From Scytalidium lignicola (Eukaryota > Ascomycota > Leotiomycetes): a stretch of DNA of 64,000 nucleotides. Both the position numbers and the translations under genes were made by a program. Under the pieces are notes generated by a model, which did not search any database, had not been told where the DNA came from, and saw only the letters and a list, made by a program, of their open reading frames with translations. This document shows positions 1-64,000 of the stretch, in pieces (position 1 is the stretch's first letter; each line of letters starts with the position of its first letter). The stretch covers positions 1-64,000 of the forward strand of contig NCSJ02000073.1 in the NCBI GenBank assembly GCA_002812745.2, written 5' to 3'.

Positions 1-460
1 TTAAAATTTATTATTCTATTATAAGTTATATATTCTTTCTTGTTAAAGAACTTATTTCTTAACATTATCAATACCTTCCTTATATTACTTTATCAATTAT
101 AAAAGCTGAATATTATACTTTATCAGAAGCTTCTTAAAAAGCTATTTGGCTATCAAAGCTCCTTATTAAGCTTTAAATAGTTACAACTAGTATTAAGATT
201 ATTATAACCTTAAATAATAATAATTAAGGTTCTTTAACACTTGTTGAAATGTTAGAACAATTAAATTATGCTAAGTATATTGATATATATTATTATTACA
301 TCTACAAGAAGGTTTAATCTGGTAAAATTAAGCTAAACTATATACTTACCTCAATTATAACTGCTAATAGCCTTACAAAGTCACTTACAACTCAGAAACA
401 CATTGATTTTCTCAAATTGTTAAATTTACAGTCTGTCAAGCTAAATATTATGAATTAAAT
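1..460 (+). pseudogene. Ty1/copia polyprotein C-terminus, RIP-degraded relic
   Basis: Between about 205 and 420 the plus strand still encodes the end of a Copia RNase H domain, with recognisable blocks GSLTLVE, AKYIDIYYYYIYKK, GKIKLNYILTS and NSLTKSLTTQKH. These correspond to the family's KHIDI, YIPTS and GLTKPLT region. In-frame stops sit where glutamine or glutamate codons are expected, for example TAA before GGT at about 215. Composition is extremely AT-rich. The element cannot be functional. The LTR at 549-807 lies immediately downstream in the same orientation, so this is the 3' end of one element whose 5' part lies outside the window. I see no intact gene in 1-548. Confidence 0.75.
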
Positions 461-548
461 CCTTACAAGGCCATCAATTTTGGTGTTTTTACCATAGGAA
501 ACTTAGATCTACTTTACACGGCCTTCATATGTTCATAGCATAAAGGTG

Positions 549-807
549 TATTGCAATATTTGAAGTTTACGGATGCCACTTCACAATGTTCTTACGGTTG
601 CCTATGCTAGGGCTTACGGATAAGGTTTACGGTAGGCTACCACTGTAGGCAACTATAGGCACCCTATGGGTGCCTGTACGACCGTAACTGTTGACCATAA
701 CGGTTTTACGGCCGTAACTCTCTGTATATATAGAATCTGCTGTAGTTGTAGACTCCTTAAGCAATCAATACAATAATGGTTCTGTATTCCTGCGTTTCCA
801 GTCAACA
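549..807 (+). mobile_element. Copia LTR (3' LTR of the relic at 1-460)
   Basis: A block of about 259 bp is nearly identical to 52900-53159. It ends TCCAGTCAACA and starts TATTGCAATATTTG (TGTTGCAATATTTG in the other copy), giving TGTTG/CAACA ends in the better copy. It contains a TATA-like TATATATAGAATC and GC-rich internal inverted repeats around TAGGCACCC and GGGTGCCT. Differences between the copies are mostly transitions. Its place directly after Copia RNase H remains supports its identity as an LTR. No clean target duplication was seen. Confidence 0.8.
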
Positions 808-847
808 TTAACTATTTAAGCTATGATTGACAAATCAAATACATGCA

Positions 848-902
848 GAAAAGCGATCATCAAAAGCGATCATCCAAAGCGATCATCTAAAAGTGATCAC
901 CC
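848..902. repeat. Short tandem repeat, four units of about 14 bp
   Basis: Four imperfect copies of AAAAGCGATCATCC lie in a row; the last is diverged (AAAAGTGATCACCC). The array directly follows the Copia LTR. Bases 903-1254 hold no gene that I can support. Confidence 0.75.
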
Positions 903-1254
903 AAATTAAACCATCAACATTGGTTGTTGTCATCATGCATGTTAAGAAATATCTTTAACGCCGGCCTTATACAAGAGGTGGTGCACTTTGTCACCTAATT
1001 TTAAATGGTTGGTCATGGGTGGTTGTTACAGATGGTGAGGTTTCACAGAATTAAGTGCTACTGTACCACTGTCTCATCCCAGGGCATTCTACAATTGCTG
1101 ATGGGTGACTTGTATATCAAAGAGGGTTGGGAGCGCTAATATGGTGATCACAGGGCCCAACTAGCTACAGAGACTTGTTATATATATATAATGCGTATTC
1201 AATCAATTTTTTCATATACTTGGGGATAAATGTGGAATAGTCTAGGGTCCTCAA

Positions 1255-1935
1255 TTGATCTTCATTGACCCAGCGAGGATGGCAAACGACCAAGTACCTC
1301 GATTGATCTTTGCTTGTTTGATAATAAACTCTCGCAACGTGAACGTCCCCTTCTGTAGCGCTTCCATCCAAAGGCCATTCATAACTTCAAGTGAGAGAAA
1401 GAAACTTCAAGGGCTAGCAGGCAAAAACTCCGACCATTCAAAATATTTCAGGAATAAGACACTTACCAATGTCCAACATATACCCAAGATTGGCCATGTG
1501 GACGCAAAATGTAAGGCATATTACCTCCTAATAAGGCACAAACAACATCTCCTTGGATTTTCGCGTCTGTACTGCCAATAAATCCCCGTTTGTTAGTCTT
1601 AAAAGATGTTAAAGTCATCGTTGGACTAATAGTTTTATTCACAGTTCTATTCACAGTACTATTATCCGGAAAGAACGATTGGAATCCCAGCCATCCAAGC
1701 CAATAGCAAAGATGTTCAAATGTGTCTCTAGTGCTAGGTAGTTTCCAGCATATTCTACGACCATACCGAATACTATTTCCGAACTTGATATCAGGTACGA
1801 TATCAACAAATCGATCCTTAATTATTCCTACTGGGTCAACCACGAAGCCTTCAACAGTGATGGTCTTCTCATCCATATCAAAAACACAGTGTGGCGTTGA
1901 ATCAAATGCGAGTTTTATTATTAAGGCCTGAACTA
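1255..1935 (-). pseudogene. HET-domain protein, C-terminal fragment
   Basis: Read on the minus strand, this stretch encodes the C-terminal hallmarks of fungal heterokaryon-incompatibility proteins: FDMDEKTITVEGFVVDPVG, then FIGSTDAKIQGDVVCALLGG, then MPYILRPHGQSWVYVG. After a disruption at about 1390-1460 it continues in another frame as GLWMEALQKGTFTLREF, ending near 1253. These match the family's L-x-V-x-G-x-x-V-D, GD-x-V-C-x-L-x-G, P-x-x-L-R and G-x-x-x-E-A-L blocks. No N-terminal HET domain precedes it, and I could not find an intron that joins the last two blocks cleanly. I therefore call it a fragment or pseudogene. A truncated HET gene with the N-terminal part lies on the same strand at 6445-7806. 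Confidence 0.65.
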
Positions 1936-2254
1936 AAGGCGCTTACCATTTATCTACAGGCACTCAAACTCACCGGTGTCTACGCAATTAAGTTTTGCGA
2001 TCGAATATACAAATTAATAACTCATATCGCGTATTTAACAAAGACGGCTGCTTATATCCTTATATATTCTTTTTGACATGTACATTNAAAAACTTTTTTT
2101 TATATAATAAATCAAAAATATTATTACCATTGTTTAGTTATATAATGAGGTGTTTTGGAGCTATGAGAAAGATACAGATTGGCATCAAGTTTAAAGGTTA
2201 CAAATGCTCCAAATGGAAATGGATGAGACGCCGAGGACGAGTTCTTGACCCCAG
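1936..2254. other. AT-rich spacer downstream of the CFEM gene
   Basis: There is no gene here. It contains a single N at 2086 next to a poly-A/T run, and the 3' flank of the minus-strand CFEM gene. Confidence 0.6.
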
Positions 2255-3109
2255 CTACTCCTGCTTCTGCACAGCTTTCTTCGAACTTCTCCTTACAACA
2301 ACCCCTTGCCACCAAAGTCCCAGTCCCACAACTACAGTAACAATAAGAACCGTAATAATAAAATCCTCATCCCACTTTAACGGCTTCCTTGGCGTCGGCG
2401 GTGGTGGACTAACTTTCGTACCATTATTATTCGCTGAGGGACCACCTATTGCCGTCGCCGTCGCCGTACTTAAATCAAAAGTTCCACTCGCCAGCGCCTC
2501 TGTAGCAGTCGCCGGAGGAATACCACATGCATCCTGAAGCCAAGTTTCGATTTGCTTAAACTCGGCATCAGTATGGCAATTATCGTGACACCCAAACAAA
2601 TCACCATTGCTGCAAAAACAATTACTCGTCTGCGTCAGACATCCAAACTGGAAAATCGCATCATCAAGACATCCCCTCGCGCATTTTGGTAACCCGGAAA
2701 AGTCGAGCTTGAGAGCAGGAGAAGTCGGACATAAATTTGCGAACCAATCTTCGGTTTCCCACCATATTTCCCAGCTGCATGAAAAGGCACAGCTAAGCCC
2801 AGTTTTGAGAGCGCAGTAGCAGTCTTGAGGGTATTGATGCATTCCGCATTTTCTACCGCCATTGTCTGAGGCATCCGAGTTGTTGGCGCAGGCGCCGAGG
2901 ATGAGGGGACATAGGTCGGGAGGAGGGTAATGCCAGTGCCAGCAGCTGCTTCCTTCGCAGAAAGGCTGGGTAACGGGGTCGATGAGGCTTGTTGTATTTG
3001 ATTGTCTTGCGGCCAGGTGGTGAGATTGGAAAGTGACGATAGCATCGTGAGCCATTATGAGAGGCATAAGGAGAAGAGTGACTGTCATGGAGGTCTTCTG
3101 GGGAGACAT
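2255..3109 (-). CDS. CFEM-like secreted/membrane-anchored Cys-rich protein
   Basis: A single exon of 284 residues. An N-terminal signal peptide (about residues 1-20, hydrophobic TVTLLLMPLIMAHDA) leads into a first Cys-rich region (residues about 50-130). A CFEM-like module follows (about 138-196) with eight cysteines in the order C-x3-C, C, C-x-C, C, C, C: LPKCARGC, FGCLTQ, NCFCSNG, GCHDNC and a closing ACG. A Ser/Thr/Pro-rich linker and a C-terminal transmembrane helix (FIITVLIVTVVVGLGLWW, about 248-265) with a short basic tail follow. CFEM proteins are extracellular fungal proteins involved in haem/iron capture or the plant interface; the role of this one is inferred only from the domain. 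The canonical Asp of haem-binding CFEMs is not clearly placed. It is divergent from the membrane protein at 3836 with about 0.7 kb between them. Confidence 0.8.
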   Translation of the reverse strand: MSPQKTSMTVTLLLMPLIMAHDAIVTFQSHHLAARQSNTTSLIDPVTQPFCEGSSCWHWHYPPPDLCPLILGACANNSDASDNGGRKCGMHQYPQDCYCALKTGLSCAFSCSWEIWWETEDWFANLCPTSPALKLDFSGLPKCARGCLDDAIFQFGCLTQTSNCFCSNGDLFGCHDNCHTDAEFKQIETWLQDACGIPPATATEALASGTFDLSTATATAIGGPSANNNGTKVSPPPPTPRKPLKWDEDFIITVLIVTVVVGLGLWWQGVVVRRSSKKAVQKQE

Positions 3110-3835
3110 CCTTCGAATTTGTGAATTGGAAAGAGAAATGATTCTGGATTTGATATTGTCTCAATGGTTAGGGAACAATGTGAGAAGCAGTATTAGAACT
3201 TATTAGAAGGTGTGCGAAGCAAGAGCGAACAGAGGTCGCAGTTGAGAGAGAAATGCTGATTCACATGGACAAGACTTGAAGCTTCCCAAGCAGTCTCTCA
3301 TACAATGTCCTAACACTGAGCAAACCGAATCTTAGTTTCGTTGCTAAACTCATCAGTCGCTGGTGCCCTGCAAGGCCCGACCCGCTGTCAACTCATGCCT
3401 CTTGGCGACAACTACGTGGATGCGCAGGAGGAGAGTTCGTATTGCCTGCAACCTGTTACCCAAGGGACACATTCATCTGATTGCTGGATATTATCCCGCA
3501 AATTGTTTTCAGCTAAGCCATTTTGCTTGAAAACCTCTCAAGTTGTGATCAGTAATTATGTGGCGCAAAACCATGTTGGCCCTCGCCAATCATACGGCTT
3601 TCAGCTGGGAACATTCACCCCCCAACTCTTTCAGCTGGCCTAACTTGGCCTTGTCAATCGACCGATGGCATCTACCAGAGCCTCATTGCACTGTGCGGTG
3701 TCACTTGGGAATAGAATGCTCAAATAATGGCAGGAAAGTTGAGATCTGCTAGCATCGAGCAGTCTACCCCCAAAAAGCGATCTGGGAACATCCAAACCAT
3801 CTCAATTGTAACGGATATCGATCAAGCATTGAAAC
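3110..3835. promoter_or_regulatory. Shared divergent promoter region of CFEM and membrane protein genes
   Basis: 726 bp lie between the start codons of two genes transcribed away from each other. No other coding region is convincing. No specific operator can be named. Confidence 0.5.
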
Positions 3836-5707
3836 ATGGCTATTGAGAACCAAATCAACAGTACTGAGCGAAATTCTGAGTCATTTGAAGGTAACAAGCT
3901 AACCTCGATCTGGTGCGGATAGCTGACAGCCGCAGACTTTGATACCAGCGAAAGTCCTTGCCCACAAGCAATATCAAGTGACGGCTACCTGGCATTGATG
4001 AGAGCTAGCGTGGTGACTATTGTAGCAAGTTGGCTTCCTCTAACAAATGCGACATTTTCTATCAAAAGATGCTGCACCCTCGCGGTTCGAGGGGACTTCC
4101 AGAAGTACTACAACGAGTCATACCCATGGCAGGTTTGCAACTTCAACCAAGATATCAACTTCTCGGACAATGTGACCTATCCTTCAATCATGCGATCGAT
4201 GTCATGGGCTAAAGAGAACTGTCGAGGAACTCAGCTAAGTGATCTCGACCAGTGGCTCTCACCACTATGCGCTTACATCTCCCCGTACATTGGCCTGTTG
4301 TTGATATGTCCGGTGGGGGAAGTGCCGAAGTCGAAAACACAATGCCCTCGATGGGTGAACATACTCTTAGATTGGATTCGAGACCCACTGCAAGAGTATA
4401 TGAATATCCTTGGAGATCCTGCCAGTGCCACATTTGGCGCCTTTCACGAGGTTTGGTCCGATGTTCAGGCAATGCGGAAGCTTTCGATCGATGGCAACCG
4501 GAAGATGTCTTGGTTACAACGCAGAGCTCTTTGGGTTTCAGCGTTGACTGGTGATGTCAAGTTCACCGAGGGGACAACTTGGCTTCCAAGGGTCCTCGAA
4601 GCCGCACAGCTTCTGGAGAATCAGACCTTGGACAATAAGGTCATTGAGAAAGATGCTAAGAATCCGAGCCATGATATTGAGCCTTATGAGGTGGATATGG
4701 AGACAGCTCCTTCCGCAACGCTTATTTCGAGACCATTGCATGTTGCTAGCGACCTCGATAAGGCCATTGACATTACTCTAGAAGCGCGAGCAAGCTTTGC
4801 CGGTGGAGTTTTGATTCCAGTCGTATTAATGCTGGCGGTGACCGCAGCGACATTCTATGATGCATATAGTGCCTTGGGTGACAAAGATAAGGCGCTTGCA
4901 CTGGCATACTGTGTTTGGTACTCCTGGATCCTGATAGTGAGTGTTGGAGGGAACTGCTTTGCCACTTCCATCAACTCCGACCTTGCGAGAAAGGCGTTTG
5001 CCGAAGCCCTTGATCTCAATGGCCAGGGCAGCGTTGCGCTGAGAGATCGATATGTCAATAGTCAGAGTTGGGAAACCTGGGCGGAGGATGCTGATGGGAG
5101 CAGATCCAAGTTAAAGTCTCATCTCAAGGCCATGCAATCGAACTGGCGCATCTGGTTGTGGTTCGGTCTAGGCCAGCTCCTCGGGTTCTGCTCAGTGGCA
5201 TTTGCAACCGCTTGTGGAGTTGCCATTGCTTGGACTACGCCAACTGTTGGTCTTGGATGCAGGTCTTTCAACTTCATCCTCTATGCTTGCTTAGCGTTTC
5301 TGATAGCATATCTGCACGTTCTACGCTCGTGGCTTCGGGCCCGCTCCCAAGCAAACTGGCAAGATGGGCAGAAACCTTCCGTACTGCTAAAGATTGTGGA
5401 TGTTATCTACTGGTTCCTCGTCTTTGTCAATTCCCTGGTTCTGGTTCTCGGCACCCTTTTTCATCTGGTTGGTGTCTTCCGTACTTGCTGGTGCGAGCGA
5501 CTGACTTGGTCCGATTCCACTCTGATCGAGCTCAACAGCAAGACTTCCGAGGCAGTTGATAATGCTCGCAAGTATTGGATCTCTACATCGTATGTAGCCT
5601 TTGGCTTTGAATGGTTGCTTTGTCTTGTAGCTATCGCAGGGAGGAGATACATTGTGTTGAAGATGGAGCAATGGCCTGAAAGTGGTGAAGAGGTGCAGAA
5701 AGATTAA
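3836..5707 (+). CDS. Polytopic fungal membrane protein, function unknown
   Basis: I do not recognise the family function. The start was moved upstream: ATG at 3836 opens a 55-nt exon (MAIENQINSTERNSESFE). GTAACA at 3891 and CGCAG at 3935 bound a 45-nt intron, and the frame continues into the long exon, giving 608 residues. After a cytoplasmic head comes a hydrophobic segment (ASVVTIVASWLPLTNATF). A lumenal or extracellular Cys-containing domain of about 240 residues follows (CCTLAVRG, CNFNQ, NCRGT, LCAYI, LLICPVG, CPRW). The C-terminal half has six membrane helices, including GGVLIPVVLMLAVTAATF, YSWILIVSVGGN, LGQLLGFCSVAFATACG, FILYACLAFLIAYL, WFLVFVNSLVLVLGTLFHLV and SYVAFGFEWLLCLVAIAG. It resembles hypothetical membrane proteins common in Pezizomycotina. 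The divergent arrangement with a CFEM gene suggests co-regulation, which is inference. Confidence 0.8.
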
Positions 5708-6344
5708 AGCCCTGGTATCTAGAAAGCCCGTATGAGACTGCTGTTCCTAGCTGAAGGGTACTCATAGACTGTTGAGGAAAACGTCCCTAGACCTCGAGTA
5801 CAATTGATGAAGAGTTTGAGAACTGTCGTTAAGCTACCCCCTCAAGGTCATTGATAGTATCATTGGAAGGACATATATCATGAAATTGTATTTGAGATTA
5901 TACGACTAAAGGCAATGCAATATAATATTAAAGCAGGATCCTATATCAAGAAGTCCTGGCCGTCAATCCCCATCTCACAACGATCCCCTTCAAACTGCCA
6001 CCTCACGATCCCACCCAAAACGAGAGCAAAGGTAACGAAGAGTGTCAATACACAGTCCAAACGCAAGATAATTAAAAATAAGATCGCATATTCCCAGAAG
6101 GGCCTCCCATGGTGTCAACTTCAAATTCCTTCCCCCTTCTTTGTACTTTCCATGAAATAACTCTCTTAGCCGTGAGATATATGTCCCCCGTGAGTTGGAC
6201 CTACGAACTCCTCTCGAACGGGATACGGGTAGCGAAGCTCTTTTTACAGTTATTTTTTAAAACTTGGCCACCCCATGCAAGCAGATCAATTCTGTTACTT
6301 ATAGATGGGAAGTTGACATTGTTATTCAGACTGGCCGGACCGTG
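5708..6344. other. Intergenic, no gene seen
   Basis: This is the 3' flank of the membrane-protein gene and the spacer before the fold-back sequence. No family-like protein or RNA was found. Confidence 0.5.
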
Positions 6345-6346
6345 AA

Positions 6347-6467
6347 GTTTTTTGGGACTTTTTTTAGATCGGATCGTACAATCCTGTCTCAACGGTTCAT
6401 GGTCCCAAAAATTCAAAACCAGACTATAAACTGTTCAGACAGGATTATAGTCTTAACAGTTTATAGT
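6347..6467. repeat. Nested inverted-repeat (fold-back) sequence at the 3' end of the HET pseudogene
   Basis: Three inverted-repeat pairs interleave. TTTTTGGGAC near 6349-6358 pairs with GTCCCAAAAA at 6402-6411. AATCCTGTCT at 6380-6389 pairs with AGACAGGATT at 6437-6446. ACTATAAACTGTT at 6423-6435 pairs perfectly with AACAGTTTATAGT at 6455-6467. The last codons of the truncated HET reading frame lie inside it, so it probably inserted into or rearranged the HET 3' end. It could be a MITE fragment; no target duplication was identified. Confidence 0.55.
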
Positions 6468-7806
6468 GTGGTAAGGAGACATCATAACGTATAACAGTAC
6501 GTACCACACGCGTGAAAGAGAACCTCTCCGTGAATACCCGTGGATTGGAACTGTCTTCGGACCATTTTGCAATATTAGGATACTCTCCACTCCTCAGCAG
6601 CTGGCTATGGTTGGTGGGGACGGTCCAATCCGGTACCCAAGAAGGCAGACCCAGTTTTGATTTCTGGCATGGCAACGCATTCCTGTCGACATTGTTAAGA
6701 AACTCCAAGCTATTAGTGTATTTACAGATAGTCTCTACCACTTGCATATATAGGTTACAAACAGAAATGCAATAGTCCGGCTGCAGTGGTGGGTGTACGC
6801 CAAGATCCTCAAGGAGCCCTAAAATTGCAAATATCTTGTCTCGTGGGTCTGTTGAGCTATAATTTTTTGCAATTGATATTAGGCTGAGGAAACAGTCACC
6901 AGACTGGCGGTTTGGGTCCGTGAATCCTCTTTTCTGCGCTATGTAGAACTTCAATATCCTAATGGTGGACAGCTTTCTCATACCCTGTATAAATGGCCAG
7001 AAGTGTAGCGGTTGCCCAGAAATGGCTGTAGCCTCATGTATCTCATCTATATACGTAAGAGCGTAGTTGAAAATTGCTGTGGTCCTCAAAATGCGATCCT
7101 AGTCGACGGCGGATGGTCTATACAGGACTAGTGCTTTTCGGGCGAGAGTAATCTCTTGGATTACCCAGACACGATTCCACCATTCCCGCTGCAGCAATTT
7201 ACCCAAGGCAATCCAATGATATTTGAAGGATTCGTCTCTAACAACATAAGAGATTATGGCTTTAGCAGCATTAACTTCCCATTCGTACAATTCAGTCAGA
7301 CCAAAAAGGAGTCGAAATGCGGGCACAATTTCTTCTGTAGCCTTTCCCAGCCATACAATTACCTGAGATGCGCGATGGTATATCTCACGCATTAATGTCA
7401 CCTGCTGCGCTCGTTCTTCTAAAGACTTTTGGTCGATACAAATTGCATCAATCCATAAAAGTGATGGAAAAGTAAAATGACAATTGAGATGAATCGGTCC
7501 GTTAGGCTCCCGATGACAAACACACTGGCGGTCACAGCAGTATAAATGGTTCGTTCGTAATTGGCGAAGAAGTTCCTCGAGATTGCAGCGAATTTCTAAC
7601 TGCCTTCCATCGATAAATACGCATGAAGTTGGTGATTCCGGACCCCATACATACGACACAGCCTGATAGCAGAGATCTGGGTTATCTATAGAAACCTCGA
7701 TCAAGGAGCAAGAAAGCGGTGATTTGTCATTGTGCGACGCTTCGTGCAGTGAGAGCATACGGACACACCGTTTGGTGGACAAACGTTTATATCTATACAC
7801 CATCAT
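6445..7806 (-). pseudogene. HET-domain (heterokaryon incompatibility) gene, interrupted by TAG and truncated
   Basis: The N-terminal 235 codons carry a clear HET domain: YQAVSYVWGPE, LLWIDAICIDQKSLEERAQQV, MREIYHRASQVIVWLGKAT, and REWWNRVWVIQEITLARKAL. The frame then meets one TAG (codon at 7099-7101) and continues unbroken in the same frame for more than 200 codons (PRDKIFAILGLL, GLPSWVPDWT). Homologues usually have tryptophan at about this place (VDWD-type motif), so TGG to TAG is the simplest change; it is a CpA to TpA transition on the opposite strand, as RIP makes. The C-terminal GD-V-C-x-L-x-G region is missing and the frame ends inside a fold-back repeat. HET proteins trigger incompatibility cell death; this copy is probably inactive unless the UAG is recoded or edited. 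Confidence 0.8.
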
Positions 7807-8120
7807 CGCGATCTGCCTCTAGTATTACCTAAATGTCTTTTGCAAGCCTGAGCTAGATATTGACTGACGACATAGTTATAATTACTGTGCCACAACTCCT
7901 AGTGCTTCAGCTACTCCGCTGCAGAGTCGAGAAAAAGTGATTATATTAAACAGCTGACTTATCGATTTTAGAATATTTTGTGAAGGTTGAATGGCAGAAA
8001 GAGTTTAAAAACAGAGAAGGCTGTGTAACTTAGCCAGCTCTGAGCTGGCACCTGGCAGTCGAGTTTGCCTATCCCGCNGGCCACTAGGGTGCTGGAAACG
8101 AATCTGCTTTCCTCTATATT

Positions 8121-8453
8121 TGTTCTAGGCCATACGCCAACTAGACGTATATTTACTACTTTTACCCAACATTATGTTTATAAAGGTCTTAATATTATGA
8201 TTCTATCGAATTCTAGATGTCAAAAGCTTCAAAATGATACCAAAATATCGTAGATTATAAATGTATTTAGGGTTTAATTGAATATCGCTAGCCTGTAACT
8301 ACTGCTGTATCTAGATTTATATATATAATTTTACATCATTCTAAAGCTAATGATCCGTAGAATCATTTAGAATTATAACATTATAAATAAAATGTTAATA
8401 AAATGCTTNAAAAAGTGGTAAATATACGTCTGGTTGGCGTATGGCCTAGAACA
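8121..8453. mobile_element. MITE-like element, about 45-bp terminal inverted repeats
   Basis: TGTTCTAGGCCATACGCCAA at 8121 is mirrored by the complement at the right end (TTGGCGTATGGCCTAGAACA, ending 8453). The match extends over about 45 bp with only a few transitions. Total length is 333 bp, AT-rich and non-coding. It is flanked on both sides by TATT (8117-8120 and 8454-8457), a plausible target duplication. It has an N at 8409. The rest of 7807-8596 shows no gene. Confidence 0.75.
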
Positions 8454-8596
8454 TATTCATTTTATCAATTATACAGAATAAGAGCATAATTTCGCGGCAG
8501 AAAATTTCACATGTTTAACGTTAATTTTAATAATAATACCAACAATGCTAATCCATCCTTTCTACGCAAGCATTTCCTAACGGCAAGTCTCACAAG

Positions 8597-10337
8597 CTAC
8601 AGCGCTTCATCTCGAGCAGATGTTCTGCTCGATCTGCAGACTACACTCAAAGTTTCCCGCACAGCACTGTCTTCTGGCAAGCTTTCTGGATCTGAATAAG
8701 CAACGCCACCGTTTGCACCATTTCCTGCTTGCTCTACCTCTATAAAATCGTCACTTTCTTGCCCACCCCCGTCGTAACAACTAATTGTATTCACCTTTCC
8801 TTCAGCAGGAGGGAGCACCAATTCAGACTCTGTGACTTCATCATAAGTTATAGAGTTGCTGTCTCCAGTTTCTGCCTCCGATGTTTCTCGCACTGTGTTG
8901 CATGTAACTACCTTATCATGAGACATTCTCTTTGTTGTTTGCTCCTTGTCATCTTGTTCAATCTCAGCCTCTTGGATTTCTCTTGGAAAACCAAGCTGGT
9001 GAATTTTGTCCATCATCAGTGCCCTATCTTGCTGACATCTAGGACAATCTTCCCACAACCACTTGCCTCCAGCCTTTCGGAGGTGCTCCTTCTGAATCGG
9101 GCAAGAGCAACTCCAGTCTTGTTCTAGCATAGTTTCTGATAGTATCGATAGTAAGAGTTTAATACCAGGCTTCTCAACTAGAGCTCGCAATTGTCGCGCC
9201 TGTTTTTTGCGCTCTTTATTTCTCTTCGTCTTCTTTCCTTCGTTCGCAATAGTAATACCATCGATGCCAATATTTTCACCAGAACTGTTGTTGGACTCAA
9301 CCGGATCTTTACTATCATTAGTGGGGTCTAGAAAAGTAACCTGCTCACTTATTACTAAGGTCAGGATTGTCGAACCAAGGGAGAGCAAACGAGTTCTGTC
9401 CCGCTTGCACGGTTCACAATTATTCCACGATCCTCCCTTCCCTAATCTAGCGAGATGGTCAGATTTGCTGGGACATAGCATGGTTCCGATTTGCTGAGGT
9501 ATTTCTGTAGTATCAATTCCCGATTTCCTCAAAACGAGAGTAGAAAAGACGTCTGCAGCCATTCTTCCACCGCCTTCGATAACCGTCAATATCCACGGTT
9601 GTTCAGGGAGTTTTGGATCGTTTTCTAAGCCTCGTCTGATTGCAGTCCTGAAGTACTTGAAAAACCAAGTATCATCCAGCGGAAGGTGCTCGTAGGCCTC
9701 GTTAGCAATGCTAAAAAGATCTTGAAGCTCTGGCTCTCTTGATGCCTCGATATTACTACAAGCAAGCTCGCTGAGTCTCTCAAGCTTATAATTTTTTGAA
9801 TAGCAGTATATCTGAACATGTTTGCGAAGTTTCTCTGGATCGGAGTACCCAGCCCAGGTTGCTGGCTCTGCTAGTGAGGCAGAATTTCTATAATCGCCTG
9901 TATATAGATATGTGGCAATCAATATAAACAGTTCGAGACCAATTTTCGGAATGGTAATAATTCCAGTACCACCGTCCTCGTAACACATAGACTCTAGCAC
10001 AGGCGACTGTGATAAGACCCCTCTGTGGATAGGTATCTTTTGCTGTTCAGGGCCAACCAATACCTCGATACACGGGGAGAGGTATACGCTGTAAGACGGT
10101 CATTAGCTCCTTAGGCTGGGAAAGTAAAGTGAATATTCAAGCTCACTGAAATGATGATCGCGGTGTCTCCTCACTCGATCGTATATCGTTATTATGTTCA
10201 TTGAGGGGAACAGCAGATTGAGCGAGGACCGCGCATTCCACATCCAGGCACCCAAGCTGAGTGAGTTCCGAAGATGGCGGTGCTGTTGATTCTATATCTA
10301 CCCCCGCCCGTCTTTTCTTGCTCTTTTTCGTGTTCAT
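8597..10337 (-). CDS. BTB/POZ-domain protein with duplicated Cys/His motif
   Basis: Two exons: 10337-10147 and 10088-8597. The intron starts GTGAGC at 10146 and ends CTTACAG at 10089, and splicing restores one frame of 560 residues. An N-terminal BTB fold is indicated by SPCIEVLVGP, IPIHRGVLSQSPVLESMC, IATYLYTGDY and VQIYCYSKNYKLERLSELA. Fungal BTB proteins of this type are often Cul3-adaptor-like or of unknown role. Two copies of a motif follow, at about residues 266-292 and 389-416: CPxxxxHL, then C-x2-C-x2-DR (LCPSKSDHLARLG with NCEPCKRDR; SCPIQKEHLRKAG with DCPRCQQDR). They look like metal-binding knuckles. A basic stretch (KKTKRNKERKKQARQ) could be a nuclear signal. The tail is acidic. 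Function is inferred from the domain only. Confidence 0.8.
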
Positions 10338-12671
10338 AATTCCGTGAGTGTAGTAAAAATTGAAAAGATAAGTTTAGCTAATCTTGAAATCTCTGGAATA
10401 AAATCAAAGTCGTAAGACACGAGTCCTACGATATTCGCCATAAAAAAAGTGACCTAAACAGCGCTATATACAAAGTTGGAAGCTTGCTATTACGACGTGG
10501 TCACTTGTGACTGGTTAGCAGAACTCTCTGCAACCAAATTTCTCACCTAACTGTAATCTTGATACAATACTTGCTGATACGATGTTTTATTTGTAACTAT
10601 GCGGTACCGTTATCGGGCATCTATGGTAGCCAATCTTTCGATTTTCAGACATCCAATAACTGTCGTGTTAGGGCAGCGATTGTTGCGCGGGGGAAGGCTA
10701 GCACGATTTTTCACAAGAATGTCCGGCTAGTAATTCTGCAAAACTAATGTATCACCCAATAGGAATCGTGCCATAGGAAGCTTCATGAAAATTCTTCGTA
10801 CTTTCATACAGGGCTGAATGAATCCTGCTCCGCATCTTTACTCTCTGAATTGTAATTTGTTGAAAGTCCCCTTCTTTATAGGATTCTAGGTGTGCGCACA
10901 GATTCAACGGGGGTTTTGTTCGATCCTGTATGAAGTAGATGTGCATATATTCCTTCCTGAATTATTCGTATCCTCATACATGTGAAGCTTGAGACCTGTT
11001 CTTCCAGCTCCAATAAACGACAATGCTCTAAGGTCAAAGTTACACAGAACTATTGACTTCATACATTCAGCTACTTAATTTGATTCTTGCTATCCACAGC
11101 ATGCAAGAGTAACCAAATGAAGGGAGAACACCAAGGCAACGTGGCTCTTTTGGCACAGCTTACCTGAAGCTAACAGCCAACACACCAAGAGCTCTGTCTG
11201 AAGATTGGAAGTGAGACGTGAACTGTTAATACAACATTAGATTCTTGAATTTTTGGCAATATTGTACTGCCAAGAGTGGTCAAAATATACCAAAATCTCG
11301 CAATATCATAGGTGTTTGTCAAACTACTAACAACACTGATTTGTAGTAGCAAAATAAAGTGAGCCGTTTTTATTGTGTGGTGGGGGGTAATAGTAAAAAT
11401 CAGGTGAAAACAATTTAAGCGCACAGATCTATGGAGGCAGGCTCGTAACATATAACTAGTTGATTTCAAGAACTTTTCTTATCTAGATTTTTTTGCTTCT
11501 TAAAGCTATACTAAAGCTGATAGTAAAGAAACTTATTTTTACCGTAAAATGTATTCTTAGAGCTGTTTGTTTATAAAATGTTATCCCCTCGGACCCTAAA
11601 TCGCTTAAGCTTCTTAGGCCAAAGTTATATACAAGGATATTGTCCTCTTAAAATCTTTCATTGCCCTAAAATGGAGATGATTTGTACACAGTAAGGCAAC
11701 GACGCTAAAAATGGCATTTCTGCAACCTGTGGCCCGAGGGGATAGTAAAAATATTACAATTTCTATTCTTTTAACATAGCTTTATTGTTCTAAATATATC
11801 TATTGAGTAAAGCTTTAATAGTAATACTTTTTTTTAGCTTTAAGCTATTGTATAAGTTCATTTAAAGAAGCACCAATCTAATATCAGGAGCAGAGCCGCT
11901 TTGCTTGATAAGACGTAGAATTTCGCGATCTCGATGATTGGTCCGGTTGTGCACAGCGGACTAAATGCATAATTATATAAGCACTTACGGCACTCCCGGC
12001 GGTGGAATATGGAAAATAATCCAGAAATTAAGCAGATAATATGGAAAAATTAATCTATTTATATATAATATAAACTGATATAATTGTGTAGGATGTAAAA
12101 TAAAATAAATAATGACCAAAAGCGATAAAATAGCTCCAGCATTCTATGCTTTAAGACAAGCACAAAGGTGTATATAACTTTATATTTCCTCAGTAAATAG
12201 ATACCTATGTGCTTAAATACGCTTCCTCCTGGTCCTGTCTAACATTCCCCAGATACATTACCCGATGATTAATCCGGATAAATTATCTTGGTAACTACCT
12301 GGCACCGTTACATTACGCTATTAAATGACCAATATTTCAAGGGCAAATGCTATTCTACATTTCACGCAATGCTAACAGTAAAAACACACTCGGAAGAAAG
12401 ACGAAATGCTGTACTTTAAGAAGTGATTAATGAGCAGTACTATATGTTACTTCCTACCGCTCTGCAGTTCTCCGGTCTCTGGTGGCACTCTACGAGGCTG
12501 TGAACGCTGGCGGATTGTGGCGGAGGGACTGGCAAAAGGAGCCGCAGCTGTAGGTGGGAGGAAGGAGGCGGGGTCGCCGATTTTGTAGATAAGCTGAAAG
12601 AAGGCTCTTCTCCTAGTTTCCACCGTACCGTTCTTGCCAAGTTCCTCCTTCAGTTGTCAATTGCATTGGCG
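10338..12671. other. Long AT-rich intergenic region
   Basis: 2.3 kb without a supportable gene. It holds one small TA-flanked MITE-like element (11584-11742). Short open frames here have no family resemblance. Poly-A/T tracts and low GC fit RIP-affected DNA. Confidence 0.5.
11584..11742. mobile_element. Small TA-flanked MITE-like element
   Basis: A 159-bp sequence begins TCCCCTCGGACC and ends GGCCCGAGGGGA, an 11/12 terminal inverted repeat. It is bracketed by TA on both sides (11582-11583, 11743-11744), the target choice of Tc1/mariner elements. It is non-coding. Confidence 0.6.
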
Positions 12672-15600
12672 ATGGGGTTATTTGATCTGATAAAGCCCCG
12701 CCCTCTTCCGAGAAGACCTGATCTAAAGAGACGGTCACGGCAACGATTCTCTTCGACTAGTGTATGTTCAGAAACGCCGAGATTCGCTGTGTCTCAATGG
12801 TAATTTAATTTGAATTTGAAATAGGAATCTGAAACTAACGATGACACGGGTGACGGAAACTCTGTAAGTGTCCGAACTATGTCAGCCGCCGTTGCATCTA
12901 ATCATTACGGTCCTATTCCGGAAGTAGCGAAGCCGATTATTCGCGGAGCAAGGAACGTTTGACACCACATCCTCGAAGAAAACGTTCACGGCGACCTTCA
13001 TCAGCTCGACTCAACAAATCCGACGATAGATCTCGCCGGGTAGACCTCGATGAACAGTGTAAGAGGTATCAAAAGGAATTTGAGCTGAAAGTCCAGTCTA
13101 CTCAATGGAAAAAATCAATGAGATATTTGGAGGTTATAGCTCAGAATATGCGCTTCGACAGAGAGCTCCAGGAAGTTAAAACTCAGAGGGAGCACGACAA
13201 CGAGGCAATATCATCAATATCTTCTATTCCAGTAGAGGCAATTCACAACAAATTATATCGAAAACAACAGCATTCTGTCCAAGATAATGATGAGGTTTCA
13301 GACGAGTATCACTGCCCAAAAGATTGGTTCCTCGACGATGCTAAGAAATGGATTGATAAAAAAGATGGCACTCGGATATTCTGGCTCTACGGAAAATGTG
13401 CGTAAATCTACACTACACCATTCCTTTCACTTGCTAATATCTGGAGTAGATGGCATGGGTAAGACTTCATCAGTGTAAGTGTTTCACTACAATATTTACG
13501 ATCGATCAGTCTCTAGGACCTCAATTGTCTCACTTGAATTACTATAGTCATTTTGACTCAGGATAAGTATCCATATATTCTTCACAGTTATGACTACTTG
13601 TTGTCTTAAATCTCTTGGATCACTATAATTCCTAGATGGATCAGCCTGCTTCAGTGTCCTAAATCTCGTTGCAATTTTTTGAGTTTCTTTTTGCACATTA
13701 AGGGGGTTTCAACCCGATACACGCGGGACTCTATACCACATGGAGATGCACAAGCACTAAAATCTGTTTTCACAGTTCCCGGGTCGTACACTTTCTTCGG
13801 GAGTCCATTTCGGAAACCGACTCTGTTGCAGTTGATGGCTCAGAGCAACAGTTTGCCTACTTCTTCATTTCACGTAATACTGCTGAAGAAATTATTCGCA
13901 GCCTCGTCTCACAACTGGCACGTGGCTCAAATGGGTTTCTAGTACCGTCCTTGAATCTCTCACCATCTAAACTATCAACTCAAACAATAGAATGGTACCG
14001 GAAGAAGCTGAAAAACTTGATCAAATCTAAGAAGACAATATTAATTCTTGATGGTTTGGATGAATGTAGTGATACTAGCGAGCTACTGAACTACCTATCT
14101 AAGGAGATCCTACGATACTTTGCTACTAGCGCACTGAGCCGAAACCATAGGAATATCAGCGACGAGACACCTCTCATGCGTGCGGCCACGGAAGGCTCGC
14201 TCGAGTCTGTCCGCACGCTTCTCGAACTTGGTGCAACAGTCTCAGTCAGGAATATTAACGGTGATACCGTCATTCACTGCGCAGTTAGGCGTTCGAAATT
14301 AACCAAGAAAGTCCTTGAGCTGCTAATTGGGAAAGAGGCTGACATCAATGCTCAGAATGACAAGGGAGAAACAGCATTACACATAGCGCTAGATAGTAAT
14401 ACCTTTTCAAACGATGCTATCTGCGCTCTATTATTAGCAAATGCTAGCACCAGTATAAAAAACGCAAAAGGAGAGACACCACTGAGTATCAAAGACAGAG
14501 ACGGCAGATGTGCTATCCATCATGTTGCAAGTAAAGGCTCGCCAGAAAGAGTCAAATTACTTCTAGAACACGGAGCCTCTATTGATTCATCTGACAAGCG
14601 TGGGTGGACACCCTTATGTGTTGCTGCCAACTCTAGAAATTTTGCGATCATGAAAGCTCTACTTGAGCAAGACAAGGAAAAGGGTACTATTAATGCTCAG
14701 TTGACTGACGGAAGGACGGCCCTGCATATCTCGGCAATGAAAGGTGATTTCCCGGCGATTGAGCTCCTTCTGACCTTTGGGGCTGCCATTAACTTGACAG
14801 ATAAAGAAAAGCGAACACCGCTAAGGAGAGCGGTAGGACTTGGACATCAGAAAGCTGTGAGACTGCTACTAGAGAAGGGCGCAGACTGCAAGAGCACGGA
14901 TAAAACCGGCCAGACTCCTCTACACAGGGCAGTAACTTTCGGCCTGACAGAGGTTGCGAGAATGTTGCTTGATTATGAAGCTCCCTTAAACTTGAAGGAT
15001 ACATATAGCAGAACGCCAGCTATGCTATCGGTCCAAAGTGGGAAAGCAAGTACAATTCTTCTACTTCTAGAACACAAAGCAGAAGGCTTTCCCAAGCTTG
15101 AACCTTATAAATCAGATCCTGCTCAGTCAGAATCGGTGGATCTGGATGAGCGTATGAAACAATTCGTTATGATCGGACAGTTCTGGAAAGTTGTGACTGG
15201 TGAAGATATCTCAAAGTTTGAGGAATTTATATCAAACAAACAAACAGAACTAGAATGGATATTGAAGGCGAGGTGTGAAATGGGAGCAAGTGCATTACAT
15301 CTTGCTTCTCGCAATGATCGAGTCGAAGTAATTAAGGCTTTAGTCGACCGGTTCCATATCCCAGTCGACGATCCGACTGACGATGGTTTTACTCCTTTAC
15401 ATTCTACTGCAAAAAGAAGCAAGATTAATGCAACGATTACTTTAATTGCCATGGGCGCAAATGTAAACGCAACAAACAATTACGGCGCAACACCATTACA
15501 CCAGGCTGCTACATTTGGAGAGCCCGAAATTGTAAAACGCTTACTCGATTGTGAAAATATAAACCCAAATGTCGAAGACAGATACTTGCAAACCCCGCTT

Positions 15601-15798
15601 ATCTATGCAATTCGGAATGAGAAAGTCGAGAATGCCAAACTTTTATTGGAGAGAGACGATATTATCATCGATGTCAAGAACCACAAAGGGAGGATGGCAC
15701 TACATTATGCCAAAGACTTAAAGTCGAAGAAGCCGGAGCTAGAAAAGATGATTCTTGAGGCTATGGATAGACAGTGTGGGAATGAGGCTGGAGTTTAG
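12672..15798 (+). CDS. NACHT-type NTPase with ankyrin repeats
   Basis: A STAND-type receptor-like protein. Supported exons are about 12959-13397, 13450-13474 and 13776-15798. Introns GTGCGT..GTAG (52 nt) and GTAAGT..CACAG (301 nt) restore one frame. The 25-nt middle exon encodes the Walker A loop (GMGKTSS). FAYFFISRNTAEEIIRSLVSQL and Walker B ILILDGLDEC follow. The NACHT region then stops abruptly, and about 12 ankyrin repeats run from about 14155 to the end (for example DGRTALHISAMKGDFPAIEL). One repeat pair is fused (GETPLS joined to IKDRDGRCAIHH near 14480), suggesting an internal deletion. The N-terminus is basic and low-complexity. The start is unresolved: the frame at 12959 has no nearby ATG, and ATG at 12672 (MGLFDLIKPRPLPRR) followed by GTATGT may be a first exon. 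Such proteins act in fungal non-self recognition. Confidence 0.7.
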
Positions 15799-16829
15799 AA
15801 TGCTGTTGAAGGAGATTGGTAATGTGAGAAGAACCGTGTGGATGCGGTGCAACGCGCTAGCGTGAGTTCTCATCTTTCACAATCTCTTCAAAGAAAGGGA
15901 CAGAAGAGAGTTCAGCAATTACTGTTCTCACATTAATCACATGGGTAGGCCAACTCTCCCCCGAGATTCTATAAATCCAAGTCATTGACCTGAGGAAGCA
16001 TAGTAAATGGGAAAAAATTCCAGCTGCACGTTATCATGCATATTACTTCTCACATTCTGTAGAGAATTTACAGAAGCTATTTAGAGTTGAATAGATAATT
16101 GTGAATGTCGATATAAATAATAGACGTCTAATGGAATAGTTATTATATCATCTCTCTGACTACAGATGCTTGGCTATAATTTGCATCAAAACATAGTTAA
16201 TGCTGGAGAAGGTGATTTAACTTGGGGTTCTTGACATTCAGGAGGAACACACCTGGATGGCTAAGTATATCTATAAAATAGGCCAATTGAAATATTTAGT
16301 TTGAGAACAATTAAAATTAAAACTTTGCTGAAATTCAAAACTGCATATTTTGTATATCACTTAATCAATTTTTGCCACCCTTTACTAGGCAGCTGCTAAG
16401 TTGTTCACGTAATATTTAGCCTGAAACATCTTAAGGTACATATCTTAAGTGTATTTCCTTGGTATGCATACTGCACATGTTTGACAGTGCTCAGTGATAA
16501 ATTATCATATATAGAAGCTGATTTTCCGACCTTGATGCAGTTACTAAAAGGTCTTGCAGAAACCGCACCTACAAGCGAAATGAAGCATAGGGTACTAAAA
16601 TGAATGGACTGTCTTGAAAAATGAGGTCTTGGATTAGTCTACTTCGAAGATCTATATGAAGATGGTTTCCCTCATTCAGATTTCACTACTTGCCATTATC
16701 CTCATTCATTCATCTATTCACTGAAAAATAGTTAGCTTTCGAGCGTCCATTCCTTATAACCAACCAACTGATACACATCTGATTCCTGCTTTCATCCCAA
16801 CTTTAGTTCAACCTCAATACGTGATCAAC
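15799..16829. other. Intergenic, no gene seen
   Basis: About 1 kb. Its last 150 bp, C/T-rich before the ATG at 16830, is a plausible promoter and leader of the small secreted protein gene. Confidence 0.5.
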
Positions 16830-17012
16830 ATGCAGTTTAAGACTATTATCGTTGCTCTTGCTCTCACCGTCATTGGTGCCAATGCCGCCCCAGTGCCTCA
16901 ACTTCCTCCGGGAGGCTTAATCAATCCTCAGTCTGAACTTAATGAGATCCTTGCTGCAATCAACGGCTTCCTTCACAACTCCAATATTTCTCTCCCACAG
17001 TTGAAGGTCTAG
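16830..17012 (+). CDS. Small secreted protein, 60 residues
   Basis: I do not recognise it. ATG at 16830 is preferred to the in-frame ATG at 16821 because a typical signal peptide begins there: MQFKTIIVALALTVIGANA, followed by APVPQLPPGG. The mature part is about 40 residues, has no cysteine, and ends in QLKV. There are no Lys-Arg sites, so it is not a Kex2-processed precursor of the 39224 kind. The C/T-rich leader and Ala-Pro after the signal peptide are typical of expressed fungal secreted peptides. It could be a small effector-like or cell-wall peptide; coding status rests on the signal peptide alone. Confidence 0.55.
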   Translation: MQFKTIIVALALTVIGANAAPVPQLPPGGLINPQSELNEILAAINGFLHNSNISLPQLKV

Positions 17013-17524
17013 GAATTCGGGGGGCTAGGAAGAGCAGAAAGGGGAACGAAGGTGTGGCATGTACTTAAGAGTGTCATATTGAATGTCAATGGATCTTTAT
17101 ACTAACATGGAATGAGGACAGAAAATTCCACCGAGCACGAAGATAACGACAGCCAACTTCGGGGATGACCAGCAACGCAGAATAATATAAATACATTCTC
17201 CTTTTCTCCTCAATCCTATAATTCAGTAGTCCCTTTGGTTGTTAGTTCGCGGTCCATTCTGTGACGTCGCTCCGTTCTAGTCTATCGACTGCGGTTGCAA
17301 GGCTTTCATCGTCTCCCATTCACGACAGGCATTAGTGAAACTGGGTTCCATCGTGCAAACCCTTGGTCTTGCATAATAAGCAGCATTACTGTAATACTTA
17401 TAGCCTTCCCAATTATCTCATAGCGGTATAACTATATGACCAATGTTGATTATCTAAGTGCAACTCATAACATAATGAAACTCGAGAAACTCCAAAACTC
17501 CTCATCTTATCCTATCCATTTTCC
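17013..17524. other. Intergenic, no gene seen
   Basis: Tail-to-tail spacer between the small secreted protein gene and the minus-strand reductase gene. Confidence 0.5.
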
Positions 17525-18636
17525 TTATCTTTTCGATGCATTTTCCATCTCTAGTAGTTGTTGTACAAGTACAACAACTGTCACTTCTAGACTCTCCTCT
17601 GGCACCTTCAGATCCAGACCTAGAACTCTGGAAACCTTAGAGCTATCTGCGCTATAAATCTTCCCCCTGAGTCTCTCTCCAGGTTGCCCTACTGGTACTC
17701 TATTCTTAGCCTCTTCTGGTAGTTCCTTGGAGGAATGTATGATGTCAGCTAACTCCTGATTATCGAAGTCGCCGTTAAGCACCAAGAATCGTTCATTGGC
17801 TGCTGCTGGTGAAATTAATGCCAGTGTATGTGCTCTAGCTAAAGTGATAACCGATGTCCATACTGTAGGATGCATATATTAGTGATATACATGCATTGAA
17901 GAATATAAATTGTGCAATACTCACAAGGTGCCTTCGTATCACTCACTGCTTTAGCATCAAACAGGCTCCACACTATGGAGTTACTTGCGTTTAACTCTTT
18001 CAGTCCACCAATCGTTCCAGGAAGCAACGGGCCAAAAACCATCCCTGGGCATAGAGTGACCAAGTCCCAGTGAGGCTTCTCCTTCTCAATATAATCCCAA
18101 GCTGCCATTTCTGCCAGTTTCTTGCTTGCGCGATATGCAATTGGTGCCATTGGAGCGTTCTTTCCTTCCTCATAAGTTAATGGTGACCAATCATTCTCAG
18201 TCCATATCCGCCCTGGAGATGGTCCAGCAGATGCATCAAAGATAGCAGCGAAGCTTGATGTAATGACCACTCTTTTCACGCTAGGTGTTCTGGATGCAGC
18301 GAGACATATAGATTTCGTTCCTTTAATGCTAGGAATCAAGAGTTCGGTTTCAAAGTCCCTATAAGTGTAGCCGAATGGAGCAGCAAGATGAAGGACGGCT
18401 TTACATCCTTCAATAGCCTCGTCAAACGCATGAGGATCTGTAAGATCAGGAACAACCTTCACCGTCAAGGAAGAATGGGCCGAGTGCTGTGATAAAACCC
18501 GTTTTGCTTTCTCTGCTGTTCTAACTGTCCCTACTACTTCGAACCCCTTTGCTAATAAATCTGCAACACAGTGGGCTGCGATGTAACCATTTGCACCCGT
18601 AACGAGGATGCGAGAACCAAGCTCACAAGAACCCAT
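17525..18636 (-). CDS. NAD(P)-dependent extended SDR (dihydroflavonol-reductase-like)
   Basis: Two exons, 18636-17925 and 17862-17525, with a GTGAGT..CTACAG intron of 62 nt; 349 residues. The start MGSCELGSRILVTGANGYIA places the Rossmann motif TGANGYIA at residues about 13-20, as expected; an upstream in-frame ATG would add an atypical extension. Other family marks are LHLAAPFGYTYRD, VITSSFAAIFD, the catalytic Tyr-x3-Lys in APIAYRASKKLAE, and TLCPGMVFGPLLPG. After the splice comes WTSVITLARAHTLAL, equivalent to the V-D-V-R-D-x-A-x-A-H block. Family members reduce ketones or aldehydes of secondary metabolites, or methylglyoxal. It is likely part of the enzyme cluster at 17.5-27.9 kb. The substrate cannot be predicted. 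Confidence 0.88.
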
Positions 18637-19717
18637 ATTGTAACAAATATGCTTTATAATAATAAGGATCTTTTGATATTCAGGATACTTACAATGTGAA
18701 TAAACAAAAGTGAGGAAGTACTTTAATGAACGGGATCTAAGCAACCAAGAGCCTTAATCGTCACAAAATAGCCATGGTTTGGTGCCGAAGGAAATCCCAG
18801 GTGGACAACTGACACGAACGGCGCAAATCTACTTCTCCACAAGTGGCCACTGATGCTGACTAGTAAAATTGTTTTACTGGCAAAGAATAAGATGGGTTTC
18901 CTTGTTGCGCGTGTTACAAGTGTGGAGTTGGACGGTAGAGAGATAGCCGTTGGAAAGAGTGCTTACTATGCGACGGCTGCAGAAGTCTAACGCTTAACAG
19001 GTTAGTCACAACTTAATTAAGTGCAATTACGGAATGCCTGTTTTGACTGTATCATGTGAGATGTCCTTATATGTGTGATTAGTTATCAATCAAATCATTC
19101 CATTCAAAAATCAATTAAAACAGTTATAAGTAACGTTTATTTATCGGCGGCGGCACAGCTACAAGAATGTGTCTCCTTGTTGTAGATGACCATCCCGCCA
19201 ATAGGAGGAATCTTCTTGCAGCATGGCATAGACTAGCTTGATTAGGAAATATAATTAATTAATCGTTATATTTAGCATCGAGCTAGGGAGCACTTATTTT
19301 CAGCTTAAAATTTAACACCCCGGGCAGGTTACTGGCATTATCACAATTGCGGTGTGAATAGATACAACCACTGTGCTAAAGCTCTAGACGGCTGCAAATC
19401 AAATTACAATCTGCGTACTGTACGAAATGGGGTTTTATGGCTGACTGCGTATTATATCCTGGGATCATAACAAAAATGTGACACGTAGAACTGTAGCCGT
19501 CGCTAAAGGATCGACGAGTCTCGACTCATTCAGACGATTAATCAGAACTAAGGAGTTAGGTATAGGAGAGGTGATCTGTGTATACATATGCCCATGTAAC
19601 CCTCCACTTCAGATGTGACCTCGGTGTTTACTAGAATTACCGAAGATGATCATACGGAATTCACCTTACGTAGCTAAAGACGAGAAAAGTGCAAAGGTAT
19701 TCTTCTATTCAGATAAG
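18637..19717. other. Intergenic, AT-rich in part
   Basis: Upstream region of the reductase and 3' flank of the hydrolase. No additional gene is supported. Confidence 0.5.
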
Positions 19718-20857
19718 CTATTGACAGGATTTAATATACCTGATGGTATCCTGAATAAACTCTTTTGCCTGATCCAAAGCGTCGTCCATGTGCATGAACG
19801 GATGCGGTACCCCCATGAATCTCTTCAACACGACCTTGTTCCCGGCATCTTCCAGCTTTTTTGCATATACCTCGCCCTCATCTCGCATAGGATCACAGTC
19901 TGCAGTCATAATAACGGTGAGGTCTGCCAAATCTTTGAAATTTGGCGCTGTAATAGCGTCTCTGAACCAACCAATATCCTTTTCTTGTTCGGCTTTTAAC
20001 GCTGGATTATCCTTTGCCAAAGAATCCCATTTAAGCGCATCAAACCACTTAAGTCGAGCCCAGTTAAGAGTAGGTGCGAACTCCATTTCCTTGGTAGATG
20101 GATATGGAGAATCTGCCACTGTTGGTATAACAGAGATGTCTGCAATCTGAGGAGTTCCGATAACTACAGCTTTGATCGGGATGCCGGCATCCCTTGCAAG
20201 ATGGTTGCAAATCAGGGCAATATTTGCGCCTGCTGAAACACCACCCAAAGTTAGAATCTTGGGGTTGATGTCGAACTTTGAAGGGTTGGAGTAAACATAT
20301 TGGAGAGCTGCAAAGCTGTCGTAGATACCGGTTGGAAAGACATATTCAGGGACGAGTCTGTATCCAACGTCTACGACTATGACAGAAGCAGAAACACAAA
20401 TATGTCGGCAGATGTGTGATTCGGTTTCCAGATCTCCAAGTCCCCAGCCTAGATCCCATCGTTAGAGCAAAATTCTCACATCAACCATATTTATTATAAT
20501 CTCGGATACACCGAGAAAGGTTTGTGACTCACCGCCACCATGGAAATCAACATGTACGGGCCAACCCTCAGTAGGCTTTTCACCCTTGGGGACATATACT
20601 CTTATAAGAATATCTCCAGGGTACTTTAACCAACCGGGGATCTGGATTTCCCACTCCTTTTCACATTCTGGTGCCGGAGCAGTTCCATATGCGTAAAGAC
20701 GAGAGTAGTTTTTCCGTAAGATAGAAAGGTCAATTGGTCTGTTTGGTGTGTTTGCGACGTGTGCATTATACAGCTCAATAAACTTGGGGTCAAGTTTTGG
20801 AAGAAGGTCCGGATGAATTGGATTCAAGGCCTCATGGCCTTTCCCGGGTGCTGCCAT
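19718..20857 (-). CDS. Alpha/beta hydrolase (HSL-like esterase)
   Basis: Two exons, 20857-20533 and 20448-19718, with an 84-nt GTGAGT..TCTAG intron; 351 residues. The splice sits in the oxyanion motif: exon 1 ends VHVDFHGG and the junction gives HGGGWGLGD. The nucleophile elbow is GGVSAG (Ser near 20236), in place of the usual GDSAG. The acid lies in TADCDPMRDEGE and the catalytic His in MGVPHPFMHMDD, so the triad looks complete. Length and order match the hormone-sensitive-lipase family of small-substrate esterases/lactonases. No signal peptide, so probably cytosolic. It is divergent from the FAD monooxygenase at 21472, suggesting a shared promoter; a role in ester or lactone handling of the product is inference. 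Confidence 0.88.
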
Positions 20858-21471
20858 TATAGGAGTCTCAAGATAGATAATATCACAAATATAATTAAAA
20901 GAAAGAATTCAGATGATCAGCAATGAAGGTGCTATAGAGATATCAAGCTTTTGCGTCTGGGGACAACTGGATGTTAGCAGAGGAATCGAACGTGGCCATA
21001 GGCGCTGGAATGCCCTGCGTAAAGGCTACAAACACTCTGCACACTACTGGAATCAAGGCTTACTGGCAAACTACTAGTTTTCTCACTGGGTAGTATCGGG
21101 GAAATCAAGAATGCTCTTCTCTCTCGGCGTAAAGAAACTGTTGACTTTAGTGATTAGGAGATGCCCCGCAACGCGAAACTTGCCTCTTTCCTGCAACCGT
21201 CGCAATTGCCGTCGGAAAGCCTATACCCCGCTATCAAAATCGACATACCTCTATCTACTGTAATTACTACAGTATCTAGGAATCATTGAGCTTTCTGCAA
21301 GATGGAGATCTTCCGTCGCATTCGTCTATACGACATGCACTTTCTTTAAACAATACGATAGATAAATAACCTCACTAGTAGAATATTTCCGCTCCCAAAG
21401 TAAAAGCCTTCTCCTCCTTAAGCCTTCGCATTACGTCATTATATCCTATCTTCTTCTATCGTCTTCAAATT
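20858..21471. promoter_or_regulatory. Divergent promoter, esterase / FAD monooxygenase
   Basis: 614 bp between two start codons pointing apart. The C/T-rich stretch at 21400-21470 precedes the monooxygenase ATG. No defined regulator site is claimed. Confidence 0.5.
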
Positions 21472-22764
21472 ATGGGCTCTAACTCCTTTGTTCCACTAAA
21501 TGTAGCAGTCCTAGGAGCTGGCCTCGGCGGCCTCTGCGCGGCCCTTTCTCTCCGTCGTGCAGGTTACAGTGTGACAATATACGAGCGTTATGACTTTGCA
21601 GGTGAAGTTGGTGCATCTTTGTCTGTAGCATCAAATGGCTCTAGATGGCTTGAAAAATGGGATTTAGATATCCTAGCTGTTAAACCTGTGCGTCTCCGGA
21701 AGTTGATTATGCATGACTGGGAGACGGGGGGAATTAAGAATGAATATGGACTTGGAGATTACAAGGCTAAGTTTGGCTCTGTGAGTTAATTTTCCTCCTG
21801 GTTAGATTTGAGTCCCAGCTAATTAAAGGGGTTCTAGGACTATTACAATTTCCACAGAATTGACATGCACAAAGTCTTGCTTCAAACTGTCCAACAACAG
21901 GAGGGCAAAGGGACTCCTTGTAAGCTCGTAACGAACCATAAGGCTGTAGACATCAACTCAGCAACTGGTACCGTGAAATTTGAAAATGGAGCTATCCTAG
22001 AGTCGGCCGACCTTATTATTGGCGCCGATGGCATCCGCTCACGCACTCGAGAAGCAATCGGCATCACTCCCGCTGTGGCACCATCAGAATCGTGTTGCTA
22101 TCGTTGTATTATAACCGCGGACAAGCTCCACGCTCTTGGTCTGTCAGACTTTATCACAAACAATGCTATTGAATTCTGGGGAGGTTTTGGCATCAACAAG
22201 ATCGTCATGTCAGCCTGTCACAACAATGAAATTGTTAGCTGCTACTGCTTCTACCCAGCGGCACACAATGGTCTGGATAAAGATGGCTGGAATATCGAGG
22301 CAACTCCGCAGGAATTAGTCGATACCTTCCCCGGTCTTGATGAGCGTGTCCAGAAACTGTTCTTGAATGCCAAGGATATTAAGATGTGGCGACTCTACGT
22401 CCATGCGGAATACCCATACTGGCAGCAAGGAAGAGTTGCTCTCCTCGGCGATGCAGCTCATCCAATGCTTCCAGATCAGTCTCAAGGATTTTGTCAGGCT
22501 ATTGAGGATGCTGCAGCACTTGGATTGGTGTTTGGTGCAGAACACTTCAATGGAGATGTGAAGAAAGCGTTGGAACTATATGAAATTGTTAGAAAGAATA
22601 GGGCAACCAGGGTACAGACAGCTAGTGCGAGGGCGAGGACTGACTTGAGCGAGAGAATTGGCTGGAGTACTGGTTTAGAGAGGCCAGATAAGCTTACTAT
22701 TGAGGAGGTCTGTGGTTATGATATGGAGAAGCATGTCCGAGAAATTGTGGCCGCAAATGCATAG
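21472..22764 (+). CDS. FAD-dependent monooxygenase (salicylate-hydroxylase-like)
   Basis: Two exons, 21472-21780 and 21838-22764 (57-nt intron GTGAGT..TTCTAG); 411 residues. The N-terminal FAD motif is VAVLGAGLGGLCAALSLRRA with YER following. After the splice, DYYNFHRIDMHKVL corresponds to the family's H-R-x-D/E-L block. The DG motif is IIGADGIRSRTRE, and the FAD ribityl motif is ALLGDAAHPMLPDQSQG. Group A flavin monooxygenases hydroxylate aromatic or polyene substrates with NAD(P)H and O2; they are cytosolic or peripheral. The lack of a C-terminal membrane helix suggests a soluble enzyme. It pairs with a second, unrelated FAD monooxygenase at 23288-24594 whose 3' end faces it. Confidence 0.9.
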
Positions 22765-23287
22765 ATTCGCAGAGTTTTGCCGATACCAACATTCTTTTTG
22801 TAAAATAATTTAAGATATATAATATTTCTAGATGGCTTATTTTATTCTTTGGATATAGAAAGAGTCTTAAAGTGAATATCATGTCTCAAATTCTCAAAAA
22901 TCTAGTGCATCTCTATGTTTCGAGACATAAAGAGAAAGCAAGCATAAATATTGCAATAAAGGGCCGGGTCCTGTCGTTTGGATGACTGATCTTCTCAGCA
23001 ACTGAACTCGTAATAATTTAATAGAACAAATTGTACTGGATTATCATAAATATACATGCTGATACAAACATTAANTTTTTTTATAGATCTAATTACCTAC
23101 GAAAAAATTAAATCTTTAAACCGAAGAACTAAAGAAGCATGAGCGGAAATTGGGTAGCAAGTTACCCTCCCTGTTATTTTACTAGAAGAGAGAAGTGTAC
23201 ATCAGGAGAGCACAATAGTTTCTTGGGGGAAAAAAGCGCACTTCACTGCATGATGATAATTCTATTATCGATAGTTATCTCGACTAC
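22765..23287. other. Convergent intergenic region
   Basis: 3' ends of two monooxygenase genes face each other here. AT-rich, with one N at 23074 beside poly-T; no gene. Confidence 0.5.
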
Positions 23288-24594
23288 CTAGGCTACTACC
23301 TCCTTCTTGGTTTCTATCCCAGGCTGGAGCACTTTCGCCCTCTTACTCACAAGTGGACTGTCGGGTTTAATATTATGCAGATCATGAGCATCAAGACACG
23401 CTTGCCGACTAAGAAGCACAGCATCATGCGTTCTTGGTCTCATCTCTGCCTCAAATTTCTCTAACCCTTCCTTTTGGGATATTTTACCTTCATTGATAGC
23501 GACAAGTTGCTCCACCAGTCTTGATGCATCAGTAAGGCCATGATTAGCCGCTTCACCTCGATCTTGAATGTCTGTTAGTTTTTTTTCCAAGGTTTTTACA
23601 AGTTTGCGTTTATGGGGGTTTGAGACTTACACATGGTCATTGCATGCGCTGCGTCTCCAATGAGCGTGACTCTTCCGTCGTGTGATGACCACTCCTGAGT
23701 GGGCCAATCTTGCAACTTAATCTCCAGAACATCAGAGGAATCAGGAATGTCCATAACAGCTTGCTTTAATCTCGCCTCAAAAGGCTGGGCCATCTGCTTC
23801 ATCTTTGCGACCTTGGCCTCGTTGGTAGAAGGTACCTCATCTTCAGGCGACTCGACGATCCACGACATGTTCAATTGACCTTCCCAGTATTCATCATTCC
23901 CACTAGACCCATTGACCTCAGGGGTTGACAGTACTGAATACCACAGGAACACACCCGTATCTGGATGGCTCCCCTGGAAAAGCAGCGGGTCAATTTCACG
24001 CAACGGCTGAGCTTGTTCTGGTGTCAAACGCATTGTAACTCCAATAAACCTTCCAGGTATCTGATTTAGTCGGCCACGGTCCTCTCCTACCAGAAACCTG
24101 CGCGTCCGACTACTGCTTCCATCGGCACCTACTAAGAGCGAGCCGGTCGTCGATGTGCCATCCTGAAATGTCACCTCGACCAGACCATCTGCATTCGTCT
24201 TAAACCCAGTGAATTGCTTGTTCCACTTTATATCCAATCCTTCAGCTAACAGACTCCTAAATTTCAGCCGGTTGATGCGCAGACGTGAACTTGGAGGAAT
24301 AACATATTTTGGTTCGGCTGTGGACAGATCCAGGAACAGGAAACGCCCTGTGTCTTTAATACCCTGTTGAGGATCTACCTGGATGGTGGAAAGGCGATCG
24401 AAGAGCTCAGCGGGCAAGCATGATTTTAGAGCAGGGAGAGCCCAATGTATAGTGATACCCCAGCCTTTAGCTCTCTCAATATGAGGATCTCGCTCGTATA
24501 TTTCAAATGGGATATTGTGCTGCTTGAGGGCTTGGGCGAGGGTGAGCCCAACAACACCCGCGCCGATGATGATGACTGGTGGTTTTGATGCCAT
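23288..24594 (-). CDS. FAD-dependent monooxygenase (second of pair)
   Basis: Exons 24594-23631 and 23571-23288, joined across a 59-nt GTAAGT..AACAG intron; 415 residues. The Rossmann motif is VIIIGAGVVGLTLAQAL with IYERD. The DG motif is LLVGADGSSSRTR, and VTLIGDAAHAMTM is followed after the splice by RGEAANHGL. That is the usual GD-A-A-H...R-G-E-G/A-A-N-H block of fungal FAD monooxygenases, which confirms the junction. Reaction class: NAD(P)H/O2-dependent hydroxylation or epoxidation; substrate unknown. It is divergent from the Zn2Cys6 regulator at 25638 with 1 kb between, a common arrangement of pathway gene and pathway regulator. It is only distantly similar to the monooxygenase at 21472, so the pair is not a recent duplication. 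Confidence 0.9.
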
Positions 24595-25637
24595 GGATTT
24601 TCAAACTGTTATTAGATATTGATATTGGTATTGATGGTGAAGATGAGCTAAAAATGAACGACGAATGTACTTGTTTGGACGAGTCTGTTGTGCGAATTTG
24701 ATAGCTCCCCCACTTCTTTTCCTTATATTTTTTTGTCACTCGATTTTTCCCTACTCTCTGCTGCTCACACACCACAATGATTACTCTCTCATTAAAACTA
24801 CTTGAGACTTCTCAGTTATTCTACGATTCCAATGGTCTAAGTCCTTTAGCATGGTGTTAGCATCAGGTGCCCGTGAGCTAACGGTCTGCCAGTCTAGCCA
24901 AGAGATGTGGTGACTTGCGATAAAGATTCCTCCGCAACCGTCGCATCGAGGCGTGACATTGCGTGTGGGCCGAGCTTATCATCTCCATACTAGTCTTTGT
25001 GCAAGGGACATAAGAGAGAGTCAGAGCATAAAAGCAAGCACAAGAGGTCCGAAGTAGGACTTTGCTGCTGGGCACGCTTGCACCGATTGAGCACTCTAGA
25101 GCCCCTGAGAGCGTGTTTTGGGGGCAAAGGTCTCTTCAGGCCCCACACAGGAGAACTCTGCTGGCTCTTTGTATTGGACAATGGCCAATTCCTGTCGTTA
25201 GAGCCCTCTCTTGACTGGATCATCTTCTGGCTAGGGGCAGAGCGATAAGGGGCTTCATCGACCAGCCCGTAGTTCCCTCCCGCTGAAGAAGTGCCGGTAG
25301 TGATTGGCGGTCTAGCAGCCATTTGGCATGCTGACAGATTCGCTGTTGAATCCGCAGCACACGCCGCCGGTTTATTAAGAGCGCGACGGACTTTGTTCTC
25401 GATGCGACGGAGGAACTCCCTTCGAACCACTTGCAGCGTAGTCTTGACAGAAAACGACCTGCGGAGGGCTTCTATGCGCGCCATGCGCCATGCCTCTCCA
25501 CGTCTGCGATCAGTGTTCTAGCATTGTCAGTCCCTGAATTCTGGAATCCTTGACTCGTTCTGATTGGTACAATTACTGTACGTTGGCATCGGACGTTCGT
25601 GCTGACCGGATCTGTGGGTAATAGAAGCAGAGATGTG
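24595..25637. other. Upstream region between monooxygenase and regulator; one doubtful open frame
   Basis: 1 kb, less AT-rich than other spacers. A 164-codon open frame on the minus strand (24990-25484: Arg/Ser-rich, starting MARIEALRRSFSVKTT) has no recognisable domain. An overlapping plus-strand frame (24997-25248) is equally unconvincing. Both may reflect GC-richer non-coding DNA; no gene is called. Confidence 0.45.
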
Positions 25638-27852
25638 ATGGCAAGACTCCCTGTTCTCGATGCGCCCGTAAGTATTCTTATCCTTATTCTTACCCACCAT
25701 ATCGATTACGTACGATATGACAAAAGGCTTCATCGACTGACGACTGGGTCTTCCAATCCATTAGGCCTCGAGCTGGACTGTGCTCGTCTCCGAAGTCATG
25801 GCAGGCAGAATCGAGGTACCAATGTATATAGCCTCACCGAGTCCCCCGACACGCTGCCGTTGTCGATGCTAACGTTCGCTGCCAGAACAACAATGCTCCA
25901 GGAGATGGAGAACAACAAGCTGAGCCACGAAAGAAATATCGAGCGGTGACAGTCCGAAGGGACAGAACGGGTTGTGATACATGTAAGAAGAGGTACACAG
26001 AAGAAAATCTCACGATGCTGAGTGCGGGTTTGACTGAACCTTCCTCAACAGAAAGAAAAAATGCGACGAGGCGAAACCAAAATGCTCCGACTGTCGACGG
26101 CTCAACTTACCATGCGTTCGAACAATTCGTCCTCCCGCAACAGCTACATCGCCATCAGAAACCGCGTCAGATGGTAGTAGTGCTTTGCCAATGAAGATCG
26201 AACCCGACTTGTCGCAGTCCAAGATCTCTTCCCCTCCAAACCAGACCCCGCTGTCTGGTAATATCTACCCTGCCGCAGAGGAGAAAAGCCTCGCGCATCG
26301 GTCGCAACCCATATATCAATGGCTGGCCGCGAGACGTCCATCAGAAGCGTCGTCGTCAGCGGCAACAGATGGCCAAGAGCCCATCGATGATACCAAGCGC
26401 GAGGACGAGGAAGGTAATTCTTCTAAAACCGATGTGACAGTGGTAGGCTTTCGTCGTGGTGATACTCCTGATAGACAATCGAATTGGCTCCCTCTCGACC
26501 CAATGACCATACCATATACACTCACATTGAATCCGTTGGATCAACTTACGAATCGACAGGATCAACATCTCTTCCACCACTATATCCATGTTGTTTCGCG
26601 TTCATTATCCATAGCCTCGGAAGATGGCAATAATCCATTTCTCAAAATGCTGATGCCATTAGCGTCAGCATCCAATGCTGTCATGGGAGCTCTTCTTGCC
26701 CTGAGTGCCGTCCATCTCAAGTATAATGGTGGTTATCCAGAAATAGCACAAAGAGGTTTGAATCGACAAACAGAAGGTGACAACCACTTCTCTCCAAAAC
26801 GTCGCATATGCAGTCACTAAATGCCTCTAGCATTGATGTCACTCAATAAGCTCATCGCCACTGGCTTGTCGACCAGCTTCTTTAGAGAGCAAGCTCTTGC
26901 AGCTATTCTGCTCTTCTGTATCATCGATATCCGAGAAGGCAACTCTTCGAAATGGAGCTGGCACATTGCTGCAGCCAAGGCGGTTATCACCTCAGAGGGC
27001 CAATCTTCTGGACCTTCCACACACACTTCAGCGTGGCCATTCCTTCTTGATGTATTCGAGTATGTCGATTATATCATCACCATCAGCAAATGTAAACCTC
27101 CGTTAATCAATCACGAAAGCCTCCGACCTCAGGAAGATGCCAGCTCGTCAACTACATCCTCATCAGAGCAATCTTCTAAAGTACCTCAGTACAGTGCCAT
27201 CTTTGGCGTTGCACGTCCTTTATTCCGCATAATCGGCCAGATCTCCGAACTCTCCAGTCGCCGAAGTGAACGCGTTAATCCCGAGTTCGATGATTGGTTC
27301 CGCCAGGCTGCGAGAATGGTCGAGCTGAAACTCCGAGCTTGGAAGCCACCATACCAAGAAGATTCATTGCCTACCCCGTCATCCTCCATCATCTCATCAC
27401 CCTTAAATTCGGAAACAGTTTACGAGAGGGATCTTAGGGAAGCCACCCATGCTGCGCTGGCGATTAAATGGGCAAGCCTCCTTCGGCTCCACCAGATCGT
27501 GGAGGGCTACGTACTTCCACATCCGGTGCCGAGTGAATGTCTACAGCACATCCTCGACAACCTTCGACACATCCGAGTCGGGAGCGCGGTTGAGTCGTTG
27601 ATGGTCTTTCCCTTAATCATGGCTGGATCCGTGGCTTTATCCAAGGACGACAGAATGACCATCCGCAGTCGCTGGTTAATCATCGAGAGGACCATTGGGT
27701 TCGGAAACCTTGCGAAGGGAGGACGCATGCAGGAGAAAGTTTGGGACGATATGGATGAAGAGATGAATCGGGACTCGGGAGTCGCGACAAAGGTCACTGT
27801 TAATTGGGCTCGGACGAGATGGGAGCAATATCATGAACTGGTGTTGTTTTGA
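25638..27852 (+). CDS. Zn2Cys6 fungal transcription factor
   Basis: Five exons built by frame continuity: 25638-25667, 25765-25815, 25886-25992, 26052-26776, 26831-27852; 644 residues. The zinc cluster is split by the third intron; joined, it reads C-x2-C-x6-C-x6-C-x2-C-x6-C, from GCDTCKKR and KKKCDEAKPKCSDCRRLNLPC, preceded by a basic PRKKYRAVTVRRDR. The last intron (54 nt, a multiple of three) contains the in-frame TAA at 26818, so without splicing the gene looks broken; removing it gives QTEALMSLNKLIATG. The C-terminal part is a fungal-specific transcription factor region (ALAAILLFCIIDIREG, AALAIKWASLLRLHQ). A nuclear activator is likely, and its position inside the 17.5-27.9 kb enzyme cluster suggests it controls it. 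Confidence 0.85.
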
Positions 27853-28260
27853 GCAGCTTTAAATCCCCCTTTTCTTCTTTGCTTTGGAGTTTTTGGGGGC
27901 TTCTTTTTTTGGGAAATACAGGTTCCAATTTTGCATGCATGCATGGCGTTGGCGGAATATTTCTGTTTATTGATTAAATCTCTAATGCAGGCATTTAAGA
28001 TAGATAATACCCCTCTATATATAATTATAAGTATCCTTTGGATCCTAATTATCATCATCTGCACATATAGTCCTTTTGTCACAGTGTGTCTAAACTAACG
28101 ATATGAGGAATTGACATGAAGACTATGTTATTATATATTAGTCCAACAATAATCTGCTCTCTTATTCAACGCTATTAGTAGTCGACAGCTGTCATAATAG
28201 AACAACCAACGTCATTTAGCTATAAAATAGGTAAACTGCCCTGTTAACAAGTTAAGGATA

Positions 28261-29787
28261 CAGTGGGATGTAATAAGTCTGAATACCCCCTCTTGCTATC
28301 ACAATGAGATTTGACTACCTTTCGGGCTTAAGATGGCCATTGTTATCATGCTGTTTTATATATAGATTTTACACCCGCTTCTCTTCATACAATCACTTTT
28401 TACTTTGCAGGATGTTTTTACAACAACGTTGAAACCATGAGTTAACTCCCCAAATTAAATCTTGAATCTGAATTATAAAATCGTTGATACAACTATTCTC
28501 GAATAATGCAAATACACTTCGAATTATCAAAACCAACCATTTACACTATAATCTGACGTGAAACTCTTAGAGGTGATAACTATATATAACAATGATCAAA
28601 AGTGTTTTGACAGTTTACAAAGAAAGATTGAGATTATATTATATATATAAATAAAGTGATAAATCATATTAATTTATATATCAGGATGTTTCAAGTTAAT
28701 TTTTAATTAATATAAACTTTTAATTAACTTTCAATCAACTTATACCCGAAGATATNAAAAGAACGGTGGTGTAATAAAATTGTAATGAAATACTTTAAGC
28801 TTGTTTTAAACATAATCAGCGTGGCCTTCGAGACTTAACACCTGTACACGGGAAGGGCTACGAACTTATAGCATTGTCTGTAAAGCTAAGAATTGTATGA
28901 TTAATTATATTTCCATTAATTTAACGTATTATACGTCAGGAATTGTCATTTTCAAACCTCAAGGAGTACACAGATAGATTAATGACAACATACGGAAGCA
29001 ATGACCTTTGAATGTTGTACTATTACGATAATTCTTCTGCTGTTGGCAGAATGATTCTTTTACTTACTACTGGTAAAATGTAAAACCATGAGAATATTAG
29101 TGTAGGAAACTGTGCACTGTAACCGGATAAGCCTTTACAGGCACCGATTAAGACAGCTGAATATAAAGTGTAATCACAAAAAAATGATCAATGAACTGGT
29201 TTAATCCTTATGGATAGAGATATTGGATCATTTTAAGGAGAAATATAATCAAAGTTGTAAAAGAGATATATTGACATTTTCTTCTAATTATTCACGAACT
29301 AAGAGATATTTTCACACATGATGGAGCTTTAATATACGTTGCATGGATAATTAGAACTTTATTATATGAAGTATCGATGTGATGGATTAACTATTTTATT
29401 CTTTTAATCTCAATCTAATTGAGAACTTGTAGACTTTGATGATAGTAAAAATATATAATATGAATTATATCTTAAATTAGAGTTTTTGAATAATACAGTA
29501 AAGACTTTAAAAGCTTTAATTGAAATTGTGNAAAAAGACGTAGCATGTAATTGTGCTTGAAATCTTACGTAACTCATGTACTATTAACTATGCTTTATAG
29601 AGTTGAAGCTGTTATTAAAGTTAAAGGATAGTATAAAATATTAAATAACTTTAAAATCAATGAAATCAACAAAGGTACAACCTTTAGAGTAGCATGACAA
29701 CAATGGCCATTTTAAGCTTGAAAAGTAGTCAAGACTCATTGCGTTAGCAGAGGGGAGGGAGGGGTTCAGACTTATTGCATCCTACTG
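28261..29787. mobile_element. Tc1/mariner (Fot1/pogo-like) element, RIP-eroded
   Basis: Ends are CAGTGGGATGTAATAAGTCT at the left and ACTTATTGCATCCTACTG at the right, in inverted orientation. The inverted repeat extends about 80 bp (to ATGGCCAT inside both ends). Both ends are flanked by TA (28259-28260 and 29788-29789). The 1.53-kb length, CAGT terminus and TA duplication fit a Tc1/mariner-family element. The interior is extremely AT-rich and stop-dense; no transposase is readable. It carries an embedded copy of another dispersed repeat (28822-28940) and Ns at 28756 and 29531. Confidence 0.75.
28822..28940 (+). repeat. Dispersed repeat A, copy 1
   Basis: It shares GACTYAACACCTGTACRCGG, CTACGAACTTATAGC and TTGTCTGTAAAGC blocks with 41930-42020 and 52533-52690. 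It lies nested within the mariner-like element. Identity unknown. Confidence 0.6.
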
Positions 29788-29922
29788 TAGGTAACATTTC
29801 AAATTTCTTCATATAATTTATTGGGACTGAAACGAAATAGTACCACATGACTCATCACTCCTAAATCCTTACTATCTCTTATTTACTACTACCTTCTCCT
29901 TTGCACCATCATCTTACTTCTA

Positions 29923-30642
29923 TCAACAGGAAAGATACTGAATATTCCCAGTGGTATTAATACCATCCCAATCATCTGACTTCTCCAACAGACTTAGAAA
30001 GTTCTTCATACAATGATGAGCATGCTTTGTACTACCCGCTAGGCTATCCACCATCTCCCCGGCCTCCATGGCTTTATAAAAGCGCAATATCACAAAGGCA
30101 CAATGTGCCAGATATTCCCGCTTTGTAGACCAATACCACTTTTCATTCAGGTGCGCGAGCCCCTCCTCATCTAGAAGTTGCGTGCCCTCGCGATCAAGCC
30201 AGTACTCGTATGGGCGGTCTCCGGCATAGAGTTCGAAATCAGACGTTGCGGCCTGAGAGCAGGAAGGATGTTGCTAGGAGACGGTCAGACGGTCAAAAAC
30301 GCAACCGTTCTTGAGTGCGTCTGCACTGGAGTTGCCGCATGAATATTGGTAACGGGGGGTTTCAATCAGATGCTGTGGGATATCTGTCTCCGTTACTACG
30401 TTGTCGGGGTGGATTGAGGTTGACGGGCAGGAGTTGTGACTGCGGCAAAACTTTTCGGGAGCGATGCCATATATGATGGTGATTGTAAGAGAGATGAGAG
30501 AGATGGTTATTGCAAGGGCAAGGAAGAACTTATTGAGGTAGAACGGAGGGCGTGATGGTTCAGTGGTGAAGTCTTCGAGTTTGTCATTGTCGGACGTGGA
30601 GGTTTTGACCCTCTGGTATAGCCACTTTGGTTTGGGATACAT
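29923..30642 (-). pseudogene. UstYa-family (DUF3328) gene 1, interrupted by TAG
   Basis: The frame from ATG at 30642 has a cytoplasmic head, one membrane helix (NKFFLALAITISLISLTITIIYG, about residues 34-56) and the family's CGNSSADALKNGCVFDRLTVS block. It then stops at TAG (30274-30276) and runs on in the same frame for over 115 codons to TGA at 29923. The post-stop part has family marks: QHPSCS, KWYWSTKREYLAHC and KHAHHCMKNFL. The paralogue at 37439 has tryptophan exactly where the TAG lies (GCIFDTMSFIW), so TGG to TAG fits. The first HxxHC motif reads YLAHC; CAT to TAT is also a CpA to TpA change. UstYa proteins oxidatively cyclise RiPP cores; this copy seems inactivated by RIP, unless recoded. 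Confidence 0.85.
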
Positions 30643-32819
30643 GATGGTAATGGTGATGGCGATGATGAAGACACAGAGTAGATGATGTGTTCTTTGATAG
30701 GGAAGCCTACAAAGATAAGTTGTGTATACTGCAACCTACCCCTCGAATAAATGATGGGATCGAGTTGTAAGTTTGGCGGTAAGAACACTGAGGGGGGTGG
30801 GTAGGTGCTGGAGGTGATGGGGGAAGTGAGGGAGGTGAGATGAGGTAAACGCTTGGGAAACACGAGAAAGAAGTCATAGTGCAGTTTTGCTATTGGCTCG
30901 AGTAGGAACGGGGAATCACTTCATGGTTGTCTACCTCTGATAAAAGCAGAGCCTATTCGCATGATGCCCGGTTCTAGGTTTGTGCTTTAGGCTTTTTAGT
31001 TACATATGATAATATCGTGGCTGTGTGATAGCCAAGGGGTAATCCAGCAAATAACTGGGATTTATGATATCTGGATGTAAATCCTATTATTAATATTTCA
31101 AATCTTGGCAATTTCATGAGTTATAAAATCTAATATTAAGCCCTTCAAGGTTACATTTATTCAGACGCTCTCCTTGAGTTATGATTGAAATAGAATAATC
31201 TTGCTGGCAACCTCCCTAGAATGCTTGCTGTTGAATGGTAGCCTACCGCCGCCTACAGGCAACCACTGTAGAGCTGTAATACGGCACGTAATATTGCCGT
31301 ATTACAGGGGCCTACCGGCCCCTATGTAAGTGGCCATACTTGCCCACTGTACAGTAGTTAATTTAGTAGTCAATTTATATATATTCTATGGGAACCTATT
31401 ACGATCGGCATATGTAACCTGTTCAAGACTTGCCATATATAAGCACTAGATACTAACACCTTCCGCGACTAAAAATCTGTATTACTTATGTTTTGCCATA
31501 ATTGGTGTTTTCCCTATCATCGTTATAGCTAAAGTAATTTGATGTGAACTGACCATCAAGCGATAGTAATCATAGAGTCTTCTTCAACTTGTCAGATGAT
31601 GATAAGGATCCACCTGCAGTGATCAAGACAAGACAAGGGCAATTGCAGCATGTTTGACCTTTTGAATTTAGACAATAACAACCTTAGAACAATTGGCTGT
31701 GACACAAAAAGACATAAGGTATGAATGACCAGGTATGAAGAACCTATGAAAGAATGCAGACTAATATATGTCTCCTGCATCCATCCGATGCCGATGCAGA
31801 GACTGGGGTGGATGCTAGAAGTCCAGAAAGTAGGACTGCGCTCACATCTCCAAAAACTCATTGCTAGACTGAGGCACGTTACGTTACATGCACAAAATCC
31901 CAAAAAGTATTAAGGTATTTTCATAAGTTATAACTAAGCCGGCGGCTATTCGTTGTTATACGAAGCAAAGGTAGATCCGCTGCTAGAAGCTAGAAACCTG
32001 TCAGATAACCTTCTCTACGTCTAGGCCTAAAAAGCGGCCAAGACTTATTGCGCTAGCAAGGGAGGGGTATTCAAGCCTTTTGCATCCCACTGTACAAGAT
32101 GTAGACAAATCTTATCTTACCTTACCTAATTACAGTATACCTCCGTAAGCAATTACCTTCCTTAAATGGAAATCCGAAGCAGGGATTCAGAGCAAGGGTG
32201 ACAAGAGGTCGGGGCGGGGGGCGCAGATAAGCTTTTACGGGGAGGGGTCAGCTTTATCAGCGTGATCAGGTGTAAAGGTATGTAAAGTCTAGAATTGGGG
32301 TGTGCCCGTTGGTGTGTTTACCAATGAGATAACTCATCAACAGAAACAAAACCCATGTCAATGATGCCTGCTTCCATGCAGCTGGTGTTATGCCGATCAC
32401 ATCTTAATCAATAATTCCGAATTGAACAACTAATTGAAAGAGAAGCCGAGGTAAGCAATTAAGATAAAAACATGGGAGTTGTGCTGCTTACAAATATCAC
32501 GTAAGATGAAGAGACGATTTAGTAAACTTAAACTAATTTTAGTCTCTGACGTTTGGGAGGGAGAGAAACTTTCTTAGACTCAGCCCAAATTGACTTCGAA
32601 GCCAGCAAATCTTCGAGATCATGGGGGTTAGTTAGATTGACCAACCGAAATCCAAGAATCAGAACATCAATGTAAGTAGAAAGAAGGGTAGTTTTAGCTT
32701 TCACTTGAAGGATGAGAGAATTCACTAATCATGTTTAATCGAGTCGAGTGTACAGTACGGTATCTAGATTCTCTCATCTACAGAAACTGTAATCCAATTC
32801 ATTTCTCTATCTCCCCTAA
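30643..32819. other. Intergenic region with repeat fragments
   Basis: 2.2 kb. It holds a possible diverged LTR-like block (about 31229-31500: GTAGCCTACC, GCCTACAGGCAACCACTGTAG, TATATATTCTATG, TCTGTATTACTTATG; similar in layout but not identical to the Copia LTR). It also holds an isolated mariner-type end (32033-32092, GGGGTATTCAAGCC...TTTTGCATCCCACTG then TA). No coding gene is supported; short open frames have no family match. Confidence 0.45.
32033..32092. repeat. Isolated terminus of the mariner-like family
   Basis: About 60 bp matches the right end of 28261-29787 (AAGACTTATTGCGCTAGCA, TTGCATCCCACTG) and is followed by TA. No partner end was found within the next few kb, so it is a truncated copy. 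Confidence 0.6.
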
Positions 32820-33899
32820 TCATTCATGCATGTTCACTCCCTCAGGCGTATTATCCCCTGCCTGATGCAGATCCGCCCATTGTCTCAATGGCTCGTACTT
32901 TTTGCAAGTATGCGTTGAGTTGAAGTTGGGCTGGTAGGCATGTTTATTCTCGTTGTACCGGAAGCCGATAATGCCAATGTCGCCATGGCAAGTTAGGACT
33001 TGGCGAAGGTAGTCTATGCAGTGGTCTTTTATGCATATATCAGTGATTTGTTGTGGATATAATTTGAGACTGGGGAGGGAAAAAAGAAAGAAAACACACC
33101 AATGTTGTTTACCTCCTCTATCTGCGTGTTTTCCTTCCCGTAGAAGATGAAAGGCTCCTCAGCCCAGATCGCTTTCCGAATCATGTTCTATTCTGATCCA
33201 TTAGCCTAATAAATCTGCTGAACTTGTTTTTACTTCTCCTCTGGCATTAGCTTAACTGAGAATCTCACCAGGCAGTGCAGCTGATGCCACATCTCAATGG
33301 CGCCGATGTAGTACTGCTTCCCATCCAACATATAGGGGACTGTTGGGTCGGGTAATCTTTCCGCTTCCTCAGGCTCCAAGGCAGTTATCCCATCTGTTGA
33401 TCCGTACATGTTAGTTAGGGCAGAGAGCAATTCAAAGCAGCACCTTTCGTCGTGCGTAAAGGTGGACAGGAGAGAGAGATATCATGACTCACGTCGAACT
33501 AAGTCGTTCCATGCTTTTTCAGTCTCGTTGTTCGGCGTTCCCATGTATATGGTACTTTGGTGCCAGAGCCCCATATTGAAACGGACCGTCTCATTCTGGA
33601 CTGAATCTCGCAGCGGTGCTCGGTATCATTAGTTACGAACTGATGCCGATGGTATCCCCAAACTCACAATAGAGATCCAAAGTCGAACTGTGCCGCGAGA
33701 GGACCGATTGTCGAACTAGCGCTATCGTTAAGAGTATAGAGATGCCGTATGAGAGAAAGAGGTGCCAGTTGCGGTTGGAGGCTCGATTGTGAGGATAGAG
33801 AGTGGCCTGTTCTTCGAAGACGTCGTCATCTGATGCGGTTGTTTCCTCGCTCGAAGACAGTGAGCTGTATTTCTTCTGATTATGGAATGCTGCGCACAT
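32820..33899 (-). CDS. UstYa-family (DUF3328) protein 2
   Basis: Five exons (33899-33668, 33618-33493, 33393-33269, 33187-33100, 33025-32820) with four introns of 49-99 nt; 258 residues. An acidic cytoplasmic head precedes one membrane helix (WHLFLSYGISILLTIALV, about residues 45-62). The enzyme part shows VQNETVRFNMG, ETEKAWNDLV, the first metal-ligand motif HQLHC in AIEMWHQLHCL, and the second NIDHC in NNIDHCIDYLRQVLTCHGD, followed by F-N-S-T-H-T-C. The second motif has Asn for the first His. UstYa-type proteins are membrane-anchored oxidases acting on ribosomal peptide cores, usually two or more per pathway. It is one of four on this strand next to the Kex2-type precursor at 39224. Confidence 0.88.
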
Positions 33900-34871
33900 A
33901 GTTCAAGAATGAAGAATGTGATTTGTCTTGTTTGTTCTTTTCTATCTGTTCTATCCAGTTTCTGTATCAGGGGAGTCGTGTAAGTCGTAAGTCATGATTG
34001 AGTCAACGGAGACTCGTAGTGCTAGAGCCGAGCCGAGCAGAAGAAAACGACGTGTGACTTGATGAACCAGTACTTATTTGGTACAATTGCCTCTTCTTTC
34101 GAGTCTTTCTTTTCGAGTTTGGGCAGCAAGCCTGTAGAGCAGACACCTACTGTGTTAGACTAACTGGCTGGAGCTAATTACTGAGGTGAGAATTGTAGAC
34201 CCATAATCGGGCAACTGGCTTAATTGGTCCCTTATTCGACCGGATAATTGAATCGGGAGCTAGAGTAGGGTTCCTCTACAGATGGGGGCGTATTCTTAGA
34301 TTATGCACTATCCTCTTTGTTCATCCAATAATATATTCAACAAGGAAGTAAAGCATCTCGCAGTTTATGTACGGTACAAGGAAGCTAAGTATCTCGTATT
34401 CCTACATGATGCGCTGTTCCTCTGGGTCTATCCAATAGGATGTCAACAAGGAAGTTAAGCATCGTTGTAATTACCATATCTCGCATCTATTTCTGCTACC
34501 GGTTTTATTACGGCCTGGCCCTTTCCAATGGTGGGGTGAGGGAGCCGAGATCATACTGTCTAATCTAAACATATTCATTGTAACCCTCCCCATCACCTAC
34601 ACCTCCAAGGTACAGTACCTTACGAAGAATACCACACTCCATGATCCTCCCCAGCCTCACTCCCTGTACAGGGTTGGCCGCATACATGTGCAGAGTCACG
34701 TTGGTGTGCCTGGTCAATCTCGCATTCATATAAATTTTCAGTTAGGGTTAAATTCTAAGTACGGAAATATCTAATGTCTACCTACGCACAATAATTAAAT
34801 GATTGCCTCATTTCGAAGTCCATAAGGTAACCAATTAGCTACATAGCTAAACTACCGTGTCATACCCCCCC
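33900..34871. other. Intergenic: UstYa-2 promoter and UstYa-3 3' flank
   Basis: An imperfect direct duplication of about 45 bp containing ATCCAATA (CCAAT-type) and CAACAAGGAAG lies at 34311-34355 and 34418-34463. No gene. Confidence 0.5.
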
Positions 34872-35765
34872 TCAAATTCCGTCATAGTCTGAATACCGAT
34901 ACTTCTCCGCCCAGTCATACAGCGTATCATAATTCCGACACTGATGCGGATTCCCATAGCCATCCACGCCGTTAAAGTCCACCTTGAACGGCTCCAGGGA
35001 GCTGTCCGCCGCACACATGATGCTCTGCCGCAGATACGCGAAGCAGTGCATCGTGTGCATCTCGCTGTCCGTGTTGCCGTCCACGGCGGCGTAGTACCCG
35101 TAGCGGAGGAGGTACAGACAGTGAAGTTGGTGGAATGCTGAAACGCAGTATTTGCCTGTTCCACCCGTCTCCATGTTGCGGACGTACGCTGGCACTTCAC
35201 CTGCTGCCTCTAGCTTCTCCAAGCTTACGAATCCCTTGCCTTCTTTATGTAGCAACGAGTTTGTTAGTATAGGGTTTTGGCAAAAATCTACTCTGGAGTC
35301 GGGGAATATGGAACTGTGGACATACTTGGTATGAGATCCGCCCAAGCCTGATTCGTCTCATTGGACGGGTGCTGGACGAATATTGGTTCAAACTCATATG
35401 TTTTCATCATGTCGCCAACTATATATATATATATATATTACGTCAGCTTATATCGATCGACGTGGAGTTGAATTTGTTTAGTAAGACTTACGAGTAGGGA
35501 GGTTGAGATCAGGCAACGAAGACCCGCTATTCTGGCTGTTGTGATGGAAAAGTCGAGCAGAAATCTGTTGCGTAGCCAACGTAGCGAGTATTGAGAAGGC
35601 GGCGCTCAGAAGAACAACAGCGACGAGATGGCGCCTTCTCGCTCTTCTACTGTTGCAGTTTGGGTTTTCGTGATCTAAGGCAAAGACTGGGGCATATTCT
35701 TTGGATTCATTGTTATATGGTTCTAGAAATGTGCTATGCTCGTCTTCGGAGCTTGTTCGAGACAT
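34872..35765 (-). CDS. UstYa-family (DUF3328) protein 3
   Basis: Three exons, 35765-35492, 35418-35326 and 35242-34872; 245 residues. The first intron ends in a (TA)n tract. An acidic/polar head precedes a basic stop (RRARRRH) and one membrane helix (LVAVVLLSAAFSILATLA, about residues 47-64). The lumenal part has FVQHPSNETNQAWADLIP, KGFVSLEKLEAAGE, the first HxxHC in VSAFHQLHCLYLLRYGYY, and the second in MHTMHCFAYLRQSIMCAADSSLEP, then GYGNPHQCRNYDTLYDWAE. Both His-Cys motifs are intact, so this looks like an active oxidase. Of the four paralogues it is closest in layout to protein 2 (both have the YLRQ-x4-C block), but their intron numbers differ. It is probably a cyclase for the neighbouring precursor. 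Confidence 0.9.
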
Positions 35766-37438
35766 GTTGTGTCGGTCTTGTGTATTTGAAAATGTCTGGA
35801 TGAATGAACGAGGAGTATATGATTGCCGAGTGGATCCGCTACGTTGTGTTTTGATATATTGTATGTATTGTGTTTTGTTGCGATCATAAAGTGGGTGAAG
35901 GCCTTGGACTTGGACTTGGAAATAGGTTGATTAAGTCATGTGGAACAGTGTGAGGAATTGCTAGATAGTCGGAATTTCCTTTTCGGTGATCTATAATTGA
36001 ATAAACCAGTGGGTGGATGAGTGAGAGAGTTGCAAGTTTGAAACGAAGAAGAGGATGGATGGGGAATACTGGATACCTACTCTCTTACTCTATCTCTCCA
36101 TTTCTCTATCTATTAACCTAGCTAGCTGCTTGCTTACCAAACCAAGGAAATTAAAATAGGAAATGAAAGCCGCTTCGTCATTCAACCCTAGATAAGGGAG
36201 AACTGATAGGAACTAAAGGTAGGGTATAGAAATAAGTTCGTCCACTCCACTACAGCTGTAGGATTTATTAGATCTGTTGGGCATCCTTATCCTTGCTTCT
36301 CTAAACTAGTTTGATAATTAACTAGCCTTTTGCATGGTTCTGGATAGCTTGATAGATAACTGTCTATCAACATAATGTTAGCTTTCAAGCTTGCTTATTT
36401 AACTTTGCTCTTGTGACACAGCTATGCATATGCATACGTACACTCAAATATATAATGCCTAGTTAGGTAGGTAATATTGCAAGTAGTAAGCCTAGCTCTA
36501 GGCGTGGTTCGTTATCTAGGTAAGTAAGCAAGCTGAAGGTAAGTAAATATTTAGTGACTGGTCGAGTCAGGGAAAGAAGAGGGGGAGGGGAATGTAACAT
36601 GCCATACAGCTGTAGTGTGAACTCATCTTTGCTTATTGACTCTATAGTAGTTAATCCTTATACTTGTCTATTTAAAATAATTAAATATTTAGCCTTTTAC
36701 ATGGTTCCAGATAAGTTGAAAAACAATTGTTTAGTTGCATAATGTCAGCTCTCAAGCTTCCTTGCCCGCGTGACACAACTATACATATGCATAAGTATAT
36801 GTACACTCAAATACACAATGCCTAGTTAGGTAGGTAAAACTGCAAGTGTCAAGCCTAGATCGCTATCTAGCTAGGTTAGCGTGGTAAGAGAAGTAAAAAT
36901 TAAGTGACTGATTGAGTCGGGGAAAGAAGGGCATGCCATGCAGCTGTAGTGTTAACCCGTCCTTGCTTGTCAACTCTAGTTAATGCAGAGTATCCACCTT
37001 GACCATAAATCAAGATTTAAGATGTTGGTTGTGCTGTTAACTGTGCCGCTGGTTGGAGAAGCGTTATTGGTCCTGTAATACGGCTGTAGAAGGCTGCTCG
37101 GACATAGCCATTGAGCGAGTAGACTGGCACGTCAAGATCGAGCTGGAAAGAGAAGTTCCAGGATGGAAAGTAAATAGCTCAATCAATTAGTTTCCAGTAA
37201 GTATTCTGGAGTATAGCATATGATCAATGCTTTACACCTATGGTAACGATGCACTTGTGACTCTGGATTCTGGATTCATAACTGCTTTCTATGTTCCTTT
37301 CCTTCATCCGCTACCTTACGTGAATTATAATCAGAGGCAATCATAGCTACAGAACGAACTGTCTTCCCATGCTCCAAAACCTTCCATATCATGGATCACT
37401 CTTGCGAGCGTGTTGATTCCTGCCACCTCCCTCCGTAA
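35766..37438. other. Intergenic: UstYa-3 promoter and duplicated block
   Basis: 1.7 kb, no gene. It includes a direct duplication with a 367-bp period (36323-36654 and 36690-36983), described separately. Confidence 0.5.
36323..36983. repeat. Imperfect tandem duplication, 367-bp period
   Basis: Copy 1 (36323-36654) and copy 2 (36690-36983) share TAGCCTTTTRCATGGTTC, CATAATG, CACTCAAATA, AATGCCTAGTTAGGTAGGTAA, GCATGCCAT/CATGCCAT and ACAGCTGTAGTGT/GCAGCTGTAGTGT blocks, ending at CTCTAGTTAA-type sequence. Copies differ by transitions and small indels. Non-coding. Confidence 0.65.
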
Positions 37439-38170
37439 CTAGAAACCCCCATATCCACACGTAGTAAACTGCCTCCCAATATGCGTATTGACCTGATCAT
37501 TACCCCACCACTCCCCCTTCTGCAACATCATCTCACAATGCATTGTATGATTATAAGCCGCCAGATAACTATCCAGTGGTCGGCCACATATGAGCGCGCG
37601 ATGCATTTTGCGCCACTGAAACGTACAATGCACGGTATGGAACTCCCACGGTACCCAGGCGTCGAAGTTCCCCGTCCGTACATCGTCCATTGATATCAGT
37701 TCCCCATTACCCTTCTCGCCGTGGTACTCAGTGTACCATTTCCAGTCGCGCGCCATCTCGAACTCAACCGTCAGCTCGTGGTCGTAACATGCCGGATGAA
37801 CCCAGATAAAGCTCATGGTATCAAATATGCAGCCGAGGGATTTGGCTTCTGGGACTGAGGAGCCACAACTGTAGAGTGTGTCTTCAGAGAGCCAGGGTTT
37901 GCCGGTGGGGGTGACTGAGACGGTGGATTGTTTTGCTGTGAGGAGGAGGTAGAGGACGACGCCGAAGCAGGTCAAAGAGATAAGTGTAAGCCAGGAGATG
38001 ACCAGACTTTTTAGTGAGAGTCGCCATTTTTTGTCTGAGAGGTACTTCTGATGATGTTGAGCTTCTTCCTCGTGCTCGAGCTGCTTGTCATGTAAGAAAG
38101 AGTGTTTTTCTTCCTCCGGCTGCATGGTGATATCTGATTCGCTTCCAATTGACGATCGTGAGCTCTCCAT
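37439..38170 (-). CDS. UstYa-family (DUF3328) protein 4
   Basis: A single exon of 243 residues. A long, charged cytoplasmic head (Glu/His-rich, about 50 residues) precedes one membrane helix (LVISWLTLISLTCFGVVLYLLL, about 56-77). The lumenal part shows the blocks shared with the pseudogene at 29923: YSCGSSVPEAKSLGCIFD, TMSFIWVHPACYDHEL and DWKWYTEY. The first HxxHC is FHTVHC, the second NHTMHC, then a closing Cys (TTCGYGG). Both motifs are intact. With the pseudogene it forms one UstYa subtype; proteins 2 and 3 form another. Pathways of this kind often need two different UstYa enzymes for ring formation, so protein 4 plus 2 or 3 could make a working set; this is inference. It is the copy nearest to the precursor gene, which is divergent from it. 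Confidence 0.92.
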   Translation of the reverse strand: MESSRSSIGSESDITMQPEEEKHSFLHDKQLEHEEEAQHHQKYLSDKKWRLSLKSLVISWLTLISLTCFGVVLYLLLTAKQSTVSVTPTGKPWLSEDTLYSCGSSVPEAKSLGCIFDTMSFIWVHPACYDHELTVEFEMARDWKWYTEYHGEKGNGELISMDDVRTGNFDAWVPWEFHTVHCTFQWRKMHRALICGRPLDSYLAAYNHTMHCEMMLQKGEWWGNDQVNTHIGRQFTTCGYGGF

Positions 38171-39078
38171 TTTTCAAGTTATCTGACCGATGGACTTGAG
38201 CTGCTTATACTGAGTCAGCTCATGAGGAATGACTTATGATGAGAGAGTGACAACTATACCGGCTCAATGTTAATATGTGATGTTGATAGTGATATTCAAG
38301 GTAGGGATATGAGAGAGCGATGAGTTCAAGCTTGAAATACAACAGAACAACAAAGCAGATAGTCCATCGACCTCCAATTTAAAAGAACTAACGTGATATC
38401 AAATAAACAAACTGGGCGATGATGAGATATCCGACATCTGAGAGAGGGAAAATCTATTTTGAGACGGACGACACAAGGAAGCTGTCATACCTTTGTCATC
38501 CTCGTCACTTACTCAAATAATTCACCCCGCACTCATCCATCCCTCTCTTATCTGTTTCCCTGCTAGATTCGCTGGCTGATAATACCTGCCCTGTACTCAA
38601 TCATATCACCATGCATGCAGGTGCTTTGAATAGTAATATAGAATACGAGGAAAGCTTACATTTAGTTAAGCTTCGTGTGTGTAGACAAGACGTCCACCGC
38701 ATGTAGCTTGGCAGGGGGAGGGCAAAGAAGTGCAGGGATAACCTGCAGCTTTACGATGCATTTTTTCATCATGATGCAGCTTGATATTTGACAAGGTTGT
38801 GCAAGTAAGCAGAAGAGTGAAGCACTCTTTCCTGACAATCGATGGGTCCGTCATAGAGCATAAGCTAAGATATGTTGACGCGGTAATGAACGAACGAAAC
38901 ATATTCGTTCGGCCTCTAAATGTGCTGATCATAGTGAGGTTTGGGAGGAGTGGGTAACTCACCTTACTCATTGGGAAGAAAGAAAGGTAAGTGAGCAAAC
39001 TAGTTAGGCTTCATGGTGCAATATTTGTCTACTCGCCCATTTCTTAGTTGGACTATCGTTGAATCGAGTTTCTCAGCC
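38171..39078. promoter_or_regulatory. Divergent region, UstYa-4 / RiPP precursor
   Basis: About 1 kb between the two start codons pointing apart. No convincing gene lies between. Co-expression of cyclase and precursor from here is plausible. No factor-binding site can be named. Confidence 0.45.
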
Positions 39079-39223
39079 TATATATTTATCATCCCTCACT
39101 CATCCCTTATCCTACATCCTCTCAAGTTCCCATCCTTAATAGCCATCTCTCTTTCACATCTTCAAATTACCTCTTTGCCTCTAAATTAAATTCTCAGCTT
39201 CCTAACCGACCACCCAACAAACC
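39079..39223 (+). promoter_or_regulatory. TATA-like box and C/T-rich leader of the precursor gene
   Basis: TATATATTTA at 39079-39088 is followed by about 130 bp rich in C and T with CATCC/CATCTC runs. A CAAACC sequence lies directly before the ATG. This layout is typical of strongly expressed fungal genes. Transcript ends are not known. Confidence 0.5.
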
Positions 39224-39406
39224 ATGAAGTTCTCCGCCATCCTCCTCCTCGCTGTCTTAGACATTGCTCTCAGTGCGCCATTGGCCGTCAAGGAGAGAAC
39301 TGTGGGCGCTATCTCGGACGAGTGGAAGCGTGAAGAAGGCGTCGTTAGCTTTCAGGGAGAATATAATGACGAGAAGAAGCGTGAGGAGGGTGTCGTTAGC
39401 TTTTAG
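39224..39406 (+). CDS. Kex2-processed RiPP precursor (dikaritin/UstA-like), 60 residues
   Basis: The signal peptide MKFSAILLLAVLDIALSA is followed by a short leader (PLAVKERTVGAISDEW) and then two units that begin KREEGVVSF. The first unit continues QGEYNDEK into the next KR, making a 17-residue repeat. Lys-Arg is the Kex2 cleavage site, and repeats with identical segments between such sites define UstA-type precursors. Four UstYa-family genes next door provide the matching cyclases. The reading frame ends at TAG directly after the second VVSF, yet the next 24 bases still match the first repeat codon for codon (allowing synonymous changes) and end in TAA at 39428. The stop therefore arose by CAG to TAG, an RIP-type change. 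The released core would lie within EEGVVSFQGEYNDE; which residues form the ring is unknown. I do not recognise this core. Confidence 0.82.
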   Translation: MKFSAILLLAVLDIALSAPLAVKERTVGAISDEWKREEGVVSFQGEYNDEKKREEGVVSF

Positions 39407-39427
39407 GGAGAGTATAACGACGAGAAG
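39326..39427 (+). repeat. Two 51-bp precursor repeats
   Basis: Units 39326-39376 and 39377-39427 each start AAGCGTGA. They encode identical residues apart from the TAG in unit 2; nucleotide differences are otherwise synonymous (for example GAA/GAG, GGC/GGT, AAT/AAC). Synonymous drift with conserved residues points to selection on the peptide. Confidence 0.85.
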
Positions 39428-39430
39428 TAA

Positions 39431-40112
39431 ATTTTAGTAAGCTACAGGCCACTCCCCTCAAAATAAGCCCCTACTTACACTTACTTTAGCCCTCAACCTC
39501 TCAAGCCGCCCGTGTCTACAGTACTTGGGCTCAGTTGTGGATCTCCAGCGGGATTGTCAAGGTAAAGTAGCTAGAGTGTCAGTCAACCGAAGGTGGAAGG
39601 AATATTAGAGAGGGGATTCTGTTTGGTGGTTTCTATAAACGTAGTGTGGTGGAAGTTGATTTGTTCTTTAGTCTAGTCATTGATCTTGGTTAATGGATTT
39701 GGTTCTATCTTGACCTTAAGCTGCGATGGCAAAATAAACTTCATCAAAATTACTGTAGTTAAAACTCAGTTACAAGTCCTAGAGCATTTATGATCTCTAT
39801 GGGAATTCTCTGCTTGTTTATGTATCATGTAGTGAAAATAATCCTTCGAGTTTTTAGAGGTGGTTTCCTATCAACCCCGAGTCGGTTCTACTACTTTTAA
39901 TATACTTGAGTAATGTTGCAATGTGAAATAGAGTTGGCGACTTGATTTCCTACAGAAGTGGGGTGAAGTTCTTGCGTATATTGTACCCTAACTACCTTTG
40001 AACAATAATAGATATCAATGTTAATCGACCAAACCATTTAATGGGTGACATCAGCAGTATTGTTCTAGATCCTATTTACTCCTTTCATGATCAACTAACC
40101 TCGATTATGCTT
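39431..40112. other. Intergenic, no gene seen
   Basis: 3' flank of the precursor gene. No further Lys-Arg-bounded repeat unit was found. Confidence 0.5.
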
Positions 40113-41680
40113 CTAATCAAATGGCCACCAAGCAATCACAGCTGCTCTCTTCTCCTCGTTTCTAGCGAACTCATTCAGAACTTTGGCCTTATGCTCCTTA
40201 AAGATCCTCTTAATCTCGTTGTATTTCTCATGACTAACTAATTTATCACCAGGGAATAGAGGGCCCATTTCTTTTTGAATTTGGCTCATGCACATAATGC
40301 CGACAGACATGCCTTCATAATTGCCTTGGATCGCGTCCAAGTCTTCGTTTGAGAAGTTAAACGGATAAGGTGGATTATTTAGGGCCTGCACTCCTGGAAG
40401 TGTATTCCACATCTTCCGAAGCTCGTCGGTAACACGCTCCTGATAGATTGCCTCACCATCTATTAAAATATTCCCCGCATAACTTAGGAGGTCGAAGCTA
40501 ATGGTTTCGTAGAATTCAATAGCGCTGTAGAGACGTTTATTGGTGTAATATATAAATTTTGGTAGTAAGAAGCCATAGTCATGTCCATCTATTCATCGAA
40601 GGCTGTGGCACGTTGCACTAGATCTAATTAGTCTAAGTTCTCGGGCTCTTCTGGGTGCTCGATTCCATTGAGCGGCGGACCATTATAGTTAAGCAGAGCA
40701 GGTCGAATTAAGTTCTCAAAAAGGGGAACCAAAGCAACAGACTGCCAGTCTTTTATTCCGATAATCTTGGTAGGTCGATCTGGGTTGACAAAGATATTTT
40801 CGTCGTGGAGATCGGAATGCCATATGTGAGAGGTCGTGATTAAAGGATCTGTCGGTAACAAAAACTTGATCAACTCGGTGTAAGACTGCAAAGCAGCATG
40901 TTTCTTCTCGCGGGTTGGAACATATCGGCTGGCTAGAGGTATAGGTGACTTTGGTAGTGGTTCAATGATGTTGACACGCAATTTCTCTGTTACCTATAGC
41001 CTTGCAATGTTCCTCTACGGTGTTCCCTCCATACAGTGTAAGCAAATGAAAACTGAGCGCTCTGGTATATGACTTACAAGATCTCCGATTGAAACTAACC
41101 CTCGATCTTTCATAGTCGATTGATTATCGATGGACCGTTGGTCCGATCGCAAAACCTTCATCTCTAACTTCAACACCATCTTTATTGGTGTCAGAAAAAG
41201 CCGCCGGCTCCGGGCCTTTTGGAATGTCTTGTGCGTAATAAAGGCTCCCACACTGCTTGAAAGTAGTAGCATCCACGCCTTTTGGTAAGCAGTAAGTGTC
41301 TTGATAACTTCAGTCTTCTTATCAATCTGTAAAGCTTTCCACACAGATGATAACTGTATGCCTGCAATCCTCTCCATGATAATATACTCGGTATCAACTG
41401 GATAATCTTGAGGTTTAGAACTCCAAGCATATACCTTAAGTACTAGCGTACCGCAAAACATTACGAGCCTGGATAGAGTATCAGAATGTGATACCTCGTT
41501 GTAGGAGTAGTTCCTACAAATTCCATAGTTGCAACCTAACTAGCCGTCGTATAATGAGTTAAGCCAGCATTTGGATTGGGTACCTTCGCAACGACTTGCA
41601 ATCCATCGTCCATAGTCATTAAAAATGCCTTGCTGAACATTCCACCCGGATATTTCACAATTAAAGAAACCTTATCATAA
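40113..41680 (-). pseudogene. APH-family (aminoglycoside phosphotransferase-like) kinase gene, decayed
   Basis: Blocks of one fungal APH-like kinase occur in order on the minus strand but in different frames and with stops. The N-terminal part (KYPGGMFSKAFLMTMDDGLQ and VVAKVPNPNAGLTHYTTAS, then TAG, then VATMEFVG) is followed by DTEYIIMERIAGIQLSSVW (41461-41015) and the catalytic loop HSDLHDENIFVNPDRPTKI with IKDWQS (40981-40628). Last come TISFDLLSYAGNILIDGEA and a C-terminal part ending in AVIAWWPFD at 40113. Expected motifs are H-x-D-L-H-x-x-N and D-W-Q. At least three stops and frame changes are visible, so it is dead. An intact gene of the same superfamily is at 53559-55055. Confidence 0.75.
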
Positions 41681-41794
41681 AAGAATAATTGGCATAAATT
41701 TGCATAAGTGACTCCATCTCTGGCGGTCGAGAGGATAGTAATTTCTTCTCGTGCTAGTTCCGTTTTAGTTCCTAGAGGTGAGCAACGGCTGCTT

Positions 41795-41886
41795 TAACCT
41801 GAGCCGAGGATTGAGCAAGCCTGAGCAAATTTGAGCAAGCCTGGGCAGAGCCTGAGTATAGCCTGAGTAAAGCTTGAATTGGAGCC
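41795..41886. repeat. Degenerate short tandem repeat
   Basis: About eight loosely repeated units of the kind GAGCAAGCCT/GAGTAAAGCTT lie in a row. Non-coding. Confidence 0.5.
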
Positions 41887-41929
41887 TAAATCAGCCGCCC
41901 ACCAGAGTATCGGTCCCATTTTGGAATGC

Positions 41930-42020
41930 GACGACTCAACACCTGTACGCGGTGCATTCTACGAACCTATAGCACTCCCGAGACAGTGTCTATAGAGCTA
42001 AGATTAAGTCAAAGGAATCG
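41930..42020 (+). repeat. Dispersed repeat A, copy 2
   Basis: GACTCAACACCTGTACGCGG, CTACGAACCTATAGCA and GCTAAGATTAAGTCA match copies 1 and 3; the middle part is more diverged. The surrounding 41887-43014 shows no gene. Confidence 0.6.
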
Positions 42021-43014
42021 AATCGACGGGTATAGCTGAGCGCTATATCCTCTTTTCGACTCTGAGGGCGTTACGAAGAGATTTTCCCTTACCATATTGG
42101 TATTGCGCCTTCGTGTTGCGTTATCTTTCGATAAATACAAAAATATCTGATGGCCACCCCAACCAGCCATGGGAGATTCATAGTCACTAGCTTCATTGCA
42201 CGCTTAGCTTGAAATGCTTTCTTAGGTCAGAGGTACTGCGACACTGCGAGATCACGGACCTGGGATTATCTATAAGAAACGTTTTTCGCCCCTTGTGGTT
42301 TTTGGCTCTCTTTTAGATAGTACTTACGTACTTTGTATATAAATCTTAAGCTTAGCACGTCCTCATACCCTTCGGGAGGTCATACAGGGCAGCAGGTCTC
42401 GAACCTGACCCGCTAGACGTAAATAAATATCATCATCATCATGGGTCCCATTTTGGCGCCCTGTGAACTCATTGTAAAGTGTACTTCGGTAATATAAANT
42501 TTTTTCCAAGCGTAATTTTCTGAAGTTAAATACACGTGTAACTGTGGCGTTATTTTTATGGTATTGGGATCCAATACTGACAAAATATGAATCATATTTA
42601 CACCGATATCTCTTCCTAAACCAATTCATATGCTCGGAGCTCATGATCCATTTGAAGCTATTCCGGGACATCTTCCGAAATTATCCGGCCGTGTTATATA
42701 AACTACTGTAATAATTCTCGTGGGGCGTTTTCTAAGCGTCTACCTTCCAAGCCGCGCAGCTGCAAGTCCTGGGAAACCCAACCGACCTTGTTAGGAGTTT
42801 TGTCCGAGGTTAGAGCGCATTCATCATGTCCCCACGTACCTCATCTGTACGGTATAGAAACTCGATTAGTTGCTGCTTATATGCTGCACACATTGTCCAG
42901 TACATTGGGAGGCTGTTTCGGGAATCTTCTTACACATTGGCCTCCGTCAAACGTGATTGATCAATGGCCAATTACATAAGGAACATTTCCTGACAAATTG
43001 TGATGCTCATTGAT

Positions 43015-43391
43015 GGGTGCGGTTGTACGGACGTAAGGGCCGGACAAACATTAAAACCGCCAAGCCATTAATACACTAAAATATAGATCTATTCCATTTT
43101 AGGCAAATATGTCTCCATCTTTAACGAACCTTGTGAAGAAAAATGAGCATCATACAAACAACGGACTTAATTCCTCTATTTTAGCAATAACTTCAAAGCA
43201 GACGACCTCTAAGCCTCTCTGGATAGCAAAGGTACCCTTCATCTCCTGACTTAGAAGGTAACAGTCAGGTCTGTAGTGATGATGGTAGAACTATAGCCAG
43301 AAACCTATTTACTTAGAAAAAATGGACCCTTATTTTAGGTATTTAGTGGCTTGGCGGTTTTAGTGAATGTCCGGTCCTTACAACCGCACCC
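43015..43391. mobile_element. MITE-like element with about 60-bp inverted repeats
   Basis: The left end GGGTGCGGTTGTACGGACG and the right end, read on the complement as GGGTGCGGTTGTAAGGACC, are followed on each side by a shared CCGGACA and AAAACCGCCAAGCCA. The 377-bp body is non-coding. No clear target duplication. Confidence 0.7.
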
Positions 43392-43939
43392 CAATTGTTG
43401 CATTTAGGGGTGGCTTTTGTACTGTGGCTACGTTCGAGACCTCCCCCAGGGACTAGCTCACTAGAGAAAGGCCCTTGTGCGGGGGATGTACGTCAGCTTT
43501 TCCGGCGAATGCCAGGGATGCTCAAGTTGGTACCTTCCTTTACTGTACTGTATTTAGGGGGGATAGTATCAGGGGTAATGCAGATGTTGGCCAGGCCCAA
43601 TTAAGGTCCATTCCGCTCTCCAAGTTACCAACACTCCCGATCCTGAAACCCATTCCCTTGCATGCAAAATTTGTACATGATTACAATCGTACTTGGATTC
43701 TCGGTGTAATTATCGCTCAAGTTGGTGATGGATTGCTGGGTTTACATCGTAGTGTCACTAGTGTGTATACGCATGCTCCCTAACCCGCGAATTAGCACCG
43801 TCTGGAGAATTCGCACGTTTGATGTTGAACCTTGACTCTTTTGCGAAGGGCCACATTACAAGTCTTTCCTTCAGCTGATGACAATGCTCATACAACTCTA
43901 TTGCGTGTGCAAAATAACAAAGATGCAAAATTCTAGACT
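43392..43939. other. Intergenic, no gene seen
   Basis: Open frames here overlap each other and have no family resemblance. Confidence 0.45.
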
Positions 43940-45200
43940 CTAGGTGCTTTCGTTGTCGGTGCTATGTACTCTCTCAGAAACAACACTGACTTCTTGTATT
44001 TTCGTAATCCCGTTACCACTTATATGAAGGGCCACATCGCTGTTATATCCAACACTGACGCCATTTGGTCCTCCGTCGGCTTGCAGATCATAAAGGCGAA
44101 TGTGTGATCCTTTGGTGACGCCAGCCTTATTATTCCTACTTGTGGACTGGGATGCGTAGTTTTTGTCTCGCGTACTGGTAATCCAGACTTTCAGTGATGG
44201 AAGACTGCACACGATACACGCTAGAGGAGCAAAAGGTTAATAAGAACTTCATACGGAGTTGGCGGTTGATTAAACAGGGGAAACTCACCAATAGCTGACT
44301 CCAAGATAGACCATAAGGAAAGACTAACGTCTGCAGACGCTGACCTGTGTGAGATAGCTCTGACAACTTCCACCATACGAATAATGGCGAATATAATGAT
44401 AACAAGACCGAGGGAAAATATCGCGCCCAAACCAACTTTCTGTTTGTTCGGAACTCGGAGGCCCCAGAGCAGTTGTATCGGAAGTATCATGACCAAAATA
44501 TCAGAAGCTATGTCAATGGCTGTCGCAACTTCAAGAGCTGCAACACCACTGCTTACGGAGCAAGGTGCTATAACAACATCAGCAAAAGTTAAATCGTCAA
44601 CGGACAAAGACGTAATGACGGACCCTCTGGGGCGATAGAAAATCGCCTTGATACTGGAACACAGCTCAAGAACAATGTTAACACTGATGCCAAGTAGGTC
44701 AAGATACAAAAAACGACCACTCCCCACCACCATTTCATGTAGCCTTGAATGCCCACAAATAATTTTCGGTAGAACATCAAGAAAGAGAACTTGACTGTCC
44801 ACAAGCAGGTCCAGAAGAAGAGCATAAATGCGAACTGTAACTTTGCCTGGTATACTATTCCATTAGCAAAACCCAGCTGTGTGTTGTAAGGCGCAGGTGG
44901 CGGTTTTCCGGTTGAAGCATCGACTAGCGCATATATCACTGGGCGTTGATAGTGATTCAAAATAGCCAAGATCAATAAAGAACATGCCGCCCCTATGGCC
45001 AAGAAATCATCCACGTGTAGCTTTTTGATATAAAACGAGCGGACCCCTAATCGAAGAAGCGTGAAAATAATAGCCAGCGCTGACATGATCCAGTTCAGCA
45101 ACTATATATATCGGTTAGCAAGATTAACGCTTCAAGAGGCGGGATGCTATCAAACCGTGAACTGATCGGCGTCAAAATTCTGTATTGTTGAACCACCCAT
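43940..45200 (-). CDS. Fungal rhodopsin-domain (Pth11-like, non-CFEM) 7-TM protein
   Basis: Four exons, 45200-45156, 45101-44624, 44567-44289 and 44220-43940; 360 residues. Introns 1 and 2 have weak donors (GTTTGA, GTCCGT) but good branch and acceptor signals, and frames join cleanly. Membrane segments include MSALAIIFTLLRLGV, DDFLAIGAACSLLILAI, FAFMLFFWTCLWTVKFSFLM, WWGVVVFCILTYLASVLTLF, AIDIASDILVMILPIQLLW, LGAIFSLGLVIIIFAIIRMVEV and a last one spanning the third splice (AIACIVCSLPSL). L-x-x-D-D in helix 2, S-x-x-x-F-Y-R-K-L after helix 3, and D-I-x-x-D-x-x-V-x-x-L-P are marks of the fungal rhodopsin-like integral membrane family. The tail is Ser/Thr/Asn-rich. A signalling role at the plasma membrane is likely; the ligand is unknown. 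Confidence 0.82.
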
Positions 45201-46573
45201 TGTAAGGATAGCAAAGCGGTATACCAAGCATGGGGCCAAAATGAATTAACAGCTGTGGGAGAGAAAAGAGCAGTATAAGTATCGTGAACTTGTGTATAAC
45301 TTGAGATCGGTTCTATCCATGGTCATTGTGTTACAAGCCATGGTTTATGCAGGGTAGAGGAACGGTACCAGACGGCCTGGTTCTGTGCCTTCGAAGGCCC
45401 CTGCCACACTAAAAGTGTAGTTCACAAACCCATTGTCTGCGACTTAGGTGGTAATTGCGTTCCCTCGGAGCACATCCGATGGTACAGGCTACTTTTATTA
45501 TAACTTCCAACAGTTAAACTGTTGTTGCTACCAGTATTATCAGTCACCACAATCATGATCATAATCCAATTCAATTCTACTTCTTTGGGCCAAGTTGTAT
45601 AGTCAACTCTGAAGTAAATCGAGGGATGTGTATAAAGTGGATTGAGGCGTTTGTACGTAAATTCCCCAATTGGTCTCGGCACTACTGCAAAATCTGAAAT
45701 GAAGTGAAGGGGTCTAGTCTACTACAAAGCTTAAAGGTGGGATATTGCTTGAGACACAACTGCCGTATCTGCAAGCCCAAAAGCTGACACTCCATGGGCA
45801 TTTCGGCTTAGCCATCAGCCACCAACAAAATATCCTTGAAGACTTGACGAGATCCTCTGTGCCTCTACACAATCGATCCTACTATGTGGCATTGTGGATC
45901 ATTTATATGATCAGTTATATCTCTTGTACTTGAGAATATAGCCTTGCTCTCATTTAAAGAGTACTTTTCGGTAACATATTGAACCCAAACCAACTTTCAG
46001 TAGTCTACTAGACCAGAACTTACCGACTCCTTTAGACCAAGCGGAATACGTGGGGGATATTTGCGGACTAACCGAATAGTATTGGCTACGCACAATATCA
46101 AACACCAGGCGTCTTTAGCTCGGTACTGTCGTCCGGGTCCTCTTCCAAGATGTATTATTACTTTAGCACAGTCTAACCGAGTCAGTTCCAACACCAGAAT
46201 TTTGCTGTGCTGGAGCCTGTTATGCGCCACAGGGGCTGTCGGCAGGCGGAAAAAAGGTACCGATGTACTTACGTGTCACCCTAAAAATTGATTTGCCCAA
46301 GAATGGCACCTGCACTGTCTTGATCGTTTCCCGACAATATTTCGGGGTACTACCGTGACAAGGTATACTCTATAGCACGCGAAGGTCAATAAATTACCTC
46401 GCAAATGAAAACCAGTCCTATCCATCTCATCTTAAATCGTACGTTTTGAAACTGCGGTGCACGTGGTGTAATTATATATAGCTGTTCCAGAATCCCAGTT
46501 GCCACGTTTTTTCCCCCGTCCATCCATCGCCATCTTCTTTTGCAATCATCTACCGGTACCTGCATCTTCCAAC
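45201..46573. other. Intergenic, no gene seen
   Basis: 1.4 kb. It ends in the promoter of the FAD oxidase gene, with ATTATATATAGC near 46470 as a TATA-like site about 100 bp before the ATG. Confidence 0.5.
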
Positions 46574-48303
46574 ATGGTATTCTCTCTCAGGTCCCTGGCT
46601 GCCGTGTCTGCCTTGGCGCCGTTGGTTGTTGGGACTAACACCACCACTACCGTTAATTCAATCAACTCCGTCATCACCTCCCTCAAGTCTGTGAATTATG
46701 GCACAAGCTTTGGATCTACCTGTGCCTGCGATCTTCTGAGCCTGGTCCTCGGTAAACAATCAGTCCTGTTCCCTGGCTCGACCAACTACACCACCCAGGC
46801 AACCCATTACTATACAACCAGAGTCGATCTCTCTCCGAAGTGTGTCTTTGTACCCAACTCAGTTAATGACGTTGCTATCGGCGTGGTAATTCTCGATGTC
46901 TGCCAGTCAAATTTCGCCATTCGTGGAGCTGGCCATATGCCTGTATGTTATTCTAAGTGTTACCAATACAATGGCTTGCTAACTTAACTGAAGGTACTTG
47001 CTGCGGCTAACACTGATGGAGGTGTCTTGGTGGCTATGAGTTCGTTTACTGATATTACTCTTTCTCGAGATAAAACAACCGTCGACGTTGAACCTGCCGC
47101 AGACTGGTATCAAGTTAATGTTGCCCTTGAGCCATATGGTTTGACTGCAATTGGTGGACGTCTCAAGACCATTGGTGTCGCAGGCCTTACGCTTGGAGGA
47201 GGTATTTCTTATTTTGCTGCCAAATACGGCTTTGCTATGGACAATGTGGCCGCTTATCAAGTTGTCCTGGCCAGCGGAGAAGTGGTCACTGCTAGTGCAA
47301 GCAGTAACTCGGACTTGTTCTGGGCTCTGAAGGGAGGTGGGAACAATTTTGGTATTGTTACTAAATTTACGCTTCTCGTGTACCCACTCCCTAGTGTTAG
47401 TACAGCCATTATCAGTTACGGACAAGATGCAATCCCGGCGTGGGTGAGCGCGGTCGCTGATTTCGCAAATTATCAAGACCAAGTTGATACCAACGCTGGA
47501 GGCATCTTTGATATAGGCTATACTCCAGGTGTAGGTTTCGCTCCACTCTTCATGGGAGTTCAGAGTGGAAACACTGTTCAGCCGGCTGTTTTCAGCAATT
47601 TCAGCGCCATTCCAAATCAGTTTTCCAGCTACAACGTTACAAGTTTAGCCTATTGGTCTAGTACTATAGATACTCCTTACCAGCAGGCTCGGTTAGTATT
47701 CCCCCTGTTAAAGTCTCTGTGAATTAACAGTTATTGACATTGACATGATTACAGTTGGGTATTTGGTATGCATTCTATGGTTGCCGACAACTCATCCATG
47801 CAAGAAATGTATAACATTTTTGCGGCTGCTTGCCCTGAGATGGATTCTATCGATGGATTTACTATTACTTTGACCTACCAACCACTCCCCAAGAGCGCCT
47901 TTGCTGTTGCAGCAACAAACGGAATTGGTAACACGTGGGGACTTGACGATACCAAGAACTACGTCTGTAAGTAATGCTGTTATGATTTTAGTTCTGGAAA
48001 GCAAATAAAACTGACGCAAACTTCGCTCCAGTCTGGCTCCTGAGTGTTGGGTGGGCCAATCAATCGGATGATAATACCGTCATGTCCTGGGGTAAATCTC
48101 TCCGCGAGAAGATGCACTCAAGCAATATTGCCAAGGGAACCGCTGAGAGTTTCATGTACATGAACGACTCTGCTGATGACCAAGATGCAATTGGCAGTTA
48201 TCCTAAGGCCAGTATTTCTAAGCTGCAGTCAATCCGCAGGAAGTATGATCCTACTCTTGTATTTACAAACTTGGTTACTGGAGGGTTTAAAGTACCTGTT
48301 TAA
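46574..48303 (+). CDS. Secreted FAD-linked oxidoreductase (BBE/PCMH type)
   Basis: Four exons, 46574-46942, 46994-47691, 47755-47966 and 48032-48303; 516 residues. ATG at 46574 is chosen because a signal peptide begins there (MVFSLRSLAAVSALAPLVVG). The FAD-binding PCMH domain has FAIRGAGHMP, in which His is the usual covalent FAD ligand. GVAGLTLGGGISYFAAKYG, VVLASGEVVTASASSNSDLF and WALKGGGNNFGIVTKFTL follow. The BBE-like C-terminus ends QSIRRKYDPTLVFTNLVTGGFKV. The usual Cys ligand of bicovalent enzymes (C-x-x-x-G-GLS) is Ala/Gly here, so attachment may be through His only. Such enzymes perform O2-dependent two-electron oxidations and ring closures in secondary metabolism. Neighbours are an MFS transporter and a 2-oxoglutarate oxygenase. 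Confidence 0.9.
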
Positions 48304-48919
48304 TTTTCATCTATTTTATTATATACCATAATTAGATTAGCAATGTGGAGTCTATAGAATAGATNAAAAAAAGCCTGATGGCCATCTATAATCAATAAAC
48401 CTTTTCTACCCCCCGCCAAAGTGGTTCCAGGTATAATTTAACCAAGTTCTATTCATGATGTCTAACCTTCCTTGAATGATAGTATTNAAAAAAGTAAAAT
48501 ACTTAAGGTAATTGTAGAGTAAAAGAACAGAATTATAAAAAGAATTATAATACGGAGTACCTCCTTGTAGTGAGCTGGCTGAACGGAGGGTGATTGGTGC
48601 CCGAGTAAGAGCAGCAAGCGTACTAACCGAATGTGATGTGCAATAGTGAGGGAATTGCTGTAGAATACCGCAAAATGGAACAATACCACTCCTTTACTAG
48701 ATTGTGCATACTGTATAAGACACGATAATACCTTTTTTATGTTTATTTTATTGATCTATTATATTTAAAAATTATTACTTAAGTTTATTTGCATGCTAGT
48801 CACTATAAGAGCCATGCGCCATGCCATCATTTTGCACTTCCTCGTCTTCTAAGACTTTAGAGTTTTGGCTACGTCAATAACTTAGAATAACTGGAAACAT
48901 GATTATTTTGAAGGAAGAC
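48304..48919. other. Convergent intergenic region
   Basis: Tail-to-tail spacer between the oxidase and the transporter genes. It has Ns at 48365 and 48487 in A-runs; no gene. Confidence 0.5.
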
Positions 48920-50501
48920 TTACAGATCACGGCGTTGAAGATAAACAGCTAATGTGAGCGTTAGAGCAGCGCATACAATGAGACCAACAGTGACCGAGTT
49001 CCCGACCAGAAATCTCGGAGCCTTCGTCGTATTATACGTGATCAATGGAATCCAGGCATTGAAAGCATATGCAACCGAATTAGTTGTGCCGAGTATAAAT
49101 TTTCTTTCCAGTGTATCCGATGCACAAGCCTCATTGACCATCGTGAGAAAGATAGGACCAGATCCTTGAGCAAAACCAGTAAGGTAGTAGGAGGCCCATT
49201 TTAAACCAAACGGAACTCCATCCCATATGGCCAAGTTCATTGCCGCAAAGAAGCATACTGTAAGAGAGAAGAATACAATGGGGCTACGTAGCTGTAGAGC
49301 ATCAGATACCCAGCCATAAGAGAGAGTGGTGACAATTGTGACTGCGTTTATGACCGTAGGGTATGTGTTAATTTGTGGTACTGAGTAGCGATCCAAGCTC
49401 TTCAGCCAGAGATTCATATAAGATCCAATGTTCTCGCTGCAGATAAAGAATCTAGTAACTGTTAAACGAATATGGAGATACAAGGAACTCTGATCTCTTA
49501 CGTATAATATGCTGTGTATACCCAGAAATGCCACTTTTTAAGCACACGCTTGATACCAGGCCAATTCATTGGCATGTCTTCTCCCTTACCTTCATTTATC
49601 AGTCGTTTCCGGGCTAATTCTTTTTCCTCGGGGCGTAACCAAGGTACACGAGTATTACTTGGAAGATCAGGGAGAGCATAGTACCCTTTAATCTAAGTCA
49701 GCTTAGATTCTTTGTTGCTTTCAACCAACACTCACCCCATACTGCCATCGGAAAGGTGATGACCCCGTCAAAGACGAACAGCCATCGCCAGCCAGCAAGT
49801 CCACCGACCCCATTCATTCCCTTATAAAGTGCAGCTTGTAAATACCCACTGAACATCGACCCAACGAATGCAGAAGCAAAGAATATCGACGCGCGCTTTG
49901 CTAGCTCACGTTTTGTATACCATCCACCAAGGACCGTATGAACGGCAGGATAGAACGTGCCTTCAGCCAAACCAACGAAGAATCTGCAAACATAAAGTTG
50001 GTGAGGAGTCTTCACCGCGGACGTCGCGAATGTAACGATCACCCAGATTAGCTCCCACGTCGGGCACCATAGCGAGGGCCGGATACGAGTACATATCATT
50101 TGAGAGGGAATTTGACTGATGACATAGCCGATTGTCCACATGGTAGTAAATGTCTGGTACTCATTACCCACTACGTTGAGATCTTCTTTCATGCCAGAAA
50201 CGTAGGCATTCGAGAGATTGTTTGAGTTGAGATTCTTGGAGAAGTAGGTGAAGCCCGCCCATGTTCTAAGAGGTATGTTCAGCTGGATTCTACGTCACAT
50301 AGTCTGATACTCTTACAAGATAAATATGTCTAGTTTGAAAATCAGTCTCCGCTCTTCTGGTGACCGGTCGAGGCTATCCCAAATAATTTCTCTGATCCGA
50401 TGCCGGAGAGGTTGCTTTCGTAAGGCTACTGTAGAGGACCCAGACTCAGGAGATATTATAACCCGAGTCTCTGTCACTATCTCTTCCGACTTTAGAGACA
50501 T
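48920..50501 (-). CDS. MFS transporter, DAL5/allantoate-pantothenate type
   Basis: Four exons, 50501-50317, 50265-49736, 49685-49502 and 49451-48920; 476 residues, a normal length for the anion:cation symporter (ACS/DAL5) family. Family signatures are KLDIFIL continuing after the splice as TWAGFTYFSKNLNSNNLSNA and YVSGMKEDLNVVGNEYQTF. WTIGYVISQIPSQMI, RFFVGLAEGTFYPAV, GWYTKRELAKRASIFF and GWRWLFVFDGVITFPMAVWG follow, with TYPTVINAVTIV in the second half. The hydrophobic helices fit a 12-TM plan. This family mostly imports carboxylates and vitamins, and some members sit in metabolite clusters. Direction and substrate are unknown. It lies between an FAD oxidase and a 2-oxoglutarate oxygenase and is divergent from the latter. 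Confidence 0.9.
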
Positions 50502-51182
50502 CTTGAACGAACTCCTAAGAAATTTATAACCCTTGAAAATAAGGAGGATTCCATCCTACAAGATTGTATCGCCTTTTTATGTAGTCCCTTCATCACCCCT
50601 GAGAATTACCACAACCTAATACCCCATTGAGCACGAAAGGCCTAGGTCTGATTGCAACATATTTAATATGGGATCTGCACACTTCATGGAGGAAAGCACA
50701 GTGCAGATATCAACATGTGCAGACTTCCAATCACCAGTCTCGTGTAAGGTGTGTACATCCATATCATAGTCTAAATCGATGCTAACTTAATAGAAAATGA
50801 ATGAACGACCTGGGTTGCCAACAAGGATATTATCAGCAATATCAGTTATAGAAAATGAGCACATCTCGAGTCGAAATGATGTGCTCAAGTTACCAATCAT
50901 ATGCCGCAAATCCCACTTTTAGTACGCAAATTGACAGGCTCAGATGCTGATGCTACACAGCGTCAGCTGTTCCATGCAGCCTTCAAAGAGAAGCCTATAC
51001 AACGGACATTTTTCTTCTTCTAACGGTTAACTCACATATTAACGGGCAAGAAGAACCCATTTAGAAGCGGAGATAAATCGAGTTGCAAGGCGACGTACCG
51101 CTCTATACTTATACCCCGCCTTTTAAGACTTCACCTGCCCGGCTTATCTGTTGTATAACTACTACAAAAATTGTTTNAAAAA
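50502..51182. promoter_or_regulatory. Divergent promoter, MFS transporter / 2OG oxygenase
   Basis: 681 bp between start codons pointing apart. It ends with an N at 51177 in an A-run just before the oxygenase ATG. No gene. Confidence 0.5.
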
Positions 51183-52412
51183 ATGTCTCCTGCAGCAATT
51201 ATAGAAGATTTACCCACCTATAAATATCCCAAGCAGACTGAAGAGAAACGTGAGAATTATATTAAGTCCTGTATTATGCAAAGTGCGAGGCTAATAATTG
51301 GCAATAGTTAACTGGATTGAGCTCGAAGCACTTGATATTTCGAAGCTAGACCAACCAGGTGGAAAGCAAGAGTTAGCAACTCAGGTTCTGAATTTTATTA
51401 ATAACAACGGTACTAATGCTATACCGCAACTCATGGTGTTGAGGTAGGAATCTAACCGTTGATAGGCTTCTTCTACGTCAAAGGACATGGGCTCTCAGAC
51501 GAAGACGTTGCCCGACAGTATGCCATCGCGAAGACGTTCTTTGATCTCCCAATTGAAGAAAAGAACAAATATCTAGCCAATACAGCAGCTGGTGACTTCC
51601 GTGGCTACAAGGCAAAAGCAACAAAGGAAAGTGGCGCGAAAGACAACGACGAGAGATACAATATTCCTAAATTTACTCCTGAACATGAACGACCGCACCC
51701 TAAGCTCATCCTGGATCATTATGAAGAAATTAAAAGGTTTTCTCTTGTTAGTTGATAAGGACCTCTATAAATATCTGTTCTCAGCTGACGACTCGCATAG
51801 CATGTTCACAACCACATTCTCCTTCCTCTCCTCCGCCTCTTCGCACACGTCCTCGAAATTGACGAAGACTTCTTCGTGAACCGCCATCGGTACGATGCTG
51901 AAGGGTTAGAATACCTACGATATATGAAGTACCATCCTGATCCGAGAGATCTTTGGTCTATCGGGCATACCGACTATAACACACTAACCTTTCTCTTCCA
52001 TCAACCCGTCGCTGGGCTTCAGGTGCAAACTCCAGACGGATGGCGATATGTGCGGTCTAACAAAGACTCCATCATCGTGAATGTTGCCGATGCATTGGAG
52101 TTTCTTAGTGGCGGATATCTGAAATCAACTGTTCACAGAGTTGTTCGGCCACCAGCGGATCAAGCTGACAAGCCGAGACTCTCTTTGATTTACTTTGCTC
52201 GACCAGAAGCAGCGGTCTTATTGGAGCCAGTCAAAAGCCCACTTCTTGAACGATTAGGTCTGCAGAAGCCATTAGAGGAGGGATTAGAGAAAGTCACTGC
52301 AGAACAGTGGGCAAGAGCAAGAATTGCGAAGGATCACAGGTTCCGAGCGGGAATTGCTCAGACTCGAGAGACGGAAATAATTGCTGGAGTTCACCAGAAG
52401 TATTATGACTAA
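51183..52412 (+). CDS. 2-oxoglutarate/Fe(II)-dependent oxygenase
   Basis: Four exons, 51183-51249, 51308-51409, 51466-51746 and 51801-52412; 353 residues. The third intron begins GTTAGT; the join gives KRFSL-HVHNHILLPLLRLF, keeping one frame. The N-terminal DIOX_N part shows GFFYVKGHG and AKTFFDLPIEEKNKYL. The catalytic core has HTDYNTLTFLFHQPVAGLQV (His-x-Asp iron ligands), AGLQVQTPDGWRYV, NVADALEFLSGG, the distal His in KSTVHRVVRP, and the 2-oxoglutarate Arg in KPRLSLIYFARP. All ligands are present. Members hydroxylate, desaturate or cyclise small molecules or peptides. It is divergent from the MFS transporter, so the two are likely co-expressed. Whether it serves the RiPP 12 kb away is open. 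Confidence 0.92.
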
Positions 52413-52532
52413 TGAGTTATTATTGTACAACATACTAAAAGACAAGAGATTAGTAACTTCTTTTATTATCTGACTTCATTATCATTACATTTTACTAAAC
52501 ATATTTTTAACTTCATTTTCGATTCTGTTACA

Positions 52533-52690
52533 TTGGCCCTCAAGACTCAACACCTGTACGCGGTGAAGGCTACGAACTTATAGCTTTGTCTGTAAAGCCA
52601 AGATTAAGTCATTCAGCGATAAGTATTTCTCCATTAACAACACGCTAATACGTCGAAAATCATCCTTCCAAACCTCCTGAAACACTACAA
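52533..52690 (+). repeat. Dispersed repeat A, copy 3
   Basis: The least decayed copy: AAGACTCAACACCTGTACGC, GTGAAGGCTACGAACTTATA and GCTTTGTCTGTAAAGCCAAG, with further similarity to copy 1 through TCTCCATTAA and ACGTCGAAAATC to CCAAACCTC. Non-coding. Confidence 0.65.
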
Positions 52691-52899
52691 ATAAAGATAA
52701 CTACAACACCATCATGAAAGGGTTTAGTTTTTCCTTTCAAGATGTATACTGTACTTTACTATAATGGAAAATAAACATGGTAAACTTACTTTCTTACTTA
52801 ATAATTATTTACAGTCTTTAAGATTAATCATAACAACAAAATACATCTTAAGAGAAGAATAACTATTAATAAATATATTAAGTTACAAACTTAAATATA

Positions 52900-53159
52900 T
52901 GTTGCAATATTTGGAGTTTACGGATGCCACTTCACAGTGTTCTTACGGTTGCCTATGCTAGGGCTTACGGATAGGGTTTACGGTAGGCTACCACTGTAGG
53001 CAACCATAGGCACCCNTACGGGTGCCTGTACGACCGTAACTGTTGACCATAACGCTTTTACGGCCGTAACTCTCTGTATATATAGAATCTGCTGTAGTTG
53101 TAGACTCCTTAAGCAATCAATACAATAGTGGTTCTGTATTCCTGCGTTTCCAGTCAACA
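52900..53159 (+). mobile_element. Copia LTR, solo copy
   Basis: 260 bp with TGTTG...CAACA ends, nearly identical to 549-807. No polyprotein remains on either side, so it is a solo LTR. It has an N at 53018 in the middle of the GGCACCC/GGGTGCC palindrome. The flanks show no perfect target duplication. Confidence 0.8.
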
Positions 53160-53558
53160 GATTATATCTATATTAACTTTTGCATTTTCGAGTTATCTTC
53201 CGTGGATTGACGATTTTAACCTTCGATTAAATGTGCCCAACAAAGTCTACGGAAGGATGGAGGAGATTGAGATTGAGATAGAGGATTTTGAAAATTCTCC
53301 TCGAAAAATAACTTACTTAAGGACTACATGGGGCTTTATTAGCATTAAAGGAGTTATATCTCGTTAAGGAAGGTCATATAAGTCGAGCAAGAGCATAAGA
53401 TAGTGCTGAAATTGCTGAAATTGCTGTAATAGTGAAAGTGATTCGGCCAACAAGGAAGAGGCGATATGGAACTACTATTGTCAGTTACAAGGTCTTGCTA
53501 TGAAGGTGGAATAATAAAATATACCTCCAATATAGAAATATTCGACATTTAAACCACG
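53160..53558. other. Intergenic, no gene seen
   Basis: Spacer between the solo LTR and the kinase-like gene. A short plus-strand open frame has no family resemblance. Confidence 0.45.
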
Positions 53559-55055
53559 CTATGTATCGTCAGCACGTTTTGGTCTTGTTGTCAAAGAGAT
53601 ATCCATTGGGAAAGTAGTCCGTTTGCGCTTTTTGTCGGTAGACGATCTCGGAGTTGACTTAAGAGGCTTATCATCTTCTAACCCCTTTTCTTTCAGCCTG
53701 GCCTGATAAGCCTTTAACTCTTGCAGTTTCTTCTCAATTCTTTTATTTTGATCACTGGTTGCAGATACTTCATAAAATAGCTTCACTCTGCCTTGTTGAT
53801 CTTCGCCATAATGCCGGTTATCAATGGCATCCCAGTAAATATCTGCAGCAGTATCCAAACGTAAAAGTGCGTGTGCAATGTAGAAATCGTCAGAATCGGT
53901 GATTCTGGTCCATAACTTTGACAAGGGGATTTTCTTCTCGCCAGCTGTCTGGTCATAATGCGTGTTCTCGTTTGCCTCCACTATATCCCTAAAACTTCTT
54001 AATTCTCTCGTATATGCTAAGCCGTTAAAGCCTAATAAACCATTGATATCACCCCCCTTAAGCCATGGAGGAGGCACAAACATTTGCACGGGAACTGTTC
54101 TACTCCACTCCCAATCAAGAACCCCCGTAATATTCATATCTTGGTCAACAAGAATGTTTCGCCTTCTAAAATCCCCATGTGTCAATAGGAACGGTCCTTC
54201 ATTTGTCTCTCTTCTCAACCAGCCCATAAGTATACTTCTAAACTGATGTAACCCGTAGAGGTTATAGCGGGCGTCAGCCTCATTATAGATACAATTTGTT
54301 TGTTTGTCGAACTGATTAAATAGCAGTTCAGTCAATGTATATAGGTAATCGATAGCAGTTGTATATATCTTGCTTGGACCTATAATACTTGTAGCATCTA
54401 AACCACCCAATTCATAGTCGTTGATATTAATATCAAGCCCACGGTTGTGTGCAAAAATAGGGGTTTGGTCATCACTTGGGTCCAGAGTTAGGGAGCCGAT
54501 GTGAGGGAATTCGCAACGGCGGAGTTGGATGAAAATATCTGCCAGTTGAGAGTAGATATGAGAGCGAGTATGAGAATCGAGGATGGTAAGATCGATGTCT
54601 GAAAGAGTGTTACCAGGAAGGTAAGAAATGAGCATGAATGTTAAGCCGGAAGGGTGGGTCTGTCTGAAGCCGTAGCCATGAATATTCGGTATGGGGATTG
54701 TGGTATTCGATGCGATATATCTAGATGCGCTGTTAGTGTAACTGTGAGCAAATCAGTAGAATTGCACGCACTTCATGGTAGCTATCTCGCTACGTGTTTT
54801 CTCTTCTGGAAATGCCAAGCGTGGTATCAATGGAATGCGTATCACCCATTTTTCTTCTGTATCACTTCCATCTGAAAGGAAGACAATGAGAAAACAGACG
54901 TTATAGCTCCCTTTTCTCGGTTTGTTGTCGACGAGGCGACATGGCTTGTGTTCAGGATGGAATGTCGAAGCTAGGTTGCAGATCTTAAGAAGGTCAATAG
55001 ACGCAATGAAGGCATCGGCAGCATCATCGATATAAAGACGATGTATCTTATCCAT
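53559..55055 (-). CDS. APH-family (aminoglycoside phosphotransferase-like) kinase
   Basis: Two exons, 55055-54772 and 54729-53559, with a 42-nt intron (GTGCGT..AACAG); 484 residues. Landmarks are SYNVCFLIVFLSDG and WVIRIPLIPRLAF (nucleotide-binding lobe, Arg-Ile-Pro), TIPIPNIHGYGF across the hinge after the splice, and FMLISYLPGNTL. The catalytic loop is FLLTHGDFRRRNILVD (His-Gly-Asp...Asn), and the metal-binding Asp lies in GVLDWEWSRTVP. This Pfam group is greatly expanded in filamentous fungi with unknown, probably small-molecule, substrates; antibiotic resistance is not implied. The C-terminus is Lys/Arg/Thr-rich (DKKRKRTTFP), perhaps nuclear. It is intact, unlike the decayed relative at 40113-41680. 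Confidence 0.88.
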
Positions 55056-57713
55056 TTGGCACTCACTGATGGGATGTTGCCATGTTCTGGGCCGTCGTTG
55101 GGGGATTGTGGTTCCACAAAGATAAATCCCCGCGCTAGTTTTGACGTCACTCTTAGTTTAAGAGATCATGTCATAATCACCGGCAAACAAAGTGCCTGAG
55201 GCTGATGATTAATAAATGACTTACATGTGATATGTGTGCATCAGTCAGTGTTGAGATTGTATACTACAACAAAACTTATTGAATCTGGTCTGGTAGTTAA
55301 AACATCATTAAACTAATGTGGTGAAAAAATGTGTTATTTAGCTTCTTAAAATCCAAGTGAAAAATCAAATCCACTTAATTTGTGTTCATTTCTCATAGAA
55401 GCGGTCATATTATATTTACTTCTACTGAATACGAGTGAAAAAGAAAGTCGCACAAGCGTGAAGCCGACGATTACTGTTTTAGGGGAAGGGGGACTTGAGA
55501 CATGGGTGATTAGAACAGATCAATCTTCTAGAGAGGCTTCGGAATGCATCTCTATATATTGTTTACCCTTATTATTTATTGTTGATTCTATTTGCCGCTA
55601 TCTATGTTATGATTCGTCAGTTAGAATACACCCATTCCCTTATATAATGCTCCTGCTTCTGAGATTTCCTTTCCCGTTTCTAAATCCGTTCATGTTGGCT
55701 GCTTTGGCTTTCCTTAGCTCGACTTGGCTCGGATTTAGGCGTCGATGAGCATCTGTATGCCGACGATTCCGGATATGATCTTACATTTCCGGCTTAAAGA
55801 AAAGGATGAGAGAAGTTAGACCAGATCCTTCTTAATCATTTCTAATCTTCCCTTACTCTCTCTAATGATCCTTCTTCCGCAAAATGACATTGCAAAGGAG
55901 TGAGGCCGAGAGGCAGGATTTCAGGAACCAGATTGCCTTTAGTCTGGTTGCTCGGAGCAGGCATCCATTTATCTCGTTAAAGGTTGGGTTGGGTTGGTTG
56001 CAGGAATGTGTTGACGGAGTGGAGATATTGCGAGAAGAGTGCGTACTTGATTATAATAGAGACCGAATAAAGGAAACTGGTTAGAATTGAAATTGAAGCA
56101 AACCAATACAATAAAGTCTGCTTGCAGTGTTCAGGTGTACTCGATGTTATAACAGATACGTCCTGGTGAAGAATATCTGCCACGATTGGAACAATACGAA
56201 AACCAGACCTATCCCTCTGTAGCCCTGCCACTGCCAGCCTATATTGGCCTGTATTACTGCAGTAATACCTTACCTCATCTCAGCTGGGGGGTTACACTCG
56301 CAATAGCACTAAGGAACGCCAACGTTTAGTTCAACCTCGCCATTCCTCTAGGCTTCCAGAACTGTACCTGTCTAGGGGCCGAGAAAGCATTAGTAGCATA
56401 ATAATATACAGTACTTGTACACACACCATGCGACATTGCGATGCACAACCTGGCACAGGAACTTCCCCTGCCGTGCAAAACCATACACATTGTCAAGTAG
56501 ATGGTCACTTGGCGTCGTCAGCAATCGTAAAAATCCGAACTGCCTTCGATGTACTCCGTAAACGAGGTATTACTATATAAGTATACCCAAGCAAATCTAG
56601 GCTGCTGCTGATGAGAGGCCATTTGCATCCCGATACCGTATAAAATGTTCCACCTGCTGACGTCCAAGTTGCCTGTGTGGACCTGGTGTAACTTACCGGT
56701 AGTGCCGCTTCCAGGCAGCGGATTGAAGTGTGATCACGTGATTATATCGAAGGGACTGTATTAGCTATAGCCAATCAGCAACTATGCCATACGCCTTGCC
56801 GAAGAGGGGACAAGGCTAGCCGCCCATTCATCACTAAGCTCTGCAGCCCTGTAGCCAGACAAGGCACCCAGGCCGCTAGTGACCATAGCCGACCTCCACT
56901 CGCCTCCCGCGCGGCGCATCGCATCTAGGCAACTACATTTTGGTCCTCGGCGATCAACCACCATCCCAACACCCATCCACGTCCCTTCCACTCATTTCCG
57001 CTCCTTTTGCCCTTTTGCCCTTTCGCCCTTTCAATTCTTGCCTGGTCCAAATATCCAAGATCGCGCGGGTCTGTGTGTGCGGGGCGTGTAGGCATCCAGA
57101 TATTGGCCCTTTCTCGTGTCCATTGGGTTGTGGTTGGCCGAACGAGGCTGGGCTGGCTGAATTGCCTGCGATGACTGATGATTGAATGATCCACTCAGTT
57201 GATTGTCCGTGTTTCATCCACGCTGCCAGATTCGATAATTCGGTCTGCCTGGAAGGTGCTGAGAGGGTCCTCCAAGCTGTCCGGCGTTTGAAAAGACTAC
57301 GAATGCGAGTGCCAGGCGCATACGTGCATTTTGCGTTGCGTTGTGCGGCAGGCAGAGACTCTTTCGTCTGAGTGAACGCTTTATATTCCTGCGACGGTAG
57401 GGTGGCATAGTAGTCCTGCTCTCGAGTTCTCAATTCTCGCAGAGCTTTTCCTTCTGGATCTGGATTCGGATTCTTCCTTCGTCTTTCCTCTTCTGGCCTC
57501 GCATTCGGAGGCCCTGGCGTGATACTATTCCTGGTTCTGACATCCTTTCTCGGTATGCGCCTGGGAACTGGACGACTGCTCAGATCCTCTTCATCTATTC
57601 ATTCATCCTTCTGGTCTCAATCCTCCTCTTCTTCTTCTTGTTGCCCCTCTTTTCTTTAATCTTTTCGCTCCAGCCTCCTCGCTTGAGGACGCTCAATAAT
57701 TTCTCCTTCCACC
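55056..57713. other. Long intergenic region with leader of the HeLo-kinase gene
   Basis: 2.7 kb without a supportable gene. From about 56850 the DNA becomes GC-richer, and from 57440 it is C/T-rich up to CCACCATGG at 57714, a good start context and likely 5' UTR/promoter. Short overlapping frames at 56780-57430 have no domains. Confidence 0.5.
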
Positions 57714-60700
57714 ATGGAGTCTCTCCTGAGCTATACGCTGCCTTTCCAGCGTCGTCTCACCAAAATGTATACCGATACCAAATCGTCATATGACTTCGTC
57801 AAGGAGCCCGTCTCAACCATCACTGAAGACCCGGAGCTGCTCTCTCTACACCGCAAACTGCGCATCCAGAAAGACCGGCTCGTCTCCTGGGGTCTCGAGT
57901 GGTCCGATTCTAGCACCCAGTCCCCTGATATCGACGAGTCCATCTCCAAGGCCGGTCTGAGTGAGCTAGTCGGCAGTGTTATGACTACCATCAAGGAAGT
58001 GTTAGCTGAGGCAGAACCCCTTTGGCAAAGTAGTAAGAGCGGGAGTAGTGGCAATGAGAAGGGTGGCTCGGTCGGAGCTGGCGAGAAAGCACCTTTGATT
58101 ACCTGGGATAAATCTCGCTTTCAGGACCTGGTGAGAGATTTGACTATGAGTATCGACACGCTTTATGATCTGTCGCGTACAAGGCAGTCGGCACGGAGAA
58201 GAGGTGCGTTGAAGAGCGAGGCCGCGGCTAGCGGACCTCTAAAAAGCCCCGCAGCGTTGGAGGAGAGGCTCTTTGAGTCGACAAGGATGCAGACACCGCA
58301 ACAGATTGATCCCGCCACCATCACCTGGCCAAAGGATATCAAGTCAGTGTCGACTTCGCAGCTGCAGCCGGCGAGATCTCCTCGGGAGATTGTGTTTATG
58401 AAGAGACCAGTAGTCAGCCATGGCGAGAAGAAAGGTTCGTCTGCACCGGTAATGCCTGTGCTCTTGGAACGCGCTCCTTACGATCCCATTTACTCTATTA
58501 CTGGAATTGCTCCTTCTATGACAAGGTTTGAACGACTATTTTCTGCGCTCTCACAGGCATTTATCTCCTCAGATCGCACTGTATCCGGCCTCCTTCCCCT
58601 AATCGGTTACTTCGAAGAGCCAGAAGAATCTCGCTTCACTCTCTTATTCGCTCTTCCTACACACTTTGGTCCGGTAGATATCGAGAGTCCTTCTATACCT
58701 ACTATTACTACATTATTTGGTTTACTTACTCACCGTGGCAATGAACCCCCCCTTGAGACCAAATTCAGACTTTCTTACAACGTTGCTAATGCTGTCTTTG
58801 ACCTCCATGCCAAAGGTGTGGTTCACGGGGATGTCTCCTCATCGAGCATCATCTTTCTCGACCAATCGCCGTCAAAGCCTGGCGTCGACATCACTCAGGT
58901 TAATATTCGCAGGTCTTACCTCTCCTCTTTTGATCTTTTTTCCGACAGTGCAACTCCAGATACCGAATCGACCATCGAAAAGCCGTTGTATAGACACCCG
59001 CTTGATCCCCGAAACACTCGATATACCCACTTCACATCCGATTCTAAGTCCTTGGATCTCTACAGCTTAGCGATTCTTCTGCTGGAAATTGCGTTCTGGG
59101 CTCCGTTAACAGACATCTACCCGGGTATGTCAGTCATCCCCGAGAACACAACCACACTTTTTCAACAACTCGCAACAAGGTGTGGTTCTCTCTACACAAA
59201 GGCAGTCCAAGCCTGTTGGCATGCGCCTGAGGATGAACTATCAGCAAAGGCTAGGCCTGATGTCATGCACCAGAAAATCGTCTCGCGCGTCTCCCGAGCT
59301 CTAGATACCTGCTGCGCTATCGATGATACTTCCGAGGAGGATCAGGGTGAGCACAAGGAGGCTGTAGTATTTACCCCGATGTCTGTGCCTGTTAGGAGCC
59401 GGAGTGATGAAAAGTCACCAATGGTTCCGTCATCTCTACAGCGGACGGCAATTAGAGATGAGAAGCGGATAGAGTCATCAGAGAAGAGGGATCCAACTAG
59501 TATGTGCCAATTTACACCCTCGATATCTATCTTTCTGAAGGTACCCTAACATTCTTTAGCTTCGATTCCACCTCCAACCAAAACACTCCAACACACCATC
59601 CCTCGACCTAAACTCCGTACCTTTCCTAGCATTCGTATAAGCCAAGAGCATCTCAACTATTGGCACTCTTCCCTCATGCCACAAATTAACCACGTTCTGA
59701 GTGCCTTCTACAAGCGCCATCCTGAGTCTGTAGAGATTAGTTTGGAGAGTATCGGTGAGACAGCACTGAAGGCCAGACCAACTATACTTGTCATATGCAC
59801 TAGTGTGAATAAAGTGCGGGCCATCTTAAAAAANGTCTTTGGTATATGATAAGGCAACTTACGGCTTGAAGGTGTGCCGTGGGAAAGTTGTAAGGAGTAG
59901 GAAGCACGGCACTCGAAGATCCATGGCGAATGAACTCTATGGAGAACCTGTCGAAATGAAGGCACAGAATACAGAACATCACATACGTCCATTGAACGGT
60001 TCATCCATCGGTGCCTTCGTCAACGATAAACACCTACCTCCAGTTTCATTTGGAGGGCTGATTGAAGTCGACGGTCAGCCATATGGCATGACAGTACATC
60101 ATCTCCTCGATGACCCAGATGAGGGAGATGAAGAAGAATTTGAACCACAGCCGTTGATCCATCGTTCCAGCGCATCTCGTTCCCAAAATACTGATTTAAT
60201 GCCTGATCTCACCCATTCCGACTCCTCTGTTTACAGCGGCTCAGAATACGATTATCACTTTGAATTCTCAGACTATGACTCCGATGATGCAGCTTCTGAA
60301 GATGAGAGTTCAATATCGGAGGATGATTTTTCAATCTATGCTGATGATAATGAAGCCTTCATTCATCATTCTCATGAACCGGGCGACATCCCTGGAGTTC
60401 CAGCGGGCTTTGGAGAAGAATACATTATAACCCAGCCGGCAATCGATGATGTCGACCCCAATTTCTACGCTAGTGACGAGACAAAAGATGAGGAGCACCT
60501 TGACACCTTTACTCTTGGGGAAATTTATGCAACCAGCGGGATTCGAAGACGAACAGACTCTTCCGGCCTCTTGCATGAGATAGATTGGGCTTTGTTCCGA
60601 TTCAATGACGAGCGCCTACCAGAAAAGAACGAAATCAGAAACGGAAGTCGATACTGCAAATCTAAAGACCCATATCCGCTCGCTGTGGCCCCCATTGAGG

Positions 60701-61281
60701 ATCTCCCTGATATGTCGGTGCATTGCATGGCGCGAACATCCGGTCTACAGTCAGGACGTATCCTCCCCGCGATGGTGACCGTTAAAATCTACGGTCGCCA
60801 AACCCCCAGCGTCAGTTTCCAAGTCGCCGGAAAGCTTGGTGTGCCTGGTGATAGTGGAGCTTGGGTAGTGGATAACGAGTCAGGAAGGGCAGCAGGTCAT
60901 GTCCTTGCTTGGAGTGCCCGCAAGAAAGTTGCATATATCTGCCCCATGGAGGTACTGGTGAAGGACATCGGTGAGAGTGTGGGTGCCGAAATGATTGGCT
61001 TCCCCGGTGGTGAGCCGGTGTGGGTTGCAGAAGAGGAGAAAAGCGGAAAGAGGGTCTCGTCGTCGACGGTTGCATCTACTTCTCACCCTCATGCTGGGGG
61101 TGGTGATCTCGGAGGTGCCACATTCCCCCCACATCTTCTCTCATCTTCGCCATCCCTATCTGAATCACTTCCGGCTCCCGCGGTTTTTAAAGTCCCGTAT
61201 GCATTGAGCAGTCAGTCGGGGGAACTGGTTGGATCTATGGACAGGCTGCAGTTGAGTGAAGGGTTATTTTCACAGGGGTAA
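57714..61281 (+). CDS. HeLo-like / pseudokinase / trypsin-like fusion protein
   Basis: Exons 57714-59499 and 59560-61281, with a 60-nt GTATGT..CTTTAG intron. An N at 59834 inside an A-run breaks the frame; leaving it out joins ILKK directly to [13 protein letters not shown], giving 1168 residues. N-terminal helical region: [19 protein letters not shown], as in HeLo-type fungal cell-death domains. A kinase-like domain (about 270-540) has [27 protein letters not shown] and [17 protein letters not shown], but no VAIK lysine and no DFG, so it is probably a pseudokinase. The C-terminal domain resembles chymotrypsin-fold peptidases: MTVHHLLDD (His about 775), a very acidic insert, and [12 protein letters not shown] (Ser about 1027). 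Ser/Thr-rich ends. Likely a regulated protease in stress or non-self signalling; inferred from domains only. Confidence 0.8.
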
Positions 61282-62732
61282 TGATTTGGATATTCCGATT
61301 TTTTTTCATGTTCCTCTACTTGGTTTGATTTCTGCTCAATTTCTCATATACATGTACTGCACCAATGATACCAGGACAAAACAAATGCTATTTTTCTTGT
61401 TTTTGATTTTTCTAACTTTTATCCCGAATATTCTACTCAATAAAGTGTTGAATCTAGTTTACCTTGCATGAAAAATCCTTGCGCAATATATGCACAAAAG
61501 AAGTAATACTACCCCAGTAAGTACCGTCAAGTACCGTCGCGTACCCCGCCGTTGCAACGGCTTCATGTAGAAGGTGGTTTTGATTATAGGTTTTTGGGAA
61601 GCAGGAAGATAACTTATCTAGAATATATGCAGTCTATTTGATTATCAGCATGGGGTCCTCCACCCTGAATTGGTGTTTATCTCCCACCCGTGAAGCAGGA
61701 TTTATTCTCTCAACACTTAATGATCCCCACTACTCCACTACTGTAGTGGAGGATATACCCTGGCATTCATGGGGTTCATCTTTTTCTCGGCCCATTCAAG
61801 GGCTTATTATTCAAGGGGGGGGTCATTTTTCGTTTTTCTTTTTCAATACTTATAAGCATGCAGATACGTGTATGTCATCCGGGTCTTCCCCCATTTAGTT
61901 AATAGTGCAGAATTTGAGCACATTATATAATATTTGCCTAGCTTTTAGGGTTTTCTTTTGCAAAAAAGGTTGCATTTTGCTTACGTGTATGATGACAGGA
62001 AAAAATATATTAAAATATATTAATTTACTAAGGGAAAATCCCAATTTTTTTTCCTTCTTTCCTTTTTTTCTCTTTTGATTTAGGAGTTGTTGCTTGCTGG
62101 CTGCCTTGTTGAGTTAGTTTGCTAGGTATATATAGATCACGTATGACTAGGTTACAATAGTCGGACATGGAGGGATGGAAATGTAGTGGCAAGATAATAA
62201 CTAAGCATACTTATATGAAAAATAATCTTCTATGGCCTTCTTTGATTGAATATACCAAAGGGCTAATTAATCAACGAGAAAACTGGTTTCCCATCTTGAT
62301 TACTTCAATAGGTGAGATGAGATCTAGAAGACTATGGAGCGAGCTAGGAAATAGGAGTTTGGTTGGTTCAAATAACACTCTTTCTAACGCAAGAGCCAAA
62401 GCATTTTCTTTTCTTTTTCCTTTTTCATTTCTTGTCTGTTTATCTCACTTCAAGGGGGGTATGCTAAATTATGATGCCATACAGCGCACGTAGAGAAAGT
62501 CTCGATGAATAGACAAAACCATACCCCCTCCCCTTCCATCTCTTATTATTTTATTTTATTTTTAGTTACTAGCAAATGCTAAAGTAAGTAAATAAGCTGA
62601 GAAGGATACCCTTTCCGTTTCCCTTTCGTCCTTCCTATACCTTTTATTCCTTCAATCCGATAATACAGATTAAAACTTTTCATCGTTCTATTCCCATCTG
62701 GTATAATCTCCTGGAGAGCGAGATTGGATTGA
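61282..62732. other. Tail-to-tail intergenic region
   Basis: 1.45 kb. T-rich and pyrimidine-rich, with a short perfect hairpin TCCACTAC-T-GTAGTGGA near 61735. No gene supported. Confidence 0.5.
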
Positions 62733-64000
62733 TTACATCCTCTCTACGGGTGTAAGACCTAACAGTCGCATACCGTTATTCAGCACGACCCTTGCTGCAT
62801 CATACAGCGCCATACGAGCCTTCATTAACTCCTTCTCTGAGCCTACGATCCGAAGATGGTCGTACGATGAGCTAAGCGTGTGCGTCATCTTGAATAAATA
62901 GGTCAGGATCGTGGTGGGCTCGAGAGTCTTGAGTGTGTTGATCACCACGTCAGGATACTGTGATATCACTCGGATTAGGTCTAGGGCGTGCTGCTCTTTT
63001 AGGAGGGAGAGGTCGGCTGAGAGAATTTCTTCTTCAGAGAGGTCGGCTCGGCGGGTGATAGAGCAGAGACGAGCGTGGGCGTATTGGAGGTATGGGCCTG
63101 TATCGCCTTCGAAGGAGGTCATGGTTTCCATGTTGAATGTGTAGTTGTTGATTCTGTTGATAAGAGTTAGTAAAGAAGATTATAATGCAAGAGAGAAGTA
63201 AAAATGTGGTCATCATTTGGGATTGGTCTTACCTCTTTCCACTCATGTCTTGAACCATAACGCTAGAAATACCAAGAATATCCGCTGTAGCTAACGGGTC
63301 CTCAACCTGTTCGTACTTGCTCTGGTTCTTCTGCATCACTTCGTGCATCTTCTCTCCGACCTCTAATAATATTTGGTCTAAGAAGCGCACAGTGCCTTTC
63401 CGCGTGGACATGCCAAGAACAAGTCCAAAGTTGACGTGTTGCACTTTCTTTGCAAGCTCAGTATAGCCCATCAACTCGATGATCTTAAAGAGTTGCTTAA
63501 GATGCAAATCTTGCTGCGAAGCAACTACATATATCATGTGATCGAATTGGTACTTCTCTTCTCGCTGTAACATCTCACTGATATCTCGGGTAAGATATAG
63601 TGCAGTTCCGTCTTTCTTCTTGATAATTGGTCGCTCCAAACTCTTTCCAGGCTTTCCAGGCACGTGCTTGCTGAAGTCTATTATAACCGCACCCTCGGAT
63701 TCTTCCGTAACACCCATCTCCTCCATTTTCTTCCCAGCAAAGTCCATCTTCTCTTGTGTGACTTGACTCTCGCCAGAATACTCGTTAAAGTGAATATTTA
63801 ACCTGGCATAGGTTTCTTTATATCGCTTGATACTGAGCTCCCTGAATCTTGCCCATTGCTTAATTGCCTTTTCATCGTTATCAGTCATGGCCTTGAAATA
63901 CCGACGAGCTTGCTCATCGAGCCCTTCATTCTTAAGTTCTAAAGCCTCGTCATTCTTGCCAGCAGCTTCCAATTCTTTTATCTTATCTTTCTCCTCCGAC
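62733..64000 (-). CDS. Arginyl-tRNA synthetase, C-terminal part (5' end outside window)
   Basis: A class I aminoacyl-tRNA synthetase that charges tRNA-Arg with arginine. Two exons are visible: from the window edge to 63233, and 63153-62733, joined across a 79-nt GTAAGA..CAACAG intron (QDMSGKR then INNYTFN). Family marks: GKSLERPIIKKKDGTALYLT with RDISEML, FDHMIYVVASQQDLHLKQLF, VNFGLVLGMSTRKGTVRFLD (the KMSKS-equivalent region), then the DALR anticodon-binding domain SFEGDTGPYLQYAHARLCSI ending GMRLLGLTPVERM. The frame is open to the window edge, so the HIGH motif and N-terminal domain lie beyond 64000. Sequence cannot tell cytosolic from mitochondrial targeting here; many filamentous fungi use one gene for both. 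A housekeeping gene at the edge of a repeat-rich accessory region. Confidence 0.95.

What the first reader, a model, noticed from the sequence alone, without database searches (positions are those of the whole stretch)
29923..39430. Candidate new Kex2/UstYa-type RiPP gene cluster
A small secreted precursor with identical Lys-Arg-bounded repeats sits beside four UstYa-family genes on one strand (two structural subtypes: 1+4 and 2+3). This combination defines the dikaritin-like fungal RiPPs. The repeat core EEGVVSFQGEYNDE is not one I recognise; it has one Phe and one Tyr as possible cross-link residues. The cluster lacks a visible tyrosinase, P450 or methyltransferase, so the product may be a simple cyclic peptide, or tailoring genes lie farther away (46.5-52.4 kb or 17.5-27.9 kb).
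Basis: partly seen in the sequence, partly recalled or inferred. Interest (0 to 1): 0.92.

Follow-up and report, generated by a model that had tools for sequence, protein, structure and literature searches.

The report
Decaying fungal cyclic-peptide gene cluster
A mould, Scytalidium lignicola, carries a small gene cluster of the kind that makes modified, often ring-shaped peptides, but one of its enzyme genes and half of its peptide gene are interrupted, and two of its four enzyme genes belong to a copper-enzyme branch that the standard protein-family database does not recognise.

Summary
The window matches Scytalidium lignicola. A secreted-type precursor (39224-39406) lies beside four genes with UstYa-like copper motifs. 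Genes 2 and 3 are PF11807 (UstYa/DUF3328). Genes 1 and 4 are not called by Pfam; they belong to a divergent branch ('type II' here) built on HxxHC(x)nHxxHC, linked to UstYa by a modest profile match. In this genome 9 of 12 type II genes outside the window lie within 10 kb of a PF11807 hit (8 of 29 PF11807 loci, window included, have one), and on 4 of the 9 contigs a Kex2-type repeat array lies within 5 kb of a type II gene.

The second precursor repeat holds an in-frame stop, leaving one complete core. Gene 1 holds an in-frame stop and lacks a motif histidine; gene 2 lacks one histidine in all 3 open splice models found. An intact two-repeat relative exists on an unnamed ENA contig (71% identical).

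Best reading: a partly degenerated dikaritin/KEP-type RiPP cluster. The cluster is a new member of a known kind; the Pfam-less, co-clustered type II oxidases are the more novel part. No chemistry or expression was tested.

The parts
39224..39406 (+). Precursor ORF, 60 aa: secretion-signal-like N terminus, spacer ending in Lys-Arg, one complete Kex2-bounded repeat, second repeat cut short by TAG
   Evidence: relative with two uninterrupted repeats P0010, E 1.3e-21
39332..39373 (+). Complete core EEGVVSFQGEYNDE, Lys-Arg before it and Lys-Lys-Arg after it
39383..39430 (+). Second repeat with in-frame TAG at 39404-39406, and untranslated remnant to the old end
37439..38170 (-). Gene 4: one open frame, 243 aa, type II UstYa-like; N-terminal helix, Cys-rich segment, both HxxHC motifs intact
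34872..35765 (-). Gene 3: UstYa family (PF11807), 2 introns in my model, both HxxHC motifs intact (HQLHC, HTMHC)
32820..33899 (-). Gene 2: UstYa family (PF11807), 4 introns in my model; first motif intact (HQLHC), second reads NIDHC
29923..30642 (-). Gene 1: type II UstYa-like, in-frame TAG at 30274-30276 and first motif YxxHC; probable pseudogene
26038..27852 (+). Zn2Cys6 / Fungal_trans_2 transcription factor, about 2 kb from gene 1; possible cluster regulator (position only)

Best explanation
This is a Kex2-processed-repeat (KEP) / UstYa-type RiPP cluster that is partly degenerated in this strain. The precursor would enter the ER through its N-terminal signal and be cut by Kex2 at Lys-Arg to free the 14-residue core EEGVVSFQGEYNDE (inferred). 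Membrane-bound copper oxidases of the secretory path would act on the core; gene 3 (PF11807) and gene 4 (type II) keep all ligands of the binuclear copper motif and are the likely working pair, forming an oxidative bond at Tyr or Phe or hydroxylating a C-H (inferred from the family). Gene 1 is probably dead, gene 2 doubtful, and the precursor delivers one core where its relative delivers two. Shown here: sequence anatomy, family assignment, motif status, genome-wide co-clustering. Inferred: secretion, cleavage, chemistry, and decay in place of an assembly error.
For: PF11807 over cut-off for genes 2 and 3. HxxHC(x)nHxxHC is the binuclear copper site of the DUF3328 enzyme CctR (PMC12435403, whole text read). 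Type II family: both motifs invariant in 11 of 11 sequences of A2; the AlphaFold model of gene 4 puts one motif on each of two helices, 175-194 and 206-223 (mean pLDDT 76.7). Type II versus UstYa profile: hhalign score 35.1 with the two motifs in register, against at most 15.1 in 20 column shuffles and 2 reversals; gene 3 hits the type II HMM at E 3.6e-7; 2 of 17 members hit PF11807 at E <= 0.01. Co-clustering: 9 of 12 type II genes outside the window within 10 kb of a PF11807 hit, on 7 of 9 contigs; Kex2-type repeat arrays within 5 kb of a type II gene on 4 of those 9 contigs. Intact two-repeat relative. Stops in precursor and gene 1; gene 1 pieces match type II (E 4.2e-16 and 8.6e-7).
Against: Only one complete core remains; the KEP survey definition asks for three or more repeats. 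The profile link of type II to UstYa is modest (hhalign probability 45%). Only 8 of 29 PF11807 loci, the window's included, have a type II hit within 10 kb, so UstYa clusters do not generally need type II (counted). No repeat array was found in the stretches scanned on 5 of 9 type II contigs, and of the 4 arrays only that on C340 has a hydrophobic start in its own open frame. No PDB match to the gene 4 model reached E 0.001 (22 listed at E <= 10), so the fold is unanchored; the gene 3 model is too poor to compare (mean pLDDT 41.7). Linkage of this precursor to oxidases in relatives is untested. The stops rest on one draft assembly, which I take to be the Ion Torrent one of PMC6256649. The gene 2 motif depends on a predicted splice site.
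Confidence: 0.75

Rival explanations
1. Fully working cluster: the stops are sequencing or assembly errors in a draft genome, and the strain makes a two-core precursor and four oxidases.
For: Ion Torrent draft assembled from five million reads of 140-260 bases (PMC6256649, whole text read); an intact relative of the precursor exists; silent differences between the repeats suggest past selection.
Against: Two in-frame stops without frameshift in one small cluster, plus a missing motif histidine in gene 1 and one in gene 2.
Confidence: 0.15
2. The stops are recoded in the mRNA (fungal A-to-I editing) or read through, so full proteins are made in some stage.
For: Both interrupting codons are TAG; frequent editing of UAG stops during sexual reproduction is described in ascomycetes such as Fusarium graminearum (PMC11156358, abstract and passages).
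Against: Genome-wide editing was not identified in apothecia of Botrytis cinerea, a Leotiomycete (PMC11156358 passage); Scytalidium species generally lack a sexual state (PMC6256649); gene 1 also lacks a motif histidine.
Confidence: 0.04
3. Unmodified secreted peptide (pheromone-like or signalling KEP) that merely sits near UstYa genes.
For: Only 22% of KEP genes have a DUF3328 gene nearby (abstract of PMC7329392), so KEPs without such neighbours are common.
Against: A type II gene lies about 1 kb away and two PF11807 genes within 7 kb; the core holds Tyr, as do 65.6% of repeats near DUF3328 genes against 38.2% of the others (PMC7329392 passage); [quoted passage not shown]
Confidence: 0.08
4. 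Genes 1 and 4 are not UstYa relatives but an unrelated family with convergent HxxHC motifs.
For: 15 of 17 members miss PF11807 at E <= 0.01; distinctive Cys-rich segment before the motifs; hhalign probability only 45%.
Against: Score far above shuffles, gene 3 hits the type II HMM, same order of N-terminal helix, domain and two motifs on two helices as described for CctR, strong co-clustering.
Confidence: 0.1

Closest known systems
Dikaritin RiPP clusters (ustiloxin, phomopsin, asperipin-2a)
   Same: Secreted-type precursor with Kex2-bounded repeats next to DUF3328/UstYa oxidases; ustiloxin, phomopsin and asperipin-2a have 2, 5 and 1 DUF3328 genes (passage of PMC7329392). That asperipin-2a needs no tyrosinase is recalled.
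   Different: Core sequence unlike the named cores as I recall them; only one complete core; two of four oxidase genes outside PF11807; no PF00264 match on the contig
Kex2-processed repeat proteins (KEPs, Umemura 2020, PMC7329392)
   Same: Signal-like N terminus, Lys-Arg-bounded repeats, DUF3328 neighbours
   Different: One complete plus one cut repeat (two in the relative); the survey asked for at least three, so a gene like this would be missed. A table of the paper names Scytalidium for KEP types G-2 and G-3
CctR and other DUF3328 copper enzymes (PMC12435403)
   Same: N-terminal membrane helix, helical domain, HxxHC(x)nHxxHC in genes 3 and 4
   Different: Type II members have a Cys-rich segment (C-G, E-A, G-C, W, C invariant or nearly so) and 15 of 17 miss Pfam's PF11807 at E <= 0.01

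Membership tests
DUF3328/UstYa (PF11807) | Score over Pfam's gathering cut-off, genes 2 and 3 | tested here: met
   Pieces at 66.9, 25.6 (gene 2) and 84.6 bits (gene 3) against a cut-off of 25
DUF3328/UstYa (PF11807) | Score over Pfam's gathering cut-off, genes 1 and 4 | tested here: not met
   No PF11807 match for gene 4 or for either piece of gene 1
DUF3328/UstYa superfamily | HxxHC(x)nHxxHC copper motif, genes 3 and 4 | tested here: met
   Both motifs complete
DUF3328/UstYa superfamily | HxxHC(x)nHxxHC copper motif, genes 1 and 2 | tested here: not met
   Gene 2 reads NIDHC for the second motif in the splice models found; gene 1 reads YLAHC for the first
DUF3328/UstYa superfamily | Copper binding, dimer, oxidase activity | not testable with these tools
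   Needs protein
Dikaritin RiPP | Class-defining DUF3328 enzyme in the cluster | tested here: met
   Two PF11807 genes within 7 kb of the precursor; definition from passages of PMC12048977
Dikaritin RiPP | Precursor with several Kex2-bounded core copies | tested here: not met
   One complete copy and one cut by a stop in this strain; two copies in the relative P0010
Dikaritin RiPP | Side-chain cyclised peptide product | not testable with these tools
   Needs LC-MS
KEP (PMC7329392 survey definition) | At least 3 tandem repeats of 8 aa or more between Kex2 sites | tested here: not met
KEP | N-terminal signal peptide | tested here: inconclusive
   Hydrophobic stretch (mean hydropathy 3.0 over 10 residues); no signal-peptide predictor was run
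KEP | Kex2-type protease in the genome | tested here: met
   One P_proprotein (PF01483) match, E 2.8e-19

The most novel reading that the evidence does not exclude
Type II proteins are a second, Pfam-unrecognised family of binuclear copper peptide oxidases that work as partners (heteromers or sequential enzymes) of UstYa in those fungal RiPP clusters that hold both, here about a quarter of the genome's UstYa loci (8 of 29, counted), so mining by PF11807 alone misses part of their oxidation machinery.
Probability: 0.2. Interest if true: 0.75.

Novelty: new variant of a known kind. Interest (0 to 1): 0.5.

Why it matters
If type II genes are real RiPP oxidases, mining by PF11807 undercounts the enzymes of some fungal RiPP clusters, and the pairing of UstYa and type II genes gives a directly testable reason why clusters can carry several oxidase genes. 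The cluster itself looks like a fungal RiPP pathway caught while decaying, with an intact relative of its precursor for comparison.

Tried and rejected
Repeat-induced point mutation as cause of the stops: the composite index is negative over the cluster (-0.30) and over the gene 1 stretch (-0.64); only the 207-base precursor stretch is positive (+0.25), too short to weigh. A splice that removes the stop in the precursor (public model P0009): it discards the second core, which the relative keeps, so I treat it as a gene-prediction artefact. A splice removing the gene 1 stop: none of the donor patterns I listed falls between its start and the stop (other GT donors were not examined), and both flanks match the family profile. 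Structure search of gene 4 in the PDB gave nothing convincing, nor did sequence searches of the PDB. The gene 3 structure model was too poor to use. Rfam and tRNA scans of the window were empty. Paper searches that might show a described Pfam-less UstYa-like family or UstYa heterodimers showed none in the titles and abstract beginnings listed; the listings are mostly unrelated to UstYa, and most subscription papers are not held. One script error: one search read minus-strand loci on the wrong strand; redid them.
Full report
What the window is. The contig holding the window is 154,900 bases, and the public proteins B7463_g4768 and B7463_g4769 of Scytalidium lignicola, which match gene 4 (98% over 76%) and the precursor (98%), lie on a contig of 154,900 bases. 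I take the window to be that fungus (Leotiomycetes), and probably strain DSM 105466, sequenced with Ion Torrent reads (PMC6256649, whole text read). The genome held is 46.85 Mb in 664 contigs; the paper reports 47.7 Mb in 826 contigs, so the two are not the same file.

Precursor. The ORF at 39224 reads MKFSAILLLAVLDIALSAPLAVKERTVGAISDEWKREEGVVSFQGEYNDEKKREEGVVSF and then meets TAG at 39404-39406. It has a hydrophobic start, a Lys-Arg site, one complete repeat, a Lys-Lys-Arg site and a truncated second repeat. The DNA copies differ at 6 of 45 positions: five are silent and the sixth makes the stop. Of 20,000 random sets of six transitions, 1.6% change at most one residue, so the repeat was probably kept under selection before the stop arose; this test was chosen after seeing the differences. 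The protein search returned 2 matches of 2 candidates: the public model of this same gene, and P0010 from an unnamed ENA contig of 8,361 bases, 71% identical, with two uninterrupted repeats. No second copy of the precursor was found in the genome (1 match). The public model P0009 avoids the stop and loses the second repeat; I regard this as an artefact.

Oxidase genes. Genes 2 and 3 hit PF11807 above cut-off. Predicted exon chains give complete proteins of 252 and 260 residues, each with a hydrophobic stretch near the N terminus by eye; each is one of 3 open models found in the splice-site ranges I tried. Gene 3 has HQLHC and HTMHC. Gene 2 has HQLHC, but NIDHC for the second motif in all 3 of its models. 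Gene 4 is one open frame with HTVHC and HTMHC. Gene 1 is split by TAG at 30274-30276; its two pieces match the profile of gene 4's family separately (E 8.6e-7 and 4.2e-16 for a search space of 12,795; best of 400 shuffled pieces E 2.6), and its first motif reads YLAHC. Alanine mutants of the histidines and cysteines of HxxHC(x)nHxxHC, which binds two copper ions, abolished activity of the DUF3328 enzyme CctR (PMC12435403, whole text read). Gene 1 is therefore probably dead, and gene 2 doubtful.

The type II family. Gene 4 had 8 relatives of 99 candidates in the protein collection and 12 of 2,302 candidates with a profile: three from S. lignicola, one each labelled Thelotrema lepadinum, Agyrium rufum and Mikania micrantha, and six without a species name. 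All 11 aligned sequences of A2 keep both HxxHC motifs and the positions C102, C114, W123 and C128. In the wider set A1 the first motif is invariant in 17 of 17; in the second, one member has Tyr for the first His and one ends before it. A1 holds 9 of the 12 type II genes outside the window; those on C421 and C115 and one of two on C643 were not aligned. Pfam finds PF11807 in 2 of 17 members (best E 3e-4), NCBIfam nothing (0 of 17). A UstYa profile built from 12 sequences or fragments of this species aligns to the A1 profile with the two motifs in register: score 35.1, P 2.2e-4, probability 45%; 20 column shuffles scored at most 15.1 and two reversals 14.8 and 14.4. Gene 3 hits the type II HMM at E 3.6e-7 and gene 2 at 0.007. 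I conclude remote homology, not membership of PF11807. The AlphaFold model of gene 4 (11 sequences, mean pLDDT 76.7, pTM 0.57) has a long N-terminal helix and carries the motifs near the starts of helices 175-194 and 206-223, in line with the description of CctR. No PDB match reached E 0.001 (22 listed at E <= 10). The comparison model of gene 3, from 3 sequences, failed (mean pLDDT 41.7).

Co-clustering in the genome. One search gave 15 matches to gene 4 at E <= 0.01. Two are in the window; two on C115 I counted as exons of one gene; that leaves 12 genes on 9 contigs. Of these, 9 of 12 lie within 10 kb of a PF11807 hit and 7 of 12 within 5 kb; by contig, 7 of 9. The three others are C157 (no PF11807 hit on the contig), C628 (47.8 kb away) and one on C221 (16.1 kb). 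PF11807 loci with 10 kb margins cover about 1.3% of the genome; the binomial value of 2.5e-15 treats neighbours as independent, which they are not, so the contig count is the fairer figure. In the other direction, 8 of 29 PF11807 loci, the window's included, have a type II hit within 10 kb (counted), so most UstYa loci do without one. Shared ancestry by tandem duplication could contribute. A scan of the fetched stretches (not whole contigs) for Kex2-bounded repeats found arrays within 5 kb of a type II gene on C340, C115, C365 and C44 (4 of 9 contigs) and none on C157, C221, C421, C628 and C643. Of the four, only the C340 array has a hydrophobic start in its own open frame; the others would need an upstream exon. 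Resampled sequence gave 0 hits in five sets of 261,928 bases; in the real set one weak tandem-repeat hit at window 820-906 looks like chance, and two of three frames over the C521 array are shadows of the third. That stricter scan did not flag the window's precursor; the looser one did.

Surroundings. Of 30 window ORFs or pieces scanned with Pfam, none is a tyrosinase, P450 or methyltransferase; this was a selection of ORFs, not all. A Zn2Cys6 regulator lies at 26038-27852. FAD-binding proteins, an MFS transporter piece and a 2OG-Fe(II) oxygenase piece lie at 21.8-24.6 and 46.9-52.4 kb; nothing ties them to the precursor.

Mechanism. Shown: anatomy, families, motif status, co-clustering. Inferred: signal-dependent secretion, Kex2 cleavage (one Kex2-type P domain match is present), trimming, and copper-dependent oxidation of the core by genes 3 and 4. 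The core holds one Phe and one Tyr; 65.6% of repeats near DUF3328 genes hold Tyr (PMC7329392 passage). Whether the product is cyclic is unknown.

Verdict. A RiPP cluster of a known kind, apparently decaying in this strain. The part that departs from the known is the type II oxidase family beside UstYa genes.

Noticed in passing
L030 453-893 (C340:28453-28893): Kex2-repeat precursor with about four copies of AEDGADEYGAKWAKR or close variants, about 0.6 kb from a type II hit and between two PF11807 hits.
   Followed up: partly
L041 8904-9383 (C521, minus): Kex2-repeat precursor QTPDNGNYVYFDKEKR, seven similar copies, on a contig with seven PF11807 exon hits but no type II hit.
   Followed up: no
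L035 4281-4664 (C365): About 13 copies of DIESVDKR, a short acidic repeat without aromatic residues, 0.7 kb from a type II hit.
   Followed up: no
L001 75-278 (C188, minus): Repeats of PPYHPNIDVVDKR about 1.2 kb from the best PF11807 hit of the genome.
   Followed up: no
P0012 (B7463_g5111, contig of 147,088 bases): Public gene model that appears to fuse the first half of a type II gene to the neighbouring UstYa gene; such models hide type II genes.
   Followed up: partly
P0014: A type II protein in a Mikania micrantha (plant) assembly, possibly fungal contamination or an endophyte.
   Followed up: no
window 7102-7818, 13702-15795, 57687-59546: HET domain, NPHP3_N-ankyrin and HeLo-type genes: fungal incompatibility-type proteins in one window (that reading is recalled).
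   Followed up: no
window 26038-27852: The transcription factor domain PF11951 runs over two ORFs in one frame with a stop between them; an unmodelled intron is likely.
   Followed up: no
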